A DNA stretch of 64,000 bases from Bacteroidota bacterium. Lineage in GTDB: Bacteria; Bacteroidota; Rhodothermia; JANXDC01. Both the position numbers and the translations under genes were made by a program. Below, in pieces: positions 1 to 64,000 of the stretch. Within the stretch, counting starts at the first letter, position 1, and each line of letters opens with the position of its first letter. The notes under the pieces were generated by a model that saw only the letters and a list, made by a program, of their open reading frames with translations, was not told where the DNA came from and did no database searches. Location: positions 1,957,549 to 2,021,548 of the forward strand of contig AP024675.1 of NCBI GenBank assembly GCA_025998875.1. Direction: 5' to 3'.

Positions 1-166
1 GATGCGCCGCGTTTCTTTTTGTAAGGGGATGGCAGTGGGAAAAGGTACTTTGGAACCCCAGACCCCTTCGCGCGGGCCGTTTTGCGGGCTGGTACAAAAG
101 ATGCCGTAGTGGAGCCGAAACCCTCAGATGGGGTTGTGAACCCAAAAAAGTAAGGAGTAAGTCGCC

Positions 167-607
167 ATGGGTCAGCAGCAGTTGCTTCTCCTTGTACTCG
201 GGATCGTGATCGTGGGCATCGCGATCGTGGTGGGTATCCAGGCCTTTTCGGCCAATGCGAAGAAGGCCAATCAGGATGCCATGTTGCAGGACCTTCTCCG
301 TCTAGCTACGGACGCGCAGGCCTGGGCCAAGAAGCCCGTGGAGTTCGGTGGCGGAGGGGGCAAGTGGGATGGCCTGACGATCGGCAAGCTGGTGGGCAAA
401 AACCCGACGTGGGCCGCCGATACGAACGCCAACGGTATATACAAATTTGAGCAGGCCCCTTCGGGTGATGCCGCCACGACGAACGTCACGCTAGTTGGCG
501 AGAACGCTAACGAGAGAAACCGGGTCAAGGTCACCTTCAACGCCACGAAGATTGTGCAGACGCAGTTTGAAGATCTGCAGCAGTCGCAGCAGCAGCAACA
601 GCAGTAA
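167..607 (+). CDS. Major-pilin-like membrane-anchored protein with Gln-rich tail
   Basis: A 146-residue protein that starts MGQQQLLLLVLGIVIVG, with a single hydrophobic helix at residues 4-26, then a polar globular part and a C-terminal tail of almost pure glutamine. It is the first gene of a T4P locus (pilC and pilB follow at once), so its position suggests the main pilus subunit. Known prepilins have a basic leader, a Gly cleavage site and Glu at position +5. Here only M-G precedes QQQ and there is no Glu5. If a peptidase cleaves after Gly2, the layout recalls the G-Q start of archaeal class III pilin signals more than bacterial FTLIE pilins; that comparison is inference. The start ATG has an upstream purine-rich stretch (aaggagtaag). 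Function as pilin is not proven by motif. Confidence 0.6.
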   Translation: MGQQQLLLLVLGIVIVGIAIVVGIQAFSANAKKANQDAMLQDLLRLATDAQAWAKKPVEFGGGGGKWDGLTIGKLVGKNPTWAADTNANGIYKFEQAPSGDAATTNVTLVGENANERNRVKVTFNATKIVQTQFEDLQQSQQQQQQ

Positions 608-620
608 AGCAACGACAGCC

Positions 621-1967
621 ATGCCCGAGTATCGCTTTACGGGGATCGCCCCGACGGGGCAGCTGGTGCAGGGGGTGCTGTTTGCGCCCAGCCGGCGCGC
701 GGCCCGGCAGAAGGTGCGCGAGCTGGCCCGACAGCATCAGTTTCTGCTGCGCGCGCTCGAGCCCCGTCAGGTTTTCCTCTACAAGGCGCGCCATCCGTCG
801 GGGCGCATCCTTCGGGGCGAGCAGCGGGCCTTCAGCAAAGCCGAGGTCGTCCGGGCCCTGGAAAACCTGGGCCTGGAGGTCATCCGGGTGGAGCGAAAGC
901 TCCTGGATCTGCAGCTGCGGCCCTCCTCCACAGAGGTGATCCTGTTTGTGCGTCTGGCAGCCAATCTGCTGCAGGAAAAGTTGCCCTTTGATGAGATCCT
1001 TTTGCTGCTGGAGCAGGACGTGCGCAACCCCGTGCTCCGGCAGGTTATCCGGGACATTCACGGGGATCTCAAGCGCGGGGTGGAGGCGCGAACGGCCTTC
1101 ATGAAGCACCAGCATGTGCTGGGGCGTTTTACCGCCTACATGCTCGGCATGGCCACCCAGTCGGGCAACATGGCCGAGATCTTCGAGGCCACGGCCCGCT
1201 TCCTGGAGCGTCGGGAGGATTTTAAGAAAAGCCTGCGTAGTGCGCTGATTACGCCTGCGATCACGCTTCTGGTGCTCATCGGCGCTTTCATCTACTATAT
1301 CTGGTACATTTTCCCCGAAACGGCCCGCCTGTTTCAGAAGTTCGGCATCACGTTGCCCCCGCTCACAGCGGCCACGCTGCACATCGCCGACTGGTTAGAC
1401 CAATACGGGCTATTGCTTTTCGGGGGGGTGCTTGCTCTGCTTGTGGGCTTTCTTTTCTGGTCGCGCACACCCCGGGGCAGGCTCACGCTGGATCGCCTCT
1501 TGATCCGGATCCCCATCGTGGGGCCGCTGTTGCACAAGATCCATGTGGAGATCTTCTGCCGCGTCTTCAGCGTCCTTTATTCCGGTTCCGGAGAGAATAT
1601 CGAGGTCATGAAGCTCGCCGCCGAAGCCTGCGGCAATACGTACATGGAGCGGCAGATCAAAACGCGCACGATCCCACTCATGGTCGCGCAGGGCATGGAT
1701 CTGGTGCGCGCCATGGCCGCGTCCGGTGTTTTCACCCCCATTTCGCTGGCCCGTTTCCGGGCGGGGGCCGAGACGGGCGCGGTGCGCAAAGCGGCTCAGC
1801 AGATAGCCGACTACTACGAGCGGGAGACGGGCTTTCGCATGAAGACCGTCATAGAGGCGATTCAGATCGGCATCGCCATATTCCTCACGATCGCCATCAC
1901 CATCCTGACCCTTATTTCCTCCGAGGTGGCCCTGATTTCACCGGATGCGGGAACGTACCTGCGCTAA
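621..1967 (+). CDS. pilC: Type IV pilus inner-membrane platform protein PilC (GspF family)
   Basis: A 448-residue protein of the T2SS F/PilC family, the polytopic platform that couples the PilB and PilT motors to pilin movement. The C-terminal half shows the usual GspF hydrophobic segments: around residues 208-228 (ALITPAITLLVLIGAFIYYIW), 258-280 (YGLLLFGGVLALLVGFLF), and the terminal helix IGIAIFLTIAITILTLIS. I chose ATG 621 because it follows the pilin stop by 13 bases and gives the expected N-terminus; the frame stays open upstream to 495 but that would overlap the pilin gene. The gene is followed after 6 bases by pilB, so the two are almost certainly co-transcribed. Confidence 0.9.
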   Translation: MPEYRFTGIAPTGQLVQGVLFAPSRRAARQKVRELARQHQFLLRALEPRQVFLYKARHPSGRILRGEQRAFSKAEVVRALENLGLEVIRVERKLLDLQLRPSSTEVILFVRLAANLLQEKLPFDEILLLLEQDVRNPVLRQVIRDIHGDLKRGVEARTAFMKHQHVLGRFTAYMLGMATQSGNMAEIFEATARFLERREDFKKSLRSALITPAITLLVLIGAFIYYIWYIFPETARLFQKFGITLPPLTAATLHIADWLDQYGLLLFGGVLALLVGFLFWSRTPRGRLTLDRLLIRIPIVGPLLHKIHVEIFCRVFSVLYSGSGENIEVMKLAAEACGNTYMERQIKTRTIPLMVAQGMDLVRAMAASGVFTPISLARFRAGAETGAVRKAAQQIADYYERETGFRMKTVIEAIQIGIAIFLTIAITILTLISSEVALISPDAGTYLR

Positions 1968-1973
1968 ACGCCC

Positions 1974-3830
1974 ATGTCGGAATACACGCCCATAGAACGA
2001 CCCACCAACGGCGAAGCGGAAACGAACCGCCTCAGAGGGGTCATCCAAGACCGTGTGGTGGCCTCCCTGCTCAGCCAGGGGCTGATTGGTCCGGAACATG
2101 TGCGCCGGGCGCTGGAGATCCAGCGCCAGGAGCGCGGGGAGCGCCGGGCGCTGTGGCGCATCCTCATGGAGGAGCTGGACGTCGATCCGGATCTGGTGCT
2201 CGAAGAGGCCGCGCGCACCTACGCCTTCCGGCGGGCACACATCGATGAATCCCGCGTCGATCCGGTTTTCGTCCGTCAGGTACTGGATTCCTTCCCCAAA
2301 CCGTTCCGGGAAGAGCTATTGGCGCTCAAGGTGTTGCCTTTGGCCTATGAGGTCGAGCAGCAGGGCTATCTGCGGCTCATCTTTGCGAGCGCCGATCCTT
2401 CTCATCCCCGCCTGATGCGCCTGCTGCGGGAGCTGGGGCTGGAGCGTTACGAGGTCCGCTATGCCCCCCGGCAGGCTATTGAGGAGCTGTTGCAGGTCGT
2501 CTCGCCGGGCAAAAACGAATACCTGGAGCGCATCCGCGAGCAGGGGATGGCCTATGATCTGGGCGCCACCTACGCGGAAGAGGGCTCGGTGGTAGATGAG
2601 CGCCAGATCGAGGCGGAAATCAACCGCAGCACGATCATCAACCTGCTCGAGGGCGCTCTGGTGGAAGCCGTACGGCTCGGGGCGAGCGACATCCATATCT
2701 TTCCCACCGAGCCGCGTCGAACGGAATTCCATTTCCGCGTCGACGGGCGGCTCCAGCTCTGGCATGCGGAGGAAAACCTGCATCCGGAGGCCATCCTGGC
2801 CGTGGCCAAAGATCTGGCCGGTAATGTGGATCGCTTCGAGCGCGATCGGGCACAGGATGGGTTCATCCAGCGCTGGGTCGACGGGGCCCTGATCCGCTAC
2901 CGGGTTTCCGTCTTGCCCATCGCCAGCGCCTATCAGGAGATCCGGGCCGAGTCAATTGTGATTCGCGTCCTGGATGATCGCAAAGTAATTACGGACCTCT
3001 CCCGGCTGGGCCTGTTGCCTTCGGCGCTGGAGCGCTTCAAAAAGGCCATCAGTCAGCCCTATGGCATGGTTGTTGTCACGGGCCCGACGGGCTCGGGTAA
3101 ATCCACCACGCTTGTTGCGGCCCTGCATCATGTGATCCGGCCCGATGTAAACGTGCTCACGGTCGAGGATCCGGTCGAGTACATCATCAAAGGCGCTCGA
3201 CAGATCCGGCTCAGCCACAAACTGGGCTTCGAAGATGCCCTGCGCGCCATCCTCCGGCACGATCCGGACATCGTTATGGTCGGGGAGATGCGCGACCGGC
3301 AGACGGCCGAGCTGGCCATCAAACTGGCCAATACGGGGCACCTGACCTTTGCCACGCTGCACACCAATGATGCGCCGAGCGCGATTGCGCGGCTGTACAA
3401 AATGGGCATAGAGCCCTTCTTGATCGCCTACGCGATCAACCTGGTTATGGCGCAACGGCTGGTGCGCGTGCTCTGCCCACAGTGCAAGGTCGAGGATCGG
3501 GAAACGGATCCGGAGCTGCTCAGGGCGCTGGGCTTTAGCGAAGAAGAACTCAAGGAGGCCACCTTCTACCGGCCGGGGCATAGGGCAAACTGCAAACGCT
3601 GTGGAGGGGTCGGGTACAAGGGGCGAAGGGCCATCGCCGAGGCCCTGTACTTCAGTCGAGAGATCCGGCGCCTGATCGTGCAATCCCGGGGCGATATCGA
3701 CGAAGATGCCATCCGGGAACAGGCCATACGGGAGGGGATGCTCACGCTTCGCGCCTCAGCTCGGGCACTGGCTGTGCAGGGAGAAACCTCGCTCGAAGAG
3801 GTCCTGCGCGTAACGGCCGATGAAGCCTGA
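1974..3830 (+). CDS. pilB: Type IV pilus extension ATPase PilB (GspE family)
   Basis: A 618-residue cytoplasmic hexameric motor that powers pilin polymerisation. An N-terminal MshE/GspE-N-like region covers about residues 1-180. The ATPase core has Walker A GPTGSGKSTT near residues 370-379, an Asp box and His box region (VEDPVEY, TLHTNDAP), and Walker B around DPDIVMVGEMRD. A tetracysteine zinc site, typical of PilB and GspE and absent from PilT, is present as LCPQCK near 501 and CKRCGGVGYKGR near 540. Full family length. It lies directly behind pilC and ahead of the first minor-pilin cassette. Confidence 0.95.
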   Translation: MSEYTPIERPTNGEAETNRLRGVIQDRVVASLLSQGLIGPEHVRRALEIQRQERGERRALWRILMEELDVDPDLVLEEAARTYAFRRAHIDESRVDPVFVRQVLDSFPKPFREELLALKVLPLAYEVEQQGYLRLIFASADPSHPRLMRLLRELGLERYEVRYAPRQAIEELLQVVSPGKNEYLERIREQGMAYDLGATYAEEGSVVDERQIEAEINRSTIINLLEGALVEAVRLGASDIHIFPTEPRRTEFHFRVDGRLQLWHAEENLHPEAILAVAKDLAGNVDRFERDRAQDGFIQRWVDGALIRYRVSVLPIASAYQEIRAESIVIRVLDDRKVITDLSRLGLLPSALERFKKAISQPYGMVVVTGPTGSGKSTTLVAALHHVIRPDVNVLTVEDPVEYIIKGARQIRLSHKLGFEDALRAILRHDPDIVMVGEMRDRQTAELAIKLANTGHLTFATLHTNDAPSAIARLYKMGIEPFLIAYAINLVMAQRLVRVLCPQCKVEDRETDPELLRALGFSEEELKEATFYRPGHRANCKRCGGVGYKGRRAIAEALYFSREIRRLIVQSRGDIDEDAIREQAIREGMLTLRASARALAVQGETSLEEVLRVTADEA

Positions 3831-3886
3831 GGGCCGTCCAAGAAGCAACCCGTTCTGCCCGCAGAGCGAGCAAAGGGAGACTGCGT

Positions 3887-4360
3887 ATGCAGCAGACGCT
3901 GCTGGCCTTCTGTGCCCTGCTCATCGCCTGCCTGTGGGCGCTGTCGCAGCAGCGGGCGTTGTTGGGAAACCGATTCAGCATGGTGCACCTGGAGCTCGAG
4001 CAGGCCGCCGCCGAGGTGGCCCGAGATATGCTGGACCGCATCGGAAGCAAGCCCTTTGACGCCGCCGCCCTGCAGGGCGGGATTGCCGATCTGAGCCAGC
4101 TTACCTGGCCCCTGCTGCCCACGGGGCTGCCCTTTGATCAGTGCATGGACATCGATGATGTGCACGGCATGTTGCCGTATACGTACCGGACCCCGGATAG
4201 CCTGCGCTTTGAGGTCCGGGCCGAGGTGCGCTACGTGGATCCCGAAGACCCCACGCGGATCGTCTCCGGCCCCACGCTGGCCAAGGAGGTAACCGTGACG
4301 GTCACGCATCCGGAGATGCGCGCCCCCGTACGACTCAAGCGGATTTTTAGCTACCCCTGA
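3887..4360 (+). CDS. Minor-pilin-like protein, cassette 1 first member
   Basis: A 157-residue protein with one N-terminal hydrophobic helix (MQQTLLAFCALLIACLWALS) and a soluble remainder that ends with a VTVTHPEM...PVRLKR motif. It has no recognisable prepilin leader. It is clearly paralogous to the gene at 6620: both have the early helix, an ARxxLxxxxxxxFD segment, a DxDD-like acidic patch followed by a Tyr-rich stretch, and the closing PVRLKR plus aromatic residues. Position between pilB and pilT, and the single helix, argue for a minor pilin or pilus-associated subunit. RBS-like aaagggag lies 8 bases upstream of the start. No named family was recognised, so the specific role is open. Confidence 0.6.
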   Translation: MQQTLLAFCALLIACLWALSQQRALLGNRFSMVHLELEQAAAEVARDMLDRIGSKPFDAAALQGGIADLSQLTWPLLPTGLPFDQCMDIDDVHGMLPYTYRTPDSLRFEVRAEVRYVDPEDPTRIVSGPTLAKEVTVTVTHPEMRAPVRLKRIFSYP

Positions 4361-4365
4361 AGGCT

Positions 4366-4923
4366 ATGCATGTGCTCTGGGACCATACCAACGCGATGGT
4401 GATCGGCGGCGTCGTTTTGCTCATTCTGCTGGGTATTCAGGATCGGGCCCGGCAGGCGCGCACGGAGGCCACGCTGTATTACATGGCCAGATCCGAAGCC
4501 TTCGCTTTTATTGAGACGCTGGAGCGAGATCTCCTCAACATCGGCTCCGGGGTGCCGACCGGAGAGGCCAAACTGCTCTCCGCCGATAGCACGCATCTCA
4601 TCTTCCGGCGTCGTTTTGAGATCGACGGGCCTATCCGCACGATCCGCTATGTGTGCCAGCCCGCCCGGGAGGCCCCCGAGGGGAGGCCGCTTTATGAGGT
4701 GCGGCGTTATGTGGACGACAACCCGGCCGGTCAAAGCCCCGGTATGTTGGCTCGTTTCCGTTTTGATCTGCTCGATGAGGCGGGCCAACCTACCCAGGAT
4801 CTTGCTGCTGTGCGTCAGATTCGGGTTTACATGGCTGTAGCCTACCCATTCGGCCAGCGGGGGCATCTGCCCCACACGCGCTGGCATGCCGTATATCGGC
4901 CGCGTGCGCTCGCCAGACCCTGA
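4366..4923 (+). CDS. Minor-pilin-like protein, cassette 1 second member
   Basis: A 185-residue protein with a hydrophobic helix near residues 11-24 (AMVIGGVVLLILLG) followed by a charged helix (QDRARQARTEATLYYMARSEAFAFIETLERDLLNIGSG), the usual geometry of PilW/PilJ-like pseudopilins. The LERDLLNIG segment matches LERDLRLLG in the gene at 7105, its paralog. No classical prepilin cleavage site is visible. The start is 5 bases after the previous stop. It likely forms a subcomplex with its two cassette partners; that is inference from order and duplication. Confidence 0.6.
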   Translation: MHVLWDHTNAMVIGGVVLLILLGIQDRARQARTEATLYYMARSEAFAFIETLERDLLNIGSGVPTGEAKLLSADSTHLIFRRRFEIDGPIRTIRYVCQPAREAPEGRPLYEVRRYVDDNPAGQSPGMLARFRFDLLDEAGQPTQDLAAVRQIRVYMAVAYPFGQRGHLPHTRWHAVYRPRALARP

Positions 4924-4938
4924 GAAGGAGATACGCGT

Positions 4939-6468
4939 ATGGGCAAAGGGATACTGATCACGGTGTTGCTGGCCCTCTTCGGAGTGGGCGGGTTGCTCTA
5001 TGGCATGCGAGATACCCTGTTTCGCAGCGAGGCCAAGCTCATCAAGTGGGAAGAAGAGATCCTGGCCCGCGAGATCGCGCGCAGCGCCTACAACCTGGCT
5101 CTGAGTCGGCTCAAACGGGAGCCGGGTTGGCGTTCCGGATGGCCGGCCCGTCCGTATGGAGAGGGGACCATGGAGGTCTCTATCCAGGAAGCAGGATCCG
5201 GTCTGCTGGAGCTTGTGGCCACGGGTCGCTACCGATCGGCCACCGCACAGATCCGGGGACGAGTTTCCCTCTCCACCGGATTTCCGGCCACGGTCACGAT
5301 GGATGTATTCAGCCTTACAGCCGCTTTCTCCGGCGGGGCGTTCAGGATTTCGGGATATGACCAGCGTCCCCCGAGCCTGGGGGGCGGTGCGGGGCCCGGA
5401 CCGCACACACATGCCCTCTGGAGTACCTCACAGGCGGGGGCTAGCTCGCTTCTTGCCGCGCTTGCTCGTTTGCCGAGCAGTGCCGTTTCCGGCATCGGGG
5501 GAACGCCCGATGTGCACGTGGGCTCCCTGCCCTGGAATCTGACGGAACTCCTTCAGGAGGTGGAGCAACATGCCACCGAAAGCTACACCGGTCCCCGTAC
5601 CTTCGTCGGCAATCGTGTCTTTGGATCGCCTTCACAGCCGACCATTATGGTCGTCAACGGAGATGCTGTCTTCTCCGGCTCGGTCTCTGGATACGGTGTG
5701 CTTCTGGTCAAAGGCAGTCTGACGCTGTCGGGGACCTTCTCCTGGGAGGGGCTCGTTATGGTGGAAGGCCGCGGCCCTTCCCAGGTGGTGCTTTCGGGTA
5801 ACCCGGCAATCTACGGAGCCTTGGTCATGCGCAGCGCCGATCCGGGTCTGCCCGGGGGGCATTTTGATGTGGATATCTTCGATCGGCCCAACAGCACCAA
5901 GGTCGTTTACCACAAGCACCAGTACGATGACGCCTACGATGTAACGTATGTGGACCTGCTTGCCGACAGTCGGCTCCGATGGGATCTGGTCCAGCGCTCC
6001 GGGGCACGCCGGATCCGCATCGAGCTCATCAACACACACAACCACGGTATGGGGACGCTGACCTTTGATGCCGGCTCGGGTCCCCAGCAGATCCCGCTCC
6101 CGAGCTCGTTCTCCGTGACCCTCGCTCCGACCCAGTTGCGCGCCCTGCGGATCGATTTTCGCGCGCTGGGCGCATTGCGGGGTACGGAGCCCAAACGGGT
6201 ACAAAGGGATCCTTCCGGCCGGGATGGGGCGCTGAGCGTGCGGGTCTATAACGCGGACAAGGGACAACTCATCTACGAGCTTTCCGTCTATCACCATGTC
6301 AAAGAGGACGGAACGCCTGAAGACAACCCCGGAGGCGGACTGCTTTTCTCCATGAGCGGGTCTGCCCTCATCCAGTACAGCTCCGAAGCGCTCCGGCGGC
6401 TGGGCGCGCTGTTGCCCTCTCTGCGGAACGCGGGCGGGCTTTTGGTCCTGGAGGAGATCGAAAAATAA
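4939..6468 (+). CDS. PilX-like/pilus-associated large subunit, cassette 1 third member
   Basis: A 509-residue protein with N-terminal helix (ILITVLLALFGVGGLLYGM), an amphipathic stretch holding LAREIARSAYNLALSRL, and a long C-terminal domain rich in Gly, Ser and beta-prone residues. The segment SGSVSGYGVLLVKGSLTLSG and its continuation look like a polymer-forming or bactofilin-like beta turn repeat. It is paralogous to the 349-residue protein at 7651, which shares LAREIAR, SGxxxGxGxLLVxGxLxLSG and LLYSSEALxxL near the C-terminus. The copy here is about 160 residues longer. Preceded by a good RBS (gagaaggaga). It ends the first cassette and is followed by a terminator hairpin at 6537. Confidence 0.6.
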   Translation: MGKGILITVLLALFGVGGLLYGMRDTLFRSEAKLIKWEEEILAREIARSAYNLALSRLKREPGWRSGWPARPYGEGTMEVSIQEAGSGLLELVATGRYRSATAQIRGRVSLSTGFPATVTMDVFSLTAAFSGGAFRISGYDQRPPSLGGGAGPGPHTHALWSTSQAGASSLLAALARLPSSAVSGIGGTPDVHVGSLPWNLTELLQEVEQHATESYTGPRTFVGNRVFGSPSQPTIMVVNGDAVFSGSVSGYGVLLVKGSLTLSGTFSWEGLVMVEGRGPSQVVLSGNPAIYGALVMRSADPGLPGGHFDVDIFDRPNSTKVVYHKHQYDDAYDVTYVDLLADSRLRWDLVQRSGARRIRIELINTHNHGMGTLTFDAGSGPQQIPLPSSFSVTLAPTQLRALRIDFRALGALRGTEPKRVQRDPSGRDGALSVRVYNADKGQLIYELSVYHHVKEDGTPEDNPGGGLLFSMSGSALIQYSSEALRRLGALLPSLRNAGGLLVLEEIEK

Positions 6469-6536
6469 AGACGTTTCCTTTCTACCCGCCTGGGGGTAAA
6501 AACGAACCCAACGCTGCCGTCGGGGACCAGCGGCGT

Positions 6537-6575
6537 GAACCGTCCGGCCCGAAAGGGGCGGGCGGTTCGATTTTT
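6537..6575 (+). terminator. Intrinsic terminator between the two pilin cassettes
   Basis: A 14-bp stem (6537-6550 with 6555-6568, one G-U and one mismatch) closed by a GAAA tetraloop is followed by TTTTT at 6571-6575. Two smaller hairpins lie just upstream (TACCC/GGGTA at about 6483-6498 and CGCTG/CAGCG at about 6511-6531). The whole 150-base gap 6469-6619 therefore looks like a structured boundary, which may set the relative expression of cassette 2 and the pil genes beyond it. Confidence 0.75.
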
Positions 6576-6619
6576 GCCTGTCAACGAAAGGAGCATTTTT
6601 TAATCAAAAGTGGGTATCT

Positions 6620-7108
6620 ATGGAGCGGGCCCAGTGGATCGAGGCGGTCGGGGCGCTTCTCGTGTTGGGTTCGCTCACCTATGGGGCTTTCCATCAGGTG
6701 GGGACAGCACGGCAGCTGGCTGATCGGGAGCAGGCCACTGTAGTCGCCGTGGGGCTGGCCCGCGGGGTGCTGGAGCTCTGCGCCCTGCGGGCCTTTGACG
6801 AGCGGAGTCTTTCCCGGTGGTGCTCCCATCCCGCTGAGCTCACCCCGCCGGGGGCCTTGGGGCCCGAGGTGGGCGAGGGGGAGTTTGTCGAGTTCGACGA
6901 CCTGGATGACTTTCACGGCTGGAGCCGGGTCGATACGGTGGGCGGGGTGCCCTACCAGCTGGAGGTCCGGGTCTACTACGCCGATCCGAATGATCTGGAC
7001 CGGCCCGCTTCGGGGGCCACGTTTTTCAAGACCGTCCAGGTCCTCGTGCACAGCCCCGGGCTGGCAGAGCCCGTGCGCCTAAAGCGCACCTATGCCTACT
7101 TCCGATGA
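6620..7108 (+). CDS. Minor-pilin-like protein, cassette 2 first member
   Basis: A 162-residue protein, paralog of the gene at 3887. It has one N-terminal hydrophobic stretch (IEAVGALLVLGSLTYGAF), a charged helix, an acidic EFDDLDDFHGW patch and the closing motif PVRLKRTYAYF. No prepilin leader or Glu5 is seen. An RBS (aaaggagc) lies upstream of the terminator-separated start. It begins the second copy of the three-gene cassette, in the same order as the first. Sequence divergence between the two copies is high, so the duplication is old rather than a recent tandem event. Confidence 0.6.
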   Translation: MERAQWIEAVGALLVLGSLTYGAFHQVGTARQLADREQATVVAVGLARGVLELCALRAFDERSLSRWCSHPAELTPPGALGPEVGEGEFVEFDDLDDFHGWSRVDTVGGVPYQLEVRVYYADPNDLDRPASGATFFKTVQVLVHSPGLAEPVRLKRTYAYFR

Positions 7109-7638
7109 CATGGCTTGGACATCTGAGCGCGGTGCTCCTGTTCGGTACGATCTCCTTGGGGATCGTAAGCCTGAAGGGTATGCTCGATCGCGTGCGCGCG
7201 GAGCTCTGGTTGCGTTACATGCAGAAAGCGCGCACGTTGGAACTCATCGATGCCCTGGAGCGGGACCTCCGGCTTCTGGGCAGGGGATTGGAGGATCGGT
7301 CGGCCATGCTCCTGGGCTGGGGTCCGGACTCGTTGCTCTTCTGCGCCGATATCAACGGCGATGGGAGATCGGATTCCGTGCTGTATCGCTGGATGCGGGG
7401 CGCTGAATCCCCTTCGGGCCGTATCGAGCGCTGGGTAAACGGCTCCCTGAGCGGGGAGACAGGCTCTGGCGTGGAGGTGTTTGCTCTGGAGCCGCTGGAC
7501 GAGCGGGGGCGGCCTGTCGAAGAGCTCGCCCGGATCCGCCTGTTTCAGGTCCGGCTACGCTATCGAGCGCCTTTCCCGCAGGCGGTCGTCCCGCTGGAAT
7601 GGGTTTCTTTTGTGGGGGCGCCGAATCTGAGCCGTTGA
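7105..7638 (+). CDS. Minor-pilin-like protein, cassette 2 second member
   Basis: A 177-residue protein overlapping the previous gene by 4 bases (ATGA), a sign of translational coupling. It has an N-terminal helix (LSAVLLFGTISLGIVSL) then the charged stretch MLDRVRAELWLRYMQKARTL and LERDLRLLG, matching the paralog at 4366. The short DINGDGRSD stretch resembles a calcium-binding DxNxDG loop, as found in some minor pilins and dockerin-like turns. No classical prepilin leader. Likely partner of its neighbours in a pilus-tip or secretion subcomplex; inferred from order. Confidence 0.6.
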   Translation: MTWLGHLSAVLLFGTISLGIVSLKGMLDRVRAELWLRYMQKARTLELIDALERDLRLLGRGLEDRSAMLLGWGPDSLLFCADINGDGRSDSVLYRWMRGAESPSGRIERWVNGSLSGETGSGVEVFALEPLDERGRPVEELARIRLFQVRLRYRAPFPQAVVPLEWVSFVGAPNLSR

Positions 7639-7650
7639 GGGGGCGGGGAG

Positions 7651-8700
7651 ATGGGTAGAGCGCTGTTGCTGTATGTGGCCGGGGCCGGGATGATACTGGG
7701 CCTACTTTTCTGGCAACTGCGGGGGCAAAACCTCGAGGATGTTCGGGTCTCCAGTCGATATTATGAGCGCGTCCTGGCCCGCGAGATCGCCCGTACCGGT
7801 CTGGCTCATGGTATGAGGCGGCTCCTGGAGGCGTGGCCGATGCTCGATCCCATCGAAGCCCGCCCGTATCAGGGCGGCCACTACACGGTCAGCTCGCTGG
7901 AGCTCGGCTCCGGATCGGTGCGGCTGGAGGCCATAGGCGTCTACGGACGGGAACGGGATACGGTCGCCGTAGTGCTGCGCCGAGCTCCGAGCCCGATACC
8001 GGACTTTCCGGCCGCGCTCACCGTAGCCAGTCTTTTTTCCGATGAGGTCTCGGCCAGCTTCCGGGGAAATGCCTTTCAGGTCGATGGCCGGGATCACGAC
8101 CTCAACGGCGCGCCCCTTTCGGAGGCGCAGGCCGCCTATGGGATTCTGGCCACACGCCCCGGGATACGGGATCGGATCCGGGGGGCGCTCTCGGGCCAGC
8201 AGTACGACAACGTGCAGGGACGCGATGGGCTGGTGCCGAATGTTGTCTCCGGGTCTGCCGGTTTTGATGTTTCCGCTTTCCTGGACCAGCTCCTGGCCTC
8301 CGAGGCGCAGCTGCTGCCCGCCCGGATGAGCGGCAACTACACGCTGGGCTCTTTTGCACAGCCCATTCTGGCCCGGGCGCCCAATGGGCTGGAGCTCTCG
8401 GGCGCGATCTGCGGGGTGGGGATTCTTCTGGTTGATGGATACCTGCGCCTGTCCGGGAACGTGCGCTGGCACGGTCTGCTCGTGGTGCGCAATGGAGAGG
8501 ATCTGGCCGTGCTGGAGACCGTCTCCGGCACGCCCCAGATTATCGGGGCCATGCTGGTCTATAACAGCGCTTTCCGTCCCATCTCGCTTCGTATAAACGG
8601 CAACCCGTCGTTGCTCTACAGCTCCGAGGCCCTGGAGTGGCTGCGCAGGCGGCTTCACTTCGGCCAGGGTGGCATTGAAATTGCCGACTGGGTCCGTTGA
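7651..8700 (+). CDS. PilX-like/pilus-associated large subunit, cassette 2 third member
   Basis: A 349-residue protein, shorter paralog of the gene at 4939. It begins MGRALLLYVAGAGMILGLLFW, followed by VLAREIARTGLAHGMRRLLE and a beta-rich domain with SGAICGVGILLVDGYLRLSG and a C-terminal LLYSSEALEWL. As in the other copy the start MG is followed by few residues before the helix, so any processing would use a very short leader. It closes cassette 2, and pilT starts 43 bases later. Confidence 0.6.
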   Translation: MGRALLLYVAGAGMILGLLFWQLRGQNLEDVRVSSRYYERVLAREIARTGLAHGMRRLLEAWPMLDPIEARPYQGGHYTVSSLELGSGSVRLEAIGVYGRERDTVAVVLRRAPSPIPDFPAALTVASLFSDEVSASFRGNAFQVDGRDHDLNGAPLSEAQAAYGILATRPGIRDRIRGALSGQQYDNVQGRDGLVPNVVSGSAGFDVSAFLDQLLASEAQLLPARMSGNYTLGSFAQPILARAPNGLELSGAICGVGILLVDGYLRLSGNVRWHGLLVVRNGEDLAVLETVSGTPQIIGAMLVYNSAFRPISLRINGNPSLLYSSEALEWLRRRLHFGQGGIEIADWVR

Positions 8701-8743
8701 AGGCCCCGGCAGGCCGCGGAGTCCAGCCAGTTGGAGGGTGGGT

Positions 8744-10012
8744 ATGTCGACTTCTCCGTCCGCTATACGTTCCTCAAAGGCCCGTAGTGTGCCCCCTTTT
8801 CCGGAGGCGGCGCGCGAGCTTATTACCAAACTATCCCCTCGCGTTACGGGTCTGGAACGGGTTCAGCATCAGGCCGCTGAGCTGATACGCCTCCCGGAAG
8901 CCGTGCGTGGGGGGCTGGAAGCAATCATGCACTTTCTGCTGGAGTTCATGCTCGAGCAGGAGGCATCGGACCTCGATCTGGGGGGGCGTGCTGCCAATGG
9001 ATACGTCTGGTATCGCATTCACGGGGCCAAGCGGCCCCACCCGGAAGTAGGGCGATACGATCCCGATGAGGCCAATCTGCTCATTCTCGCCCTGACCACG
9101 GACCGCATCCGCGAACGGCTCTATGAGCGGCTGAGCGTGGATTTCTCCTATGAGCTGGTATACCAGGGACGGCGTCGGCGCTTTCGGGCCACGGCGTATC
9201 TGGAGGACGGGTATCTGGCGCTGAACATGCGTGCGCTGCCCGAACAGGTCCGTCCGCTGGATTCGCTGGGCTTTCACCCCAACATCGTCAGACACCTCAT
9301 GTTCGAGTACGTCCGTGACGGGCTCACGCTCGTTACCGGGGTTACGGGATCGGGGAAATCGACCACGCTGGATGCCATCATCGAGGCTACTAATCAGCTC
9401 TCCGAGGCGCACGTGATTATTCTGGGGGCACCTGTGGAGTACGTGCACACCTCAAAGCGTTGCCTGATCCGGCATCGGGAAGTCGGTCGGGACGTGCATT
9501 CTTTTAAAGAGGGCACAATCCAGGCCCTGCGCCAGGACCCGGACATTATCGTCATCGGCGAGATGCGGGATCCGGATACGATTATGGCGGCACTGGAGGT
9601 TACGGACTCCGGACACAAGGTTTTCTCCACCCTGCACACCTCTTCGGCTGTGGAGTCCATTGACCGCATCATTGCCGAATGTCCGGTCGAAGAGCAGGAG
9701 CGTGTGCGGCATCGGTTGGCCGACGTCTTGCGCGTGGTGATCTCCCAGAAGCTCTGTCCCCGCATCGGCGGAGGCAGGGTGTTGGCCAAGGAAGTGCTGC
9801 TGGTGACCCCTTCGGTAAGGGCCGCTATCAAGAACAACAACACCGCGGAGATCTATCAGATGATCTGGGAGGGGGGATCGCTGGGCATGATCACCATGGA
9901 ACAGGATTTGTTTCGGCTCTATCGGGCGCGCCAGATCACCTGGGAGACGGCGATGAATTTCGCCAACAACAAGCGGCGGCTCCAGCAGCTTCTCCAACAG
10001 GCAGAAGGGTAG
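8744..10012 (+). CDS. pilT: Type IV pilus retraction ATPase PilT-like
   Basis: A 422-residue ATPase of the PilT/PilU group. Walker A GVTGSGKSTT lies near residues 199-208, Walker B at LRQDPDIIVIGEMRDP, and the His box at FSTLHTSSAVESIDRI. It lacks the PilB zinc tetracysteine, and the region VRAAIKNNNTAEIYQMI sits where PilT has its AIRNLIRE motif. The N-terminus is about 60-70 residues longer than in typical PilT. The ATG at 8744 was chosen because a GGAGGG RBS lies 7 bases before it; the frame is open upstream to 8669 inside the previous gene. Role: pilus disassembly and retraction at the inner-membrane base. Confidence 0.88.
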   Translation: MSTSPSAIRSSKARSVPPFPEAARELITKLSPRVTGLERVQHQAAELIRLPEAVRGGLEAIMHFLLEFMLEQEASDLDLGGRAANGYVWYRIHGAKRPHPEVGRYDPDEANLLILALTTDRIRERLYERLSVDFSYELVYQGRRRRFRATAYLEDGYLALNMRALPEQVRPLDSLGFHPNIVRHLMFEYVRDGLTLVTGVTGSGKSTTLDAIIEATNQLSEAHVIILGAPVEYVHTSKRCLIRHREVGRDVHSFKEGTIQALRQDPDIIVIGEMRDPDTIMAALEVTDSGHKVFSTLHTSSAVESIDRIIAECPVEEQERVRHRLADVLRVVISQKLCPRIGGGRVLAKEVLLVTPSVRAAIKNNNTAEIYQMIWEGGSLGMITMEQDLFRLYRARQITWETAMNFANNKRRLQQLLQQAEG

Positions 10013-10015
10013 GTC

Positions 10016-11695
10016 ATGGCTCGACGTTCCGAGCGCGTAGCCGGGGTGTACGTTACCCCTCAGCAGGTGCACGTGGCGGTGCTGTCGTATCGCAACGGGC
10101 AGATCCGGGTTCATCGGCTGGAGAGCCGGCGGCGCACGTTCACCTCGCTGGCCCAGGCGCTTACCGTGGGGCAGCTTTCCGGTGGGGAAGAGCCCGTGCC
10201 TTTGACGCCGATGGAGGTAAATTCTTCCTCGCAGGTCATAGAGGAGGAGCTTTCGACCAACGGGCTGGGAGGCGGCGATCTGATTTCCTACACCCCGCTG
10301 CTCGATCAGCCGGGGCCTGCGGACATCACGGCCGAACTGCGCGAGCTTCTGGAGACCGAGGTGCACGAGCATCGGCTGCGGGTGGGATTCTGCATCACGG
10401 AGCCGGACCTCGCGCTCCGGGAGCTCCCCATACCCCCGGACTGGAAAGAAGAGCAGGTGGAGTTCAAAAGCCTCTTTCGCCTCCTCAAAGAGCAGTTCGA
10501 TGAGGCCGTAACTCCCGATGCGGTGGCGTTTGTGCCCTTCAAGGAGCGCGCGGTGCTGGCCATCATCCGCATGCCCACCTCGCCGGTTCTGAACTCTTTG
10601 GCCCGGCTGCGCGTGCTCTGGGGCCGACGTTTCCCGGAGGTGGGCCTCCTCGATGCTGAACCCACGACGCTGCTCGGCATGGCCCGCGCCTGTCATGCCA
10701 TTTTGCCGGACGAGGCGTCCTTCATCGTGCGTGTGGGCTTGGAGGAGACCCTCGTGCTCGTGTTGCGGGGCGAGACGCTGTTGCGGGTCGAGTCCCTGAA
10801 AGCCGTCACCATCTATGATAGCCCGGAAACGATCTCCAGCCGCCTGCTCCTGTTGCAGGATGAAGAGGGGCTGGAGCGCGTGCACAACCTCTACGTGATG
10901 ACTGAAGGGGGGGATAGCGACCGGTTGCGGGCGCAAATGGAGGCCTATTTCCCGGGTGCCTATGTGGTGCCCCTCAGCGAGGGCCTCCCCGAGATGGCCA
11001 TCGAGCTCGACGAGGGGGTATCGCCGGAAGCGCTGGAAGCCTACACCGTACCCCTGGCCGTGGCGCTCCGGCTGCTGACTCAGGATCACGCGCTTTTCTA
11101 TGACGTCAACCTGCTGCCCCCGGAGCTGGCACAGCGGCCCGCTCCGCTGGAGTTGGCCTGGCATGGATATGCCTGGCTTTTGCTGCTGTTCATGAGCACG
11201 CTCTTCTTCGTCGGGCGTTTTTACCAGCAACGACTCCAGATTCGCCACTGGGAGGAGGCGCTTCGCGTGGAGGCCCCGATTTCGCCCCTGCTGGAGCGCG
11301 AAATCCGAACCCGTATCGATAGCCTGCAGGGGCTCGCTATGCGGTACGAAGCGGCCACCCGGGCGCTGGATAGCCTGCTTATGGGATCGGATCGCTGGAG
11401 CCGCGCCCTCGCCGCCGTGGCCGAAGCCACCGGCCTGATTGGGGGTATCTGGATCCGGGAGTGGGTGCCCGGAAAGGATTATGTCGATCTGGCGGGCTAT
11501 GCGCTGGACCGGGATCGGGTTGTGGCTCTGGCTCGGAGGCTGGAGGGCACCATCCAAGCCGTGACGTTTGATGAAATCCGGGGTGCGCGGGTCTATCAGT
11601 ACCTCATGCGTATTCCGAGCAGGGAGACCCTGCCCCGATCCGTGGAGTACCTGCGCACCCTTTCGGCCGCTGGAGCAACAGGAGGGGGATCATGA
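10016..11695 (+). CDS. PilM-PilN fusion, T4P alignment protein
   Basis: A 559-residue protein with two parts. Residues about 1-375 look like the actin-fold PilM (start with RRSERVAGVYVTPQQVHVAVLSY, later FIVRVGLEETLVLVLRGETLLRVESL). One transmembrane helix follows near 380-403 (GYAWLLLLFMSTLFFVGRFY), then a periplasmic coiled coil and a ferredoxin-like PilN domain to the end. PilM and PilN are separate proteins in most T4P systems; the same joined arrangement is known for T2SS GspL. It overlaps the next gene by 4 bases. Family assignment rests on fold pattern and location, as motifs are weak. Confidence 0.75.
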   Translation: MARRSERVAGVYVTPQQVHVAVLSYRNGQIRVHRLESRRRTFTSLAQALTVGQLSGGEEPVPLTPMEVNSSSQVIEEELSTNGLGGGDLISYTPLLDQPGPADITAELRELLETEVHEHRLRVGFCITEPDLALRELPIPPDWKEEQVEFKSLFRLLKEQFDEAVTPDAVAFVPFKERAVLAIIRMPTSPVLNSLARLRVLWGRRFPEVGLLDAEPTTLLGMARACHAILPDEASFIVRVGLEETLVLVLRGETLLRVESLKAVTIYDSPETISSRLLLLQDEEGLERVHNLYVMTEGGDSDRLRAQMEAYFPGAYVVPLSEGLPEMAIELDEGVSPEALEAYTVPLAVALRLLTQDHALFYDVNLLPPELAQRPAPLELAWHGYAWLLLLFMSTLFFVGRFYQQRLQIRHWEEALRVEAPISPLLEREIRTRIDSLQGLAMRYEAATRALDSLLMGSDRWSRALAAVAEATGLIGGIWIREWVPGKDYVDLAGYALDRDRVVALARRLEGTIQAVTFDEIRGARVYQYLMRIPSRETLPRSVEYLRTLSAAGATGGGS

Positions 11696-12609
11696 AAGCG
11701 GCCACGCGGAACTCGATCCTGCTCGGTCTGCTGTGGCTTCTGGTTGTGGGCATCGGGATCGGGCTTACGTTCTGGAAGCTGCCCGGACGCCTGCAGGAGC
11801 TCCGGGCCGAGGTGGAGAAGCTGCGGCATACCGGGGGGCGGCTGCAGGAGCTCCGCGCCGAGGAGGCCCGCGCCCAGGCCTATTACGAAGAGGCGCTGGC
11901 GCGCTGGAATGCGCAGTATAAAGTCCTTCCCGTGGGACTCAACACGGCCGAGACGATCGCCTACCTGAACCACCTCACGCCCATAGGGTTTGAACGTTTT
12001 GATGTGCGCTATGAGGGCACGGAGCGCTCCGGCTCGGTAGGGTGGCACCGCTACAGCGTATCCGGGGAGGGTTATTTCGTCTACCTATACCGGTTCCTGT
12101 GGAATCTGGAGAACAGCCCCCCGCTGTATAAGGTCACGGACCTGCAGATCTCCGACTTCAGCGCCGTGCGACCGGACAGGCGAACCGGGCAGGAGCGGCT
12201 GGAGGTGATGGTGAAGTTCTCCATGCGCCTGCTGGCCTATTTTACCGATGCGGAGGGGATTCGAGCGCCGGAACGCCGCACGGCACTCCCGCCGGAGGCG
12301 TTCGTTCCGTTCCGGGCCGCCTATAACCCCTTCTATCCGATCATCCTGGCTCAGGTGCCTCCTAACACCGAAGGGCTGCCCGATGTGGAGCAATCCGAGC
12401 TTCTCGGGGTAGGGCCGGACTGGGTGTTGCTGCGTGATCAGTACAAGCGTGTTCGCCGGCTCCGTATCGGGGACAGGGTCTATCTGGGCCATCTGGTGAG
12501 CACCAATCCGGCCATGGGGTTGGCCATCTTCCAGCTCGATCGGGGCGGGATCGTTGATCGCCTCGAGCTGGGCACCAATGACGTGGTCGGGAAGTCCGAA
12601 TCGCGTTGA
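11692..12609 (+). CDS. PilO-PilP-like fusion, T4P alignment protein
   Basis: A 305-residue protein. A short cytoplasmic tip, a transmembrane helix (about 9-28, LLGLLWLLVVGIGIGLTF), a coiled coil (LQELRAEVEKLRHTGGRLQELRAEEARA) and a PilO-like domain are followed by a C-terminal stretch (about 233-303) with VLLRDQYKRVRRLRIGDRVYLGHLV and IVDRLEL, which looks like the beta-domain of PilP that contacts the secretin. In most bacteria PilO and PilP are two genes. Start ATG overlaps the stop of pilMN (ATGA). The PilP part is a pattern-level assignment. Confidence 0.7.
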   Translation: MKAATRNSILLGLLWLLVVGIGIGLTFWKLPGRLQELRAEVEKLRHTGGRLQELRAEEARAQAYYEEALARWNAQYKVLPVGLNTAETIAYLNHLTPIGFERFDVRYEGTERSGSVGWHRYSVSGEGYFVYLYRFLWNLENSPPLYKVTDLQISDFSAVRPDRRTGQERLEVMVKFSMRLLAYFTDAEGIRAPERRTALPPEAFVPFRAAYNPFYPIILAQVPPNTEGLPDVEQSELLGVGPDWVLLRDQYKRVRRLRIGDRVYLGHLVSTNPAMGLAIFQLDRGGIVDRLELGTNDVVGKSESR

Positions 12610-12622
12610 GGGAGAAACGGAT

Positions 12623-13849
12623 ATGCGCGTGTGGATCCTGCTGGTTGTGCTGCTTCTGGGCTGTCTCTGGGAGGCCACCGCTCAGGTGCGCCCACCGGAG
12701 CGCCTGATGCGCTCCTATATTCCTCCGGAGGAGCTGGTCTCCTTTGCCCCGACCACGCCGTTTGATCAGTTTCTGCAGATCATCAATGAGCTGGCCCGTC
12801 GGGCCGGGCAGAAGCCGCTTTTCGATCCGGAGGAGCGCACCACCCCCATCGGGGTAGCCATCAGTGGGCAGTACTGGCGCGATGCCCTGGAGCTCGTGCT
12901 CCGCCAGCACCGGCTTGCGCTGGCTGAGCGGCCCAGCTTCTGGTTGCTCGTGCCGGCCGCAGGGGAAGGGGTGGCTTCCCCATCGACCCCGGCGGGGCCT
13001 GGAACGCCCTCCGGGGAAGTGCCCGACCTGCAGAAGCGCGAGGTGGAGATCTCAGCGCTGTTCTTCGAGGTCAACACGGAAACAGCTCGCCAGTTGGGCG
13101 TCAATATCGCAGGTCTTCTGGAACGGGTGCTTCGTTCCGGGGCGGTGGGGCTGAGCTGGGGCCTCAGCAACGCGGCCCAGTTGCCCGTGGGGGCGCCGGA
13201 GCTCGGCCTGCGCCTGCGTCGGCTGTTGGGAGAGGGCGGACAGGACGGGGAGGTCAATACGGAGCTTCTGATCCGCGCCCTTGAGGATATGGCTCTGGGG
13301 CGTGTGGTCGCCAATCCCCAGATCACCGTGGAATCGGGCCAGAAGGGGGAGATCCAGGTCGGTTCCGATGTGCCCATATTCGCCCGGGATTTTGCGGGCA
13401 ATACGATCACGCAGTTCGTGCGTACGGGCACGATCGTGAGCGTCGAACCCGTGGTGGTGCAGGATTCCGTGCCCTTCATCTATCTGAATATCGAGGTGGA
13501 GCGCAGTTCCCCGCGCCTGGTGGGGGCGGGGGTGGCGGTCGATAAAAGCCGCGCCTCCACGCGCGCGCTCCTGCTCGACGGAGAAGAGACCGTCATCGGA
13601 GGGCTTTTCAGCACGGAAGAAAACGTCTCTCGGGCAGGGGTTCCCGTGCTCAAAGACCTGCCGCCCTGGTTTTTCGGGCTCCGCTACCTGTTCGGGTACG
13701 AGAAGAAAACCCTGGTGCGCAAGGAGCTCGTCATCGTGCTGCGCGCCCGGATTCTGCCCCCGCTTACGGAACGTCGTCCGGGGGGATCGACCCTGCAGCG
13801 GATCCGGGAGCGGCAGGAGGAGTTTCGCCGGCGCCTGGGCCAGCAGTAG
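12623..13849 (+). CDS. pilQ: Type IV pilus secretin (PilQ/GspD family), short form
   Basis: A 408-residue protein with signal peptide (MRVWILLVVLLLGCLWEATAQ) and a secretin domain that ends with the signature region GVPVLKDLPPWFFGLRYLFG then KELVIVLRARILPP. The NPQITVESGQKGEIQVG and ETVIGGLF segments are typical of secretin pore strands. Only one short N-type domain (about residues 45-105) precedes the pore domain, against the AMIN repeats and several N domains of proteobacterial PilQ (over 600 residues). It closes the pil operon and is followed by a strong terminator. ATG 12623 has a gggagaaa RBS upstream. Confidence 0.85.
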   Translation: MRVWILLVVLLLGCLWEATAQVRPPERLMRSYIPPEELVSFAPTTPFDQFLQIINELARRAGQKPLFDPEERTTPIGVAISGQYWRDALELVLRQHRLALAERPSFWLLVPAAGEGVASPSTPAGPGTPSGEVPDLQKREVEISALFFEVNTETARQLGVNIAGLLERVLRSGAVGLSWGLSNAAQLPVGAPELGLRLRRLLGEGGQDGEVNTELLIRALEDMALGRVVANPQITVESGQKGEIQVGSDVPIFARDFAGNTITQFVRTGTIVSVEPVVVQDSVPFIYLNIEVERSSPRLVGAGVAVDKSRASTRALLLDGEETVIGGLFSTEENVSRAGVPVLKDLPPWFFGLRYLFGYEKKTLVRKELVIVLRARILPPLTERRPGGSTLQRIRERQEEFRRRLGQQ

Positions 13850-13888
13850 CGGTAGTTTCCCCTGCGGCGTCCGGCTTTTCTATAGATC

Positions 13889-13912
13889 AGCCGCCCCTCG
13901 GGGCGGCTTTTT
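13889..13912 (+). terminator. Intrinsic terminator after pilQ
   Basis: A perfect 9-bp stem (AGCCGCCCC with GGGGCGGCT, 13889-13897 and 13900-13908) with a two-base loop is followed by a T run to 13912. It ends the pil operon. Confidence 0.9.
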
Positions 13913-13963
13913 CATTCCGCCCCGCGCTCGCCCCTTCCTGTAGCCGCGCCGTATTTTTCTGCC

Positions 13964-15817
13964 ATGCGCCCGTCTTGCCGTGCCATGCTGATGGTGGTCA
14001 TGCTTGCCTCCAGCGCCGGGGCGCAACAGGCTGCTCTGGAGGTGGGGATGGAACGATCGGCTACAGCCCTGGCTCACCGGCATGTGTTCCGGTGGGAGGC
14101 GCGCTCGGCAAGCTGGCAGCTGGGCCTGGAGAGCCGCTGGATCGCGGAGCGGCTGTTTTTCTCTTCCGGCTTCGGGCCGCGCCGCGATGACTGGTGGGCC
14201 CAGGCGAGCCTCTGGCGCGGATTGCCTCTGGGGGCCTTCGGGGTGGGTCTGCAGTCCCTCTATGCCGGACCACAGGATCGTCTAGGCGGATGGCAGCGCC
14301 TGCTGTGGGCGCGCTGGCGCTACGAGGCGGATCGGGCTCGTTTGCTTCTGGGGCCTCTGTGGGGATGGGACCGCCGTTCCCGCCGACAGGATCACGGCCC
14401 GGGGCTGCATGCCAGCCTGGGGTTCGAACAGATGCGCTGGGGAAACTACCGGCTTTCCGGGCGCGCGGAGGGCCAACAGCTCTGGGTCGGTCCCCGGCTG
14501 TTTCAGGATGCCCGTCTGGACGGAGAGCTCGAAGGGCTTTTTGCGCCGGCGGAATTCCAGCTGCGGGCTTCCTGGGTGCGGGCGCGGCGCGATTACTACC
14601 AGCCGGCCAGTTTTCTCAATATCGGCGCGGCCGGCATGAATGTGATCGAATCCACCCGGGCCGATACGCTCTGGGGGGAGATCGCCCTCCTGTACCCGAT
14701 GGGCTCCGGGATCCTGCTGCGCTCCCGCCTCCGCGCGCAGGGACTGCGCCGCGAAGTGCTTCACCGCCGTGTTCCGGTCGATTTGCAGGTGCTCGATACC
14801 GGACTTGAGCGCCTGAGCCTGGAGGCGGAGACCGGTTGCCAGCTCACGGGCCGCTGGGGACAACTGGGCCTGGTAATGGGGTTTTTGAGCGAAGAGGAAG
14901 TTCGACGTCTGCTCAACGGCCAGGCTCTGCCTCCGGCCCTCCTGCAGCGCCAGCAGGAGCTGCTGGCGCTGGCCGGCTACTGGGTCCGGCAGACCCGTCT
15001 GAGCGCTTTTTACCTCTGGCCTGGCGGGGTGCGCCTGGACGGCATGGTCCGCATAGCCCGATACGACACCCCGGAGGGCAATGACGATGATTTCGACGAA
15101 CTGCTCCTGCGCCTCGGCGTGCTGTTGGAACCCTGGCGGGGGCCGATTTTTTCCTGGAGCCTGCTCCTGCAGGGGCAGGCCGTACATACGGTCTATTTGA
15201 AGGCCGCGCGGAGCGCAGAAAACCAGTGGCGCCGCCTCCTGCGCCTGGAGCCCAGCTGGAGATGGCAGCCCGCCGCAGGCCAGGAGGTTCGGGCCCGAGC
15301 CGAGCTGCGCGCCAGCTACGCCACGGATGATTTCCGGCTTCCGGGCAGGACCCCGCGCGATCAGTCCGCACGGGAACTGCGCATGGAGCTTTTCGGCGAT
15401 CACCAGATAGGGGCCCGCTGGGGTTTGCTCTGGCAGCTGAGCTACAGCCGGCTGCTGATCGGTCGGCTCTTCTGGCCCGAGTTCGCCGAGACCCCTGTGG
15501 ATACGGTGCGCACCTGGGAGCTCTGGCCCCGCCTGAAGAGCCGGTTCCCCGGTTCAGGTCGTATCGAGGTGGAGCTGGGTTTGCGCCTCTATAGCCGAAC
15601 ACACTACCTTCTTCTTCCCCCGGCACGTGCGCTGCTGCGGCAGTGGGGGCCGGCCGCCTCCCTGAGCTGGTTGCTGGGCCCACGGGCTCAGGCGCGTCTG
15701 GAGGGATGGCTTCAGTGGCAGGGGTCGGGCACGAGGCCGTTTTCTTCTGCGCAGTCTTCCTCCTGGAGTAGACGACAGATCCCGAATGTGAACCTGGTTT
15801 TTTCGTGGATGCTCTGA
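13964..15817 (+). CDS. Probable outer-membrane beta-barrel protein, unknown function
   Basis: A 617-residue protein with a signal peptide (MRPSCRAMLMVVMLASSAGAQQ) and then alternating polar and aromatic/hydrophobic strands rich in Trp, Tyr, Arg and Leu, ending in NLVFSWML, the sort of C-terminal strand with terminal hydrophobic residue seen in outer-membrane barrels. No named family was recognised. It lies just after the pil terminator, so it has its own transcription start or relies on readthrough, and its 3' end overlaps the next gene by 13 bases. Any link to the pilus is only positional. Confidence 0.6.
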   Translation: MRPSCRAMLMVVMLASSAGAQQAALEVGMERSATALAHRHVFRWEARSASWQLGLESRWIAERLFFSSGFGPRRDDWWAQASLWRGLPLGAFGVGLQSLYAGPQDRLGGWQRLLWARWRYEADRARLLLGPLWGWDRRSRRQDHGPGLHASLGFEQMRWGNYRLSGRAEGQQLWVGPRLFQDARLDGELEGLFAPAEFQLRASWVRARRDYYQPASFLNIGAAGMNVIESTRADTLWGEIALLYPMGSGILLRSRLRAQGLRREVLHRRVPVDLQVLDTGLERLSLEAETGCQLTGRWGQLGLVMGFLSEEEVRRLLNGQALPPALLQRQQELLALAGYWVRQTRLSAFYLWPGGVRLDGMVRIARYDTPEGNDDDFDELLLRLGVLLEPWRGPIFSWSLLLQGQAVHTVYLKAARSAENQWRRLLRLEPSWRWQPAAGQEVRARAELRASYATDDFRLPGRTPRDQSARELRMELFGDHQIGARWGLLWQLSYSRLLIGRLFWPEFAETPVDTVRTWELWPRLKSRFPGSGRIEVELGLRLYSRTHYLLLPPARALLRQWGPAASLSWLLGPRAQARLEGWLQWQGSGTRPFSSAQSSSWSRRQIPNVNLVFSWML

Positions 15818-16230
15818 GCCAACTACCCGCTCGAGAGTGGCATCTGGAGCTACCCAGTACCCATGAGGCACTCCTGCGCGCCTCCTCGCTGCTGGAGGAG
15901 GTGGCCCGGATCGTGGGCCTAAGCCCGGAACGGCATTTTGACCTCGTCGTGGCCGTCACCGAGGCCATCACGAACGCCATCGAGCATGCCCATGCCGGCA
16001 GATCCGAGTTGCCCATTCAACTTGAAGTCCGATGGGAGGCCGGTCGGCTCCGGGTAAGCGTGCAGGATCAGGGCGCTGGGTTCGACCCGGAGCACCTGCC
16101 CGATCCCACCCGACCGGAAAACCTGTTGCATCCGGGTGGGCGAGGCGTGTTTCTTATGCGCACACTCATGGACGAGGTCCACTTCTTCGATGGGGGACGC
16201 CGCGTGGAGCTAATACTGTACGTGAGCTGA
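15805..16230 (+). CDS. Anti-sigma regulatory serine/threonine kinase, RsbW-like
   Basis: A 141-residue GHKL ATPase of the HATPase_c_2 type. The N box is AVTEAITNAIEHA, the G1 box VQDQGAGFDP and the G2 box GGRGVFLMRTLMDEV, so all ATP-binding motifs are intact. RsbW/SpoIIAB relatives bind a sigma factor or phosphorylate an anti-anti-sigma (STAS) partner. No STAS protein or PP2C phosphatase lies next to it in this window, so its partners are elsewhere. GTG start at 15805 overlaps the preceding gene by 13 bases, and the alpha/beta hydrolase begins 9 bases after the stop. Confidence 0.85.
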   Translation: MDALSQLPAREWHLELPSTHEALLRASSLLEEVARIVGLSPERHFDLVVAVTEAITNAIEHAHAGRSELPIQLEVRWEAGRLRVSVQDQGAGFDPEHLPDPTRPENLLHPGGRGVFLMRTLMDEVHFFDGGRRVELILYVS

Positions 16231-16239
16231 GGGAGACCT

Positions 16240-17052
16240 ATGGAGCAGTACATCATCAACGGCCTGGCTCTGCATGTGCATCGGAGGGGACAGGGGCCGG
16301 CCACGGTATGGATCCACGGCTTTCCGCTGGATCACCGGATCTGGGACCTGCAGGCTCCGCTGGCCCCGTTTTTCGAGCTTATCGCGCCCGATTTGCGGGG
16401 TTTCGGCTTCAGTCAGGTCTCTGTGGAGCCGTACACGATCGATGATCTGGCCGAGGATATCGATGACCTGCTCGATGTGCTCGGTATCCCGGAGGCGGTG
16501 GTGATCGGGCATTCCCTGGGGGGATATGTGGCCCTGGCGATGGCGCGGCGGTACCGTTTCCGGGTCCGCGCCCTCGTGCTGGTCTGTTCTCAGGCCCGTG
16601 CGGACTCCGAGGAGGCGCGTTCGGCCCGACTGGAGCTCGTTTCCCGTCTGCTGGAGAGTGGTAGCTCCGAGGTGCTCGTGGAGCGCTTTCAGAAGCTCTT
16701 TGCTGATCGCACCCGGGCCCAGCATCCGGAGCTCGTTGAGGCCGTTCTGGAGCGTATCCGTTCCGTGCCCGTGCAGGCGGCTGTGCACGCCCTGCTGGCT
16801 ATGGCCGACCGTCCGGACAGCCGGCCGTTTCTAGATCAGCTCGGCCTGCCCGTCTTGCTCGTGCACGGGGAGGAAGACGTGCTCATCCCCGTGGAGCGAT
16901 CCGAGGAGATGGCCCGCCTGCTGCCGAATGCGCGTCTGGAGACCATTCCCTACGCGGCGCATATGCCCATGCTCGAGCAGCCCGAACATTTCAACCGGAT
17001 CCTGGATACGTTCCTAAAGTACGTAACGCAGGAGCAGGAAGCCGCCGAATAG
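16240..17052 (+). CDS. Alpha/beta hydrolase fold protein
   Basis: A 270-residue hydrolase. The oxyanion region is WIHGFPLDHRIW, the nucleophile elbow is GHSLGG (near residue 90), the acid is probably Asp in VLLVHGEEDVLIP, and the catalytic His is in YAAHMPMLEQPEHFN. This layout matches the haloperoxidase/BioH/3-oxoadipate-enol-lactonase branch, so the substrate cannot be told from sequence. The start has a gagggag RBS. Its 3' end overlaps the oppositely oriented yqaA-like gene by 39 bases. Confidence 0.85.
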   Translation: MEQYIINGLALHVHRRGQGPATVWIHGFPLDHRIWDLQAPLAPFFELIAPDLRGFGFSQVSVEPYTIDDLAEDIDDLLDVLGIPEAVVIGHSLGGYVALAMARRYRFRVRALVLVCSQARADSEEARSARLELVSRLLESGSSEVLVERFQKLFADRTRAQHPELVEAVLERIRSVPVQAAVHALLAMADRPDSRPFLDQLGLPVLLVHGEEDVLIPVERSEEMARLLPNARLETIPYAAHMPMLEQPEHFNRILDTFLKYVTQEQEAAE

Positions 17053-17700
17053 CAGCAGGACAAAGGCGATCGTGAGCCATCCCAGATAGCGATCCAGGAA
17101 GCGCCGGATCGGGGGGCCGAAGAAGTATAAAAGGGCGGCGATCAGGAAAAAGCGTCCGGCTCTGCCCACCAGAGAGGCCAGCGTAAACCAGCCGAGGTGT
17201 ACATGAAATACCCCGGCGGTGATGGTGAAGAGCTTGTACGGGATGGGGGTGAAGCCGGCTGTGAAGACCACCCAGAAATTCCAGCGCTCATAGAGCGCCT
17301 GAACCCCCTCAAAGCGCGCCGGCGTGAATCCGGGCACGTGGTCGAAGAAAAACCGGGCCAGAGCGCTGTAAGCGCCCGTCTGCGGGTCGTACCAGAGCGC
17401 ATATCCGATCCCGTATCCGGCCAGCCCCCCCAGCACGGATCCCAAGGTCGCGATCCAGGCCAGATAGAAAGCCCGCTTCGGGGAGACAAGACAGAGGGCG
17501 ATGAGCAGGACATCGGGCGGAATGGGAAAGACGGAGCTTTCCAGAAACGCCACCCCCATCAGGGCCGGCACGGCATACGGTCGGGTGGCCATCGCTTCGA
17601 CGCGGTCCTTGAGCCGGTACAGCCAGCCAACCGGACCCCGATACCGGGCCTCCGCCGCTGGAGATAGCTCCACGCCCGGTTCCGAATACGAACGCCTCAT
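17014..17700 (-). CDS. YqaA-family (SNARE-associated/VTT) inner-membrane protein
   Basis: A 228-residue polytopic membrane protein of the DedA/VTT superfamily, YqaA branch. Diagnostic stretches are GPVGWLYRLKDRVEAMATRPYA, ESSVFPIPPDVLLIAL and GSVLGGLAGYGIGY, and the C-terminal half has GFTPIPYKLFTITAGVF. Family members are thought to act in membrane lipid or proton-linked transport, but the exact reaction is not settled. It is the last gene of a minus-strand operon: its ATG overlaps the stop of pcm (ATGA). Confidence 0.88.
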   Translation of the reverse strand: MRRSYSEPGVELSPAAEARYRGPVGWLYRLKDRVEAMATRPYAVPALMGVAFLESSVFPIPPDVLLIALCLVSPKRAFYLAWIATLGSVLGGLAGYGIGYALWYDPQTGAYSALARFFFDHVPGFTPARFEGVQALYERWNFWVVFTAGFTPIPYKLFTITAGVFHVHLGWFTLASLVGRAGRFFLIAALLYFFGPPIRRFLDRYLGWLTIAFVLLLFGGFLLLRYVL

Positions 17701-18383
17701 AGCTCCTCGACTTCGCCTTTGTTTGGCCAGCCCCGCTCCCCTATGAGCGGCACAAAGCGGAAGGGGTAGCTGACCTCATCGCGCCACGCCTGCGGGCCTG
17801 TGCGTACGATACGGTGCATATACTGTTCCTGTATGTCCCCGACCGGGATGACGAGTCGGCCTCCGATGGCCAGCTGTTCCAGCAGAGGCTCAGGCACGCT
17901 CGGGGCGGCGGCCGTGACTAGGATGCCATCGAACGGGGCCTGTTCGGGCCATCCCAACGATCCGTCTCCCACCCGGATGGCCGGATGAAAGCCGAGCGCT
18001 TCAAGCCGTTCGCGCGCTCGTTCGGCCAGGGCCGGCAGGCGCTCCATGGAAAATACCTCGGCGCCCAGCGCACAGAGAATGGCCGTCTGATACCCACTTC
18101 CGGTTCCGATCTCCAGCACCCGATCCCCCGGCTGTACCTGGAGTAGCTGGGTCTGGTAGGCCACGGTAAAGGGCTGGGAAATCGTTTGCCCGAACCCTAT
18201 GGGCAGGGCGATATCCTCGTAGGCGCGCGGCCACAGGGCGCTGTCCACAAACAGGTGCCGGGGAATGCGGCCGATGGCTTCCAGCACGCGCTCATCGGTG
18301 ATGCCCTTCTCGCGCAGTTGCTGGACCAGCGCTTCCCGTTCGCGCCGAAAGCGTCGGCTGTCCAATGAGGGAGCAGGGTTCAT
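17697..18383 (-). CDS. pcm: Protein-L-isoaspartate O-methyltransferase
   Basis: A 228-residue SAM-dependent enzyme that methylates L-isoaspartyl residues and so starts repair of damaged proteins. Hallmarks are the N-terminal region PRHLFVDSALWPRAYEDIALPIGFGQTISQP, motif I VLEIGTGSGYQTAIL and LVTAAAPSVPEPLLEQL, with the C-terminal RFVPLIGE. Full family length. It overlaps dacA upstream and yqaA downstream by 4 bases each, so the three genes form one coupled operon. Confidence 0.95.
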   Translation of the reverse strand: MNPAPSLDSRRFRREREALVQQLREKGITDERVLEAIGRIPRHLFVDSALWPRAYEDIALPIGFGQTISQPFTVAYQTQLLQVQPGDRVLEIGTGSGYQTAILCALGAEVFSMERLPALAERARERLEALGFHPAIRVGDGSLGWPEQAPFDGILVTAAAPSVPEPLLEQLAIGGRLVIPVGDIQEQYMHRIVRTGPQAWRDEVSYPFRFVPLIGERGWPNKGEVEEL

Positions 18384-19183
18384 CTTCGCTCCAGCGCCAG
18401 GCTATTGCGCCGCCGTAGGCTCGGGGTGAGGGCCTCCAGGAGGCGTTCCCGCAGTCCCAGGGGGGAGAGGCCGCTTTGCAGTACGCCCCGTTCGGCCACC
18501 GAGATCTTGCCCGTCTCCTCGGACACCACGATCACAAAAGCATCGGATACCTCGGTAATGCCGATCGCGGCTCGATGGCGCATGCCAAAAGGCGCACCCA
18601 ACTGCACGTTCTGCGAAATGGGCAGAATGCAACGGGCCGCCACGATCCGATGGTCCCGTATGATTACCGCCCCATCGTGCAGAGGGGATCGGGGTATAAA
18701 AATGGCCTGCAGCAGCCGACTGGAGACGCGCGCCCCGATGGGTTCGCCTGTCTCGATATAGGGCTCTAGGCCCACCGTGCGCTCCAGCACGATGAGTGCT
18801 CCCACGCGGGCCAGGGAAAGCTGGCGGGCAGCCTCCGCGAGCTCATCGATCAGATGGCTTTCCTTTTCTCTGCGCCCCAGACGTTGCATCCATGGGGTCT
18901 GCCCAAGAAGCAGAAGCAGGCGCCGGATCTCCGGTTGAAACAGCACGATTACAGCCAGCACCCCGACCCCGGATAATTGCCCGAGCAGAAAGCGCAATAC
19001 GGGCATGTCCATCACGTCGGTGAGTATGGTCAGCAGGAACAGGATCGCCAGCCCGGAAATAATCGGCACCGCGAGCGTGCCCCGCAAGAAATAGTACAGG
19101 TTGTAAAACAAAAACGTCACAAGCCCGATATCGAGCAGGTCGACCAGGCGAACCTCGAGAAATCCGATCTCGAACAACCGCAT
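18380..19183 (-). CDS. dacA: Diadenylate cyclase (CdaA/DacA type)
   Basis: A 267-residue membrane enzyme making c-di-AMP from two ATP. Three N-terminal hydrophobic segments (within LDIGLVTFLFYNLYYF, TLAVPIISGLAILFLLTIL and VLAVIVLF) are followed by the DAC domain with the DGA motif in SPLHDGAVII and the RHR motif in GMRHRAAIGITE. I placed the start at ATG 19183 (MRLFEIGFLEVRL), which gives the usual length; the frame stays open upstream to 19306 with poor-quality sequence. In many Bacteroidota folP precedes dacA, but no folP is seen here. A TAATTTG sequence lies about 27 bases before the start on the minus strand and could be a degenerate -7 element. Confidence 0.95.
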   Translation of the reverse strand: MRLFEIGFLEVRLVDLLDIGLVTFLFYNLYYFLRGTLAVPIISGLAILFLLTILTDVMDMPVLRFLLGQLSGVGVLAVIVLFQPEIRRLLLLLGQTPWMQRLGRREKESHLIDELAEAARQLSLARVGALIVLERTVGLEPYIETGEPIGARVSSRLLQAIFIPRSPLHDGAVIIRDHRIVAARCILPISQNVQLGAPFGMRHRAAIGITEVSDAFVIVVSEETGKISVAERGVLQSGLSPLGLRERLLEALTPSLRRRNSLALERR

Positions 19184-20071
19184 AGGCTCCGTCCAAGACG
19201 GGGACTGGGGCAAATTACGCGCCCCCGGAAGGGTTGAGCAAGGCGCTCGGACCGGAAGGACAGCGGAAAAGCGCACGGTCAAAAGGGATCTGGCCCGGAC
19301 GGCCATGGCCTGCGAAGAGGTGACCCGGGCTTGCCGGGAGGCGGACGCCCGTAAGGGGCCAGCGCCGATAATTGCACACGGCCAGAAGATGCACCGCGGT
19401 CTGGGGCAGCGGAAGCTGGCCGTGAAGACGGGCTACTGACCCCTCGATACGATCCGCTTCGGAATCCCCCATGCCATTCGACTCTCAGGCCCCCGTCGTT
19501 CGCTGCGGAAGTACTGGAGCGGGAAGGTCGCTTTCGGTAGTTTGCTCTCTCCAGAGGAGGTCGCGCGTCTGCTCTGGGAGCCTGAGCTTCCCTCCAGGCC
19601 CGGTGGCGGCGTTATCGGCCTCTGGCCGGCGAGCCCGTTTGGCGCCTCCTGTGAGCGGCCGAGCGCTGGATGAGATCGTGCGCGCGTTCCGGTAAGCTCC
19701 GCGCCTGAGGCCGGCTCCGGAGAGGGCCCGTCCCGGAGCGGGGATGGCTTTCCTGTCTATGAGCCGGGCTCGCTTGCGGTATCGATCCTGATTGTGGACC
19801 TGCCCGGAAGCGATCTTCCCTCCGGCTTTCCCCGAGGCGGTGCGGCTCCGGATGGCCGGGTAGGCGCAGGAGCCGGTTTTCTCCGCATCGGAGCGGGCGA
19901 TTTTGCGCACACCTTCCAGGGATGGGGGAAGCGTCCGGTATGGGCCGCCCGGTTTCTGCCTTCGAGCGCGGGCTCCGGCGGCCTCTCAACCTATCGCTAC
20001 AGTCCATGGGCGATGCGCCTCCGGGTCGCCGGATGCTCTTCAGCGGGGAGCTTTGGGGGGATAAGCGGCCC
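19184..20071. other. 888-base stretch without a confident gene; possible decayed coding region
   Basis: No continuous frame in either direction looks like a known protein. Short stretches look coding-like in different frames on the + strand: one from 19440 to about 19680 reads with KYWSGKVAFGSLLSPEEVAR, another near 19980-20090 with MLFSGELWGDKRPLKRLF, and another near 19770-20000 in a third frame. Such frame jumping would fit an old pseudogene, but in high-GC DNA it can also arise by chance. A minus-strand frame at 19215-19472 ends just before dacA and is also unrecognised. No tRNA, SRP RNA, RNase P RNA or tmRNA signature was seen. Confidence 0.4.
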
Positions 20072-20101
20072 TTGAAGAGGCTTTTTGCTTCGCGCTATAA
20101 T
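20072..20101 (+). promoter_or_regulatory. Promoter for the flavin reductase/BatDE operon
   Basis: TTGAAG (20072-20077) and a perfect TATAAT (20096-20101) are spaced by 18 bases, the layout of a housekeeping sigma promoter. The start codon at 20137 would leave a leader of about 28 bases. Confidence 0.65.
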
Positions 20102-20136
20102 GGCATCGGGAAATCCCCCTGTTGCGGGAAACCGGT

Positions 20137-20628
20137 ATGGTCGATGCACAGACGTTCAGGAACGCGCTTCGGCGTTTTGCCTCCGGTGTGACCGTGGTGG
20201 CCACGCGTGAGGGCGAACGCCTCCTTGGGATGACCGTGAGCGCCTTCTGTTCGGTCTCCCTGGATCCTCCCCTGGTGTTGGTCTCTATTGACCGGAAGAC
20301 CACCACGCACGAGGCCATTGTGCGCACGGGTGTTTTCGCGGTGAGCATTCTGGAGCGCACCCAGCAGCCCCTTGCGGACCGGTTTGCCGGGCGCCTGCCC
20401 GTATCGGATCGCTTCGAGGGGGTGCGCTGGCGTTCCGGTCAGAGCGGCGCTCCCGTGCTGGAGGGGGCGCTCGCTTATGTGGACTGTCGGCTCTGGGCCT
20501 CTTATCCCGGCGGGGATCATACGCTCTTCGTGGGCGAGGTGCTGGAGGCCGGCTGGCGCGCCGACGGAGAACCCCTGCTGTACTATGACGGCGGCTATCG
20601 TTGCCTCCAGATCGAAGGGGAGCGATGA
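20137..20628 (+). CDS. Flavin reductase-like (FMN-binding split-barrel) protein
   Basis: A 163-residue protein of the HpaC/RutF flavin reductase family, which reduces FMN or FAD with NAD(P)H for a partner monooxygenase. The characteristic pattern is present: FRNALRRFASGVTVVAT, GMTVSAFCSVSLDPPLVLVSI, FAVSILERTQQPLADRFAG, and HTLFVGEVL. ATG 20137 gives the usual family start; a TTG five codons upstream is possible. No monooxygenase lies nearby. It overlaps the next gene by 4 bases (ATGA), so it is coupled to the BatD-BatE protein, which may only reflect operon packing. Confidence 0.85.
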   Translation: MVDAQTFRNALRRFASGVTVVATREGERLLGMTVSAFCSVSLDPPLVLVSIDRKTTTHEAIVRTGVFAVSILERTQQPLADRFAGRLPVSDRFEGVRWRSGQSGAPVLEGALAYVDCRLWASYPGGDHTLFVGEVLEAGWRADGEPLLYYDGGYRCLQIEGER

Positions 20629-23030
20629 GCGGCTGGCTTTTCCTGTTCTTACTGCTTGCTCAGGATTCGGAGCTTGTGCTGCGTGCCGAGCTGCGGCCGG
20701 CCGAGGTGGTCGTGGGAGATCGGTTCGAGCTATGGGTCTGGACGCCCGAGCCCATAGGCGGAGGTGGGCGGCTCTCTGCCCCGGCCTTACCCGTCCTGCG
20801 GGGATTGCGCTGGTTGGATAGCCGGCCGGAAACGGAGCTGGAGCCGGCCGCCCCCGGCGAGCGCCCGTATCGCCGATGGCGCTGGCGCCTGCGGGCTGAA
20901 CTGCCCGGTTCCTGGACGATACCCCCGCTTCTGTTTCGATTGGGCCCCTACAGGGCACGTACCCCGGCGCTGCAGGTTCAGGTGCGCAGGCCCACTTCGG
21001 CCCAAGGGCAGGACAAAGGTCCCGAGCTGTGGATGCGTACAGAGGTGAGCCGGACTCTGGCCTATCCGCAGGAACCGGTATATGTGGAGACCGTGCTGTA
21101 TTTTCGGCCCGGTCTGGAGATACGCAGGCCCCAGCTCCTGCGCGGCGGTCGTGGAGAAGGAGGCTGGTGGCAGGTGATTGCCGGTCGCGATTCCCTGTCC
21201 GTATCCAGCCATTCCCTGGGCGGGCGTGTCTACCGGCGCGTCGTTTTGGAACGGGCCGTCTGGTATCCCTTTGCGCCCGGCCTGTATCGCCTCGGCGGGG
21301 CCGAGCTCGAATGCGAGGTGCTGGATAGTCAGCCCGAAGAGGGACTACCAGGCGGGATGCTGGGGCGCTGGATGCGGGTCCCGCAGGTGCGTCTGCTTCG
21401 CGCCGATTCCGTCTCCGTACGCGTGCGCCCCTGGCCCCCGGGGGCTCCCGAATCGTTCGGGGGCGCTACGGGCGCGTTTTCTTGGGAGGTGAGGTGGCCT
21501 GAGGGGCCGATTCAGATCGGTTACCCCGTCTACGTGTACGTGCGCCTGTATGGGGAAGGAAACCCACAGGCGGTAGCCCTGCTTCCGCCCGCTCTGGATC
21601 CGAAAGAAGGAGGAGTGTACTTGCCCCCCGATCAACAGATAAGCCCGCTTGGGGTGGGACGCTATGTGCTGGAGTTTCGGCTTCCGCTCCTCTTTCAGCG
21701 GGCGGGCCGATATCGATTGGGTGATCTGCGCTGGACATATTTCGATCCCATCCGGGAGCGCTACATCACGCTTCAGGAAACGGGTCCGGAGCTGGTCGTG
21801 CGTGACGACTCTCCGGAGGTCGTACCGGAGCCGCCCCGCCCCGCGCCTGCCGGGCTCGACTGGCCGGACTGGAGGCCGCATGCGGGCAGGTGGGTGTCTC
21901 CCCAGCGCCCCTGGTGGGCGCGCCTTGAAGTGCTGGGGGGACTTGCCCTGCTCTGGATGGGGCTTCTTTTCTGGACGCTGCTTCTGCCAAGATGGCGGCC
22001 TCCCGGAAGGGGTTCCCATCCGATCCAGGTGGAGCCGCTCCTGCAGGCCCTTCGCGCCTCGAAGCCCATCGAGGCCTTATATGCGGGGATTCGGCGACAG
22101 ATAGCCGATTGCTTCCACGAAAGACCGGAGCGGATCTCTTCCTCTGCGCTGCGGCGCAGGCTGGAGGCGCTGCCTGAGGACAGGCGTGCTCGCTGGGAGG
22201 TCTGGTGTGCCCTGTTGGAGGATCTGGAGCAGCGTCGTTTTCGCCCCGATCCGGTCTCCGAACAGGAGCTCTCCGCCCTCGAGGCGCTTCTGCGGAAGGC
22301 CGCTTCCCGCACGGACGCCGCGCGCCCCGGATCCGGGGCCCTGTATGTGGCCGGCGTTGCGTTTGCCCTGCTCTGGGCCCAGGGGGCCGGGAACGGGGGG
22401 GAAGCCCGTCCGCAGGAGGCCTTTTCCGCCGGGCTGCGCGCCATCCAGGCCGGCCGTTGGGAAGAAGCCCGAGCCCGCTACTGGGCCCTTCATGAGGCCG
22501 GGTGGCGGAGTCCGGGCCTGCTGTACAATCTGGGTCTGCTCGAAGCCCGCAGCGGACGCTATGGGCTGGCCCATTATGCGCTGGAGGAGGCCCTGCGTCT
22601 GGAACCCCGCGCGGTCGATATTCGACGCGCCCACGAGCTACTCCGAGAGCGTATCCCGATTCAGGAGAGCACCTGGGAGGATGTGCTCTGCGCGCTTCCG
22701 GTGGAACTCGGAGGGCTACTGTGCCTGTTGGGGCTGAGCGTACTGCTGTGGGGTCGGCGCGCCCACGGAAGGGGCTTTTTCTTCTCCACGGGCCTCCTGA
22801 TGGGGCTCGCCGGGACGCTCTACCTCGGCCTTGTAGGCGAACTGCGCTACGGAGAGCGGGCTTTTGCTGTGGCCGAGCTCCAGGTTCTTGCTCCCTCCGG
22901 GTGGATGCATATCCCGGAGGGGCAGAAGCTCCATATCGCGCAGGGGGAGCCCGAAGGATACTGGGTCCGTCTGAGTAAGCATCGGGTCTGGGTCCCGGCC
23001 GATGCGGTACGACTGTCTCAATGGGAGTAA
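20625..23030 (+). CDS. BatD-BatE fusion: oxygen-tolerance/TPR/SH3 membrane protein
   Basis: An 801-residue protein. Residues 1-20 form a signal-like segment; about 20-420 are tandem beta domains with the BatD pattern (ELRPAEVVVGDRFELWV, YPQEPVYVETVLYF, PIQIGYPVYVYVRLYGEGN); a membrane helix follows near 430-455 and a cytoplasmic-like helical stretch to 560. The second part has a hydrophobic segment, TPR-like repeats (about 599-672), two membrane helices and a C-terminal SH3-like domain (about 746-801), which is the BatE layout. In other Bacteroidota batD and batE are separate genes in a moxR-batABCDE cluster. Those partners are not in this window. The function of Bat proteins is not settled. 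Confidence 0.75.
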   Translation: MSGWLFLFLLLAQDSELVLRAELRPAEVVVGDRFELWVWTPEPIGGGGRLSAPALPVLRGLRWLDSRPETELEPAAPGERPYRRWRWRLRAELPGSWTIPPLLFRLGPYRARTPALQVQVRRPTSAQGQDKGPELWMRTEVSRTLAYPQEPVYVETVLYFRPGLEIRRPQLLRGGRGEGGWWQVIAGRDSLSVSSHSLGGRVYRRVVLERAVWYPFAPGLYRLGGAELECEVLDSQPEEGLPGGMLGRWMRVPQVRLLRADSVSVRVRPWPPGAPESFGGATGAFSWEVRWPEGPIQIGYPVYVYVRLYGEGNPQAVALLPPALDPKEGGVYLPPDQQISPLGVGRYVLEFRLPLLFQRAGRYRLGDLRWTYFDPIRERYITLQETGPELVVRDDSPEVVPEPPRPAPAGLDWPDWRPHAGRWVSPQRPWWARLEVLGGLALLWMGLLFWTLLLPRWRPPGRGSHPIQVEPLLQALRASKPIEALYAGIRRQIADCFHERPERISSSALRRRLEALPEDRRARWEVWCALLEDLEQRRFRPDPVSEQELSALEALLRKAASRTDAARPGSGALYVAGVAFALLWAQGAGNGGEARPQEAFSAGLRAIQAGRWEEARARYWALHEAGWRSPGLLYNLGLLEARSGRYGLAHYALEEALRLEPRAVDIRRAHELLRERIPIQESTWEDVLCALPVELGGLLCLLGLSVLLWGRRAHGRGFFFSTGLLMGLAGTLYLGLVGELRYGERAFAVAELQVLAPSGWMHIPEGQKLHIAQGEPEGYWVRLSKHRVWVPADAVRLSQWE

Positions 23031-23041
23031 AACCGGCATGC

Positions 23042-23070
23042 TATGCCGCACCCGGAGGCCGGGCGGCATA
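23042..23070. repeat. Inverted repeat upstream of the Rieske gene
   Basis: TATGCCGC (23042-23049) and GCGGCATA (23063-23070) form a perfect 8-bp inverted repeat around a loop that itself contains CCGG...CCGG. There is no T run, so it is not a typical terminator; it could be an operator or an mRNA structure before the gene at 23119. Confidence 0.5.
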
Positions 23071-23118
23071 AATCCAGCGCGGGTGGAAGGCACACAAACC
23101 ATACGGGGGAGGTTCGCT

Positions 23119-23610
23119 ATGGACGTACGGGAAACCGCTTTTGAGCCCTCGCGGCGGCAGTTTCTGGAGCTTTTCTGTTCCGGTTGCGTGGGGGCCCTGC
23201 TGGTGGGGGCCGGAGCTTCCCTGCTCGGCTGCGACACGATGAAGGAGGAAGACGCTTCCGGCACAGAGGGCAATCCCGGATCGGGTATCACGATCCAGGG
23301 CAATACGATCCGGCTCGATCTCACGGCATCGGATGTGCGACCACTGGCCAGCGCCGGGGGGTTTCTCTTCATCCGTAGTGCGCGGGTGATCGCTATAAAC
23401 GTCGATGGGACGCGCATCCGCGCCTTCTCGAGCATCTGCCCGCACCAGGGTTGCGATGTGGATCGTTTTCAGGAAGGCGTGCTCATCTGTCCCTGCCACG
23501 ATAGCCGGTTTAACACGGCTGGAGGGGTTGTAAGGGGGCCTGCGCCAGGTCCGCTGCGGGAGTACGGGGTGAGCCGCTCCGGGGATATTGTGGTGATCAC
23601 GAAATCCTGA
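23119..23610 (+). CDS. Rieske [2Fe-2S] protein, Tat/lipoprotein-type export signal
   Basis: A 163-residue exported iron-sulfur protein. The N-terminus has a twin-arginine motif (SRRQFLELF), a hydrophobic stretch (VGALLVGAGASLL) and a lipobox-like LLGC, so it may be a Tat-exported lipoprotein. Cluster ligands are in CPHQGC and CPCHDSRF, with the extra Cys pair seen in cytochrome-bc-type and arsenite-oxidase-type Rieske subunits. No cytochrome b or oxidase subunit is adjacent, so it may be a stand-alone electron carrier. The start at 23119 was chosen by the preceding gggggagg RBS and because it gives the Tat signal at the right distance. Confidence 0.88.
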   Translation: MDVRETAFEPSRRQFLELFCSGCVGALLVGAGASLLGCDTMKEEDASGTEGNPGSGITIQGNTIRLDLTASDVRPLASAGGFLFIRSARVIAINVDGTRIRAFSSICPHQGCDVDRFQEGVLICPCHDSRFNTAGGVVRGPAPGPLREYGVSRSGDIVVITKS

Positions 23611-23670
23611 GGCCAGGGAACGCATTACTCGTTCGGGCATTGATAAGGGGAAAATCGCGCTTCGAGTCCT

Positions 23671-25092
23671 ATGCCCGAGCGATCCGATCCTCTGGCGCGT
23701 AAGCTCCGGCAGGCCGTTTTGCGCTATCGCCTCTGGGAAGCCGGGGATCCGCTCCTGGTGGCCGTAAGCGGCGGGATGGATTCCGTCGTTCTGTTGCACC
23801 TGCTCCGCTTCGGGGGGCTGGATAACCCTCTTTTTGTCGGGCACGTGGATCATGCCTTGCGTCCGGATTCCGCTCTGGATGCCGAGCATGTGCAAGCGCT
23901 CTGTCGCGCCTGGCAGGTGCCCTGTGTGGTTCGGCGTCTGGATGTGCCCCGTGAACGGCAACGGGGGGAAAGCCTGGAGGCGGCCGCCCGCCGACTGCGC
24001 TATGGGGCTCTGGAGGAGATGGCCCGTTCGCTGGGGGCGCGATGGATCGTTACCGCGCACCATCTGGAGGATCAGGCCGAGACGGTGGTGCTGAACCTCC
24101 TGCGGGGAGCGGGTCTGTGGGGGCTGCGGGGCATCGGGCGCCGACAGGGGATCGTGGTGCGCCCGCTACTGGATATCTCCCGGGAAGAGATCCGGCGCTA
24201 TGCGGAGCGACACGGGCTTCGGTGGCGGGAGGATCCAACGAATCGGGATGAACGCTTCCGGCGTAACGCGATCCGTCATCAGCTCTGGCCCTTTCTGCGC
24301 CGACTTATGGGAACCCGGCCGGAACGACCGCTGGCCCGCCTGGCCGAACTGGCAGGAGAACTGCTAGAGGATCTGCAGCCGCAGTGGCAGCGGCTGCTGG
24401 AGGAGGCCACGCTTGAACAGACCCCCACAGGCCGGGCTCTTGAGATTCCGCGTCTGGAGCGGTACCTTGGCTCCGCCCGACGAGCGGTGCTCTACGAGGC
24501 GCTCCGGAGCCTCGGGGCCCCCGTGGATATGGGCACTCTGGATCGAGTGCTCGCCCTCTGTGGGCGCCCCACGGGTCGACGGGTCCTGCTCCGAGGAGGT
24601 TGGGTGGCCTGGAGGGACCGAAACCGGCTCTGGATCGGACGATCGGAAGCGATCGATCCGGAACAGGAGCTCGAAGTCCGGGAAGGACAGGCTGAGGTTC
24701 TCACCCCGGATGGTCGACTATCCCTGCACCGGTTGCCCCAGGCCCCCCCACAGTGGCCCTCTGATCCGCGGCGCGCGTATCTGGATGCCGACCTGTTGCG
24801 CTATCCCTTGCGGCTCCGCCGGTGGCGGGCGGGGGATCGATTCCAGCCGCTCGGTATGGGGGGAACGAAAAAGGTGAGCGATTTGCTGACCGATATGCGC
24901 CTTTCCGGACCCGCACGGCGTCGTGTCTGGGTGCTTGAGTCCGCCGGACAGATCGCCTGGGTCGTGGGATGGCGCATCGATCATCGGTTTCGTGTGCAAG
25001 AACCGAATCGTCCGTGTGTGGAACTGATCTGGGAGCCCCTCCGTGCAGCCTCTGATGAACGTACAGGCCCAGCCGGAACGGATCTGGTGTAA
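23671..25092 (+). CDS. tilS: tRNA(Ile)-lysidine synthase
   Basis: A 473-residue ATP-dependent enzyme that changes C34 of the CAU-anticodon tRNA-Ile into lysidine. The PP-loop motif is VAVSGGMDSVVLLHLL near residues 30-45; HVDHALRPDS, WRVDHHL-like ATP-binding segments (TAHHLEDQAETVVLNLLRGAG) and the C-terminal TilS_C domain (RAGDRFQPLGMGGTKKVSDLLTDM) are all present, so this is the long E. coli-like form. Its 3' end overlaps hpt by 50 bases, the widely conserved tilS-hpt pairing. Confidence 0.95.
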   Translation: MPERSDPLARKLRQAVLRYRLWEAGDPLLVAVSGGMDSVVLLHLLRFGGLDNPLFVGHVDHALRPDSALDAEHVQALCRAWQVPCVVRRLDVPRERQRGESLEAAARRLRYGALEEMARSLGARWIVTAHHLEDQAETVVLNLLRGAGLWGLRGIGRRQGIVVRPLLDISREEIRRYAERHGLRWREDPTNRDERFRRNAIRHQLWPFLRRLMGTRPERPLARLAELAGELLEDLQPQWQRLLEEATLEQTPTGRALEIPRLERYLGSARRAVLYEALRSLGAPVDMGTLDRVLALCGRPTGRRVLLRGGWVAWRDRNRLWIGRSEAIDPEQELEVREGQAEVLTPDGRLSLHRLPQAPPQWPSDPRRAYLDADLLRYPLRLRRWRAGDRFQPLGMGGTKKVSDLLTDMRLSGPARRRVWVLESAGQIAWVVGWRIDHRFRVQEPNRPCVELIWEPLRAASDERTGPAGTDLV

Positions 25093-25612
25093 CGGGGAAC
25101 CGTTTCGGCTCTACCTCTCCGAAGAGCAGATTCAACAACGGGTGCGCGAACTGGCGCGCGAGATCAGCCGGGACTATGCGGACAAGGTGCCCATCTTGAT
25201 CGGGGTGCTCAATGGCTCGTTCATTTTCATTGCCGATCTCATGCGCGCCCTGGAGATCGACTGCGAGGTCGATTTTCTCAAGCTCTCCAGTTACGGAGAC
25301 GCCAAGGTCTCCAGCGGGCAGGCCAAAATCCGAAAGGATATCGATGCCCAGTTGGCCGGCCGACATGTGCTTGTTGTAGAGGACATCGTCGATACCGGGC
25401 TTTCGGTGCGCTATCTGTGTGATCTGCTTCAGGCCCATAGGCCCGCTTCTCTGCGCGTAGTCACGCTGCTGCATAAGGCTGAGGCCACGCGCTATCCGGT
25501 GCAACTGGACTATGTGGGTTTTGTCATCCCCAACCTGTTCGTAATCGGCTATGGGCTTGACTACGGACAGAAGGGGCGCAACCTGCGCCACCTCTATGTT
25601 CTGGACCAGTGA
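25043..25612 (+). CDS. hpt: Hypoxanthine (guanine) phosphoribosyltransferase
   Basis: A 189-residue purine-salvage enzyme that joins hypoxanthine or guanine to PRPP. The PRPP-binding motif is VLVVEDIVDTGLS, the flexible loop region contains KLSSYGDAKVSSGQ, and the base-binding end is FVIPNLFVIGYGLDYGQKGRNLRHLYVL. GTG 25043 has a gggag sequence 7 bases upstream; ATG 25055 is an alternative start. It overlaps tilS by 50 bases and the next gene by 17. In many bacteria ftsH follows hpt; here ftsH is 25 kb away. Confidence 0.95.
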   Translation: MQPLMNVQAQPERIWCNGEPFRLYLSEEQIQQRVRELAREISRDYADKVPILIGVLNGSFIFIADLMRALEIDCEVDFLKLSSYGDAKVSSGQAKIRKDIDAQLAGRHVLVVEDIVDTGLSVRYLCDLLQAHRPASLRVVTLLHKAEATRYPVQLDYVGFVIPNLFVIGYGLDYGQKGRNLRHLYVLDQ

Positions 25613-26234
25613 GGGCGCCGCAGGCGGGCTCCCCTATGGGGAGGAGCTCAAGCGGAAGGGCATCCATCTGCTTTCCCTTTCCATTGCGGTGGGCTACTAC
25701 CTGCTGGATCGTGAGATAGCCCTTATGGTACTACTGCCCATGCTGGGGGTATCCCTGGTTCTGGAGGTGGCTCGTAGCCGTCCGGGTCCCCTGCGGCGGT
25801 GGTTTGAATCCTGGTTTGGCTCCATGCTCCGTGCGCACGAACGCAACCCGGGAGATAGGCGGGTGCGCCTGACGGGCGCCACGTGGCTGCTGCTGGGGGC
25901 TGTGCTCACGGTGGCGCTTTTTTCCCGTCCCGTGGGCACCGCAGCGATCGCCATGCTCATTCTCTGCGACCTGGCCGCCGCGCTGGTGGGCAGAAGGTGG
26001 GGACGGAAGAGGCTGCCAGGGAATAGCGAAAAGACCATGGCCGGATCGATGGCCTGTTTTCTGACCGCTTTGCTTGTGGTGGCCGCTACCCCCGGGCTTT
26101 CCTGGCCTGTGGGGTTGGCGGGGGCCGTTGCGGCCACGCTGGCTGAGGCCATGCGGGGGCCGCTGGATGACAACCTGCGTATCCCGTTGCTTGCCGGTGC
26201 GGCGATGACGCTTATGAGCTATCTTCCGAACTAG
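25596..26234 (+). CDS. Dolichol kinase/CDP-diglyceride-synthase-like membrane protein
   Basis: A 212-residue polytopic membrane protein beginning FWTSEGAAGGLPYGEELKRKGIHLLSLS. The KRKGIHLLS stretch, LICDLAAALVGRRWGRKRLPG and NSEKTMAGSMACFLTALLV are the pattern of the SEC59/DGK1/VTE5 family, CTP-dependent lipid kinases (for example phytol, dolichol or diacylglycerol kinases). D and K/E residues of the GxxxA-VGxxxG and SxEKTxxGS motifs are intact. ATG 25596 lies inside hpt, giving a 17-base overlap. The substrate cannot be told. Confidence 0.8.
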   Translation: MFWTSEGAAGGLPYGEELKRKGIHLLSLSIAVGYYLLDREIALMVLLPMLGVSLVLEVARSRPGPLRRWFESWFGSMLRAHERNPGDRRVRLTGATWLLLGAVLTVALFSRPVGTAAIAMLILCDLAAALVGRRWGRKRLPGNSEKTMAGSMACFLTALLVVAATPGLSWPVGLAGAVAATLAEAMRGPLDDNLRIPLLAGAAMTLMSYLPN

Positions 26235-26269
26235 TCAGGAAGACCGCCCTACTGGGGGCGCAGGAGTCC

Positions 26270-27670
26270 ATGGATTTAGTCAGCCGGTTGCGTCGGGAGC
26301 TGGGCGCCGATCGGGTGGATGATCGGCCCGAGGTGCGCGCCCTTTACGCCTATGATGCCACTCCGCTGCTGCGCACCCTTCCGTTGGCCGTAATCCGTCC
26401 CGCGGATGTAGAACATATCCAGCGCCTGCTGCTGCTGGCCAACGAACTTGGATTTGGGGTGGTGCCTCGCGGAGCGGGCACCGGGCTCAGCGCGGGAGCG
26501 GTGCCGGGGAAGGGAAGCGTAGTGCTGCTCTTTCCGGAGTGGAATCGGATTGAAGAGATCGACACGGCCAACGCGACCGTCTGGGTGCAGCCGGGGGTGA
26601 TCACGGCCCAGCTGCATGCCGCCGTAGAGGCCCAGGGATGGTTCTATCCCCCCGATCCGGGGAGCATGCGGGCCTGTACAATCGGGGGTAACGTGGCCGA
26701 AAATGCGGGCGGATTGCGGGGGCTCAAATACGGGGTAACCAAGCATTATGTGCTGGCCATCGAGGGAGTGCTGCCTACCGGAGAATGGTTTCGCTCCGGT
26801 TCCAAGTGCGTCAAGGACGTGGCCGGCTACAACCTGACGGACCTGCTGGTGGGCTCAGAAGGCACGCTGGCCGTGTTTACACGCATTCTGCTGCGCCTCA
26901 TACCCAGGCCTCCGGCCTCTGAGGTCTTGCTGGCTGTCTTCGACCGGCAGGTGGCGGCTGGCGAGGCGGTGGCCGCTATTCTGGCCGAGCGGATCGTGCC
27001 GGCTGTGCTGGAGTTCATGGATCGCATCACCATACGCTGTGTCGAGGACTATGCTCGGGTGGGATTGCCCGAAGGCGCAGAGGCGTTGTTGCTTATCGAG
27101 CTCGACGGACATCCAGCCCAGGTCCGTGAGGAGGCAGACAGAGTGGAGCGCATCTGCCGGGCCGCGGGAGCCGGGTTTACGCGGCGCGCCGCCAGGCCGG
27201 ATGAGGCCGAGGCGCTCAAGACCGCCCGCCGGGCCGCCTTCAGCGCGCTGGCCCGCCTGCGGCCCACCGTGATTCTGGAGGATGCCACCGTGCCCCGCAG
27301 TGAGTTGCCCGGCATGGTGGCGGCGATCCAGGAAATCGCCCGCCGTCATGAGATCCTGATCGGAGTCTTCGGGCACGCTGGCGATGGCAACCTGCATCCG
27401 ACTGTGCTCGCCGATGAACGGGATCCGGAGGAGATGCGCCGCGTCGAGCGGGCCCTTGAGGAGATCTTCGAGGCGGCCGTGGCCCGTGGGGGTACGATCA
27501 CGGGGGAACACGGGGTGGGATTGGCCAAAAAGCCCTTTCTGGAGCGCCTGAGTCCCCCGGGCACGCTGGAGTTCATGCGCCGCATCCGGCGTGCGCTGGA
27601 TCCCAACGAGGTGCTCAACCCGGGCAAGGTCGTTGGGCTCTCCCCGCGCTGCGAGCACGAGCCCCGGTAG
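26270..27670 (+). CDS. glcD: FAD-linked oxidase, glycolate oxidase subunit GlcD-like
   Basis: A 466-residue flavoprotein of the FAD-linked oxidase family (glycolate, D-lactate and related dehydrogenases). The PCMH FAD domain is at the N-terminus with VPRGAGTGLSAGAVPGKG and CTIGGNVAENAGGLRGLKYG; the C-terminal domain has GHAGDGNLHP and GEHGVGLAKK. GlcE and GlcF are not adjacent, so it could be a stand-alone D-lactate or 2-hydroxyacid dehydrogenase. Start ATG is preceded by gcgcaggag. Confidence 0.88.
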   Translation: MDLVSRLRRELGADRVDDRPEVRALYAYDATPLLRTLPLAVIRPADVEHIQRLLLLANELGFGVVPRGAGTGLSAGAVPGKGSVVLLFPEWNRIEEIDTANATVWVQPGVITAQLHAAVEAQGWFYPPDPGSMRACTIGGNVAENAGGLRGLKYGVTKHYVLAIEGVLPTGEWFRSGSKCVKDVAGYNLTDLLVGSEGTLAVFTRILLRLIPRPPASEVLLAVFDRQVAAGEAVAAILAERIVPAVLEFMDRITIRCVEDYARVGLPEGAEALLLIELDGHPAQVREEADRVERICRAAGAGFTRRAARPDEAEALKTARRAAFSALARLRPTVILEDATVPRSELPGMVAAIQEIARRHEILIGVFGHAGDGNLHPTVLADERDPEEMRRVERALEEIFEAAVARGGTITGEHGVGLAKKPFLERLSPPGTLEFMRRIRRALDPNEVLNPGKVVGLSPRCEHEPR

Positions 27671-27817
27671 CGGCCTGTGAGGCTGGATCCTTGTATCCTG
27701 CACCGTGTATGACCTGTGCGCCCGCGGGCCACTGGATCATAGACCGAAGTCTGGCCCCAGTAGGTGGGGCTTAGGGGCCTGAGAGTACGAAAATCAGGGC
27801 AAAGGAGATAGAAGATC

Positions 27818-27943
27818 ATGCGGCGATGGCTTGTTCTGCTGTGTTTGCTCCTGGTTCTCGGGTGCGGAATCTTCGAAACCGGTGGGCAAGAGCCTGGCGG
27901 CTCCGACGAGCCGGGAAAGACAGAGGAGTTCCATCCGGGCTGA
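27818..27943 (+). CDS. Small lipoprotein, 41 residues
   Basis: A short gene: MRRWLVLLCLLLVLGCGIFE, then a hydrophilic Gly/Glu/Pro-rich stretch ending FHPG. It has two Arg, a hydrophobic core and a clear lipobox LVLGC with Cys16, so the mature lipopeptide would be only 26 residues. A strong RBS (aaaggaga) sits 8 bases upstream. It lies between glcD and a SusC gene, with the SusC promoter downstream. It resembles other small lipoproteins of the entericidin type only in general design. No function known. Confidence 0.6.
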   Translation: MRRWLVLLCLLLVLGCGIFETGGQEPGGSDEPGKTEEFHPG

Positions 27944-27989
27944 ATGTGACGTACCTGTAACTTTTTGTCTCTTCCTTTCGGAAGCTCAC

Positions 27990-28016
27990 TTGACAGCGGC
28001 GCAATAAGCGTATACT
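27990..28016 (+). promoter_or_regulatory. Candidate promoter for the SusC/SusD pair
   Basis: TTGACA (27990-27995) and TATACT (28011-28016) are spaced by 15 bases, a little short for a housekeeping promoter. A TAACTTTT stretch at 27958-27965 resembles the Bacteroidota -7 element and could be a second start signal. The SusC start codon is at 28070. Confidence 0.45.
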
Positions 28017-28069
28017 TTTCTCCTTGTCAGGTGTTCAGGGTATTCCATTCAAAAAGGAGGGATGAGAAT

Positions 28070-31000
28070 ATGCGTTTTTTTGTTACCCTTACTCTTTGCT
28101 TGCTGGCCGAGGCCGTTCTGGCGCAGAACCTGGTCATTCGAGGCACTGTTCGGGATGTAAACAACGAGCCGCTTCCGGGCGCGAACGTCTTCATTGAGGC
28201 GCTCACGCTGGGGACCACGGCCGATGTGAACGGGAGCTACCGGCTGGAGGTGCCTGCGCGCTATCTGGACGGGCGCACGGTATCGCTTGTGGTGAGCTTT
28301 GTGGGGTATGTGCGGCAGAGCCGGCCCATTCAGCTGCGGCCCGGGGAGCAGACGATCAACTTTGTGCTGCGGGAGGATCCGCTGCGGCTCGATGAGGTGG
28401 TGGTCACGGGCGTGGTGGAGGCCACCCCGCAGCGGAAGCTGGCCTTTACGGTCAACCGGCTCTCCGGCGAGCAGCTTGAGCTGGTGCCCGCTTCCACACC
28501 GGGTGGAGCCCTGGCCGGCAAGATAGCCGGCGTGCAGGTCATAGTAGGATCCGGACAGCCGGGCTCGGGGGCCTCTATTCTGCTTCGGGGTCCGACGAGC
28601 ATCTATGAGTCCAACTCGCCCCTGATCGTCGTTGACGGCGTCATTCTGGGGGCCAGTCAGGTAGATATCGATCCGCAGGACATCGAGTCCATCGAGGTGG
28701 TCAAGGGCGCGGCGGCTGCTTCGCTGTATGGGTCGCGGGCGCAGGCCGGGGTAATTCAGATCCGCACCCGTCGGGGGCGGGAAATTCCGGTGGGGCAGAC
28801 GCGCGTGGCCTTCCGCACCGAGTTCGGGTCAAACTTCATGATCAAATGGCCCCGCAAATCCATGTCTCATGAGTTTATGACCGATGCCCAGGGCAACTGG
28901 CTCAGCGAGCAGGGCACCGTGGTTACCCTGGAAGATGTACTCAAGGGTCGGGCGCGGCCCGCCCTTCGGGGCTATGATGGCAGAATCGGCACCCAGTTCA
29001 CCACGTTTCAGGATCAGCCCTATTCCTTCCCCACATACGATCACTTCCGGCAGTTCTACAATCCGGGGCAGTTCATAAACAATCAGCTTTATATCACCCA
29101 CAACTCCTCCTCCACGAACGTCTATGCGTCCTTTGCCAACCTGTGGGAGTCCGGGGTGCTCTGGAAGATGAAGGGCTACAACCGGCAGAATTTCCGATTG
29201 AACGTGGATCACAGATTCATAACAGGGCTGGAGTTTTCTTCGAGCATCTATTACATGTACTCCGATCAGGATGACCCCTTCAGCGCGGCCGCCAATCCCT
29301 TCTTCCAGCTCTGGTTTTTCAGACCGTATATCGACCTGTTGGCCCGAGATGAGAAGGGGAAATTGCTGGCCGTTCCTGATCGGAATGCCAATATGGACAA
29401 TCCACTCTACATCATAGAGAACGTAAGCGACAAAAACAACAGGCAGCGCTTTCTCGGCAACGCTAGATTGAAATATGCACCCTTGACATGGTTCAACGTG
29501 GAGGCCAACCTCTCCTATGACCGATCCGATCGAAGCAGCTCCACATTTTATCCCCGGGGGCTGGAGCTGACCAACACGCCCTCCCTGAATATCGGCCGTA
29601 TCGTGGAGTCAAGCGCCTACACGACGGCGCTGAACGGGGATCTGACGGCCTCGTTTTTCCGGGACTTTGGGCCGCTTGCCACGCGCACCAAGCTGCGCTA
29701 CAGCTTCGAGGTGCAGGAGGATAAGTCCGTTTCCGCGCGCGGAGATCAGCTCATCGTCGAGGGGGTGCGTTCGCTTGCCGCCGCGGGTGGACCCAAGACT
29801 GTTGGCTCCTCGCGCACGCTCGTTCGCTCCGAGGGCTATTACCTGATCACGGGGCTGGAGTACCGGGAGCGCTACCTGGCCGATTTCCTCATCCGGCGCG
29901 ACGGGAGCTCGCTCTTTGGCCCCAATGAGCGCTGGCATACGTACTTCCGCGTATCCGGCGCCTGGCGCATAGCCGATGAGCCCTGGTGGCCGCTGAAGAA
30001 CGTGGTCACGGACTTCAAGCCCCGCTACTCCTACGGCACGGCCGGCGGCCGGCCCCGCTTCTCGGCCCAGTATGAGACCTACTCTATTGGTTCCAGCGGC
30101 ACCCTGACCAAGGGCACGCTGGGCAATCCGAACCTGAAGCCCGAGCTGCAGATCGAGCAGGAGATCGGGCTGGATGTGGCCTTCTTTAACCGGATTTCGG
30201 TGGAGGTGGTGCGGGCGTTGTCGACGGTGAAGGATCAGCTGGTGGCCGTGCCGCTTCCGGGCTTTTATGGGTTTGGTTCGCAGTGGCAGAATGCGGGCAC
30301 GCTGAAGTCGAACACCTGGGAGCTGAGCCTGAACGCGCAGCTGGTGCGCACGCGGGACCTGTCCTGGACGGCCGGGGTGGTCTGGGATCGGACGCGGCAG
30401 AAGATCACCGAGTTCAACCGTCCCCCCTTCCGGGATGGGTATATGTATTACAAGGAAGGTGAGGTGCTGGGCTCCTTTTATGGGCATCGTTTCTGGCGTT
30501 CTCTAGACGATATCCCCGCCTATTTGCAGAAGTATCGGGATCAGTTTCAGGTCAATGACGATGGGTATCTGGTCTGGGTTGGTGCGGGCAACTCCTGGCG
30601 GGATGGTTTTGCCAAGCAGCTCTGGGGCACGAGCGCGACGCTTGTGGGCGACAACGGCCGCTCCTACACGTTCAACTGGGGCATTCCCGTCCGAGCTTTT
30701 GATGAGGAAGGGCTGCCGCTGTACGAGCGGCTCGGTGATGTGGTGCCGGACTTCAACTTTGGCTTCAACACGCAGCTGCGCTACAAGGGGCTGACCATCT
30801 ACATGCTCTGGCAGGGTCAGTACGGAGGCAAGATCTACAACGAAACCCGCCAGTGGGCCATGCGAGATTATACTTCCATCGATTACGATCAGCGCGGCAA
30901 GCCCGATGAGCGCAAAAAACCCATTGGCTATTACCAGACGCTATATAACGGCAACACGCCGAACAGCCACTTTGTGGAGGACGGCACCTATTTGAAGCTG

Positions 31001-31222
31001 CGGGAGCTGTCGGTGGGGTATGTGTTTGATCGGGCTTTGCTGAGCCGGTTCTTTGGCAATCGGATCAACCGGCTCTATGTCTCCATCGTGGGCCGCAACC
31101 TGCTCATCTTCACCCGGTATTCGGGCCTTGATCCCGAGGTGGGCACCACGCTGTGGCGTGTCGATGAGTTCGATTACGTAAAGTATCGTACCCTGACGGC
31201 TCGTATCGAGATCGAGTTTTAG
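28070..31222 (+). CDS. SusC/RagA-type TonB-dependent outer-membrane transporter
   Basis: A 1050-residue outer-membrane protein. Order: signal peptide (MRFFVTLTLCLLAEAVLAQ), a CarboxypepD_reg-like domain (GTVRDVNNEPLPGANVFIEAL), a TonB-box region with DEVVVTGVVE, a plug domain (GALAGKIAGVQVI, PLIVVDGVIL, IESIEVVKGAAAASLYGSRAQAGVI), and a long beta barrel to the C-terminal strand TARIEIEF. This family imports glycans, peptides or other ligands with a SusD partner, which follows 17 bases later. The substrate cannot be told, and no glycosidase or peptidase is adjacent. The start ATG has a strong aaaaaggaggg RBS. Confidence 0.93.
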   Translation: MRFFVTLTLCLLAEAVLAQNLVIRGTVRDVNNEPLPGANVFIEALTLGTTADVNGSYRLEVPARYLDGRTVSLVVSFVGYVRQSRPIQLRPGEQTINFVLREDPLRLDEVVVTGVVEATPQRKLAFTVNRLSGEQLELVPASTPGGALAGKIAGVQVIVGSGQPGSGASILLRGPTSIYESNSPLIVVDGVILGASQVDIDPQDIESIEVVKGAAAASLYGSRAQAGVIQIRTRRGREIPVGQTRVAFRTEFGSNFMIKWPRKSMSHEFMTDAQGNWLSEQGTVVTLEDVLKGRARPALRGYDGRIGTQFTTFQDQPYSFPTYDHFRQFYNPGQFINNQLYITHNSSSTNVYASFANLWESGVLWKMKGYNRQNFRLNVDHRFITGLEFSSSIYYMYSDQDDPFSAAANPFFQLWFFRPYIDLLARDEKGKLLAVPDRNANMDNPLYIIENVSDKNNRQRFLGNARLKYAPLTWFNVEANLSYDRSDRSSSTFYPRGLELTNTPSLNIGRIVESSAYTTALNGDLTASFFRDFGPLATRTKLRYSFEVQEDKSVSARGDQLIVEGVRSLAAAGGPKTVGSSRTLVRSEGYYLITGLEYRERYLADFLIRRDGSSLFGPNERWHTYFRVSGAWRIADEPWWPLKNVVTDFKPRYSYGTAGGRPRFSAQYETYSIGSSGTLTKGTLGNPNLKPELQIEQEIGLDVAFFNRISVEVVRALSTVKDQLVAVPLPGFYGFGSQWQNAGTLKSNTWELSLNAQLVRTRDLSWTAGVVWDRTRQKITEFNRPPFRDGYMYYKEGEVLGSFYGHRFWRSLDDIPAYLQKYRDQFQVNDDGYLVWVGAGNSWRDGFAKQLWGTSATLVGDNGRSYTFNWGIPVRAFDEEGLPLYERLGDVVPDFNFGFNTQLRYKGLTIYMLWQGQYGGKIYNETRQWAMRDYTSIDYDQRGKPDERKKPIGYYQTLYNGNTPNSHFVEDGTYLKLRELSVGYVFDRALLSRFFGNRINRLYVSIVGRNLLIFTRYSGLDPEVGTTLWRVDEFDYVKYRTLTARIEIEF

Positions 31223-31239
31223 GCGAAGGAGGGAACACG

Positions 31240-32838
31240 ATGCGTTACGCCTGGCTTTTGCCGATTGCCGCTTTCGCGGTGGGCTGTATGAACCTGGAGG
31301 TGCCTAACGAGAACAGCCCGGACCGCACGCGGGTTCTGGCCACCCCAGCTGATGTGGAGGCCGTCATCGCCGGTTCCTTCGGGAACTGGTGGTCTGCTAC
31401 CCAGTACAGCAATCCGTCCATGACGCTGAGCGTATCGGCCGATGAGCTCACCTCCGGCTGGTTCGACTGGGGCATGGGCGATGCCAACGATGAGCCCCGC
31501 CGGCCCTATCAGAATAGCACCACGTATCGATATCAGGCCTTTGTGAACACGCCCTGGTATGGTTGTTATCGGGCCATTTCCTCGGCCAACGATGGGCTGG
31601 GGGCCATTGCCCGCGGGGTGAAGCTGGATCAGGAGGCTCGGGCCAAGGCCTTTGCCAAGTTTGTGCAGGGGATTGCCTACGGTTGGCTGGCCTGCATGTT
31701 TGACAAGGCCTTTTTGGTCGACGAGACGGTCAATTTGGAGGATGTGGCGCTGGGCAAGGTGAAGCTCGAATTTCAGCCCTACAAGGAGGTCTGGGCCTTT
31801 GCGCGGACGAAGCTGCTGGAGGCGGCCCAGATTGCCGAGCAGAACACGTTTACGATTCCGAACACGTGGATCAACGGGCTGGAGCTGACGAACCGGGATC
31901 TGGCCGCGCTCTGCTACAGTTTTCTGGCCCGCTATGAGGCCGCCGTGGCCCGTTCCCCCCAGGAACGCGCCCAGGTGAACTGGAATCAGGTGCTGAGCTG
32001 GATCGATAAGGGGGTCAGTAAGGACTATTTCATTCAGGGGGACAATCAGCTCTGGTGGGCCGCATTGCCGTACTACGCCTCGCGGGAGCGAACCTCGCGG
32101 GTCGATTACAAGACCATAGGGCCCACAGATGGTTCTACGGGCTATCTACAATGGCTCACCAAGCCCCCCGCCGAGCGCGCGGAGTTCATCCTGCAGCCCG
32201 TAGATCGGCGTGTAGGAACCTCCCAGAACGCGCGGGGAGGGAAGATTCAGTTCACCCTCACAGGACCCACCCAGTGGCCCGCTGTACGGGGCTTGTACAA
32301 GATGTCCCGCTATGTGCATTCCCGCTATTATTATTTCCTCCAGAACGGCGGAATCGGGCCGATGCCCTTTGTCACGCTCCGGGAGATGAAATTGCTCAAA
32401 GCCGAAGCCCTGCTCCGGCTCAATCAGCGTATCCCCGAGGTGGTCGCGATCATAAACGAAACACGGGTGGAAAACGGAGGACTTTCCCCCGCCTCGGTAA
32501 ACGATCCGGTTGGTTCTCCGAGCGATGGCAACCCCAGCAATATCGAGCATGTGCGCTCGGGCGCGGTGCGGGATGGTTCCCTGTGGGCCAAGCTTAAATA
32601 CGAGTGGCGTCTGGAGAACTTTGCCGTGACTTCTGGACTGGCCCTCTTTACCAAACGGGGCTGGGGGGAGCTGGTTTCCGGCACCCCGTTGCATTATCCC
32701 GTGCCCGCGCAGGAGCTAGAGACGCTCCGGCTGGACGTTTACACGCACGGGGGCAACATCGGCGACGTGGCTCCGCGCGTGCGGGCTAATGTGCCCTATC
32801 GGCCCGATCCTGTTCGCGGGCCCATAGCGCATCAGTAG
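31240..32838 (+). CDS. SusD/RagB-type substrate-binding lipoprotein
   Basis: A 532-residue lipoprotein with lipobox FAVGC (Cys16), an early LEVPNENSPDRTRVLATPADVEAVIAGSF typical of RagB/SusD starts, and a TPR-like scaffold with TWINGLELTNRDLAALCYSFLARYEA and the C-terminal LPGxxD-like region seen as VPAQELETLRLDV. It would lie on the cell surface, lid-like above the SusC barrel. It follows SusC by 17 bases with a RBS (gaaggaggg), and a terminator lies just behind. No extra enzyme genes of a polysaccharide-utilisation locus are present. Confidence 0.9.
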   Translation: MRYAWLLPIAAFAVGCMNLEVPNENSPDRTRVLATPADVEAVIAGSFGNWWSATQYSNPSMTLSVSADELTSGWFDWGMGDANDEPRRPYQNSTTYRYQAFVNTPWYGCYRAISSANDGLGAIARGVKLDQEARAKAFAKFVQGIAYGWLACMFDKAFLVDETVNLEDVALGKVKLEFQPYKEVWAFARTKLLEAAQIAEQNTFTIPNTWINGLELTNRDLAALCYSFLARYEAAVARSPQERAQVNWNQVLSWIDKGVSKDYFIQGDNQLWWAALPYYASRERTSRVDYKTIGPTDGSTGYLQWLTKPPAERAEFILQPVDRRVGTSQNARGGKIQFTLTGPTQWPAVRGLYKMSRYVHSRYYYFLQNGGIGPMPFVTLREMKLLKAEALLRLNQRIPEVVAIINETRVENGGLSPASVNDPVGSPSDGNPSNIEHVRSGAVRDGSLWAKLKYEWRLENFAVTSGLALFTKRGWGELVSGTPLHYPVPAQELETLRLDVYTHGGNIGDVAPRVRANVPYRPDPVRGPIAHQ

Positions 32839-32865
32839 GAACAATTTCGACCCGTGCCGGCAAGG

Positions 32866-32896
32866 GGCCCCTGCACGCGTTGTGGGGGCCTTTTTT
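32866..32896 (+). terminator. Intrinsic terminator after SusD
   Basis: A 10-bp stem (GGCCCCTGCA at 32866-32875 and TGTGGGGGCC at 32881-32890, with two G-U pairs) is followed by six T residues. It ends the SusC/SusD transcript and lies between this and the convergent minus-strand gene at 32917. Confidence 0.88.
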
Positions 32897-32916
32897 GCGG
32901 CAAAACAGGGTCGACT

Positions 32917-33285
32917 TCAGGGGGAGGATGATGGTTGGGCGCGAAGGAGTTCCTGCCAGGCCAGTCGCGCCAGGCCCCCCGCGATGTGCGTATGCTCCTC
33001 GGGCTCGGCTTTCTGCAGCCGTTCGCGCACCGCCTCGGTTGAAGCGCGCAGCATAAGGCGCACGGTGGCTGTGGAAAGCCCCAGAAAACGGGAGATGGCC
33101 TGCGCATTCCAGCGGTGTGCCTCCTGGAGCACGACCGCGTAGGCGGCCTCCATAAGGCTGGGTAGCCAGGTCAGTCGTCGGTGCTCGATCAATCCCCGAG
33201 GTCCGCCGGCCAGCTCGATCGCCTTCAGAAAGACCTCAAGCGCCTGGCGGTCCACGTCGACGGGTTGGGGGGTGAGTTCAGGCAT
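32917..33285 (-). CDS. Small HTH regulator adjacent to KaiC-like ATPase (near-KaiC type)
   Basis: A 122-residue protein beginning MPELTPQPVDVDRQALEVFL. A helix-turn-helix-like segment is seen in RWNAQAISRFLGLSTATVRLMLR near residues 64-86. It overlaps the KaiC-like gene upstream by 8 bases, so the two are translationally coupled. From memory, a TIGRFAM family called near_KaiC_dom describes small regulators paired with single-domain KaiC-like proteins in archaea and a few bacteria; the sequence and placement fit, but I could not run a search. The start at 33285 was preferred to the open frame up to 33339, which would overlap the partner more. Confidence 0.7.
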   Translation of the reverse strand: MPELTPQPVDVDRQALEVFLKAIELAGGPRGLIEHRRLTWLPSLMEAAYAVVLQEAHRWNAQAISRFLGLSTATVRLMLRASTEAVRERLQKAEPEEHTHIAGGLARLAWQELLRAQPSSSP

Positions 33286-34159
33286 CTTCTCTGTCTCCTC
33301 CTTGTTGCCAGGCTTCCAGCCGCGGACCAATGCGCACAAGCCCGGTCGGGGTGATCTCTAGCAGGTGGGTGGCCGTATCGTGGCCGCAGAGGCGACAGCC
33401 ATCTATGCGGAACAGCCGCACGATTTCCCCGGGCGGCACCCGATAGAGGCGGGCCTGCTGAGGGCTCAGAACGAGCATCTTGGCCAGCACGAGCGTCCCA
33501 TCCAGGATATGCCCCACGGCGTATCCGCCGGCGGCTTCCGCGGTGAGCAGTTCGTGTCCACTGCGCTTCTGGGAAACGAGCAGGGCGGTCTGATGCCATT
33601 TTTTCAGCCATTCGTACAGGGATCGGACCACATCACGGGCCATCATCTCCCGGGCCTCATAGAGGCCCGTTATAGAATCGATGACCGTGGCGCGAACGCG
33701 GTAGCTCTTGATTCCCTGCGCCATGGTACGTAGTAAGGTGGGGATGTCGTGCATGAGCACCGTATGGCTGGCCGCATCCAGAAAGACGATCCGGTCCTGG
33801 ACGGCTTCCCAGTCGATCCCCATGGCCTCGGCCCGCGCCCGGAGGGTCATGGCTACGAAAGGGGCTGGGCTTTCTGTGGTGAGGAAAAGCACCGACTCGC
33901 CTCGTCGGGTCCGTTCCAGGGCGAACTGCTCCACAAGCAGGCTTTTGCCCGTATCCGCTACACCGGTAACCTGCAACACCCCATAGCGGGGCAGGCCGCC
34001 CAGTGGACGAACAAGAGCGCGGCCGTCCTGCCAGCTGGTTGTATAGAAGAGCTCATCGAGCCCCTCGACCCCTGAAGGCACCCCTTCGAGCCGGGGGGCT
34101 GAGGCGGAGATCTGACGCAGGGTCAGGAGAGCGTCAGAAAGCGGGGCGTTTTCTCGCAT
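33278..34159 (-). CDS. KaiC-like single-domain RecA-fold ATPase
   Basis: A 293-residue protein with the KaiC/RadA core. Residues about 21-35 (LEGVPSGVEGLDELF) match the KaiC P-S-G-I-x-G-L-D start. Walker A is GVADTGKSLL (GxxxxGKS), Walker B is ATVIDSITG, and a C-terminal CRLCGH pair of cysteines may bind metal. Only one KaiC domain is present, so it is not the circadian clock KaiC, which has two. It heads a two-gene operon with the HTH protein and is divergent from icd, with their promoters in the 153-base gap. ATG 34159 was chosen; the same frame remains open far upstream on the strand opposite icd but that part is a shadow. Confidence 0.82.
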   Translation of the reverse strand: MRENAPLSDALLTLRQISASAPRLEGVPSGVEGLDELFYTTSWQDGRALVRPLGGLPRYGVLQVTGVADTGKSLLVEQFALERTRRGESVLFLTTESPAPFVAMTLRARAEAMGIDWEAVQDRIVFLDAASHTVLMHDIPTLLRTMAQGIKSYRVRATVIDSITGLYEAREMMARDVVRSLYEWLKKWHQTALLVSQKRSGHELLTAEAAGGYAVGHILDGTLVLAKMLVLSPQQARLYRVPPGEIVRLFRIDGCRLCGHDTATHLLEITPTGLVRIGPRLEAWQQGGDREDA

Positions 34160-34222
34160 GGCGGGCCTGCAACGGTCAACCCCGTACAAATACGCGTAGA
34201 TGACCTGGATCGCGCAAGCAAC

Positions 34223-34251
34223 TTGATTCCGGGACTCGGCTGTTGTATACT
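34223..34251 (+). promoter_or_regulatory. Promoter of icd
   Basis: TTGATT (34223-34228) and TATACT (34246-34251) are spaced by 17 bases, a good housekeeping-type promoter. The leader runs to the start at 34313 and contains a hairpin. Confidence 0.65.
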
Positions 34252-34262
34252 CGCCGCGCCTC

Positions 34263-34280
34263 CCGGCCTTTGGAGGCCGG
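34263..34280 (+). promoter_or_regulatory. Hairpin in the icd leader
   Basis: CCGGCCT (34263-34269) and AGGCCGG (34274-34280) form a 7-bp stem with a four-base loop; flanking bases can extend it (CCTCC with GGAGG, one bulge). There is no T run after it. It could stabilise the mRNA or act as an operator in the transcribed leader. Confidence 0.4.
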
Positions 34281-34312
34281 AGGCCTGCGGGCAGAAACAG
34301 GAGAGATGCGCT

Positions 34313-35776
34313 ATGCCTTACATCACCGAGTCCGGAAAAAAGCTGATCACCGTCATCCCGGGAGATGGCATTGGCCCGGAATGCATCCACTCCGCTCTGC
34401 GCATCCTTGAGGCGGTGGGCGCGCCTGTGGAGTGGGAGGTGCGTGAGGCCGGAGCGAGCGTCTTTCGGAGGGGACTGGAGTCGGGCGTGCCCCCGGAGAC
34501 CATTGAGTCTATTCGTAAAACCCGGGTGGTGCTCAAAGGGCCCCTGGAGACGCCGGTCGGATACGGCGAAAAAAGCGCCAACGTGACGCTGCGTAAGCTT
34601 TTCGAGACCTACGCCAACGTCCGCCCGGTGCGTGAATTCCCCAACGTGCCCACGCCGTACAGCGGCCGGGGGATCGATCTCGTGGTGGTGCGGGAGAACG
34701 TAGAGGACCTTTACGCGGGCATCGAGCACATGCAGACGCCCGGAGTGGCGCAGACGCTCAAGCTCATCTCCCGCAAGGGCTGTGAGAAGATCGTCCGCTT
34801 CGCCTTCGAGCTGGCCCGGGCCGAAGGCAGAAAAAAGGTGCACTGCGCCACGAAATCGAACATTATGAAGCTGGCCGAGGGCATGCTCAAACGCGTTTTT
34901 GAGGAGATCGCCCCGGAGTACCCGGACATCGAGGCCCAGCATATCATCGTGGACAACTGCGCCCATCAGCTCGTCAAGCGTCCGGAGCAGTTCGAGGTCA
35001 TCGTGACCACGAACATGAACGGCGATATTCTCTCGGATCTGACCTCGGCCCTCGTCGGGGGTCTTGGCTTTGCCCCCTCGGCCAACATCGGCAACGAGGT
35101 GGCGATTTTCGAAGCCGTACATGGGTCGGCTCCCAAATATGCGGGCAAGAACGTCATCAACCCCACGGCCGTGATCCTGTCCATGGTGATGATGCTCCGG
35201 TATCTGGATGAGTTCGAGGCGGCCGAAACCATCGAGAACGCAATCCTCTATACACTCGAAGAGGGGAAGGTGCGGACCGGGGACGTGGTTGGCTACGACC
35301 GCGGAGCGAAAACCACCGAATACACGGAGGCCATTATCGCCAATCTGGGCAAACGACCCCGGACGGCAAAGGTGCGTCAGTACCGGCCTATCCGCCTCCC
35401 CCAGGTGCCGGCCGATCCCGTTTCCGTGCGACCTCGGAGCCGGCGTGTGATCGGGGTAGATGTGTTCGTGGAATCCGAGCTGTATCCGGAGCCCCTGGGC
35501 CGGTTGCTGGAGGAGCTGGTTGAGGGGTCCGTTTTCCGCCTGAAGATGATCTCCAATCGGGGCACCAAAGTCTATCCGCCCACAGGGGCCATCACGGACG
35601 TGGTTGACCACTACCGGTGCCGCTTTCTGTTGCACGGCGGGGCGGGCGAGGCCACCGACGAGCAGATCGTGGATCTCGTACAGCGTATAGGAAGCCGCCT
35701 GCGGTGGATGCATCTGGAAAAACTGCAGGAATTCGACGGTGCGCCGGGCTTTACCAAAGCCCAGGGGGAAGACTGA
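34313..35776 (+). CDS. icd: Isocitrate dehydrogenase, NADP-type, with C-terminal extension
   Basis: A 487-residue TCA-cycle enzyme. The core (about 1-335) has IPGDGIGPE, YANVRPVREFPNVPTPYSG, VVVRENVEDLYAGIEH and the metal-binding VTTNMNGDILSDLTSALVG. The cofactor loop HGSAPKYAGKN carries Lys-Tyr where NADP enzymes have it (NAD enzymes have Asp-Ile). A C-terminal domain of about 150 residues (from RPRSRRVIGVDVFVE on) is present, as in the Thermus/Rickettsia-type ICDH branch. Start ATG 34313 follows an aacaggaga RBS. It is divergent from the KaiC-like gene. Confidence 0.93.
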   Translation: MPYITESGKKLITVIPGDGIGPECIHSALRILEAVGAPVEWEVREAGASVFRRGLESGVPPETIESIRKTRVVLKGPLETPVGYGEKSANVTLRKLFETYANVRPVREFPNVPTPYSGRGIDLVVVRENVEDLYAGIEHMQTPGVAQTLKLISRKGCEKIVRFAFELARAEGRKKVHCATKSNIMKLAEGMLKRVFEEIAPEYPDIEAQHIIVDNCAHQLVKRPEQFEVIVTTNMNGDILSDLTSALVGGLGFAPSANIGNEVAIFEAVHGSAPKYAGKNVINPTAVILSMVMMLRYLDEFEAAETIENAILYTLEEGKVRTGDVVGYDRGAKTTEYTEAIIANLGKRPRTAKVRQYRPIRLPQVPADPVSVRPRSRRVIGVDVFVESELYPEPLGRLLEELVEGSVFRLKMISNRGTKVYPPTGAITDVVDHYRCRFLLHGGAGEATDEQIVDLVQRIGSRLRWMHLEKLQEFDGAPGFTKAQGED

Positions 35777-36314
35777 TTCCTTCCGGTTCGGGCTGATCGG
35801 CGGGCTTCTGCTTGTGGGCTGGCTTTCCGGATGCGGAACGACGTATGTGCTTCCGGAGGGCCGCTATACGGGCGTGCATCGGGAGATCGCGCGGCGCGCC
35901 GAGCGCCAGTGGGCCCAGATCTGTTTTTGGGATGGCGCTAAGGAGCGCGCCCGGGGCTTTCGGATCACGGCGGATTCGTTGCTGTTGCCCGATGGGGGTG
36001 GGTATCCGCTCAGGCAGCTGCGATGGATTCGCTTCCACAATCCGGGGCGCGCTTTCCTTCGAGGGGCGGGGATCGGAGCCGTGGCAGGGGCGATACCCGC
36101 CCTTGGGCTTTGGGCGCGGTTATTCCGGGATGCGCCGACGGATCCCGCGGGGGCCTTGCTCCTCCCGGTCGCGCTGGGCGTCGCGATCGGGGGGACGGTG
36201 CTTTCCATGGCGGGCGGTGCATTTCTAGGGGGACTGGTGGGCCTCCTGCTCGCCGATCCGGATACGTACTGGATCCGCCCCGCCGATCCGGGGGAGGCCT
36301 TCCCGATGCGGTGA
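35739..36314 (+). CDS. Hypothetical lipoprotein with hydrophobic C-terminal half
   Basis: A protein of up to 191 residues. The lipobox-like LLLVGWLSGC suggests a lipoprotein; after a polar region with RQLRWIRFHNPG, the C-terminal half has two or three hydrophobic stretches (GAGIGAVAGAIPALGLW, ALLLPVALGVAIGGTVLSMAGGAFLGGLVGLLL). GTG 35739 gives the full length but overlaps icd by 38 bases, so the true start may be later; no good RBS decides this. A perfect 7-bp hairpin (36320-36336) follows the stop. No family recognised. Confidence 0.55.
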   Translation: MRRALPKPRGKTDSFRFGLIGGLLLVGWLSGCGTTYVLPEGRYTGVHREIARRAERQWAQICFWDGAKERARGFRITADSLLLPDGGGYPLRQLRWIRFHNPGRAFLRGAGIGAVAGAIPALGLWARLFRDAPTDPAGALLLPVALGVAIGGTVLSMAGGAFLGGLVGLLLADPDTYWIRPADPGEAFPMR

Positions 36315-36326
36315 AGTCCGATCGGG

Positions 36327-36356
36327 TTGCCCGATCCCGGCGGGCGCGTGTATGTT
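36327..36356 (+). promoter_or_regulatory. Candidate promoter for the carboxyltransferase gene
   Basis: TTGCCC (36327-36332) and TATGTT (36351-36356) are spaced by 18 bases, with the start codon at 36385. The -35 part sits inside the hairpin GATCGGG/CCCGATC (36320-36336), so regulation by a DNA-binding protein or mutual exclusion is conceivable. Confidence 0.4.
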
Positions 36357-36384
36357 CGCCCCGTCTGCTGAGGACAACGAGCCG

Positions 36385-38040
36385 ATGGCGACGCTGGGAA
36401 GTCCGCTTGCGCGCACGCTGGAAGTGGAAGCGCGCCTGGACCATCACCGAAACCGCTGGCGCATGCTGCAGGCCATCATGGGGCGCATCCGGCAGGGCGG
36501 GGGGGAGAAGGCCATCGCCCGCGAACACGCCCGAGGGAAGCTCACGGCCCGGGAACGCATCGAGCGCCTCATCGATCCGGGAAGCTGGTTTATGGAGCTC
36601 GGCCTCTGGGCGGGATACGAAATGTACGACGAGGAGGGCGGATGTCCGGCCGGGGGCACGATCGTGGGCATCGGGCGGGTATCGGGCCGGCTTTGCGTGA
36701 TCGTGGCTAATGACGCTACGGTCAAGGCCGGCGCCTGGTTTCCCATCACGGCCAAAAAGAACCTGCGGGCTCAGGAAATCGCCATGGAGAACCGCCTGCC
36801 GATCATCTATCTGGTCGACTCGGCAGGCGTATACCTGCCCATGCAGGATGAGGTGTTCCCGGACAAGGAGCATTTCGGCCGCATCTTTCGCAACAACGCC
36901 GTCATGTCCAGTATGGGTATCCCCCAGATCGCCGCCATCATGGGGCCCTGTGTGGCCGGGGGGGCGTATCTGCCGATCATGAGCGATGAAGCGCTCATCG
37001 TCGACGGCACCGGAAGCGTGTTTCTGGCCGGCCCCTATCTGGTGAAGGCCGCCATCGGAGAAGAGGTGGATATCGAAACACTCGGGGGGGCTACGACGCA
37101 TTCGGAGATCAGCGGGGTTACGGACTACAGGATGTCCGACGATGCGGCCTGTCTGGAGCAGATTCGACGGATCCTGGATAAGCTCGGCCCCTTTCCCCGC
37201 GCCGGGTTCAATCGGACCGAGCCCCGGCCGCCGAAGTATGATCCTGAGGAGATCTACGGCATTCTGCCCCGGGACCCGTCCCAGCCCTATGACATGCGCG
37301 AGGTCCTGGCGCGCATTCTGGATGGTTCCGAGCTGGAAGAATACAAGGCCGGCTACGGTAAGACGCTCATCTGCGGCTACGGCCGCATCGACGGGTGGGC
37401 GGTGGGCATCGTGGCCAACCAGCGGGCCGTGGTGCGCACGCGCAAAGGGGAGATGCAGATCGGGGGGGTGATCTATTCGGATTCGGCCGATAAGGCGGCG
37501 CGCTTCATTATGAACTGCAACCAGAAGCGCATCCCCCTGGTCTTCTTTCAGGATGTGACCGGATTCATGGTGGGCACGCGCGCCGAGCACGGGGGGATTA
37601 TCAAGGATGGGGCCAAAATGGTCAATGCCGTGGCCAATTCCACAGTGCCCAAGTTTACCGTCATCGTGGGCAACTCCTTCGGGGCGGGCAACTACGCCAT
37701 GTGCGGCAAAGCCTACGATCCGAGGCTGATCTTCGCTTGGCCCACGGCCCAGATCGCCGTCATGGGAGGGATGCAGGCTGCGCAGACGCTCCTGCAGATC
37801 CAGGTGGCCAAGCTGGAACGGCAGGGCAAGAAGCTCTCCGAAGAGGAAAAGGCCCAGCTTCTGCGGGAAATCCAGGCCCGGTACGAGCAGCAGATGCAGC
37901 CCACCTATGCCGCCGCCCGGTTGTGGGTCGATGAGATCATCGATCCGCTCCAGACACGTCAGTACCTGTCGCTGGGCATCGAGATGGCCGATCACAATCC
38001 GGAGATCCCTCGCTTCAATCCCGGCGTGATTCAGACCTGA
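36385..38040 (+). CDS. Acyl-CoA carboxylase carboxyltransferase (beta) subunit
   Basis: A 551-residue crotonase-fold carboxyltransferase that moves CO2 from carboxybiotin to an acyl-CoA. Typical segments are ARGKLTARERIERLIDPGSWF, YLVDSAGVYLPMQDEVFPDKEHFGRIF, GPCVAGGAYLPIMSDE, GGATTHSEISGVTDYR, DVTGFMVGTRAEHGGII and GNSFGAGNYAMCGKAY. The YLPMQDEVFPDKEHFGRIF pattern is that of the methylcrotonyl-CoA carboxylase beta branch, though the substrate could also be propionyl- or geranyl-CoA-like. No biotin carboxylase or carrier gene lies beside it. The ATG at 36385 was preferred over an in-frame ATG at 36352, which falls in the promoter; no clear RBS. Confidence 0.9.
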   Translation: MATLGSPLARTLEVEARLDHHRNRWRMLQAIMGRIRQGGGEKAIAREHARGKLTARERIERLIDPGSWFMELGLWAGYEMYDEEGGCPAGGTIVGIGRVSGRLCVIVANDATVKAGAWFPITAKKNLRAQEIAMENRLPIIYLVDSAGVYLPMQDEVFPDKEHFGRIFRNNAVMSSMGIPQIAAIMGPCVAGGAYLPIMSDEALIVDGTGSVFLAGPYLVKAAIGEEVDIETLGGATTHSEISGVTDYRMSDDAACLEQIRRILDKLGPFPRAGFNRTEPRPPKYDPEEIYGILPRDPSQPYDMREVLARILDGSELEEYKAGYGKTLICGYGRIDGWAVGIVANQRAVVRTRKGEMQIGGVIYSDSADKAARFIMNCNQKRIPLVFFQDVTGFMVGTRAEHGGIIKDGAKMVNAVANSTVPKFTVIVGNSFGAGNYAMCGKAYDPRLIFAWPTAQIAVMGGMQAAQTLLQIQVAKLERQGKKLSEEEKAQLLREIQARYEQQMQPTYAAARLWVDEIIDPLQTRQYLSLGIEMADHNPEIPRFNPGVIQT

Positions 38041-38172
38041 GGCCTCCGGCAAGCGTCGCCTCGGGCTCCGGGCCCGTTCGCGGGCCGATGGGCAGAAGAG
38101 GCCTGATTGGTGGGCTTGCGCCCGAGCGGCTGCGGGCTCTAAAATCCCGTGGCTTCGATGCAGAGGAGCTGG

Positions 38173-38658
38173 ATGCCCATGGCCCAGGTGGTATTGCGTG
38201 TGGTAGACGTGTACGTATACCGGATGGGAAGGGACGGGCCGGAGTACCTGCTCCTGAAACGGGCACCGGATCGCCTCTATGGGGGCACCTGGCGCATGGT
38301 GGGCGGCAAGATACAGGAGGGCGAGCCCGCCTGGAAGGCCGCTCTGCGGGAGCTGGCCGAGGAGACCGGCCTGGAACCCCGCCGGTTCTGGAGTGTGCCC
38401 TCTGTGAACGCCTTCTACGAATGGGTCGAAGACCGGCTCAACGTGATTCCCGTCTTTGCCGCCGAGGTGGGCTACGGGGCTGAGGTGCGCCTGTCGGCGG
38501 AGCACGTCGATGCCCGGTGGTTTTTCATCGACGAGGCCCTGCGCCTGCTCATCTGGCCGGAACAGCGCCGCCTGCTCCGGCTTGTGCATGAACTCTTCGC
38601 CTCCGGCAGCGCGCCGGCGGAGTTGTTCGAGATCCCGCTGGCCCTGATGCCGGGCTGA
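38173..38658 (+). CDS. Nudix hydrolase, dihydroneopterin-triphosphatase-like
   Basis: A 161-residue protein with a complete Nudix box GGKIQEGEPAWKAALRELAEETGL near residues 48-70 (the four catalytic Glu and the Arg are present). The family hydrolyses nucleoside diphosphates linked to another group. Its place before queD and queE, and the length, suggest a NudB-like enzyme for dihydroneopterin triphosphate, but queD uses that triphosphate directly, so the context link is weak. ATG 38173 follows an agaggag RBS. A 132-base gap to the previous gene holds no recognised feature. Confidence 0.85.
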   Translation: MPMAQVVLRVVDVYVYRMGRDGPEYLLLKRAPDRLYGGTWRMVGGKIQEGEPAWKAALRELAEETGLEPRRFWSVPSVNAFYEWVEDRLNVIPVFAAEVGYGAEVRLSAEHVDARWFFIDEALRLLIWPEQRRLLRLVHELFASGSAPAELFEIPLALMPG

Positions 38659-38730
38659 GGATTTTTCCACCCTCCCAATCCCCTCCATCCGCAAGGATCT
38701 TCCCGACCTCACCGGAAGGGCGCGAATGTG

Positions 38731-38738
38731 TAACTTTG
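38731..38738 (+). promoter_or_regulatory. Bacteroidota-type -7 element before queD
   Basis: TAACTTTG, an exact match to the TAnnTTTG consensus of the Bacteroidota primary sigma factor, is followed by CA. No clear -33 TTTG lies upstream. The start codon of queD is 21 bases after it. Confidence 0.5.
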
Positions 38739-38758
38739 CAAAAAAGGGGTGCTCTCCG

Positions 38759-39145
38759 ATGCCAAGGTGGCGACTGCATACAGAGTTCACCTTTGAGGCC
38801 GCGCACAGCCTGCCGAACTACGATGGCCCGTGCCGGCGTCTGCACGGACATACGTATCGGGTGCGCATCACGGCCGAATCCGATCGCCTCTATCCGAGCC
38901 GGTATCTGTCCACGCCGGACATGGTCTGTGATTTTCGTGAGTTGCGCTGGGCCAGGGCCGATCAGGAAGCCGGCGGGCTGGATCACGCCTACCTCAATGA
39001 TATCCTCGAGGCCCCGCCCACGGCGGAACGCATCGCAGAGTACATCCATCGGGAGACGAAAAAGCGGTTGCCCGAAGGCATCAAGCTCACCGTAACGGTC
39101 TGGGAAACCCCCACAAGCTGGTGTGAGTACACGGACGAGGACTAG
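38759..39145 (+). CDS. queD: 6-carboxytetrahydropterin synthase QueD
   Basis: A 128-residue enzyme of the PTPS/QueD family, second step of 7-deazaguanine (queuosine) synthesis. Zn ligands and the catalytic site are seen in FEAAHSLPNYDGPCRRLHGHTYRVRI (His, Cys and HGH motif) and in the C-terminal VWETPTSWCEY. The start at ATG 38759 gives the normal N-terminus with an aaaaggggt RBS; earlier in-frame starts would add 11 residues. It shares one base with queE (TAG/GTG). Confidence 0.9.
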   Translation: MPRWRLHTEFTFEAAHSLPNYDGPCRRLHGHTYRVRITAESDRLYPSRYLSTPDMVCDFRELRWARADQEAGGLDHAYLNDILEAPPTAERIAEYIHRETKKRLPEGIKLTVTVWETPTSWCEYTDED

Positions 39146-39777
39146 TGCGTCTGCAGGAGCACGATAGCAAACCGAAGCCCGGGCTCTGTTACCCGGTCGT
39201 GGAGCATTTCTACACGCTCCAGGGTGAGGGGGCCTGGGCGGGGCAGGCGGCCTATTTCATCCGGCTGGCGGGCTGTGATGTGGGCTGTTGGTGGTGCGAT
39301 ACGAAGATTTCCTGGGATGCCTCTGCGCATCCGTTGTTGGATCTTTCCACGCTCGTCGAGGCGGCCGGCTCTGCGCCCAGCCCGATTGTGGTGATCACGG
39401 GAGGAGAGCCCCTCATGCACGATCTGGACCCGCTCACGCGTGCGCTGCACACTATAGGTAAGCGGGTGCATGTGGAGACAAGCGGTGCCTACCCGCTTTC
39501 CGGGCAGTTGGACTGGGTGACGCTTTCCCCTAAGAAGTTTCGGCCCCCGCTTCCGGAGATCTATCCCTATGTCTCGGAGCTGAAGGTCGTGATCACCAAC
39601 CGAAGCGATTTCCGGTGGGCCGAGGAACACGCCGCCCGCTGCCCGGAGGGCACGCTGTTGTTCCTGCAACCGGAATGGTCCTCTTCCCAGCTGTTGCCCG
39701 AAATTGTGCGCTACATTCAAGAGCATCCCCGCTGGCGGCTCAGTCTGCAGACGCACAAGTACCTGGGGATTCCTTAA
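39145..39777 (+). CDS. queE: 7-carboxy-7-deazaguanine synthase QueE (radical SAM)
   Basis: A 210-residue radical-SAM enzyme that makes the 7-deazapurine ring from CPH4. The 4Fe-4S motif is CDVGCWWC (C-x3-C-x2-C). Upstream is VEHFYTLQGEGAWAGQAAYFIRLAGC, a hallmark of QueE, followed by ITGGEPLMH (GGE motif) and VETSGAYPL. The GTG start at 39145 directly joins queD. QueC and QueF, next in the pathway, are not in this window. Confidence 0.93.
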   Translation: MRLQEHDSKPKPGLCYPVVEHFYTLQGEGAWAGQAAYFIRLAGCDVGCWWCDTKISWDASAHPLLDLSTLVEAAGSAPSPIVVITGGEPLMHDLDPLTRALHTIGKRVHVETSGAYPLSGQLDWVTLSPKKFRPPLPEIYPYVSELKVVITNRSDFRWAEEHAARCPEGTLLFLQPEWSSSQLLPEIVRYIQEHPRWRLSLQTHKYLGIP

Positions 39778-39794
39778 GGGAAAGCGGTACGCTC

Positions 39795-40823
39795 ATGAAA
39801 TCGCAGCCGGTGGCCCTGAAGGCGGCCGAGCATTTTCTGGCCCGCTTTACGGATCCGGAAGCCGATTTTGACGAGCTGGCACTGGAAGCCTTTCGGCTTC
39901 AGGCCGCCGCCAACCCCGTATACCGGGCTTACCTGCAGGCGCTCGGACTGCGTCCGGAGGCGGTCTGTTCGTGGCGCCAGATCCCCCCGCTGCCTGTGGA
40001 GGCCTTTCGATACGGACCCGTATGCGTGGGACCTCCGGAGGAAGCGGAGCTGATTTTTCAGAGCAGCGGCACGAGCGGCTCCCTGCGGAGCCGGCATTAT
40101 GTGCGGGATCGCCGTTTTTACGATCGTTCCGCCCTGGAGCACTTCCGCAGGCTGCTGGGATCGGGGCCTTTTGTGTTTGCCGCCTGGTTGCCCGGATATG
40201 TGGAGCGACCCGATGCTTCCCTGCTCTACATGGTAGAGCGGCTTATGGAGGCCTTCGGAGAGGAGGGCTCTGCGTTCGTCTATCCCAACCCCGATCGGCT
40301 GCAGGGCCTGGCCGAAAGAGCCCATCGGCGGGGATGTCCATTTGTGCTTTTCGGAGCCGCCTTTGGATTGCTGGATCTGCTCGAAACCTATGGGCCCCTT
40401 GCGCTTCCCCCCGATAGCCTTGTGATCGAAACCGGAGGCATGAAAAACCGCAGGCGGGAGCTGGATCGTCAGACCCTGCACCATCTGCTGGCCGAAGGGT
40501 TCCGACTTCCCCGGGAGCGCATCTGGTCGGAGTACGGCATGACGGAGCTCTTAAGCCAGGCATACACCCGAGGGGGTACGGTCTTTTATCCTCCTCCCTG
40601 GATGCGCTTTCGCGTTGTCGATCCGGAAGATCCCCTCGGGCCGGACCGGCCGGAGGGGGAACCCGGAGCCCTGTTGTTGTTCGATCTGGCCTGCTACTGG
40701 AGCGTCTGCGCCATCCTGACCCAGGACCGGGCTGTGCGGCGAGGGGAGGGTTTTGAGGTGCTGGGGCGTCTGGCAGGGGCTCCCCTGCGAGGATGCAACC
40801 TGTTGCTGGAGTCGGACCTGTGA
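39795..40823 (+). CDS. LuxE-like acyl-protein synthetase/acyltransferase
   Basis: A 342-residue protein of the LuxE (acyl-protein synthetase) family, part of the ANL adenylate-forming fold. The phosphate-binding motif is QSSGTSGSLRSRHY, and a later motif EYGMTELLSQAY matches the A5-like YGMTE of the family. LuxE activates a fatty acid with ATP and passes it to LuxC for reduction to aldehyde. The LuxC-like gene follows with a GTGA overlap. ATG 39795 has no strong RBS but gives the family start. Some Bacteroidota carry this pair without luciferase, as here. Confidence 0.85.
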   Translation: MKSQPVALKAAEHFLARFTDPEADFDELALEAFRLQAAANPVYRAYLQALGLRPEAVCSWRQIPPLPVEAFRYGPVCVGPPEEAELIFQSSGTSGSLRSRHYVRDRRFYDRSALEHFRRLLGSGPFVFAAWLPGYVERPDASLLYMVERLMEAFGEEGSAFVYPNPDRLQGLAERAHRRGCPFVLFGAAFGLLDLLETYGPLALPPDSLVIETGGMKNRRRELDRQTLHHLLAEGFRLPRERIWSEYGMTELLSQAYTRGGTVFYPPPWMRFRVVDPEDPLGPDRPEGEPGALLLFDLACYWSVCAILTQDRAVRRGEGFEVLGRLAGAPLRGCNLLLESDL

Positions 40824-41908
40824 ACGCGCTCCGAGAGGCGCTTCTTGAGACGGCACAGGCCTGGTGCGATCCGTCCTATCCGGTGCGCCGGCAGGCCGAG
40901 CTTCGGGCTCTTTCGGAGAACCCCTTTTTTACCCCTGAGGCCGTGGGTTATGCCATCCAGGCGCGTCTGAGCGGGCTATCCCGAGAGGCGCTCGAGCGCT
41001 GGATCGGAACGGATGCCCCGCTCAGCGAGCCGGCCCGGATCGCCATCGTGCATCCGGGCAACATTCCGCTGGTGGGATGGGAGGATCTGGTGGCCGCCGT
41101 GCTCATGGGACATGCGGTCTGGTCGCGCCCCTCGAGGCGGAATCGAGCCCTCCTGATGGCCTTTGTGCAGGACTGGCGGCGCCGCGTCCCCGGGCTTCCC
41201 GTACGCTGGATCGAGGATCTGGAGGAGGCGCTTCCGGGGGTTGACGGGCTTATCGCCTCCGGCTCGGACGAAACCGTTCGGCTTCTGCGGCAGCTTGCCC
41301 TCAAGGTCGGACTGGGCCCGGAACGCTTGCTTCTGCGGGGCCATCGCTTCGCCGTGGCCTGGTGTGAGCCCGATTGCGCTCCGGAGGATCTATTTGCGCT
41401 GGCCCGGGATAGCTGGCTCTACGAAGGTCGGGGATGCCGCAGCGTGGCCGTGATCTGGGCTCCAGCGGGGCTCGATCCGGGTCGGTTCTGGGAAGCCTAC
41501 CGCCAGTTCCGTGCGCTCTTTCCAGCCCCCCAAGCCGCTATTGAGGCACTTCGGGGGGAACGCGCCCTCTATGAGGCCCTGCGGCCCTGGTTGCCCGGCC
41601 TCTGGTCGGATCCCGCCGGACTGCTCTCCGTGGGGCCTCCGGAGCCCAGACGGCCGGGTCATGTGCGATGGACCTTCTATAGCCGACCGGAGGAGGTGCT
41701 CAGCTGGCTTGAGGCGCACCGGGACCGGATACAGGTGGTGGTTGCGCAACGCAATCCCCCCACAGGATGGGAGCCCATGTGGGCCCGGCCCGGCGAGGCG
41801 CAGTGTCCTCCCCTGGACTGGCGTCCGGATGGTGTGGATACGATCGCCTGGTTGCGCGCCATAAAGCCCCGCATCTGTTCGGATCGGGAGTCCACCTATG
41901 CGCGCTAG
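40820..41908 (+). CDS. LuxC-like acyl-CoA/acyl-protein reductase
   Basis: A 362-residue protein of the LuxC (fatty-acyl reductase) branch of the aldehyde-dehydrogenase fold. IAIVHPGNIPLVGWEDLVAAVLMGH and LIASGSDETVRLL are typical NADPH-site segments, and the nucleophile Cys is likely in EGRGCRSVAVIW. It would take the acyl group from the LuxE-like partner and reduce it to an aldehyde. GTG 40820 overlaps the LuxE stop; an ATG at 40793 is also possible. No luciferase is present, so aldehydes would feed another route (wax, hydrocarbon or lipid processing). Confidence 0.82.
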   Translation: MNALREALLETAQAWCDPSYPVRRQAELRALSENPFFTPEAVGYAIQARLSGLSREALERWIGTDAPLSEPARIAIVHPGNIPLVGWEDLVAAVLMGHAVWSRPSRRNRALLMAFVQDWRRRVPGLPVRWIEDLEEALPGVDGLIASGSDETVRLLRQLALKVGLGPERLLLRGHRFAVAWCEPDCAPEDLFALARDSWLYEGRGCRSVAVIWAPAGLDPGRFWEAYRQFRALFPAPQAAIEALRGERALYEALRPWLPGLWSDPAGLLSVGPPEPRRPGHVRWTFYSRPEEVLSWLEAHRDRIQVVVAQRNPPTGWEPMWARPGEAQCPPLDWRPDGVDTIAWLRAIKPRICSDRESTYAR

Positions 41909-42713
41909 GTCATGGGCGCTGTGTCTGCTTCTGCTCCTGGGGCTCGGGCTTTCGGGCCAGGCCCAGAGCCTGCATCGGGAATGGGATCGATTGCTCAAGC
42001 GCTATGTGCATCCCCATGGGAGGATCGATTATGCCTCCTTCCGGGCTGACACGGCGGCGGTGCGTCGGTATGTGGAACGGCTGGCCAGAACTTCCCTGTC
42101 CCGGGCTTCCCGGCAAGAACGGATGGCCTACTGGATCAACCTCTGGAACGCCACCACCGTCTACGCCCTGCTTAAGCGGCTTCCCCGCCGCTCCGTGCTG
42201 GAGGGGCACGGTCTGCTGGGCCTGCATATACCGGGCTGGCGTTCTTTCTGGCGTAGCACTCGCCTCTCCCGGCTCGGCCGCACTTTCCCCCTCTGGGCTA
42301 TTTACGATAGCCTCCGCGCCCTCAGTCAGGAGGATCCCCGATGGCTTTTTGCCCTCTACCGTCCGGCGCGGGGTGGGCCGCCGTTGCGGGCCGAAGCCTA
42401 CCGAGCGGAGCGGATCGCCGAACAGCTGGACGATCAGACGCGGATTTTTCTGGCGCGATACAACCGGATCCCGGATGCGGAGACCACAATCCGCCTTTCC
42501 CGTTTGTTTGAATGGCATGCGGGGCTTTTCGCCCGCCAGGCCGGATCCGTGCAGCGCTGGCTTGCGCCGTATTTCGAGGGTTCGGTGGCCTCGCGCCTAG
42601 CTTATAACGGCTACCGCATCGTATATGCGCCCTACGACTGGACCCTGGATGACAGACCCGAACAGGAGGCTGTTCATGAAGCTGACAGAGGGAGATCTCG
42701 CACCCGATTTTGA
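41898..42713 (+). CDS. DUF547-domain secreted protein
   Basis: A 271-residue protein with signal peptide (MRARSWALCLLLLLGLGLSGQAQS). The DUF547 hallmarks are MAYWINLWNATTVYALL near residues 75-91 and the end YNGYRIVYAPYDWTLDD. The family has unknown function; a papain-like fold has been suggested for some relatives. It overlaps the LuxC gene by 11 bases and the Bcp gene by 38 bases, so it belongs to the same transcription unit. The last 30 residues (DDRPEQEAVHEADRGRSRTRF) run past the usual DUF547 end, over the start of the next gene. Confidence 0.8.
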   Translation: MRARSWALCLLLLLGLGLSGQAQSLHREWDRLLKRYVHPHGRIDYASFRADTAAVRRYVERLARTSLSRASRQERMAYWINLWNATTVYALLKRLPRRSVLEGHGLLGLHIPGWRSFWRSTRLSRLGRTFPLWAIYDSLRALSQEDPRWLFALYRPARGGPPLRAEAYRAERIAEQLDDQTRIFLARYNRIPDAETTIRLSRLFEWHAGLFARQAGSVQRWLAPYFEGSVASRLAYNGYRIVYAPYDWTLDDRPEQEAVHEADRGRSRTRF

Positions 42714-43146
42714 GGCGTTGGATCAGGACGGCCGTCCGCTGCGCCTGAGCGACTTCCGGGGTCGATACGTGCTGCTGTATTTCTATCCCCGGGACGGCTC
42801 CTCCGGTTGTACCCGACAGGCGCTGAATTTGCGCCAGCATTATGCGGAACTCGAACGGCGGGGGATTGTCATCCTGGGTGTGAGTCCGGATGATGTGGAG
42901 AGCCATCGCCGTTTTGCCCGGCAACACGAGCTGCCATTCCGGCTTTTGGCCGATCCGGGAGGGCAGATCGCGCGCGCCTACGGAGTATGGGGCGAGCGGC
43001 AGCTCTACGGTCGACGTTTCGAAGGCGTGCGGCGCACCACGTTTCTTATCGACCCCGAGGGCCGCATTGCGCACATATGGCGCACGGTGCGCACGGACCG
43101 ACACGCGGAGCAGATTCTCCAGGTGCTGGAGCGGGAAAAGGCATGA
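42676..43146 (+). CDS. bcp: Peroxiredoxin, Bcp/PrxQ type, apparently 1-Cys
   Basis: A 156-residue thiol peroxidase of the AhpC-TSA superfamily. The peroxidatic Cys is in YFYPRDGSSGCTRQALNLR near residue 46. Most PrxQ proteins have a resolving Cys five residues later (GCTxEAC); here that position is Leu, so the enzyme looks like the 1-Cys subtype and needs another thiol to be recycled. The usual Pro/Thr before the Cys is Ser-Ser-Gly. ATG 42676 has an aggaggc RBS. It overlaps the DUF547 gene by 38 bases and the next gene by 4. Confidence 0.88.
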   Translation: MKLTEGDLAPDFEALDQDGRPLRLSDFRGRYVLLYFYPRDGSSGCTRQALNLRQHYAELERRGIVILGVSPDDVESHRRFARQHELPFRLLADPGGQIARAYGVWGERQLYGRRFEGVRRTTFLIDPEGRIAHIWRTVRTDRHAEQILQVLEREKA

Positions 43147-43766
43147 GGTGGGAGCGCCTGGGGCCGGCGTGGGTGCTCTGGCTGGAGCTCGATGAGCTTC
43201 CGCAAGAGGCAGAATGGCTCTCGGAGGCGGAGCGGGAGCTGGCGGGACGCTACGGCCACCCCCGGCGGCTGCGGCAGTTCCTGGCCGGCCGATGGGCCGT
43301 ACGTCGGCTCTGGCGAGAGGTTGCCGAGCTGGAGGAACCCGTTGAGGTGATCCCCGATCCCCAGGGTCGGCCCCTGCTCTATGTGAGCGGAGAGGCGCTC
43401 ATGGACTGGGCCGTGAGCATCGCGCATTCCGGATCGCGTGTCCTGGTGGCCCTGCGTCAAGGCGGACGACTGGGGGTGGATGTGGAAGGCCAGAGGCCTC
43501 GGTCCGGGGCGCTGGTCTCTCGTCTGCTGGATGCCGAGGAGTGGGAGCTGATGCAGCGCTGGGCTCCGGAGGAGCCAATCCTGGCCGCCTGGGTGCTCAA
43601 AGAGGCCGGTTTCAAGGCGCTAGGGTCGGGTCTGCGGGCCCCGCTACGGAACCTGCGTCTGGTGGAAGAGGGGGGAAGACTACTCCTACAGGGGGTTGGT
43701 GCGCGCCTGCAAGCCCACCTGATGCGGATGGACCCCGCTTTCTGGGCGGCTGTGGCCTGGGATTAG
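43143..43766 (+). CDS. 4'-phosphopantetheinyl transferase (Sfp type)
   Basis: A 207-residue enzyme that attaches the phosphopantetheine arm to carrier proteins. Motifs are WAVSIAHSGSRVLVAL, LGVDVEGQRP (Mg-binding Asp-Val-Glu) and WVLKEAGFKALGSGL (the WxxKEA motif). Length and pattern fit the Sfp/AcpT class. It overlaps bcp by 4 bases and ends 4 bases inside the convergent Clp-fusion gene. Placed with LuxE and LuxC, it might serve a carrier protein that supplies their acyl chain, but this is inference; primary metabolism also needs such an enzyme. Confidence 0.85.
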   Translation: MRWERLGPAWVLWLELDELPQEAEWLSEAERELAGRYGHPRRLRQFLAGRWAVRRLWREVAELEEPVEVIPDPQGRPLLYVSGEALMDWAVSIAHSGSRVLVALRQGGRLGVDVEGQRPRSGALVSRLLDAEEWELMQRWAPEEPILAAWVLKEAGFKALGSGLRAPLRNLRLVEEGGRLLLQGVGARLQAHLMRMDPAFWAAVAWD

Positions 43767-46700
43767 CTTTCTAGATGCGCCCAGAGGTGCTCTTCGAGCC
43801 GGGCAAGAAGCGCCTCTCGGGAGCCATCGGGGAGGGGAAAAATGCGTACCTGCTCGGCCTGATGGGTGTGCTTGCAGAGCACGGAAAATGCGGCCAGGTA
43901 CGGCCTCCAGGCCCGTTTCGGACGATCTGTGTACCAAGACAGGGTGCGACCTTGCGGGTCGCGGACGTGCATGCGGTAGCGTGCCTCCAGGCCCGTACTC
44001 ATCTGGACCCGCCTGCGCAGGGGGCGAAAACGGACCTCCGGTCTTTCCCCTCCCCCCGTTGGGGGGAAAGGGGAGATACGTATCCGGACCTCGGCCGGCG
44101 TTCCGGAGTCCCGCAGCAGCCGATGTACCCCGGCCTCGGGAAGCAGCAGGCCGTAGGCGTTATGGCCCCGCACCAGAAGCAGCAGTCCACTGTGTGGATC
44201 CTCCGCCATGGGGATTACCTCCAGTCCCCGGCCTTCGAGGGCCTGCCTGTAGGCCAGGCCCAGCTCTAAGGCCCAGGTTTCCGATTCCGGACCCGTAGGC
44301 TCAAGCCACAGCAGGGCATCGGCGCTCGCTTCGGGATAGGCGAGCAGCTGCTCCCACTCCAGCGCCTCCATCTGCAGGACCGCCTCCCGGTAAAGGCGCG
44401 TAAGCTCCGGCCAGAGCGTTTTTTCCCGGCGGTAATGGAGGCGTTTGAGTTCTTCGAGCGTCTGCTCCAGGCGTCGGTACCGGTTCTGGATGCGGTAGCA
44501 CTGGCCCAGGGAACGCAGTTCTTCGAGCGCCTGTCTGGGGTGATCCCAGAAGGTGGGTTCCTGCATGCGCGCCTCAAGCTCCTGAATGCGCCGGCGTAGC
44601 TCCGTGACCCCCTGCCGGTCGGCCAGGGCCTGGAGGCGGCGCTCCAGCTCTTCTAGTTCGCGCTCCAGCTCGTCGGGATCCGGCATGGCCGGGAGGCGGC
44701 CGGGCTCCGGAAGGGCTGCAGGGCCCGCAGGGGGCTCGACGTGCACCCGTGTCTGCCCGTTCGGGTCGGATTCCAAACGGATCATGGAGCCCGGCTCAAT
44801 GGACCGCTCCACAAGCGCCTGCGCCAGGGGAAGGGTGATGAGCCGCTCTACGGCGCGTTTGAGAAATCGCGCCCCATATCGGGGACTGTAACCCTCTTCG
44901 ATGAGCCGATCCACGAGTCGTTCATCGATCTCCACGGTGAGCTGTTTGCGCAGAATACCTTCCCGCGCGATGACCTTGCCAATCTCCCGATAGGCGATCC
45001 GGCGCACGACCTCCGCAGAGAGGGGTTTGAAGTAGATGAGCTCGATGCGGTTTAAGAACTCCGGACGAAAATAGCGCTCCAGCTCCGCCTGCACAGCGCG
45101 CCGCAGGGCCTCATCGCTCATGCTCTCCTCAAACCCGATGGGCTTCTGGCCATAGAGCTTGGAGCCAATGTTGGAGGTCATGATGATGATCGTGTTGCGG
45201 AAGTCCGTCGTGCGCCCCTGACGGTCGGTCAGTCGGCCCTCATCGAAGACCTGTAGCAACAGGTCGTATACGTTGGGATGGCATTTCTCGAACTCATCGA
45301 GCAAGACCACGGAGAAGGGCTGTTCCTGGATGGGACGCGTGAGCTTGCCGCCCCGGTCATCGAAGCGTTCCCCGATGAGGCGTTCCCAGGAATTCCACTC
45401 CATGTACTCGGACATATCCAGCCGCACCATCCGCTCGGGGCTGCCGAAAAGATAAGCGGCCACGGTCTTGGCGAATTCCGTCTTGCCCACCCCGGTGGGA
45501 CCCAGACACAGATAGGTGGCCAGCGGCCTGGAGGGATCGTGCAGGCCGGATTTGAGCAGGGCGAGCGTGCGCTTGATCGCCTCGACGGCTTCTTCCTGAC
45601 CGAGCACGCGTTCGCTAAAGAACCGGTGTACTTCGTCTAAATCCAGCCGGGCTCGATCGTCTATAACCACGGCGGGCAGACCGGTTGTCTCCTGAAACTG
45701 CGATACCACGACCTCGGCCGTGAGCACCTGACGCGCGGCCAGCTGACCCCGATGGGCCAGGCGGGCGAGCATTTGCTTGAGGAAATCGATCGCCTTGCCG
45801 GGAAATTTCTGGTAGGGCAGAAAACGACCGGTGAGTTCGATGATACGCTGTACGACTTCGGGCAGGATTTCGACCCCGTAGCGTTGGCCCAGGTCTCTGG
45901 CTACGGCCATGAGGATGCGGTCGAGCTCCTCAGCTCGGGGCTCCTCAAGTCGTACCTGCGTGAAGACCCGCTCCAGATAGGGCGCTTGACGGAACATGTG
46001 CTTGAGCATGTCGGCCGTGGCCTCGCCGATGACGGTGATCTCCCCGCGCTCGATGAGGGGGGCTAGATAGGAGGCGAAGTTGGCCGAGGAGGTGGAGGTC
46101 GTACCGGCCCCCACGATGTTGGGCAGGTCGCGGATGTAGAGGATCACATCCCCCGCTTCCCGCATCTCTCGGGTGAGGTTGACGAGCTTGGTCTCCCACT
46201 CGCCGATGTATTTTGTGCCCGCCATCAGGTTCTGCGTGGTGGTCTCGAAGATGCGATAACCGGTCAGGGCCGGAGGGCAATGGCCCCGCTTGAGGCGACG
46301 GGCTAATTCGTAGATAACAGCTGTTTTGCCCACCCCGGGCTCACCGACGAGCACGAAACTGGAATTATCCGGTCGCTGAAGCAGGGCGTAGAGCTCCTCA
46401 AGCACGCCCTCACGTAGGTACGTGGCCGGTTGCTCTTCAACGTCGCGCAGGGTGGCTAGCTCGACGCAGGAGGTCTCCAAGACGCCTGTTAGGTGCTCTT
46501 CGCCGAATTCAGCCATGTCCACTATCCTCCATGAAATACCGGAGAAGGAGCGGGCCTTTCGGGGTTTTTTCTGGTGCAGGCTCTGCAGGAGTTCCTGGGC
46601 CCGTTTCCGCATCCATTCCGGACCCTGGGGATCGAGAGCAAGGTAGCGCTCCAGGTGCTCGCGCGCCTTTTCGAAGGCCTCCAGATGGCTGCAGTAGAGC

Positions 46701-47689
46701 AGCCCGATCCGGTAATGCAACAGCCCGTATTCGGGCTCCCGCTCCAGGGCGCGCTCGTAGAAGTGGAGGGCTTTTTCCGGCTGGCCGAACTCCACCAGCA
46801 GATCGGCGGCGGCCAGCAGAGCGATCGCGGGCCGGGGCCTTTCGGGTACCGGCAGGATCTCGGATATAAAACGGCGGCGCTTGCGGGGCAGAAAAAGGGT
46901 ATAGCCGGGAGCGGGAAACTCTTCGGCAACCCGATGTCGCAATTCCACCAGCGCGGCCTGCGCCTCTTCGGGATCCTGATCGCGAAATCGGAAGCGGCTG
47001 AGCACGTGCAGGGTTCCCGGATGATCCGGATCCAGATGCCAGGCCGTGCCCAGCAGATGGGGGAGGGTTTCCAGCGTTTCGGCCTGCAGCTCATCCTGCC
47101 GATACAGGAGTAGCTCGGCCAGCGTGAGGTAAGGATCCGGCCACTGGGGTTCCAGATCGACGGCCTCTGCGGCGCTCTCGGCGGCCAGCTCCGGATGTTC
47201 CAGCTCCAGAGCGGCTTCGGCCGCATACCAGCGCACAGGACCGCTTCGGGGGAATCGGGTTCGGGCTTGCTCGGCCAGGGCCACGGCCTCCTCCATGCGT
47301 CCGGCGCGACGCAGAAGCTCGATGCGGCTCAGGTAGAGCACGTCGGCACGCTCGGCCAGGCGTTCGCCCTGCCGCAGTATGCGCAGGGCTCGCTCTAGAT
47401 CCCCCTGTGCCTCCCAGTACCAAGCGATATGGCGGTAGAGGGTCGTCTCCGGGCCTTCTGCGGCCTCCAGATAGCTGGCCGCCTCCGCGGCCCTGCCCGC
47501 CTTCCAGAGCGCGATGCCCCGGGCCACCTGCAACCACCGCTGGCCCTCTCGATCCTGCGACGGCAGGACGGCCTCCCCGTAGGCGCCAAGCGCCTCCGTC
47601 CAGCGACCGAAAGGGCGACGCAGCAGGAACAGATCCGTGTACAGGCGGACGCGGCCGTATACGAAGGCAAGCCAGTCCCGGATCGGCAT
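43763..47689 (-). CDS. TPR - double Clp-type AAA+ - release-factor-2-like fusion protein
   Basis: A 1308-residue single open frame. Residues 1-380: TPR-like repeats replace the usual Clp N-domain. D1 (about 430-670): Walker A GEPGVGKT at 449-456, pore loop GTKYIGEWE with Tyr494, but Walker B ends ILYIRD (Arg520, Asp521) instead of D-E, and only one Arg of the ERRF finger remains (ERVF, 573-576). D2 (about 680-985): Walker A GPTGVGKT at 730-737, Walker B VVLLDE (Asp798-Glu799), Arg881, sensor 2 GAR at 939-941; the GYVG pore loop is missing (GERFDDRGGKLT, 773-784). IGF at 851-853 stands where ClpA/ClpC dock on ClpP. There is no ClpB-style middle domain. Residues 1001-1308: coiled coil with TFWDH, then NAYG and GVHRLLR as in RF2, but STGLEAR at the GGQ site. 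No clear RBS precedes ATG 47689. Confidence 0.88.
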   Translation of the reverse strand: MPIRDWLAFVYGRVRLYTDLFLLRRPFGRWTEALGAYGEAVLPSQDREGQRWLQVARGIALWKAGRAAEAASYLEAAEGPETTLYRHIAWYWEAQGDLERALRILRQGERLAERADVLYLSRIELLRRAGRMEEAVALAEQARTRFPRSGPVRWYAAEAALELEHPELAAESAAEAVDLEPQWPDPYLTLAELLLYRQDELQAETLETLPHLLGTAWHLDPDHPGTLHVLSRFRFRDQDPEEAQAALVELRHRVAEEFPAPGYTLFLPRKRRRFISEILPVPERPRPAIALLAAADLLVEFGQPEKALHFYERALEREPEYGLLHYRIGLLYCSHLEAFEKAREHLERYLALDPQGPEWMRKRAQELLQSLHQKKPRKARSFSGISWRIVDMAEFGEEHLTGVLETSCVELATLRDVEEQPATYLREGVLEELYALLQRPDNSSFVLVGEPGVGKTAVIYELARRLKRGHCPPALTGYRIFETTTQNLMAGTKYIGEWETKLVNLTREMREAGDVILYIRDLPNIVGAGTTSTSSANFASYLAPLIERGEITVIGEATADMLKHMFRQAPYLERVFTQVRLEEPRAEELDRILMAVARDLGQRYGVEILPEVVQRIIELTGRFLPYQKFPGKAIDFLKQMLARLAHRGQLAARQVLTAEVVVSQFQETTGLPAVVIDDRARLDLDEVHRFFSERVLGQEEAVEAIKRTLALLKSGLHDPSRPLATYLCLGPTGVGKTEFAKTVAAYLFGSPERMVRLDMSEYMEWNSWERLIGERFDDRGGKLTRPIQEQPFSVVLLDEFEKCHPNVYDLLLQVFDEGRLTDRQGRTTDFRNTIIIMTSNIGSKLYGQKPIGFEESMSDEALRRAVQAELERYFRPEFLNRIELIYFKPLSAEVVRRIAYREIGKVIAREGILRKQLTVEIDERLVDRLIEEGYSPRYGARFLKRAVERLITLPLAQALVERSIEPGSMIRLESDPNGQTRVHVEPPAGPAALPEPGRLPAMPDPDELERELEELERRLQALADRQGVTELRRRIQELEARMQEPTFWDHPRQALEELRSLGQCYRIQNRYRRLEQTLEELKRLHYRREKTLWPELTRLYREAVLQMEALEWEQLLAYPEASADALLWLEPTGPESETWALELGLAYRQALEGRGLEVIPMAEDPHSGLLLLVRGHNAYGLLLPEAGVHRLLRDSGTPAEVRIRISPFPPTGGGERPEVRFRPLRRRVQMSTGLEARYRMHVRDPQGRTLSWYTDRPKRAWRPYLAAFSVLCKHTHQAEQVRIFPLPDGSREALLARLEEHLWAHLES

Positions 47690-47699
47690 GGGGATACGT

Positions 47700-47728
47700 C
47701 GTATAGCAGGCTGGCGGGTTAAAGGCAA
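47700..47728 (-). promoter_or_regulatory. Promoter of the Clp-fusion gene, possibly leaderless
   Basis: On the minus strand TTGCCT (47728-47723) and TATACG (47705-47700) are spaced by 17 bases. The expected start point falls only a few bases from ATG 47689, so the mRNA may be leaderless or nearly so, which agrees with the missing RBS. Confidence 0.5.
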
Positions 47729-47773
47729 AAATGCGCAACTTGCTCTCCCCATGCAAGCCGGTACCGCTGTGCA

Positions 47774-48469
47774 ATGATGTACATCGCCTGGGATCTGGAG
47801 ACCTGCCCCCTGCCGGAGGAGCGATTCTCCGATCGGGAGCGAAAGCGGCTCGAGCTGGAGATGCGTTGGCACGGGCAGCGAACCCCGGATCTGGAACCCG
47901 CAGAGCTTCGACGCAAGGCGGCCAGCCTGCATCCCCTGTTGGGCTGGATCGTGTGTATCTCCGTCATCCGGGCCCCCGAAGATCCTGAGTTCCCCAACGA
48001 GCCGCGCTCCTATGTGGCCGCCAGGCCCGAAGAAGAGCGCGCGATGCTGGAGGCCTTCTGGGCGGATCTGGCTCGTTTTCCCGCCGACAGGCCGATCCTG
48101 TGGATCACCTTCAACGGCAAGCGCTTCGATGTGCCCTTTTTGCTGGCGCGCACCCTGCATTACGGGCTTGCGCCCACGCGTCTGGATGTACTGCAGACGC
48201 ACCGCTGGCGCAACAGGCCGCACTGTGACCTGTGGACCCTTTTTGCCGATGCCTCCATGAATATGGCCTTGGAAGACCTCTGCACGCTTCTCCAGGTGCC
48301 CAATCCCAAGCTCCACGGACAGGGTTTCCTGATCGAGGAATTGCTGCGCACCGAGGGGATAGAGGGGGTGCGTCGATACTGCGAGGCGGATGCGGCGGCC
48401 ACACTGGCCTGTTTTGCCCGCATCCGACGGCTGTACCCCGCTTTGGTGGAGGGAGGGGATTTTCTATAA
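47774..48469 (+). CDS. Predicted 3'-5' exonuclease, RNase H-like (DnaQ/PolB exo fold)
   Basis: A 231-residue protein with the three DEDD exonuclease motifs: Exo I WDLETCPLPEE near residues 6-16, Exo II WITFNGKRFDVPFLLAR, and Exo III YCEADAAATLACF near the end (Y-x3-D form, DEDDy). This resembles stand-alone PolB-type exonuclease domains common in Bacteroidota, with unknown biological role. The first two codons are both ATG; 47774 is given. No obvious RBS. It is divergent from the Clp-fusion gene across an 84-base gap that contains the fusion-gene promoter. Confidence 0.8.
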   Translation: MMYIAWDLETCPLPEERFSDRERKRLELEMRWHGQRTPDLEPAELRRKAASLHPLLGWIVCISVIRAPEDPEFPNEPRSYVAARPEEERAMLEAFWADLARFPADRPILWITFNGKRFDVPFLLARTLHYGLAPTRLDVLQTHRWRNRPHCDLWTLFADASMNMALEDLCTLLQVPNPKLHGQGFLIEELLRTEGIEGVRRYCEADAAATLACFARIRRLYPALVEGGDFL

Positions 48470-48530
48470 GCGGCGCTGAGGAGCCGGCGCACCTGCCGGT
48501 TGCCGCAGCTTTCAAGGAGGGCAATGATCG

Positions 48531-49595
48531 ATGGAACCTGAAGCCTCACAGGTCCCCTTTACCCCGATCGGCAGAATCGGCCTTCCCCGGCTGATTGAGC
48601 GGCTCTCCGAGCTGCTCGGTCAGCCGGAGGATCCGGATCTGCTCTTCGGGATAGGAGACGATGCGGCAGTTTATCGGGTGCACCCCGGTCGGGTGCACCT
48701 GCTCAGCACGACCCTGCTCATCGAGGGGGTACATTTTGATCCCGCCATCATCCCCTTTGCCCATCTGGCGGCCAAGGCGATGGCGGGCCCGGTGAGCAAT
48801 GTCGTGGCCATGAACGGACGGCCAAAGTATGTCCTGGTCGGGCTGGCCGTGCCCAACCAGGTTTCTGTGGAAATGCTCGAAGAGCTCTACCGGGGTTTTC
48901 AGCGCACCTGCGCCCTCTACGGATGTGCCCTCGTGGGGGGGCAGACCACCTCCTCCCGAAGAGGGCTGGAGCTGAGCCTTACCGTCGTGGGCGAGGCAGC
49001 CGAATCGGCGGTGACCTACCGCCATGGGGCTCGGCCGGGGGATCTGCTCTGCGTTACCGGAGACCTGGGGGCGGCCTATGCCGGTCTGCAGGTCCTGCTT
49101 CGCGAGAAAGACTACTATGAGGCCCATCCCGAGCTGGGTCTGCCGGACCTGAGCCCGTACCGCTATGTGGTCGAGCGCCAGCTTGTGCCCCTGGCACGGC
49201 TGGATATGGTGACGGCCTTTGAAATGGCTGGTTTGCGCCCGCAGGCCATGACGGACATCTCCACGGGGTTGGCCGCGGCCGTACATGCGCTCTGTCGGGC
49301 CAGTGGAGTGGGGGCCCGGGTGCGGGCGGCCGCCATTCCGATCGACCTGCAGACGCGCGATGTGGCGCAGGAATTCGACCAGGATCCGGAAACTTATGCC
49401 CTTTATGGAGGGGAAGACTACGAGCTGCTCTTCGCCTTGCGGGAGGAAGACTGGCCCGCCCTGGAGCGCGCGACAGAGGCGGTAACCGTGATCGGTCATA
49501 TCGAGGAAGCCTCCTCCGGGGTGTCGATCGAACACGCCGACGGGCGCTGTATACCGCTGGAGGCACAGGGATGGAACGCAGCGGATTTCCGGTAG
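48531..49595 (+). CDS. thiL: Thiamine-monophosphate kinase
   Basis: A 354-residue enzyme of the PurM/ThiL family that phosphorylates TMP to TPP, the active cofactor. Key segments are FGIGDDAAVY at the N-terminus, LSTTLLIEGVHFDP, GGQTTSS, CVTGDLGAAYAGLQVL, MTDISTGLAAAVHAL and GGEDYELLFAL. ATG 48531 follows an aaggaggg RBS at about 48512-48519. Its end overlaps the transporter gene by 25 bases. Confidence 0.93.
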   Translation: MEPEASQVPFTPIGRIGLPRLIERLSELLGQPEDPDLLFGIGDDAAVYRVHPGRVHLLSTTLLIEGVHFDPAIIPFAHLAAKAMAGPVSNVVAMNGRPKYVLVGLAVPNQVSVEMLEELYRGFQRTCALYGCALVGGQTTSSRRGLELSLTVVGEAAESAVTYRHGARPGDLLCVTGDLGAAYAGLQVLLREKDYYEAHPELGLPDLSPYRYVVERQLVPLARLDMVTAFEMAGLRPQAMTDISTGLAAAVHALCRASGVGARVRAAAIPIDLQTRDVAQEFDQDPETYALYGGEDYELLFALREEDWPALERATEAVTVIGHIEEASSGVSIEHADGRCIPLEAQGWNAADFR

Positions 49596-50644
49596 CCCTC
49601 GCCCCCCGTGCTCTCTGGCGGGCCGAGCTCGTTCTGCTCGGCATTACGATCATCTGGGGGACTACGTTCACCGCCGTCAAAATAGGCCTCCAGCACGCCA
49701 GCCCGTTTCCCTTTCTGCTTGCTCGTTTCGGACTGGCTCTGGGCGTGCTCTCGCTCTGGGTGCGGCCTTGGCAGATGGGGCTCGATCTATCGGCCTGGAG
49801 GGCGGGGATGTGGCTCGGATTGTGGTTGGGGCTGGGGTTTGTCCTGCAGACCGCCGGACTGATATGGACGACGGCCAGCATGTCCGCCTTTATCACGGGC
49901 GCCTCGGCCGCTTTTACCCCGCTCCTGGAGCGCCTTCTGGGGCGGGGGAGGCCTCCCGGGAGCGCCTTTGTGGGCCTCTACCTGGTGCTCATGGGGCTAT
50001 ACGGGCTATCCCTGCCCCGCCTTCATGTCGGTCTACAGGCCGCTATGGGGTTGAGCCTACTCGCTCTGGGGCTCCTCGGCATCGCCCGTAGCGGGGGGCG
50101 ACCGATTGCCGGGGCTCTGCTGTTGGGCTTCGGTCTGTGGCTTGTGCTTCGGGCCGAAATGGTCCGCTTCGGGATCGGAGAATGGCTCACGCTCATTTCC
50201 GCGCTGGTGTGGGCCGTATACATCGTGGAGATGGACCGCCTCAGCGGTCGTGCCCCAGCCGGGGCGCTTGCTTGGATGCAGCTGGCCATGGTAGGACTGC
50301 TCGCCCTGTTTTTGCTTCCCTGGTTCCCTGTGCGCTTTTCTCCGGAGCCGGAACTGTTGATGGGGCTTGTGTACCTGGCCCTGGTGGCAACCGTGCTTAC
50401 GACCTGGCTGCAGACCCGATTTCAGCGACAGACCACCCCCACGCGCGCGGCCCTGATTTTCGCCGCAGAGCCGCTCGTGGCCGCTCTGGTGGCCGCTTTG
50501 TGGTTGGGAGAACAGATGGGCTTGCATGGCTGGATAAGTGGCGCGCTTATTGTATGGGGCATGCTGATCGCAATGCGCTCCGGTCCGCAGAACCATTCGG
50601 CGCTACCGGATGTTAAAGGGACGAAGTGTGAGCAAATACGATAG
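49571..50644 (+). CDS. EamA/DMT-family transporter
   Basis: A 357-residue inner-membrane protein with about ten hydrophobic segments in two EamA repeats: first WRAELVLLGITIIWGTTFTAVKIGLQHASPFPFLLARF, second FGIGEWLTLISALVWAVYIVEMDRLSG; end AALIFAAEPLVAALVAALWLGEQMGLHGWISGALIVWGM is a family signature. Substrate unknown (family members move amino acids, nucleosides or metabolites). The last 20 residues are hydrophilic. It is embedded in the thiL-ftsH operon and ends 5 bases before ftsH. Confidence 0.88.
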   Translation: MERSGFPVALAPRALWRAELVLLGITIIWGTTFTAVKIGLQHASPFPFLLARFGLALGVLSLWVRPWQMGLDLSAWRAGMWLGLWLGLGFVLQTAGLIWTTASMSAFITGASAAFTPLLERLLGRGRPPGSAFVGLYLVLMGLYGLSLPRLHVGLQAAMGLSLLALGLLGIARSGGRPIAGALLLGFGLWLVLRAEMVRFGIGEWLTLISALVWAVYIVEMDRLSGRAPAGALAWMQLAMVGLLALFLLPWFPVRFSPEPELLMGLVYLALVATVLTTWLQTRFQRQTTPTRAALIFAAEPLVAALVAALWLGEQMGLHGWISGALIVWGMLIAMRSGPQNHSALPDVKGTKCEQIR

Positions 50645-50649
50645 CGCAC

Positions 50650-52668
50650 ATGGCCAACGAGACCCGCAATCCCCTGTTTCAGCGCGATCCGCGCCCTGAA
50701 GAACGTCGACCCGGTCGATTTCCGATCTGGATCTATGTGGCCATTTTCCTGGGTCTGCTCATCGCGCAGTTTTACTTCTTCACCCCCCGCAGCCACAATA
50801 CGGTTCCCTACAGCCAGTTCCGCGACTACGTCCGAAAGGGCTATATCGAGCGTGTGGTGATCGTCAACGAGCGCATCGTGGAGGGAACCTTCACGGAGGC
50901 CGCTGTGCGCGAGGGTTTGGTGCGCGTCCCCGCTACGCGTCCGGGGCTGATCCGGGACAGCGCGCAGCAACTTCGAAGCTTTCGCACCACGCGCCTGCCG
51001 GATGACGATCTGCCCCAGTTGCTCGATGCGCACGGGGTCACGTACGCGGTGCGCTACGAGGACAACTGGATGACCGGCCTGCTGACCTGGATGCTGCCCC
51101 TGGTGATTCTGGTGGTCCTGTGGCTCTTTATCCTGAGGCGGATGAATCCCGGCCAACAGGTGCTCAATATCGGGAAAAACCGGGCTATCCTGGTCGATCA
51201 GAACGCGGAAAACCGCGTCACCTTCAAGGATGTGGCCGGTCTGGATGAGGCGATCGAAGAGGTCAAGGAGATCGTTGAGTTTCTCAAAAACCCGAAAAAG
51301 TTCACCAAGCTGGGGGGCAAGTTGCCCAAAGGGGTGTTGCTTGTCGGCCCGCCGGGAACGGGCAAGACGCTACTGGCCAAAGCCGTCGCCGGGGAGGCGA
51401 ACGTGCCCTTCTTCAGCATATCCGGTTCGGATTTCGTGGAGATGTTCGTGGGCGTGGGGGCGGCCCGGGTGCGGGACCTGTTTCGGCAGGCCAAAGAGAA
51501 GGCCCCCTGCATCATCTTCATTGACGAGATCGACGCCATCGGGCGCAGCCGGGGGCGTGGCATCTGGATCGGGGCCAACGACGAGCGCGAAAACACGCTC
51601 AATCAGCTTCTGGTGGAGATGGATGGCTTCCATACCGACAAGGGCGTCATCATCATGGCTGCCACGAACCGTCCGGATGTGCTGGATCCGGCTCTGCTGC
51701 GCCCCGGCCGGTTCGATCGGCAGATCCTGATCGATAAGCCCGACCTCAAAGGCCGTTATGACATATTCAAAGTCCACACCCGGGGGCTCATTCTTTCGCC
51801 CGATGTGGATCTGTGGCGGCTGGCCGCGCAGACGCCCGGCTTTGCCGGGGCGGAGATCGCCAATGTCTGTAATGAAGCCGCCTTGCTGGCTTCCCGCCGC
51901 GGTAAAGACGCCATCGAAATGGAGGACTTTCAGGATGCCATCGAGCGCGTCATCGCCGGGCTGGAGAAGAAAAACAAGCTCATCAGCCCCGAGGAGCGCC
52001 GCATTGTCGCCTATCACGAGGCCGGACATGCCATCGTGGGCTGGTTCCTGGAGTACACGGATCCGGTGCTCAAGGTATCCATCGTGCCGCGCGGGCTTGC
52101 CGCGCTGGGCTATACGTTGCAGACTCCGCTCGAAGACCGCTACCTGATGACCCGCGAAGAGCTCATGGACCGGATCTGCGCCCTGCTGGGCGGACGGGTG
52201 GCCGAAGAGATCGTCTTTGGCCGCATTTCCACGGGGGCTTCCAACGACCTGGAGCGCATCACCAAAATGGCCTACGCCATGGTGACCGTCTATGGCATGA
52301 GCGAAGCCCTGGGGAATATCTCCTTTCTGGATTCTGAAAATCAGAACTTCCTGGGGGGGTTCGGCATCGATAAGCGGTACAGCGAGGAAACCGCCCGGCT
52401 TATCGATCAAGAAGTTAAGCGCATTATCGATGAGGCCTACCGGCGTACCCGGGCGCTTCTAGAGGAAAAGCGCGACCTGTTGGAGCGCCTGGCGCAGGAG
52501 CTACTCAAGCGCGAGGTGCTCGTTCAGGAGGACATCGAACAGCTACTCGGGCCCCGCCCCCATGCTCGGGCGCGTCCCCTCCAGGCCCGCGATGGTAGCC
52601 CGGTCGCTGAAGAGGGCACTTCTGGGGCGGAGAACGAAAGCGCCCAGGGATTCGAAGCCCGCGCCTAG
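50650..52668 (+). CDS. ftsH: ATP-dependent zinc metalloprotease FtsH
   Basis: A 672-residue membrane-anchored AAA+ protease for quality control of membrane and regulatory proteins. Two membrane helices (about 28-44 and 145-166) flank a periplasmic domain. The AAA domain has Walker A GPPGTGKT at 233-240, Walker [13 protein letters not shown], pore-loop [20 protein letters not shown] and the second region of homology up to [14 protein letters not shown]. The Zn motif HEAGH is at 456-460 and the third-ligand segment is [11 protein letters not shown]. Full family length. Here it lies with thiL and an EamA transporter rather than beside tilS-hpt. Confidence 0.97.
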
Positions 52669-52679
52669 CAGATCCTCGT

Positions 52680-53714
52680 ATGCGCCGCGTACTCTCCGTG
52701 GGGGCGCTTCTCTGGCTAGCGGGTGCGCTGGGAGCATGGGCGGCGCTGTATACGGATTATTTTTCCCCGACAGCGGAACTGTTTCTCGGCCTCAGCCTTC
52801 CCATCTGGGCGGCTCTGGGGCTGATTGTGGGGCTCTGGGCGCTGGCCCAACGCCGCGGGTGGGTTGTTATGCTGGCCCTTCTATGCGCGATCGGGGCGGC
52901 CTATCAGCACGGGCTTCGGCTTCTCTCCCCCGATGCGCCGGAAAGAGGGGAAGATTTTTCGTTGCTCAGCTGGAACATCTTCAGCGCCCACCGGGGCTTT
53001 GCCCGCGTGCTCGAGGAGGTACTCCAGTACAGGCCCGACCTGATCCTGCTGCAGGAGGTCTATAACGCCGACGGGGATCTTGCCCGGCGCGATCCGCTGC
53101 GATACGGGGACTTTCGCCAGGCCCTGCGCGCAGCAGGGTACTATGTGGCTTTCGCTCCGGATCAGGAGCAACCTTGGGGCGCCTACGGGCTTCTGATCGC
53201 CTCGCGCTGGCCCCTGGAGGCGGTGCGCCGGCTGGATCTGGCCGGACGAATCGGGGTCGGTATTGTGGCCGATGTGCGTATCGGAAATCATCCCCTCCGG
53301 CTGATCGGGGTACATCTGTACACGACCGGACAGGAAAAACCCTGGCGGGGAAGGAGTTCCTGGAGTCGCTGGCGCACCTGGTTGAGGCAGATGCAAGAGG
53401 GCTATATGCGCCGGGAGGCGGAGCTTCGTGAGCTTTTGGATATCATCCGGCGCTCGCCATACCCGGTCCTTGTGGGGGGAGACTTCAATACCACGCCCTT
53501 CAGTCGGCACTATGTACTTCTTTCCCGCTGGCTGGGCGACGCGCACCGGCATGCAGGTCGGGGTCTGGGAGCTACGTACAGCACCTCCAAGCCCCTGTTG
53601 CGCATCGATTACCAGTGGTTCAGCTCCGGCCTTCGGCCGCTCGAGATGCGAGTGCTTCCCGATCGTGCCTCCGATCACCGTCCCCTGTTGGCTCGGTGGA
53701 TTTTCGAGCCCTGA
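52680..53714 (+). CDS. Endonuclease/exonuclease/phosphatase (EEP) family membrane protein
   Basis: A 344-residue protein with an N-terminal membrane part of about 75 residues (three hydrophobic stretches, LSVGALLWLAGALGAWAALY, FLGLSLPIWAALGLIVGLWAL and VMLALLCAIGAAY) and an EEP catalytic domain: LLSWNIF (metal site), LILLQEV, DFNTTPFS (GGDFN motif) and DHRPLLARW (His at the end). The family includes DNases, sphingomyelinases and inositol phosphatases, so the substrate is not known. The membrane anchor is shared by a Bacteroidota group. It begins 11 bases after ftsH. Confidence 0.85.
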   Translation: MRRVLSVGALLWLAGALGAWAALYTDYFSPTAELFLGLSLPIWAALGLIVGLWALAQRRGWVVMLALLCAIGAAYQHGLRLLSPDAPERGEDFSLLSWNIFSAHRGFARVLEEVLQYRPDLILLQEVYNADGDLARRDPLRYGDFRQALRAAGYYVAFAPDQEQPWGAYGLLIASRWPLEAVRRLDLAGRIGVGIVADVRIGNHPLRLIGVHLYTTGQEKPWRGRSSWSRWRTWLRQMQEGYMRREAELRELLDIIRRSPYPVLVGGDFNTTPFSRHYVLLSRWLGDAHRHAGRGLGATYSTSKPLLRIDYQWFSSGLRPLEMRVLPDRASDHRPLLARWIFEP

Positions 53715-53722
53715 AGCGGAAG

Positions 53723-53760
53723 GCTTCACCGCCAGGGTGGAGGGCCTCATCCGGTGAAGC
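53723..53760. repeat. Inverted repeat at the convergent end of the EEP and menC genes
   Basis: GCTTCACCG (53723-53731) and CGGTGAAGC (53752-53760) form a perfect 9-bp inverted repeat with a 20-base loop. It covers the stop region of menC (53747-53749). No T run is present, so it may be a weak bidirectional terminator or a 3'-end stabiliser. Confidence 0.45.
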
Positions 53761-54856
53761 GTTCCATCCGTATGGTGTAGCGCAGGATCCGATCCAGGCG
53801 CACGGTTACGCCCAGGCCGGGTCCCCCGGGCACCCGTATAGTGCCATCCGGCTCAAGGGCAAAGGGGGGGTCGATGACCTCCTCGACGTAGTAGCGATCG
53901 GAGGCCGAAAGGTCTCCGGGCAGCGTGAAGCCCGGCAGGGTCGCAATAGCCAGGTTTGAGGCCCGGCCTATGCCGGTCTCCAACATACCTCCACACCAGA
54001 CCGGCACACCCCGTTGTTGGCACAGCTCATGAATGCGCCGGGCCTCCAGCAGGCCACCCACGCGTCCGGGTTTGATGTTGATCACCCGGCAAGCGCCCAT
54101 CTCCAGCGCCCAGCGGGCATGACGGGCGCTTTTGATGGATTCGTCCAGGCAAATGGGGGTGCGCAGCTGGGCTTGCAGGCGGGCATGCTCGAGAAGATCA
54201 TCCTCATCGAGCGGCTGTTCGATAAGCAACAGGTCGAATGCGTCGAGCTCCTTGAGCACGGGGGCGTCTTCAAGTCGGTAGGCTGCGTTGGCATCCACCT
54301 GCAGGGGCAGTTCTGGGAAAGCCTCCCGCACAGCTCGGACCTCGCCTACCTCCCGGCCCGGCTTGATCTTGAGCTTTACGCGCCGGTATCCCTGGGCGAC
54401 AAACCCCTCTACGGTTCGCAACAGCTCCTCTATGCTGGGCTGGATCCCGATGGAAACGCCCACCGGGACCTGATCCCGTTCTCCGCCCAGAAGATCCCTC
54501 AGGGATCGGTTCTTCTGTTGCCCCCAGAGGTCCCAGAGGGCCATCTCCAGGCCAGCCCTGGCCATGGGATGTCCCCGGATCCATGCAGAGAGGCGCTGTA
54601 GGTCTTCTGGGCCCTGCCAGTCATGCCGCAGGGCGGCCGGGATGAGCAGGTCGCGCAGCACATGCCAGGCCGTGCCCGTGGTCTCATAGGAATAATCCGG
54701 CACGCTTCCGGCCACGCACTCCCCCCAGCCCTCCAGAGAGCCGGCCTCCAGGCGCAGCAGAATCGCTTCTCGGTGGGTAATCCGACCTGTGGAGGTCTCA
54801 AAAGGTGCCTTAAGCGGCAGGCGAATCAGAAAAAGGGTGATTCCGTCGAGGTACAT
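53747..54856 (-). CDS. menC: o-Succinylbenzoate synthase (MenC, OSBS/NSAR branch)
   Basis: A 369-residue enolase-superfamily enzyme of the menaquinone pathway, making o-succinylbenzoate; many members of this branch are also N-succinylamino acid racemases. The N-terminal capping domain begins MYLDGITLFLIRLPLKAPFETS; the barrel has the KLKIKPG general-base Lys pair, LQVDANAAY and LLIEQPLDEDD metal ligands, CLDESIKSARHA, and VINIKPGRVGGLLEARRIH with the second Lys. Start M at 54856 overlaps the GNAT gene by 47 bases. No other men genes are here; MenC with a GNAT neighbour is a known OSBS/NSAR context. Confidence 0.9.
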   Translation of the reverse strand: MYLDGITLFLIRLPLKAPFETSTGRITHREAILLRLEAGSLEGWGECVAGSVPDYSYETTGTAWHVLRDLLIPAALRHDWQGPEDLQRLSAWIRGHPMARAGLEMALWDLWGQQKNRSLRDLLGGERDQVPVGVSIGIQPSIEELLRTVEGFVAQGYRRVKLKIKPGREVGEVRAVREAFPELPLQVDANAAYRLEDAPVLKELDAFDLLLIEQPLDEDDLLEHARLQAQLRTPICLDESIKSARHARWALEMGACRVINIKPGRVGGLLEARRIHELCQQRGVPVWCGGMLETGIGRASNLAIATLPGFTLPGDLSASDRYYVEEVIDPPFALEPDGTIRVPGGPGLGVTVRLDRILRYTIRMERFTG

Positions 54857-55697
54857 GGAGCCGCTCCTGGGGTTCGAGCACGTAATACCCCCACAGACCA
54901 TCCGGGGCAAGCAGGTAATCGGTCAGCGCCCATCCCTGCTCGAAGGCGGTTTCCAGTATCTGGCGCAGGTGCAGACGCCAGGCCAGGTCGCGTTCCGGGT
55001 CCTGACCTCGGAAGGCGCGCAGGCGGGCCGGCAGGCAGACAGAGACGCGTTCCCCTTCGGGAGGCCAGTGCCAATCGGTCGGATAGGGGATAGGGGCCCG
55101 GGTATCGACCCGATTGAGCACCGGCGGGATCTCCGGTTCGGGATCCATGCCGGCCAGACGTGCCCGCACCCGGGGATGCTCGATCCACCACTCCACCTCC
55201 AGGCGATCTGTGGGCAGATCTCGGTTCAACGCATCCTGCAGCCTGCCGTAGGCGTCGCGCTTGTAGAAGCGGGCGATCCCGCCCAGACGGCGCAGATTCA
55301 GGCGCGCATTGCGGCTCTCCAGCGGATCAAAGGTCCAGGTGATGAGCTCGATTCCCTGTGCACGTACGAAGTCGCGCTGGAAGCGCTTGAGGGCAAAGCC
55401 CACCCCCCGATCGCGATACGATTCCAGCACCCCGAGCATGTGGGAACAATGCTTCAGGCGCCAGCCTCCTTCCGGATCGGGCTCCAGAGCCGGGAAGCCG
55501 TAGACGAACCCAACCGGGAAGGGATCCGGGGAGGCAAAGGCGGCGGCCACGAGCCCTCCGTAGGTGGCATGGATGAGGAGCACGTGCCCGGGCACGATGT
55601 TCACCGCCGAGCCGGGCCAGATCCGGGCCTGCAGCTCCTCGATGAGCGCGATCTCATCGGGATGGGTGAGCGTGCGAATCTGCAGGAAGGCCCCCAT
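54810..55697 (-). CDS. GNAT-fold acyltransferase-like protein linked to menC
   Basis: A 295-residue protein with a GNAT-like core: MGAFLQIRTLTHPDEIALIEELQARIWPG, GFVYGF, a CoA-site region HMLGVLESYRDRGVGFALKRFQRDFV (the R/Q-x-x-G-x-G/A pattern as RDRGVGFA), and ITWTFDPLESRNARLNLRRLG. A C-terminal half follows that is not GNAT-like. Such predicted GNAT proteins (COG3375 type, from memory) are found beside OSBS/NSAR genes. It overlaps menC by 47 bases and is translated first. ATG 55697 gives the usual start. Confidence 0.82.
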   Translation of the reverse strand: MGAFLQIRTLTHPDEIALIEELQARIWPGSAVNIVPGHVLLIHATYGGLVAAAFASPDPFPVGFVYGFPALEPDPEGGWRLKHCSHMLGVLESYRDRGVGFALKRFQRDFVRAQGIELITWTFDPLESRNARLNLRRLGGIARFYKRDAYGRLQDALNRDLPTDRLEVEWWIEHPRVRARLAGMDPEPEIPPVLNRVDTRAPIPYPTDWHWPPEGERVSVCLPARLRAFRGQDPERDLAWRLHLRQILETAFEQGWALTDYLLAPDGLWGYYVLEPQERLHVPRRNHPFSDSPAA

Positions 55698-55805
55698 GGC
55701 GGAGGGAAGATGCGGACGGAACCTGTTTGTCTGCAACGGCAGTTTGCCTCTTGAACGGGGGTGTATCTTTTTTGTCCTCTGTCCGAGAAGCGCCGATCGT
55801 TCGCC

Positions 55806-56486
55806 ATGCATCCGGGGATACATCGGCCCAGCGGCACGCGCGATCTGCTGGCGCTGGCTCTTGTATTGGCCCTCTTCTGGGGGCTGGTTTCCCTGCCGAT
55901 CCAGGAGGGCCGCCGAAAGCCTCGCTGGGTGGCTCCGCCCGGTTTCGAGGTGGTTGCCGTGCCCAACCCGAGGCCCAATCGGGTGCCGGGATGGCCCCTG
56001 TTTGGCTCCGAGCCGCCGCCTCCGACGCGCCTGGTGCCGACAGAGGAGCAAGAGGCCCCTGCCTCGGCCGTGGAGGAGGCCCAAAGAGACTCCGTTTTTC
56101 TCGTCGAAGTACCCCGGGAAGAGCATTCGCCCACCGGCCCTCCGCAGGAGGTTTTTCTAGTCGTCGAGGAGATGCCCGAACCTATCGGGGGGCTGGAGGA
56201 GATCGCCCGACAGATCCGCTATCCCTCGGAAGCGCTCCGGAGGGGCGTAGAAGGGGAGGTGGTGCTGGCCTTTACGGTCACACCCACGGGCCGGGTCGAA
56301 GACATCCAGGTGATCAAAGGGCTCGGATATGGATGCACGGAAGAGGCGATCCGGGTGATTCGACAGACCCTGTTTCGGCCCGGCAGACAGCGCGGGGTAC
56401 CCGTCCCCGTGCGGGTACAGCTGCCCATTCGCTTTCGCATCGAGCCTCGGGACACGCTTCCGGGAGGGGCTATCTACCAGGGATAG
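55806..56486 (+). CDS. tonB: TonB-like energy transducer with C-terminal TonB domain
   Basis: A 226-residue protein: a short cytoplasmic stretch, a membrane helix (about 17-35, LLALALVLALFWGLVSLPI), a Pro/Glu-rich periplasmic spacer (about 40-125) and a TonB_C domain (about 130-220) with RYPSEALRRGVEGEVVLAFTVTPTGRVEDIQVIKG. It passes proton-motive energy from ExbB/ExbD to outer-membrane receptors such as the SusC protein at 28070; exbB and exbD are not in this window. ATG 55806 was preferred over an in-frame ATG at 55761. Upstream TATCTTTT at 55764-55771 resembles a -7 element. Its end overlaps the next, convergent gene by 13 bases. Confidence 0.88.
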   Translation: MHPGIHRPSGTRDLLALALVLALFWGLVSLPIQEGRRKPRWVAPPGFEVVAVPNPRPNRVPGWPLFGSEPPPPTRLVPTEEQEAPASAVEEAQRDSVFLVEVPREEHSPTGPPQEVFLVVEEMPEPIGGLEEIARQIRYPSEALRRGVEGEVVLAFTVTPTGRVEDIQVIKGLGYGCTEEAIRVIRQTLFRPGRQRGVPVPVRVQLPIRFRIEPRDTLPGGAIYQG

Positions 56487-59281
56487 GTCCAGATAGGCGA
56501 CCCGCCGACCCATCGACCTGTTCGGTCATGGAAGCGATACAGGTAACCGAGCCGGATCTCCACCGGAAAGATCCATACCGTCCCCCGCAGGACAGCGTAC
56601 AGGGCCAGGGAGGTGCGTCCCTCGCGCCAGGAGCGGGCGGGGTTTTCGGACCACAGCCGGCCGCCGTGCTCGAGGGCCACATAGCAAAAGAGACGATCCA
56701 CGTAAAGCGGCACGGTAAAGAAGCCGTTGTCCACGTACAGCAGGGGGAGATAGCCGCGCACGCCGAGCTTGTAGAGGTGTCGAGCGCCTCGCACGTAGCC
56801 TGTCGTATAGCCCAGGGGGATGTATGGAGCGGCGGACCAGAAAAAGCGCCCGCTCTGAAAGAGCGCCCGCCCGTATAGCTGTATCGTGAGATGTTTCCGC
56901 ATCCAGAGGGAGGCGAACCGATACAGCTCCGTGGCCATCCATCGGCCCGTTCGGGTTCCGGTCAGATCCGCCTCCCCGGAGAGGCGCAACAACCACCCCG
57001 AGTTCGGGCTCGCGTCTCGGGCCAGGGTATGGATCCGGTAGCGCGCCTCCAGCTCGAATCCCGTGGTGAGGTATTGACGCCAGGGTTCGTTTCGCTCCAG
57101 AGCCCGCAGGCGGCGGGCGGTCAGGTAGGGGCTGAACATAAGCTGTGTGCCGTAGACCGGCTCAGGGGCGACCCAGGGGAGGGCAAAGCGCAGCCGCAGG
57201 CGCTGTTCCTGCAGGATAGAGCCCGTGGTGACCACGGGCAGAAAGGAGGCGCTCAGGTCCGGATACGGATACGGGCGCGATGTACCGACCCAGACCGATC
57301 CCCAGAGCCGGGATCGCACATGGCGCAGATCCAGCGCGTATGCCCACTGACGCAGGATGTCGGCCCCCTCCAGGTGCAGTAGGGCGGTGCGGCCCAGGTT
57401 GACGTCTTCGATCAGCAGGGGCAGAACAAGTCGGGGGGGCCACAGGTATGAGATAGCCCGGTACGGGCGGGCGGCAGGGGGTGCGGGGTCGGGGGTATCC
57501 GGATCGGGCGGGTTGGGCGCTGTTTGCATGAGGCTGGCCGGAATTTCCTCTCCCCGCAGGGTGTCCAGGAGGGCTTCCACCAGCTCGAAACGCCCCCGTC
57601 GGTAGTGGACGTACAGGAGCCGGCGGCCATCTGGGGAGACGGCTGGTTCCATGGCCCCATAGGCGGAACGGGTCAGACGTTCTACGTGTCGGTCTGCAAG
57701 CCGGATGCGGTAAATCTCCAGCTGTCCGTCCGGGTCGGCGGAGAAGTACACCGTTTCCCCGTCGGGAGCCCAGGCTATGTCGTAGACCGCCCCCCGGGCG
57801 AAGGCCACCAGCGGCTCGAAGGCAGCCTCTTTGCCCTCTTCCGGGGTCGGGCTCAGGTACAGATCTTGCCGGCCGCCGCTCTGGAGTATGGCGGCCACCC
57901 GTCGACCCGTGGGGTCGGGCAGAAGGCGCTTGAAAAGCCACGGGGCGGGTGGACTCAGGTATCGTTTTTGTCCCGTCTCCAGGTCCCATTCCACCCAGCG
58001 ATTGTAGGCCCCATGTCCCTCCAGGTACCACAATCGGCCATTAGGAGCGGGTACAGGGGCGCTGGCCCGGGCTTGCCGGGTGAGGCGTTGTATCCGGCCG
58101 CTGGCCAGCTCAATGCGGTAGATTTCCGAGCCAATCCGATCCGTACCCCGGCTGTCGGGCACATAGGCGGCCGCCCAGAGGGCGCCCTCTTGGGGATCGA
58201 GGCTGAAGAGGAAGTCTTCCGTGGGCCGGAAGGTGGCGACGCGGCGCAGACGGCCGCTGGAGCGGTCGAAGACGAAAAGGCCCGGACGATCGTTTACGCT
58301 GCCCCGGTAAAGGAGTATGAGGGAATCGTTCAGGAAGACAGGGTTGCGGTACGAGGTGTGCGCTTCGGAGGCCAATGTGCGGAATTTCGTCGGGGCACCC
58401 AGGGCCTGACGCAGGGAGTCAGACCACCCCCGCAGCTCGCGTACCAGATCCCGGTACAAAGCCGGGGGCCATTTCCGTGTTCCGATCCAGACGGCGGCAC
58501 CAAAGCCCAGGAAGGGAAGGGCGTTGTAGATCCGGATTGTACGTCGCCAGGCTTCCGGTCCGTGATGGCGCAGTAGGTAGTCGGCCACCAGATAGCCTCC
58601 CTGATAGGCGCGATCGGAGGGCGTATAGGTCGAGCCGCGCCGCATCATCTGAGCGAGCGTCCAGGGGGGGCTGTGGTCCATAAAAGCCCGGTATTGCATC
58701 TGAAAAAAACTGTACTGGCCTCGGCCCACTCCGAACCGGTCACCCGTCTCCAGACGCACCGCCATACCTTCCGAGAAGCCATCCGGCGTGGAGAGGTTGA
58801 TGAGCACGTTCCAGTCAGGAGCAAACAGGCTCGCCAATCCCCCCAGACCCGGCACAGTGGCCTGTTGCAGATGCAGGGCATGGAGCTGTTCGTGTTCGCT
58901 GAGCAGGTGTAGCCAGGACCGGTGGCCGGGAGGCAGGGTTTTGCCCAGAAAGGGGGTGGTGATGAGCTCCATACGGAACGGGAAGGTGGTGACGAATCCG
59001 TTGCCCTGATCGCTGTAGCCATTGAGGATGACGGGCACGCGTCGGGATCGGGTGCGGCCCAGCAGCCGAAGCACGCTGTCATGCCGGGCCTCCAGGAGGC
59101 GGCCGACCAAGCGGGCTTCGGCCTCCAGTCCGGTGTGGTAGATGATGCGATATCGGGGGCTATCCCAGACCCACCAGCGCAGTTCCGAGGGTCGGGGGCC
59201 GGGGGTGTAGAAGCCCTGAGCCTGAAGGGAGACGGAAAGCACGAACGTATAGAAAGTCCCCGCCAGCAGCACCATGCGCAC
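56474..59281 (-). CDS. HExxH metallopeptidase-like - beta-propeller - outer-membrane barrel protein
   Basis: A 935-residue secreted protein. Signal: MRMVLLAGTFYTFVLSVSLQAQG. Residues about 25-280 hold a peptidase-MA-like domain: HEQLH at about 130-134 followed by a later FSEGMAVRLE, matching the HExxH plus downstream Glu layout of gluzincin zinc peptidases. Residues about 300-600 have TolB/WD40-like beta-propeller repeats (DIAWAPDGETVYFSADPDGQ, EPAVSPDGRRLLYV). The last third is rich in aromatic beta strands ending in TYPW, like an outer-membrane barrel. The start at GTG 59281 was chosen because AGGAGG lies 9 bases before it; ATG 59275 is also possible. Function unknown; whether it is catalytically active is unproven. 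Confidence 0.72.
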   Translation of the reverse strand: MRMVLLAGTFYTFVLSVSLQAQGFYTPGPRPSELRWWVWDSPRYRIIYHTGLEAEARLVGRLLEARHDSVLRLLGRTRSRRVPVILNGYSDQGNGFVTTFPFRMELITTPFLGKTLPPGHRSWLHLLSEHEQLHALHLQQATVPGLGGLASLFAPDWNVLINLSTPDGFSEGMAVRLETGDRFGVGRGQYSFFQMQYRAFMDHSPPWTLAQMMRRGSTYTPSDRAYQGGYLVADYLLRHHGPEAWRRTIRIYNALPFLGFGAAVWIGTRKWPPALYRDLVRELRGWSDSLRQALGAPTKFRTLASEAHTSYRNPVFLNDSLILLYRGSVNDRPGLFVFDRSSGRLRRVATFRPTEDFLFSLDPQEGALWAAAYVPDSRGTDRIGSEIYRIELASGRIQRLTRQARASAPVPAPNGRLWYLEGHGAYNRWVEWDLETGQKRYLSPPAPWLFKRLLPDPTGRRVAAILQSGGRQDLYLSPTPEEGKEAAFEPLVAFARGAVYDIAWAPDGETVYFSADPDGQLEIYRIRLADRHVERLTRSAYGAMEPAVSPDGRRLLYVHYRRGRFELVEALLDTLRGEEIPASLMQTAPNPPDPDTPDPAPPAARPYRAISYLWPPRLVLPLLIEDVNLGRTALLHLEGADILRQWAYALDLRHVRSRLWGSVWVGTSRPYPYPDLSASFLPVVTTGSILQEQRLRLRFALPWVAPEPVYGTQLMFSPYLTARRLRALERNEPWRQYLTTGFELEARYRIHTLARDASPNSGWLLRLSGEADLTGTRTGRWMATELYRFASLWMRKHLTIQLYGRALFQSGRFFWSAAPYIPLGYTTGYVRGARHLYKLGVRGYLPLLYVDNGFFTVPLYVDRLFCYVALEHGGRLWSENPARSWREGRTSLALYAVLRGTVWIFPVEIRLGYLYRFHDRTGRWVGGSPIWTYPW

Positions 59282-59346
59282 GGGTATCGACCTCCTCACA
59301 GCAACACAAACGGGCGCAGGGAAAATATGCGATGCAGGGCCGCTTG

Positions 59347-59388
59347 AAAAACACCAGGGCCCGGGCGCTGGAGCCCGGACCCCGGTGT
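59347..59388 (-). terminator. Intrinsic terminator of pckG
   Basis: On the minus strand a 16-bp stem (59388-59373 with 59366-59351, two G-U pairs) and a six-base loop is followed by a run of T (59350-59347). It ends the pckG transcript just after the stop codon. Confidence 0.88.
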
Positions 59389-59396
59389 GGATCTGT

Positions 59397-61316
59397 TCAG
59401 TAAGCGCCGTTGTAGGATCCGGAGGGTTCCCATCGCTCCGGAGAGCGCCAGAGGCTGGAGAGCAACAGCTCCCGGATCATGAGGAGCTCTTTGGGCAGAC
59501 GGTCGTAGAGCCGGATGAAGAGCTCTTCGATCTGGAGCATCTCTTGCTTCCACTGTTCTCGATCGATCCCCATGAGCTCATAGAAGCGTCCAGGACTGAA
59601 GTCCAGCCCCCGCCAGTCGAAATCCTCGTATCGGGGCATCCATCCGATGGGGCTTTCGATGGCGTAGGCGCGTCCGTGTACCCGTTCGACGATCCAGCGC
59701 AGGACGCGCATGTTCTCCCCGAATCCCGGCCAGATGAAGCGCCCCTGGTTGTCTTTTCGGAACCAGTTTACTCCGAAGATTCGAGGGGGGTTGGGCAACT
59801 TGCGGCCAAAGGAGATCCAGTGCGTAAAGTAGTCCCCCATGTGGTAGCCGCAGAAGGGCAACATGGCGAAGGGATCGCGGCGCACGACGCCGACCTGTCC
59901 GGCCGCGGCCGCCGTGGTCTCAGAGCCCATGGTGGCGGCCAGAAAGACGCCGAAGTTCCAGTTGAAGGCCTGATAGACCAGCGGTACGGTGTTCGACCGC
60001 CGACCGCCGAAGATGAAGGCGCTGATGGGCACCCCGTTGGGGTTATCCCACTCCGGATCGAGCGAGGGACACTGTTGAATGGGTGCGGTGAAGCGGGCGT
60101 TCGGGTGGGCTGCCGGCCGACCGCAGTCCGGAGTCCAGGGCTGGCCCTGCCAGTCGATGAGCTCCGGCGGCGGCTCATCGGTCATGCCTTCCCACCAGAC
60201 ATCCCCGTCGGGGGTGAGGGCGCAGTTGGTAAAGATCGTATTGGCCCGGATCGTCTCCATAGCGTTCGGGTTGGACTTGTAGGAGGTGCCGGGCGCCACC
60301 CCAAAGAAACCCGTTTCCGGGTTGATGGCATAGAGGCCTCCATCGGGCCCGACCCGGATCCAGGCGATATCGTCTCCAACGGTGGTTACCTTCCAGCCCT
60401 CGAAGGCAGAGGGTGGGATGAGCATGGCGAAATTCGTCTTCCCGCAGGCGCTCGGAAAGGCGGCCGCCACATAGGTTTTTTCCCCCTCCGGAGACTGCAC
60501 GCCTAGAATGAGCATGTGCTCGGCCAGCCACCCCTCCTGACGGGCCAGGTAAGAGGCGATGCGCAGAGAGAGGCATTTCTTCCCCAGCAGAGCGTTGCCT
60601 CCGTATCCGCTGCCAAAAGACCAGATGGAGGGGTCCTCGGGAAAGTGCACGATGTACTTCTGGCCGTTACAGGGCCAGGGCACATCCTGCTGGCCGGGTT
60701 CCAGCGGCGCCCCCACGGAATGCCAGCAGGGCACAAAGAACCCCTCCTCTCCCAGCACCTCCAGGACGGCCTTTCCCATGCGGGTCATGATGCGCATGTT
60801 GGCCACGACGTACTCGGAGTCGGTGACCTGCACGCCGATAAGGGAAAACGGAGAGCCGATCGGCCCCATACTGAAGGGGATCACGTAGAGCGTGCGGCCC
60901 CGCATGGCGCCCCGGAAAAGATTCCGGAGCAGGAGCTTCATCTCCTCCGGATCCATCCAGTTGTTTGTCGGACCGGCGTCCTCGCGCCGGCGCGTACAGA
61001 TGAAGGTGCGATCTTCGAGCCGGGCCACATCGCTCGGATCGGATCGGGCCAGAAAGCTATTGGGCCTTTTTTCCGGATTGAGCCGGATGAAGGTGCCTTT
61101 CTCCACCAGGCGTTCGCACATCCACTGGTATTCGGCCTCCGAACCATCGCACCAGTAGATGCGCTCCGGCTGGCAGAGCTCGGCGACTTCTTCTACCCAC
61201 TCGATGAGCCCGCGATGACGGACGTATGCCGGGATGCCGGACTGTAACTGCAGGCGGCCATCGATCTGGACCGGATGCACGTGGTCTATGATCAGGGCTT
61301 TATCGGGATCTGCCAT
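59397..61316 (-). CDS. pckG: Phosphoenolpyruvate carboxykinase, GTP-dependent
   Basis: A 639-residue enzyme that turns oxaloacetate into PEP with GTP, the key step of gluconeogenesis. The GTP-type signature is [16 protein letters not shown] (P-loop, near residue 285), with PEP/oxaloacetate-binding stretches [34 protein letters not shown] and [20 protein letters not shown], and later [14 protein letters not shown]. Length is that of the GTP family (about 600-640), not the shorter ATP family. ATG 61316 is preferred over GTG 61325, because the aaaaggag RBS abuts the GTG. It has its own promoter and terminator. Confidence 0.95.
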
Positions 61317-61367
61317 CGGATGCACTCCTTTTCTGTTTGACGCTTGGCGTCCTTGCGGCTCGGGAAA

Positions 61368-61396
61368 AGTAAAACGGGCTCCGGAGAAAATGGCAA
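61368..61396 (-). promoter_or_regulatory. Promoter of pckG
   Basis: On the minus strand TTGCCA (61396-61391) and TTTACT (61373-61368) are spaced by 17 bases. The start codon is 52 bases after the -10 box, with an aaaaggag RBS. Confidence 0.6.
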
Positions 61397-61407
61397 GCCC
61401 TCGCAGA

Positions 61408-61785
61408 TCAGCGGGGCCGACCGCGTCGGGGACGCGGGGTAGCGCTCATGAGCTCCTGACCGTTCTGTCTGGGCACGGCGACGATGTGGTGCAAGCGCAG
61501 GTATTCGATAAGCACCAGAGGAGAAGGGATCCGTTGCGGATCATATTCGAGTGCGACGATCTGCCGGTCCCGGCACACGTTGACCTTATACACCCCCGGA
61601 TAGGCCAGCAGGGTGGGGCGGATGCGGCTCCAGGTCTCCGGCCGGTCCACGAGCAGCACGTCGAGCACGAGCGCCGTGGTGGATTTGCGATCCAGGCGCC
61701 CATCCTGCTGTTGAGGAACGAGAAGCGTCGAGTCGGCTTCAGCCGAGCCGAGCCAGAACAGAAGGAGAAGCATCCAGAGGCTCAT
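61408..61785 (-). CDS. Small exported protein with HMA-like fold, no CxxC
   Basis: A 125-residue protein starting [19 protein letters not shown] (signal peptide). The rest, [54 protein letters not shown], has the beta-alpha-beta pattern and GVxxVxV...VxYDPxxx layout of heavy-metal-associated domains, but lacks the metal-binding CxxC. Its tail is Arg/Pro-rich. ATG 61785 overlaps the stop of the DUF5916 gene (ATGA), so both are in one operon. The fold call is by eye. Confidence 0.6.
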
Positions 61786-64000
61786 CGCATAAACAGATAG
61801 TTGAGTTTGACCATAAACAAGTTCGAAGGCGCGATTTGAAACGTGTCCCGCAGGCTGCGCCAGTCGTTGACGAAGAACGACTGGCCGTTGCTCTGGCGGT
61901 TTTGCGTCCATACGATGTACAACACGGAGCCGGGCTGAAACTCCCACCGCAGCACGGTATTGAACGTGAAGCTGCGCATGTGGAAGTCTTCCGGAATCGG
62001 ATACTGGGGTACGGGGGCGAACCGATCCGGATCCAGCAGTACGCGGAAGGCCTCATACCGCCCCCGGGCGGTAAAGAGCTGTCCGTAGACCTGCAAGCTC
62101 AGGTCCCTGCCCAACAGCAGGCTGCCCCGGAGGCTAATGTCCACCTGACGCGTGGTGCGATCGGTGAACGTGCTCAGGTAGTAGCGCCCGTTCTGCACCT
62201 GGGGAAAGGCGCTCTGCAGGAGCGAGCGAAAAGCGGCCTCTTCTTCCGCTTCGAAGGCAAGTGGGTAACGGGCTTGGGAGGTTTCGATCCACCAACCCAA
62301 GGCGGGATCGTAAACGTAGGTGGCGTTGCGGACCCAGGCCTCTGCCCGATTGGAGCCTCCCAGGGTGAACTCCGGCGATAGCTCCAGGCGGGTGCCCAGG
62401 CGCAGGTTCAGGTCCATGCCCACCTCCCAGTCGCGCCGGTTCAGGCGGTCTCCGCCATAAGAGCCGCTGAGCTCCAGTTGCAGGGGACGTCGGGAGTCCG
62501 TACGCACCTCGGTGCGCACGTTCCAGCCCATCGGGGGACGATACAGCCCATTACCCCGCGTCTCCCGGTCATCATAGCCCCGGAGAAAATTGGTGAGCCC
62601 GAAATTGAGGTTTGTGCTCCAGTAATTCGTAAACTCACCGCTCCAATTCGCATTCAGGTTGCTCCCCAGGGGGGTTCGGGAGAAGTTCCAGGAGTTCCAG
62701 AAAAAGGCGCGCATGCTCGCACGCCGGAAGGGCCCGAAAGGCTGGTTGTTGTTAAGCAGATGGCCCAATCCCATGCTCACGTTGATCAGGTCGGCCCGCC
62801 GGAGGCGGCCCACGTCGTTGGGATTGAAGTCCGGAGAATACATCCGAAAGCCGGAGAAGAAGGTCCAGATCCCGGCCCGTTTATCGAAGCCCGTATGGAA
62901 GGCATATCCGAGGCGTCGTCCGGCGTTTTGCTGGCGGCTGGTGAAGGCCATCTCTCCGGTAAGCTGATAGGTGTTCTGCTGGAACCGGAAATCCCAGTCC
63001 AGCCCTCCCGCTACGTTGTGCCGTGCCGGTGAGCCGTTCTGTCCCCACTCCGCATAGCTGGTGGCCATCAGCCCCACGTAGGCGTTTTGGGGCAATTCCT
63101 GTTTGAGGCGCAGGGCGGTATAGTTATGGGCGGGACGGAATCGCTCGCCTGTTACGGCCTCCAGGAGGCCAAAGGAAAACCCTTTGGCGGACCGTCCCGT
63201 GAGCTTGGCCGCGCCTATGATGGGCGCCCGAGCCCCGATCCGGCGCGTATAGAGCAGTCCGTCCCCCATACCAAAGGTGTAATCGAAAATCTGCACCCCT
63301 TCCAGGAAGAAGGGGCGCCGCTCGGGGAAGAACGTTTCAAACGTGGTCAGGTTGAGCTCTGCCGGATCAGATTCGACCTGTCCGAAATCCGGATTCACCG
63401 TTATATCCAGGAGCACGTTGCTGGCCAGCCCCAGTTTGAGGTCCAGACCGCTATCGTAGCGCAAATCCCCCGGTAGCCGGACCGGTACGGTGGGTTGGGT
63501 CTGGAGCTTGGAGGATACATAGGGCAGGGCCTGTGCGATGCCCCGGGGGGCGATCTGCCGAATGCCGGTCAGTTGGCCGAAGTGGGAGACGTATCCCTGT
63601 ACCGTGCGAGGCACCATAACCCACTCGGAGGTTTCCGCCTTGCGCGGGATCTGGCGCCGGAAGTTGATGCCCCAGGTGTGTGCTTCCAGCTCCGGGAAGC
63701 GGAGCTGGCTGTAGGGGATGCGCATCTCCACGGCCCATCCCCAGTCGTAAACGGCCGCCTGGGCCTCCCAGACGGCGTTCCAACTGCGGTCCATACTGCC
63801 AAAGCCACCGGGCCCGCGTCCCCCGCCCTGGCCGTCGTTGATGATCAGCCCATCGGTCAGGGTGCCGGCGGCATTGATCCCGAACACGTAGGCTGTACGG
63901 CGATCGAAATAGCTGTCGATGGCCACATAAAACCAGTCGGCCTGAATCCAGTCATCCCGCCTGCCTAGGCGGCGCACGATGCGCTGAGGCTCCCGATCGT
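61782..64000 (-). CDS. DUF5916/CBM9-like outer-membrane barrel protein, N-terminus beyond the window
   Basis: Partial: the frame is open to the window edge and continues upstream (the edge reads DREPQRIVRRLGRRDDW). At least 738 residues are visible. The first part is a carbohydrate-binding-module-9-like domain ending DWGWAVEMRIPYSQLRFPE and HTWGINFRRQIPRK; the rest is the DUF5916 barrel with VTVNPDFGQVESDPAELNLTTFETFFPERRPFFLEG and a C-terminal strand LNYLFMR. The family is common in Bacteroidota and Rhodothermota; its function is unknown. It is coupled to the HMA-like gene through a 4-base overlap. Confidence 0.88.
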   Translation of the reverse strand, partial: DREPQRIVRRLGRRDDWIQADWFYVAIDSYFDRRTAYVFGINAAGTLTDGLIINDGQGGGRGPGGFGSMDRSWNAVWEAQAAVYDWGWAVEMRIPYSQLRFPELEAHTWGINFRRQIPRKAETSEWVMVPRTVQGYVSHFGQLTGIRQIAPRGIAQALPYVSSKLQTQPTVPVRLPGDLRYDSGLDLKLGLASNVLLDITVNPDFGQVESDPAELNLTTFETFFPERRPFFLEGVQIFDYTFGMGDGLLYTRRIGARAPIIGAAKLTGRSAKGFSFGLLEAVTGERFRPAHNYTALRLKQELPQNAYVGLMATSYAEWGQNGSPARHNVAGGLDWDFRFQQNTYQLTGEMAFTSRQQNAGRRLGYAFHTGFDKRAGIWTFFSGFRMYSPDFNPNDVGRLRRADLINVSMGLGHLLNNNQPFGPFRRASMRAFFWNSWNFSRTPLGSNLNANWSGEFTNYWSTNLNFGLTNFLRGYDDRETRGNGLYRPPMGWNVRTEVRTDSRRPLQLELSGSYGGDRLNRRDWEVGMDLNLRLGTRLELSPEFTLGGSNRAEAWVRNATYVYDPALGWWIETSQARYPLAFEAEEEAAFRSLLQSAFPQVQNGRYYLSTFTDRTTRQVDISLRGSLLLGRDLSLQVYGQLFTARGRYEAFRVLLDPDRFAPVPQYPIPEDFHMRSFTFNTVLRWEFQPGSVLYIVWTQNRQSNGQSFFVNDWRSLRDTFQIAPSNLFMVKLNYLFMR

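Follow-up and report, generated by a model that had tools for sequence, protein, structure and literature searches.

Can a bacterial protein carry the motor of a Clp ATPase and the body of release factor RF2 in one chain, and if so, what might it do? The question arises from a reading frame in the window (the whole 64,000-nucleotide stretch of DNA that was analysed), which the initial annotation had read as one 1308-residue protein with a TPR region, two AAA+ modules and an RF2-like end. Translation of the ORF at 43763-47689 on the minus strand gave 1308 residues with zero internal stops, and Pfam matches confirmed the proposed domains in the proposed order. GC content by codon position was even over the whole 43763-47689 frame and resembled that of neighbouring genes, indicating that no frameshift had joined two genes. 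The gene was solitary, with flanking genes on the opposite strand.

Each of the Pfam domains, in the order TPR, AAA, AAA_lid_9, AAA_2, ClpB_D2-small and PCRF, exceeded its own cut-off, including the three (ClpB D2, AAA lid and PCRF) for which a profile search had been suggested. E-values were 3.5e-14 for TPR_19, 1.4e-16 and 3.8e-7 for AAA and AAA_lid_9 in the first AAA+ module (D1), 7.5e-47 and 1.6e-13 for AAA_2 and ClpB_D2-small in the second (D2), and 5.5e-14 for PCRF (52.8 bits vs a cut-off of 24; residues 1032-1206). No Clp N-terminal domain appeared in the 25 highest-ranking Pfam matches listed for the protein, and the TPR region stood in its place. NCBIfam models matched the whole protein best as ClpB/ClpA, far under their cut-offs, and the tail as prfB (3.5e-19). 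The features, with the evidence for each, are as follows.

43763..47689, minus strand: whole fusion gene, 1308 aa, TPR, D1, D2 and RF2-like tail (ORF translation, codon-position GC)
46598..47497, minus strand: TPR region, approximately residues 65-364 (Pfam TPR_19/TPR_14/TPR_16)
45692..46381, minus strand: D1 AAA+ module and lid, residues 437-666, predicted not to hydrolyse ATP (Pfam AAA, AAA_lid_9; motif alignment)
46322..46345, minus strand: D1 Walker A GEPGVGKT, intact (motif alignment)
46202..46213, minus strand: D1 pore loop KYIG, tyrosine kept (motif alignment)
46127..46147, minus strand: degenerate D1 Walker B, VILYIRD replacing VILFIDE (motif alignment)
45038..45529, minus strand: D2 AAA_2 module, residues 721-884, ATPase motifs intact (Pfam AAA_2; motif alignment)
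45479..45502, minus strand: D2 Walker A GPTGVGKT, intact (motif alignment)
45359..45370, minus strand: position where D2 has lost its pore loop, LIGERFD-DRGG replacing LIGAPPGYVGYEEGG (motif alignment)
45293..45304, minus strand: D2 Walker B LLDE, intact (motif alignment)
45131..45139, minus strand: IGF tripeptide at the position of the ClpA/ClpC ClpP-docking loop (motif/loop alignment)
44777..45022, minus strand: ClpB_D2-small, residues 890-971 (Pfam)
44072..44596, minus strand: PCRF (RF2 domain 1 and the start of domain 2), residues 1032-1206 (Pfam, phmmer, AlphaFold/Foldseek)
44111..44131, minus strand: GVHRLLR, corresponding to GVHRLVR of RF2, without the SPF loop that comes next in RF2 (alignment)
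43766..44071, minus strand: last ~100 residues, without GGQ, perhaps a decayed domain 3 or 4 of RF2 (HMM vs shuffles, model)

Relatives and distribution of the fusion

An AAA+/RF2 fusion was also present in six relatives, from three families of the phylum other than that of the window protein (f18, f19 and f68), in line with the remark in the initial annotation that Bacteroidota databases hold AAA+ proteins with a PCRF domain, and PCRF scored above its cut-off in 6/6. Four came from 245 genomes of the same class (L076, L077 and L079 in f18, L078 in f19) and two from 391 genomes of another class (L126 and L127, f68). A profile of D2-small plus tail, run over 394 genomes of the phylum, separated the fusions (3e-210 to 3e-153) very clearly from the next Clp protein (2e-31). 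The same profile picked out L126 and L127, and revealed no further fusions in 123 genomes of their order. The idea that a sequencing or assembly error merged two genes, or that PCRF matched by chance, can practically be dismissed, as the frame is open with a uniform codon pattern, the scores of the tail for sequence and fold far exceed chance, and six other genomes carry comparable fusions; these relatives refute the idea of a sequence error. Judged by its sequence, the fusion is a real, rare and conserved protein. It occurs in at least seven genomes from four families and appears to put a release factor domain, joined to a protein-remodelling motor, to a use other than termination.

In a D2 tree of 65 Clp sequences, which took in the five fusions then known (L126 and L127 were found later), the fusions formed one clade (98/92); the exact position of the window protein was unsure because of its long branch. 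D2 identity was 45-49% between the window protein and the other fusions, vs 63-80% among those others, across two classes. The tail of the window protein shared 22-28% identity with the tails of its relatives and 22-26% with RF2 itself. Since it is about as far from the former as from the latter, two separate fusion events are conceivable.

The patchy distribution of the fusion is attributed to loss or transfer. A congeneric genome (G001) had the same flanking genes with only ~940 bp between them and no fusion gene, and a tblastn search of this gap for a remnant of the fusion gave no match better than E 0.25. The ~940-bp stretch that replaces the fusion gene there (L085:544-1482) had no clear coding frame. 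In a plasmid search, those of the 20 matches listed that were annotated at the match were prfB. Literature searches for a Clp-RF2 fusion found no published description, and the broad release-factor survey of Burroughs and Aravind makes no mention of Clp. The fusion represents a small, apparently undescribed family of Clp/Hsp100 ATPases. Adjoining the fusions on the D2 tree was another group of Clp-like ATPases (L080, L081, L082 and L083, family f7), several members of which were without the ClpP tripeptide; in L081 and L082 the Clp-like gene adjoined one whose product looks, by eye, like a TPR-bearing kinase.

Motor motifs and the ClpP-docking loop

Motor motifs of the fusion proteins were aligned against ClpC and ClpB of the same genome. 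D1 kept Walker A and the pore tyrosine; its FIDE motif had turned into YIRD in the window protein and into different residues in its relatives, and the pair of Arg fingers (RR) was not kept. We infer from these motifs that D1 does not hydrolyse ATP. D2 kept Walker A, Walker B, sensor 1, the Arg finger, sensor 2 (GAR) and D2-small, and is by its motifs the single ATPase ring of normal make-up. The aromatic GYVG pore loop of D2, which in ClpA touches and pulls the substrate (PMC9663308), was present in 60/60 other Clp sequences (54 of them distinct) vs 0/7 fusions, five of which were in the original comparison; L126 and L127, added later, were also without it. The initial reading of the modules as ClpA/ClpC-like needs correction, in that both depart from the usual Clp make-up by missing the D1 Walker B and the D2 GYVG loop, and the label 'unfoldase' became doubtful because the aromatic pore loop for threading is absent from D2 in all seven proteins and D1 is without hydrolysis residues.

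The fusions share with ClpA and ClpC the order D1, D2 and D2-small, the ATPase motifs of D2, the pore tyrosine of D1 and a tripeptide of the [ILV]G[FL] type, but differ in having neither a Clp N-domain nor a middle domain, in the added RF2-like tail, and in the loss of Walker B and Arg fingers from D1 and of GYVG from D2. ClpA docks on ClpP through an [ILV]G[FL]-type loop (PMC9663308). At the position of this loop 7/7 fusions had [ILV]GF, with IGF in the window protein, in a stretch where the only invariant positions besides the G and F of the tripeptide were T, S, N and G. Of the genome's own proteins, ClpC had the tripeptide and ClpB did not, and a clpP gene was found in the genome (1.4e-90). 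The loop suggests that the fusion ATPase is probably a partner of ClpP. The tripeptide could also be mere inheritance from a ClpC-like ancestor, and delivery into ClpP may fail without the aromatic loop of D2. Because D1 has lost its hydrolysis residues and D2 its gripping loop, with the ClpP tripeptide kept, the fusion family is a natural case in which to test how far the standard Clp threading model must hold for an ATPase to work with ClpP.

The RF2-like tail

The C-terminal domain follows RF2, as had been claimed. With PCRF matched at the C-terminus at 5.5e-14, phmmer against the PDB found RF2 closest (4.9e-22) and RF1 weaker (1.6e-7), and FWDH, NAYG and GVHRLLR were present in RF2 order. 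Two AlphaFold models of the tail were compared with known folds. RF2 sequences went into the first; the second used the single sequence and is the less circular test. RF2 and RF1 were the best folds in Foldseek both times, bearing out the suggested comparison with RF2, at low TM-scores (0.2-0.45) that leave the arrangement of the tail parts tentative. Model confidence was good only for approximately the first 180 residues of the tail, and in the single-sequence model it was weak around residues 83-113.

Positions invariant in 13 RF2 sequences were scored in five fusion tails. The fold positions P38, W41, A122, Y146, G179, A182, E189, G191 and H193 were kept in 5/5 tails, and G129, G131, S199, P200 and F201 in 0/5. 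The codon-contacting GAGGTE tip was thus broken, with two of three glycines gone, the stop-codon loop SPF was absent, and GGQ was absent from all seven tails. A working docking in the A site in the manner of RF2 finds no support, given the loss of GGQ and of the tip and loop that read stop codons, and the tail as a working release factor was rejected on the same losses. The genome encodes a normal RF2 with GGQ and SPF elsewhere, so the tail is not needed as a release factor. In overall likeness to RF2 (prfB, class-I) the tails have the PCRF fold, the FW motif and the core G..AY..L..E.GVH, to which the relatives add the domain-4 end; they differ by the same three losses and by sitting behind a Clp ATPase. 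With the parts for stop-codon reading and peptide release gone, the tail probably took on a new role, which we infer to be that of a docking arm.

In L076-L079 domain 4, the end of RF2, scored above 1000 shuffled controls, whereas domain 3 with its GGQ did not. Residues 1207-1308 of the window protein matched the HMMs of RF2 domains 3 and 4 no better than shuffled controls did. Alignment by hand also pointed to domain 3 there, with the domain 3 HMM at shuffle level, and the single-sequence model suggests at low confidence that these last ~100 residues are a degraded RF2 domain 3. The string RISPFPP of the window protein was considered as an SPF anticodon and rejected, because the relatives read VRVRV.PQP there and it lies past the place of the loop. 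The RF2 tip GAGGTES reads TGPES in the window protein (44285-44330, ~residues 1120-1135), a form not shared by the relatives; GP replacing GG also marks the release factor RFH (PMC1586002).

Possible functions and gene neighbourhoods

The reading that we tentatively favour is a Clp ATPase with one active ring, a probable partner of ClpP, in which the RF2 relic serves as a docking domain. An RF2-type release factor would have been fused behind D2-small and then have lost its termination chemistry. D2 would be the only power source of the hexamer, and D1 would form a collar that binds nucleotide and whose tyrosines may still hold on to a chain. The N-terminal helical repeats and the RF2 relic would position the machine beside a particular client or partner, ribosome-associated material being a candidate client of the relic, and the client would be loosened or presented, most likely to ClpP, with neither the usual threading nor an ending of translation.

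One unlikely alternative is a ribosome-linked unfoldase, whose tail docks on ribosomes, perhaps stalled ones, by contact of domain 1 with the L11 stalk or by binding in the A site, while the Clp rings pull on, or hand over, the nascent chain or a factor bound to the ribosome. The tail is RF2 by sequence and fold, and RF2 domain 1 touches the L11 stalk, with ArfA-mediated release surviving mutation of SPF (PMC5378476). A putative docking of the tail on ribosomes by other contacts, such as domain 1 on the L11 stalk, is conceivable. In eukaryotes Vms1 couples a release factor to the AAA+ protein Cdc48 (PMC6514570). The Vms1/ANKZF1-Cdc48 system likewise ties a release-factor-type domain to an AAA+ unfoldase, but its release factor is active and of the aeRF-1 superfamily, and the two are separate proteins joined by a motif. 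Weighing against ribosome-linked unfolding are the losses of the GAGGTE tip, the SPF loop, GGQ and the D2 pore loop, the predicted membrane anchors of four relatives, and the finding that no translation or ribosome-rescue gene was seen near the fusion at any locus. Should the tail bind ribosomes, bacterial translation and Clp proteolysis would be coupled directly and physically.

Similarly doubtful is a Torsin-type, non-threading remodeller that works without ClpP, in which hydrolysis in D2 would act on the ring or on partner proteins, with the N-terminus and the RF2 relic as protein-protein modules. Torsins, which are related to Clp/HSP100 proteins, have no aromatic pore loops, and their N-terminus is membrane-associated (PMC5425593). 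The fusions resemble them in that GYVG is absent from all seven, the likeness extending to D2 only, and in the membrane helix of four relatives, which the window protein does not have. The best score of the fusions against the Torsin profile PF06309, that of L126 (3.5e-4), was 21.1 bits vs a cut-off of 27. Torsins, however, are eukaryotic, with a single AAA module and no RF2 tail, whereas the fusions have two modules, retain the D1 pore tyrosine and keep [ILV]GF in 7/7 within an otherwise variable loop.

A more specific scheme, in which a retired release factor acts as a recognition arm for ribosome-associated clients or the L11 stalk and the one-ring ATPase hands them to ClpP, as a bacterial counterpart of Vms1-Cdc48, has a slim chance of being right.

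The N-termini differed among the fusions. In place of the TPRs of the window protein, the f18 and f68 relatives carry a membrane helix and a further helical region; a membrane helix followed by basic residues was predicted in L076, L077, L126 and L127 (read by eye in the last two). L078 was without an N-terminal membrane helix, and L079 was truncated at the contig end.

Comparison of the loci of f18, f19, f68 and the window showed no neighbour common to the families, and hence no conserved operon. A defence system was rejected, as PADLOC matches were limited to the AAA+ modules. In each of the three f18 loci (L076, L077 and L079) an HtrA/DegP-like protease gene (named by eye) lay beside the fusion gene and converged with it. 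The neighbours in f19 were, by eye, a gyrase-type subunit and an aspartokinase, and those in the window a phosphopantetheinyl transferase and an exonuclease. In f68 an MFS transporter gene, also read by eye, followed the fusion gene (L126:4929-7640; L127:9011-10651, the latter named from an off-frame translation), with an acyltransferase gene (by eye) between the two in L126. Elsewhere in the window, LuxE-like (6.9e-9) and LuxC-like (6.1e-6) genes lay side by side at 39789-41905.

Follow-up and report, generated by a model that had tools for sequence, protein, structure and literature searches.

A Clp-type double AAA+ protein ending in a release factor 2 body that lacks the GGQ domain

The window, a stretch of 64,000 nucleotides from a bacterium of the Bacteroidota (class Rhodothermia), encodes on its minus strand a protein of 1308 amino acids in which a TPR region, the D1 and D2 modules of a Clp-type AAA+ ATPase and a release factor 2 (RF2) body without a GGQ domain follow one another in this order, as identified by Pfam and NCBIfam matches. 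It is a real and unusual protein, which the original prediction had misread in detail. The active parts expected from textbooks are gone from the ATPase half as well as from the RF2 half, so that a component of translation has apparently been put to a new use.

Gene and domain architecture

The gene is a single open frame at 43763..47689 (minus strand), running from an ATG at 47689 to a TAA at 43763. The interval 43763-44689 had been proposed as a unit carrying an RF2-like domain. The RF2 stretch is there, but the boundaries are not those of a gene: read on the minus strand, 44689-43763 is the C-terminal quarter of the larger gene 47689-43763, with the TPR and Clp regions upstream in the same frame. 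The RF2-like domain itself was confirmed by a match to the PCRF domain PF03462 (56.6 bits, cut-off 24) in the C-terminal part of the protein, and by a match to the prfB model TIGR00020 (73 bits, E 2e-20) that lies below the curated prfB cut-off of 370. The ClpA/B/C-type profiles gave 410-424 bits against cut-offs of 993-1232. Judging from these scores and from the motifs described below, the protein is built from RF2 and Clp parts and is a member of neither RF2 nor the Clp unfoldases, since it proved to lack features that define each of them. No description of this fusion architecture was found in the open-access literature.

GC content by codon position was steady from one end of the frame to the other, and this includes the tail; it gives no reason to suspect a frameshift. 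A frameshift hiding a normal RF2 tail was considered as well and was ruled out, the other frames containing no RF2-like tail and the codon pattern being steady. The host genome (2.35 Mb, one contig) encodes an ordinary RF1 and an ordinary RF2, both with GGQ, at other places; the fused copy is therefore not the release factor of the cell.

The release factor 2 body

RF2 domain 1, which is helical, extends over 44336..44677 (minus strand) and contains the motif MQEPTFWD at 44566-44543; it was delimited by the prfB and PCRF matches and by the helices of an AlphaFold model. The domain 2 core comprises residues 1119-1208 (44066..44335, minus strand) and was delimited by comparison of the same model with the PDB. 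The model covers the C-terminal 307 residues, with a mean pLDDT of 71 that falls in the tail; the RF2 rows of its input alignment were cut right after GVHRLVR, leaving the region beyond unsteered. The leading PDB matches were all RF2 or RF1. Model residues 118-207 superposed on residues 121-224 of Bacillus subtilis RF2 (9fy1) with a Z score of 12.7 and 1.2 A over 90 residues at 38% identity, the B. subtilis range being about 14 residues longer. The modeled structure thus indicates that domains 1 and 2 still have their RF2 fold, a possibility that the original prediction had allowed for.

The elements with which RF2 reads stop codons were not found in this fold, in agreement with the claim that the codon-recognition core has been lost. 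In the model, the loop between strands 4 and 5 lacks the SPF tripeptide and is shortened to RDSGTP (44096..44113, minus strand), a remnant of the stop-codon-reading loop (RISPFDSSGRRHT in RF2) flanked by model strands 186-190 and 198-207. An in-frame SPF at 44074-44066, overlooked in the original prediction, is a decoy: AlphaFold places it at the end of strand 5, outside the stop-codon-reading loop, and the relatives read VRVRV.PQP there. One alignment suggested that SPF had been retained behind an insertion, which is ruled out by this position on strand 5. The GG motif, which in RF2 touches the first base of the stop codon (PMC1586002), is also lost: the alignment sets HPGAGGTESQDW of RF2 against EPTGPESETW of the fused protein.

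The loss of GGQ was confirmed on the whole translation, since the 1308-residue protein contains this tripeptide nowhere, neither elsewhere in the domain nor as a second in-frame copy. Within the PCRF-bearing stretch, GVHRLLR is followed 44 residues later by STGLEAR, which had been read as the sequence occupying the GGQ position. This assignment could not be upheld: in the family alignment, STGLEARYR..VRD falls on a domain 4 motif (IRSYV..LVKD in RF2) that is kept by four relatives of the protein. When the family was aligned and compared with 31 RF2 sequences, domains 1 and 2 matched, and some 80-90 RF2 residues that follow, GGQ included, had no counterpart; the profile alignment to the same sequences covered RF2 residues 26-364 and left the GGQ domain unmatched or scattered. 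The profile of RF2 domain 3 found nothing above shuffled sequences in the tail of the window protein (217 of 1000 shuffles).

The four relatives carry the evidence for what lies beyond the gap. At the end of domain 4 they read IVRRYR..PSPLVRD..GWRTGR, and their resumption, IVRRYR..PSPLVRD..GWRTGRLDRVLDGDFD, corresponds to IRSYVF.PYTLVKDHRTG.ET..V.AVMDGEID of RF2. Taken alone, their tails found the RF2 C-terminus with a score of 30.4, against a best of 23.9 for 200 column shuffles, and showed 38% identity over 37 residues to the host's own RF2. Relative by relative, the score against the domain 4 profile was reached by 0-3 of 1000 shuffles, and that against the domain 3 profile by 30-714 of 1000. 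The tail of the window protein is too divergent to match the RF2 domain 4 profile by itself, and its score against the family-tail profile, equalled by 26 of 1000 shuffles, is weak when taken alone. In the family alignment, nevertheless, STGLEARYRMHVRD...SWYTDRP (43919..43999, minus strand) shares RYR, VRD and W.T.R with the relatives; together with the RF2 profile alignment, this suggests that it is a divergent counterpart of the end of RF2 domain 4. The last 52 residues or so (43766..43921, minus strand) are lineage-specific, with pLDDT below 50 for model residues 268-307.

By these alignments, domain 3, which carries GGQ in RF2, has been lost in its entirety; domains 1 and 2 are retained and so, clearly in the relatives, is the last part of domain 4. 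A replacement of GGQ in place, by STGLEAR or by TGGGERP, arises from plain alignment of the window protein with RF2 when the relatives are left out; it was ruled out, the domain 3 profiles being unmatched and the alignment with the relatives being in another register. In bacterial release factors the GGQ domain is inserted into the domain that recognizes the codon (PMC6514570), and a single superdomain is formed by domains 2 and 4 (PMC6742477). Clean removal of domain 3 is therefore structurally plausible. A GGQ tripeptide does occur in one relative (G052, L050, residue 981), by chance, in the domain 2 loop that corresponds to HPGAGG of RF2 and not in a GGQ domain; it is a trap for searches based on the motif only.

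With GGQ absent and the GG and SPF loop elements gone, both from the alignments and in the model, it is very unlikely that the protein reads stop codons or releases peptides in the way known from RF2, and the original prediction was right to consider release improbable. The likeness to RF2 thus lies in the sequence and modeled fold of its first two domains and in the domain 4 end seen in the relatives; the differences are the missing domain 3, the lost GG and SPF elements and the attached AAA+ ATPase. The protein shows that a bacterial RF2 can lose all of domain 3 while its other parts persist.

The plant protein PrfB3 of Arabidopsis is an RF2 relative that has likewise lost SPF and GGQ and has been given another role, in RNA binding, stabilizing an mRNA (PMC5897788). 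It indicates that an RF2 body without SPF and GGQ can take up a different function. The comparison concerns the pattern of losses only; PrfB3 is a free-standing plastid RNA-binding protein without an ATPase.

The losses also bear on whether any link to the ribosome is left. The RF2 body could have no tie to ribosomes or RNA any more and serve as a structural or oligomerization element or as an adapter between proteins, in which case the ATPase and the N-terminal region, TPR or other, would do the work. RF2 is positioned on a stop codon by three elements, the GG loop, the SPF loop and the GGQ domain, and the fused protein retains none of them; the N-terminal region, moreover, differs between families. 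Both observations fit this explanation. The domain 4 motifs PSPLVRD..WRTGR, which are of surface type and conserved over long times, suggest instead that a binding surface has been kept, and we regard a body without a ribosome or RNA link as rather unlikely, yet as an explanation to be taken seriously.

The AAA+ modules and a proposed working

The D1 module comprises residues 404-690 approximately (45620..46480, minus strand) and was identified by TIGR02639 (ClpA, residues 404-973), PF00004 and the lid domain PF17871. Its Walker B site, ILYIRDL (46124..46144, minus strand), is degenerate. Aligned with the four relatives and with the Clp proteins of the host itself, in which ClpC/ClpB-type sequences read ILFIDEL or ILFIDEI, the acidic pair was found to be lost in all five members of the family, DE being replaced by RD here and by other residues in the relatives.

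The D2 module with its D2-small domain follows at about residues 690-976 (44762..45622, minus strand; PF07724, 160 bits, and PF10431, 51 bits). In the alignment of the five members with the host's own Clp proteins, its Walker A (GPTGVGKTE, 45502-45476), Walker B (LLDEFEK, 45304-45284) and sensor-2 (GAR, 44875-44858) motifs, all on the minus strand, are kept. On these motifs D2 should still hydrolyze ATP, and the description of the protein as catalytically dead does not apply to the whole of it.

The aromatic pore loop (GYVG) of D2 is missing: the window protein reads RLIGERFDD..GG (45356..45382, minus strand) where the host's own Clp proteins read RLIGAPPGYVGYEEGG, and the whole GAPPGYVGYEEGG loop is absent from five of five family members. 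With this loop absent and the D1 Walker B lost, the fused protein is unlikely to be a threading unfoldase of the kind that ClpA, ClpB and ClpC are. At the position at which ClpA and ClpC dock on ClpP, an IGF-like loop, PIGFEE (45125..45142, minus strand), was found; all five members have [ILV]GF there, and ClpP is present in the host genome.

Neither a Clp N domain nor an M domain was seen when the fused proteins were aligned with the host's own Clp proteins. In place of the N domain, residues 1-372 (46574..47689, minus strand) form a TPR region, with three stretches matched by each of PF14559 and PF13428. The N-terminal region is variable in the family: two relatives (G052 and G488) have a start resembling a membrane anchor, and another (G336) has nearly none. 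The protein thus resembles ClpA, ClpB and ClpC in the D1-D2 order, the D2 Walker A and B motifs, sensor 2 and the IGF-like loop, and differs from them in the missing D2 pore loop, the lost D1 Walker B and the added RF2 body.

Torsins have a single AAA+ module. They too are Clp-related AAA+ proteins without aromatic pore loops (PMC7175109), and differ from the fused protein in being proteins of the nuclear envelope and ER without release factor domains. The Torsin profile PF06309 was not among the 25 matches listed for the window protein.

Our tentative first choice is that the protein, a Clp-type double AAA+ ATPase with a domain 3-less RF2 at its C terminus, acts as an ATP-driven remodeler or switch that does not thread its substrate, the gutted RF2 serving as a docking module for the ribosome or for some other target. 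Given its intact motifs, D2 would hydrolyze ATP within a hexamer. The docking arms displayed by such a hexamer would be several copies of the RF2-derived domains 1, 2 and 4 and the helical domains, TPR or other, of the N-terminus; cycling of ATP at D2 may switch the conformation of the assembly and so pull apart or reset a complex held by the arms. In any case, the motor to which the remainder of RF2 has been joined is of Clp type and no longer has its own loop for threading.

Distribution and locus

Among 244 genomes of the class, the fusion was found in five, a count in which distant members are under-represented because the searches applied a strict threshold and scored just the top few candidates of each genome. 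Besides the present genome these are G052, G487 and G488, which represent three genera of one family, and G336, from another family. In all five the PCRF domain scored above the Pfam cut-off and none has a GGQ domain. The fusion family is rare: a scan of genome contigs for relatives returned ordinary prfB only, the plasmid matches listed were prfB or unannotated partial matches, and a sample of 394 genomes of the phylum yielded only the class members already known.

Seven other genomes (G282, G403, G427, G024, G047, G022 and G271) gave weak PCRF matches confined to the first 60-110 positions or so, in frames of 650-730 amino acids, some with stops; these are probably helical look-alikes. Among third PCRF matches in the class, an extra full-length release factor copy was observed in G007.

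In the sister species G001, about 940 non-coding bases (G001:C12, 1070-2008) lie between the same flanking genes, and no remnant of the fused gene was found in this gap. The absence shows that the gene is dispensable in the genus. It would also suit a decaying fusion without function, as would the divergent, extended tail of the window copy; against this, the 1308-codon frame is intact with a steady codon pattern, and the same architecture and motif losses recur in five genomes of three families, which leaves decay with hardly any probability. In G052, G487 and G488 the gene occupies a conserved chromosomal position, with metabolic genes and an HtrA-like gene close by, and such conservation in three genera indicates a maintained gene. 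The fused gene of G336 has other neighbors, and no partner gene conserved between families was found.

A distant relative, the only one among 395 genomes of another class, was detected in G540 as a Clp-type protein of 1075 amino acids whose C-terminus matches RF2 (14.9 bits, reached by none of 1000 shuffles); it gave a weak match, below cut-off, to the Torsin profile. Its gene belongs to a cluster of three Clp-type AAA+ genes coding for 747, 1126 and 1075 amino acids (L105, G540:C5, 6327-19078). The end of the 1126-residue protein also resembles RF2, but the match to RF2 is not of clear significance (41 of 1000 shuffles). The cluster adjoins homologues of Septu PtuA/PtuB and a Schlafen AlbA_2 gene, which, with the patchy distribution of the fusion, could speak for membership in a conflict or phage-defense module. 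Only one such locus was seen, however; the gene has conserved housekeeping synteny in family f14, the window copy has ordinary neighbors, and the PADLOC matches hit the generic AAA+ D2 only. A defense role appears very improbable.

No translation genes lie next to the fused gene. This weighs, as does the loss of the decoding-center residues, against a ribosome-targeted AAA+ factor, in which RF2 domains 1, 2 and 4 would dock on ribosomes that are stalled or hibernating, in or near their A site or stalk, for the ATPase to remove something, by analogy, in spirit, with the RF-like Vms1 and its work with Cdc48. The docking body is nevertheless derived from RF2 and its domain 2 fold is closely kept; eukaryotic RF-like proteins are tied to an AAA+ chaperone and inactive release factors acting on the ribosome are known (PMC6514570). 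We consider this specific role unlikely, and a ribosome-facing adapter of the kind originally proposed is hypothetical. Slightly more doubtful still is the broader idea that such proteins are bacterial ATP-driven ribosome remodelers, each an RF2-shaped, GGQ-less mimic with a motor of its own that switches and does not thread. If the RF2 part of the tentatively favored remodeler or switch still meets ribosomes, it would represent a new way in which ribosomes, stalled or resting, are coupled to an ATPase; if it makes no such contact, the protein would clearly exemplify how a translation factor found universally can be turned to another purpose.

Other genes of the window were assigned by eye. 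The intervals 39615-41908 and 43142-43766 hold probable LuxE-like and LuxC-like acyl genes and, close to these, a probable 4'-phosphopantetheinyl transferase gene, which converges on the fused gene and ends where the latter has its stop. A long run of genes resembling those of type II secretion or type IV pili, among them ATPases, an inner-membrane protein and a secretin, occupies 495-13849.
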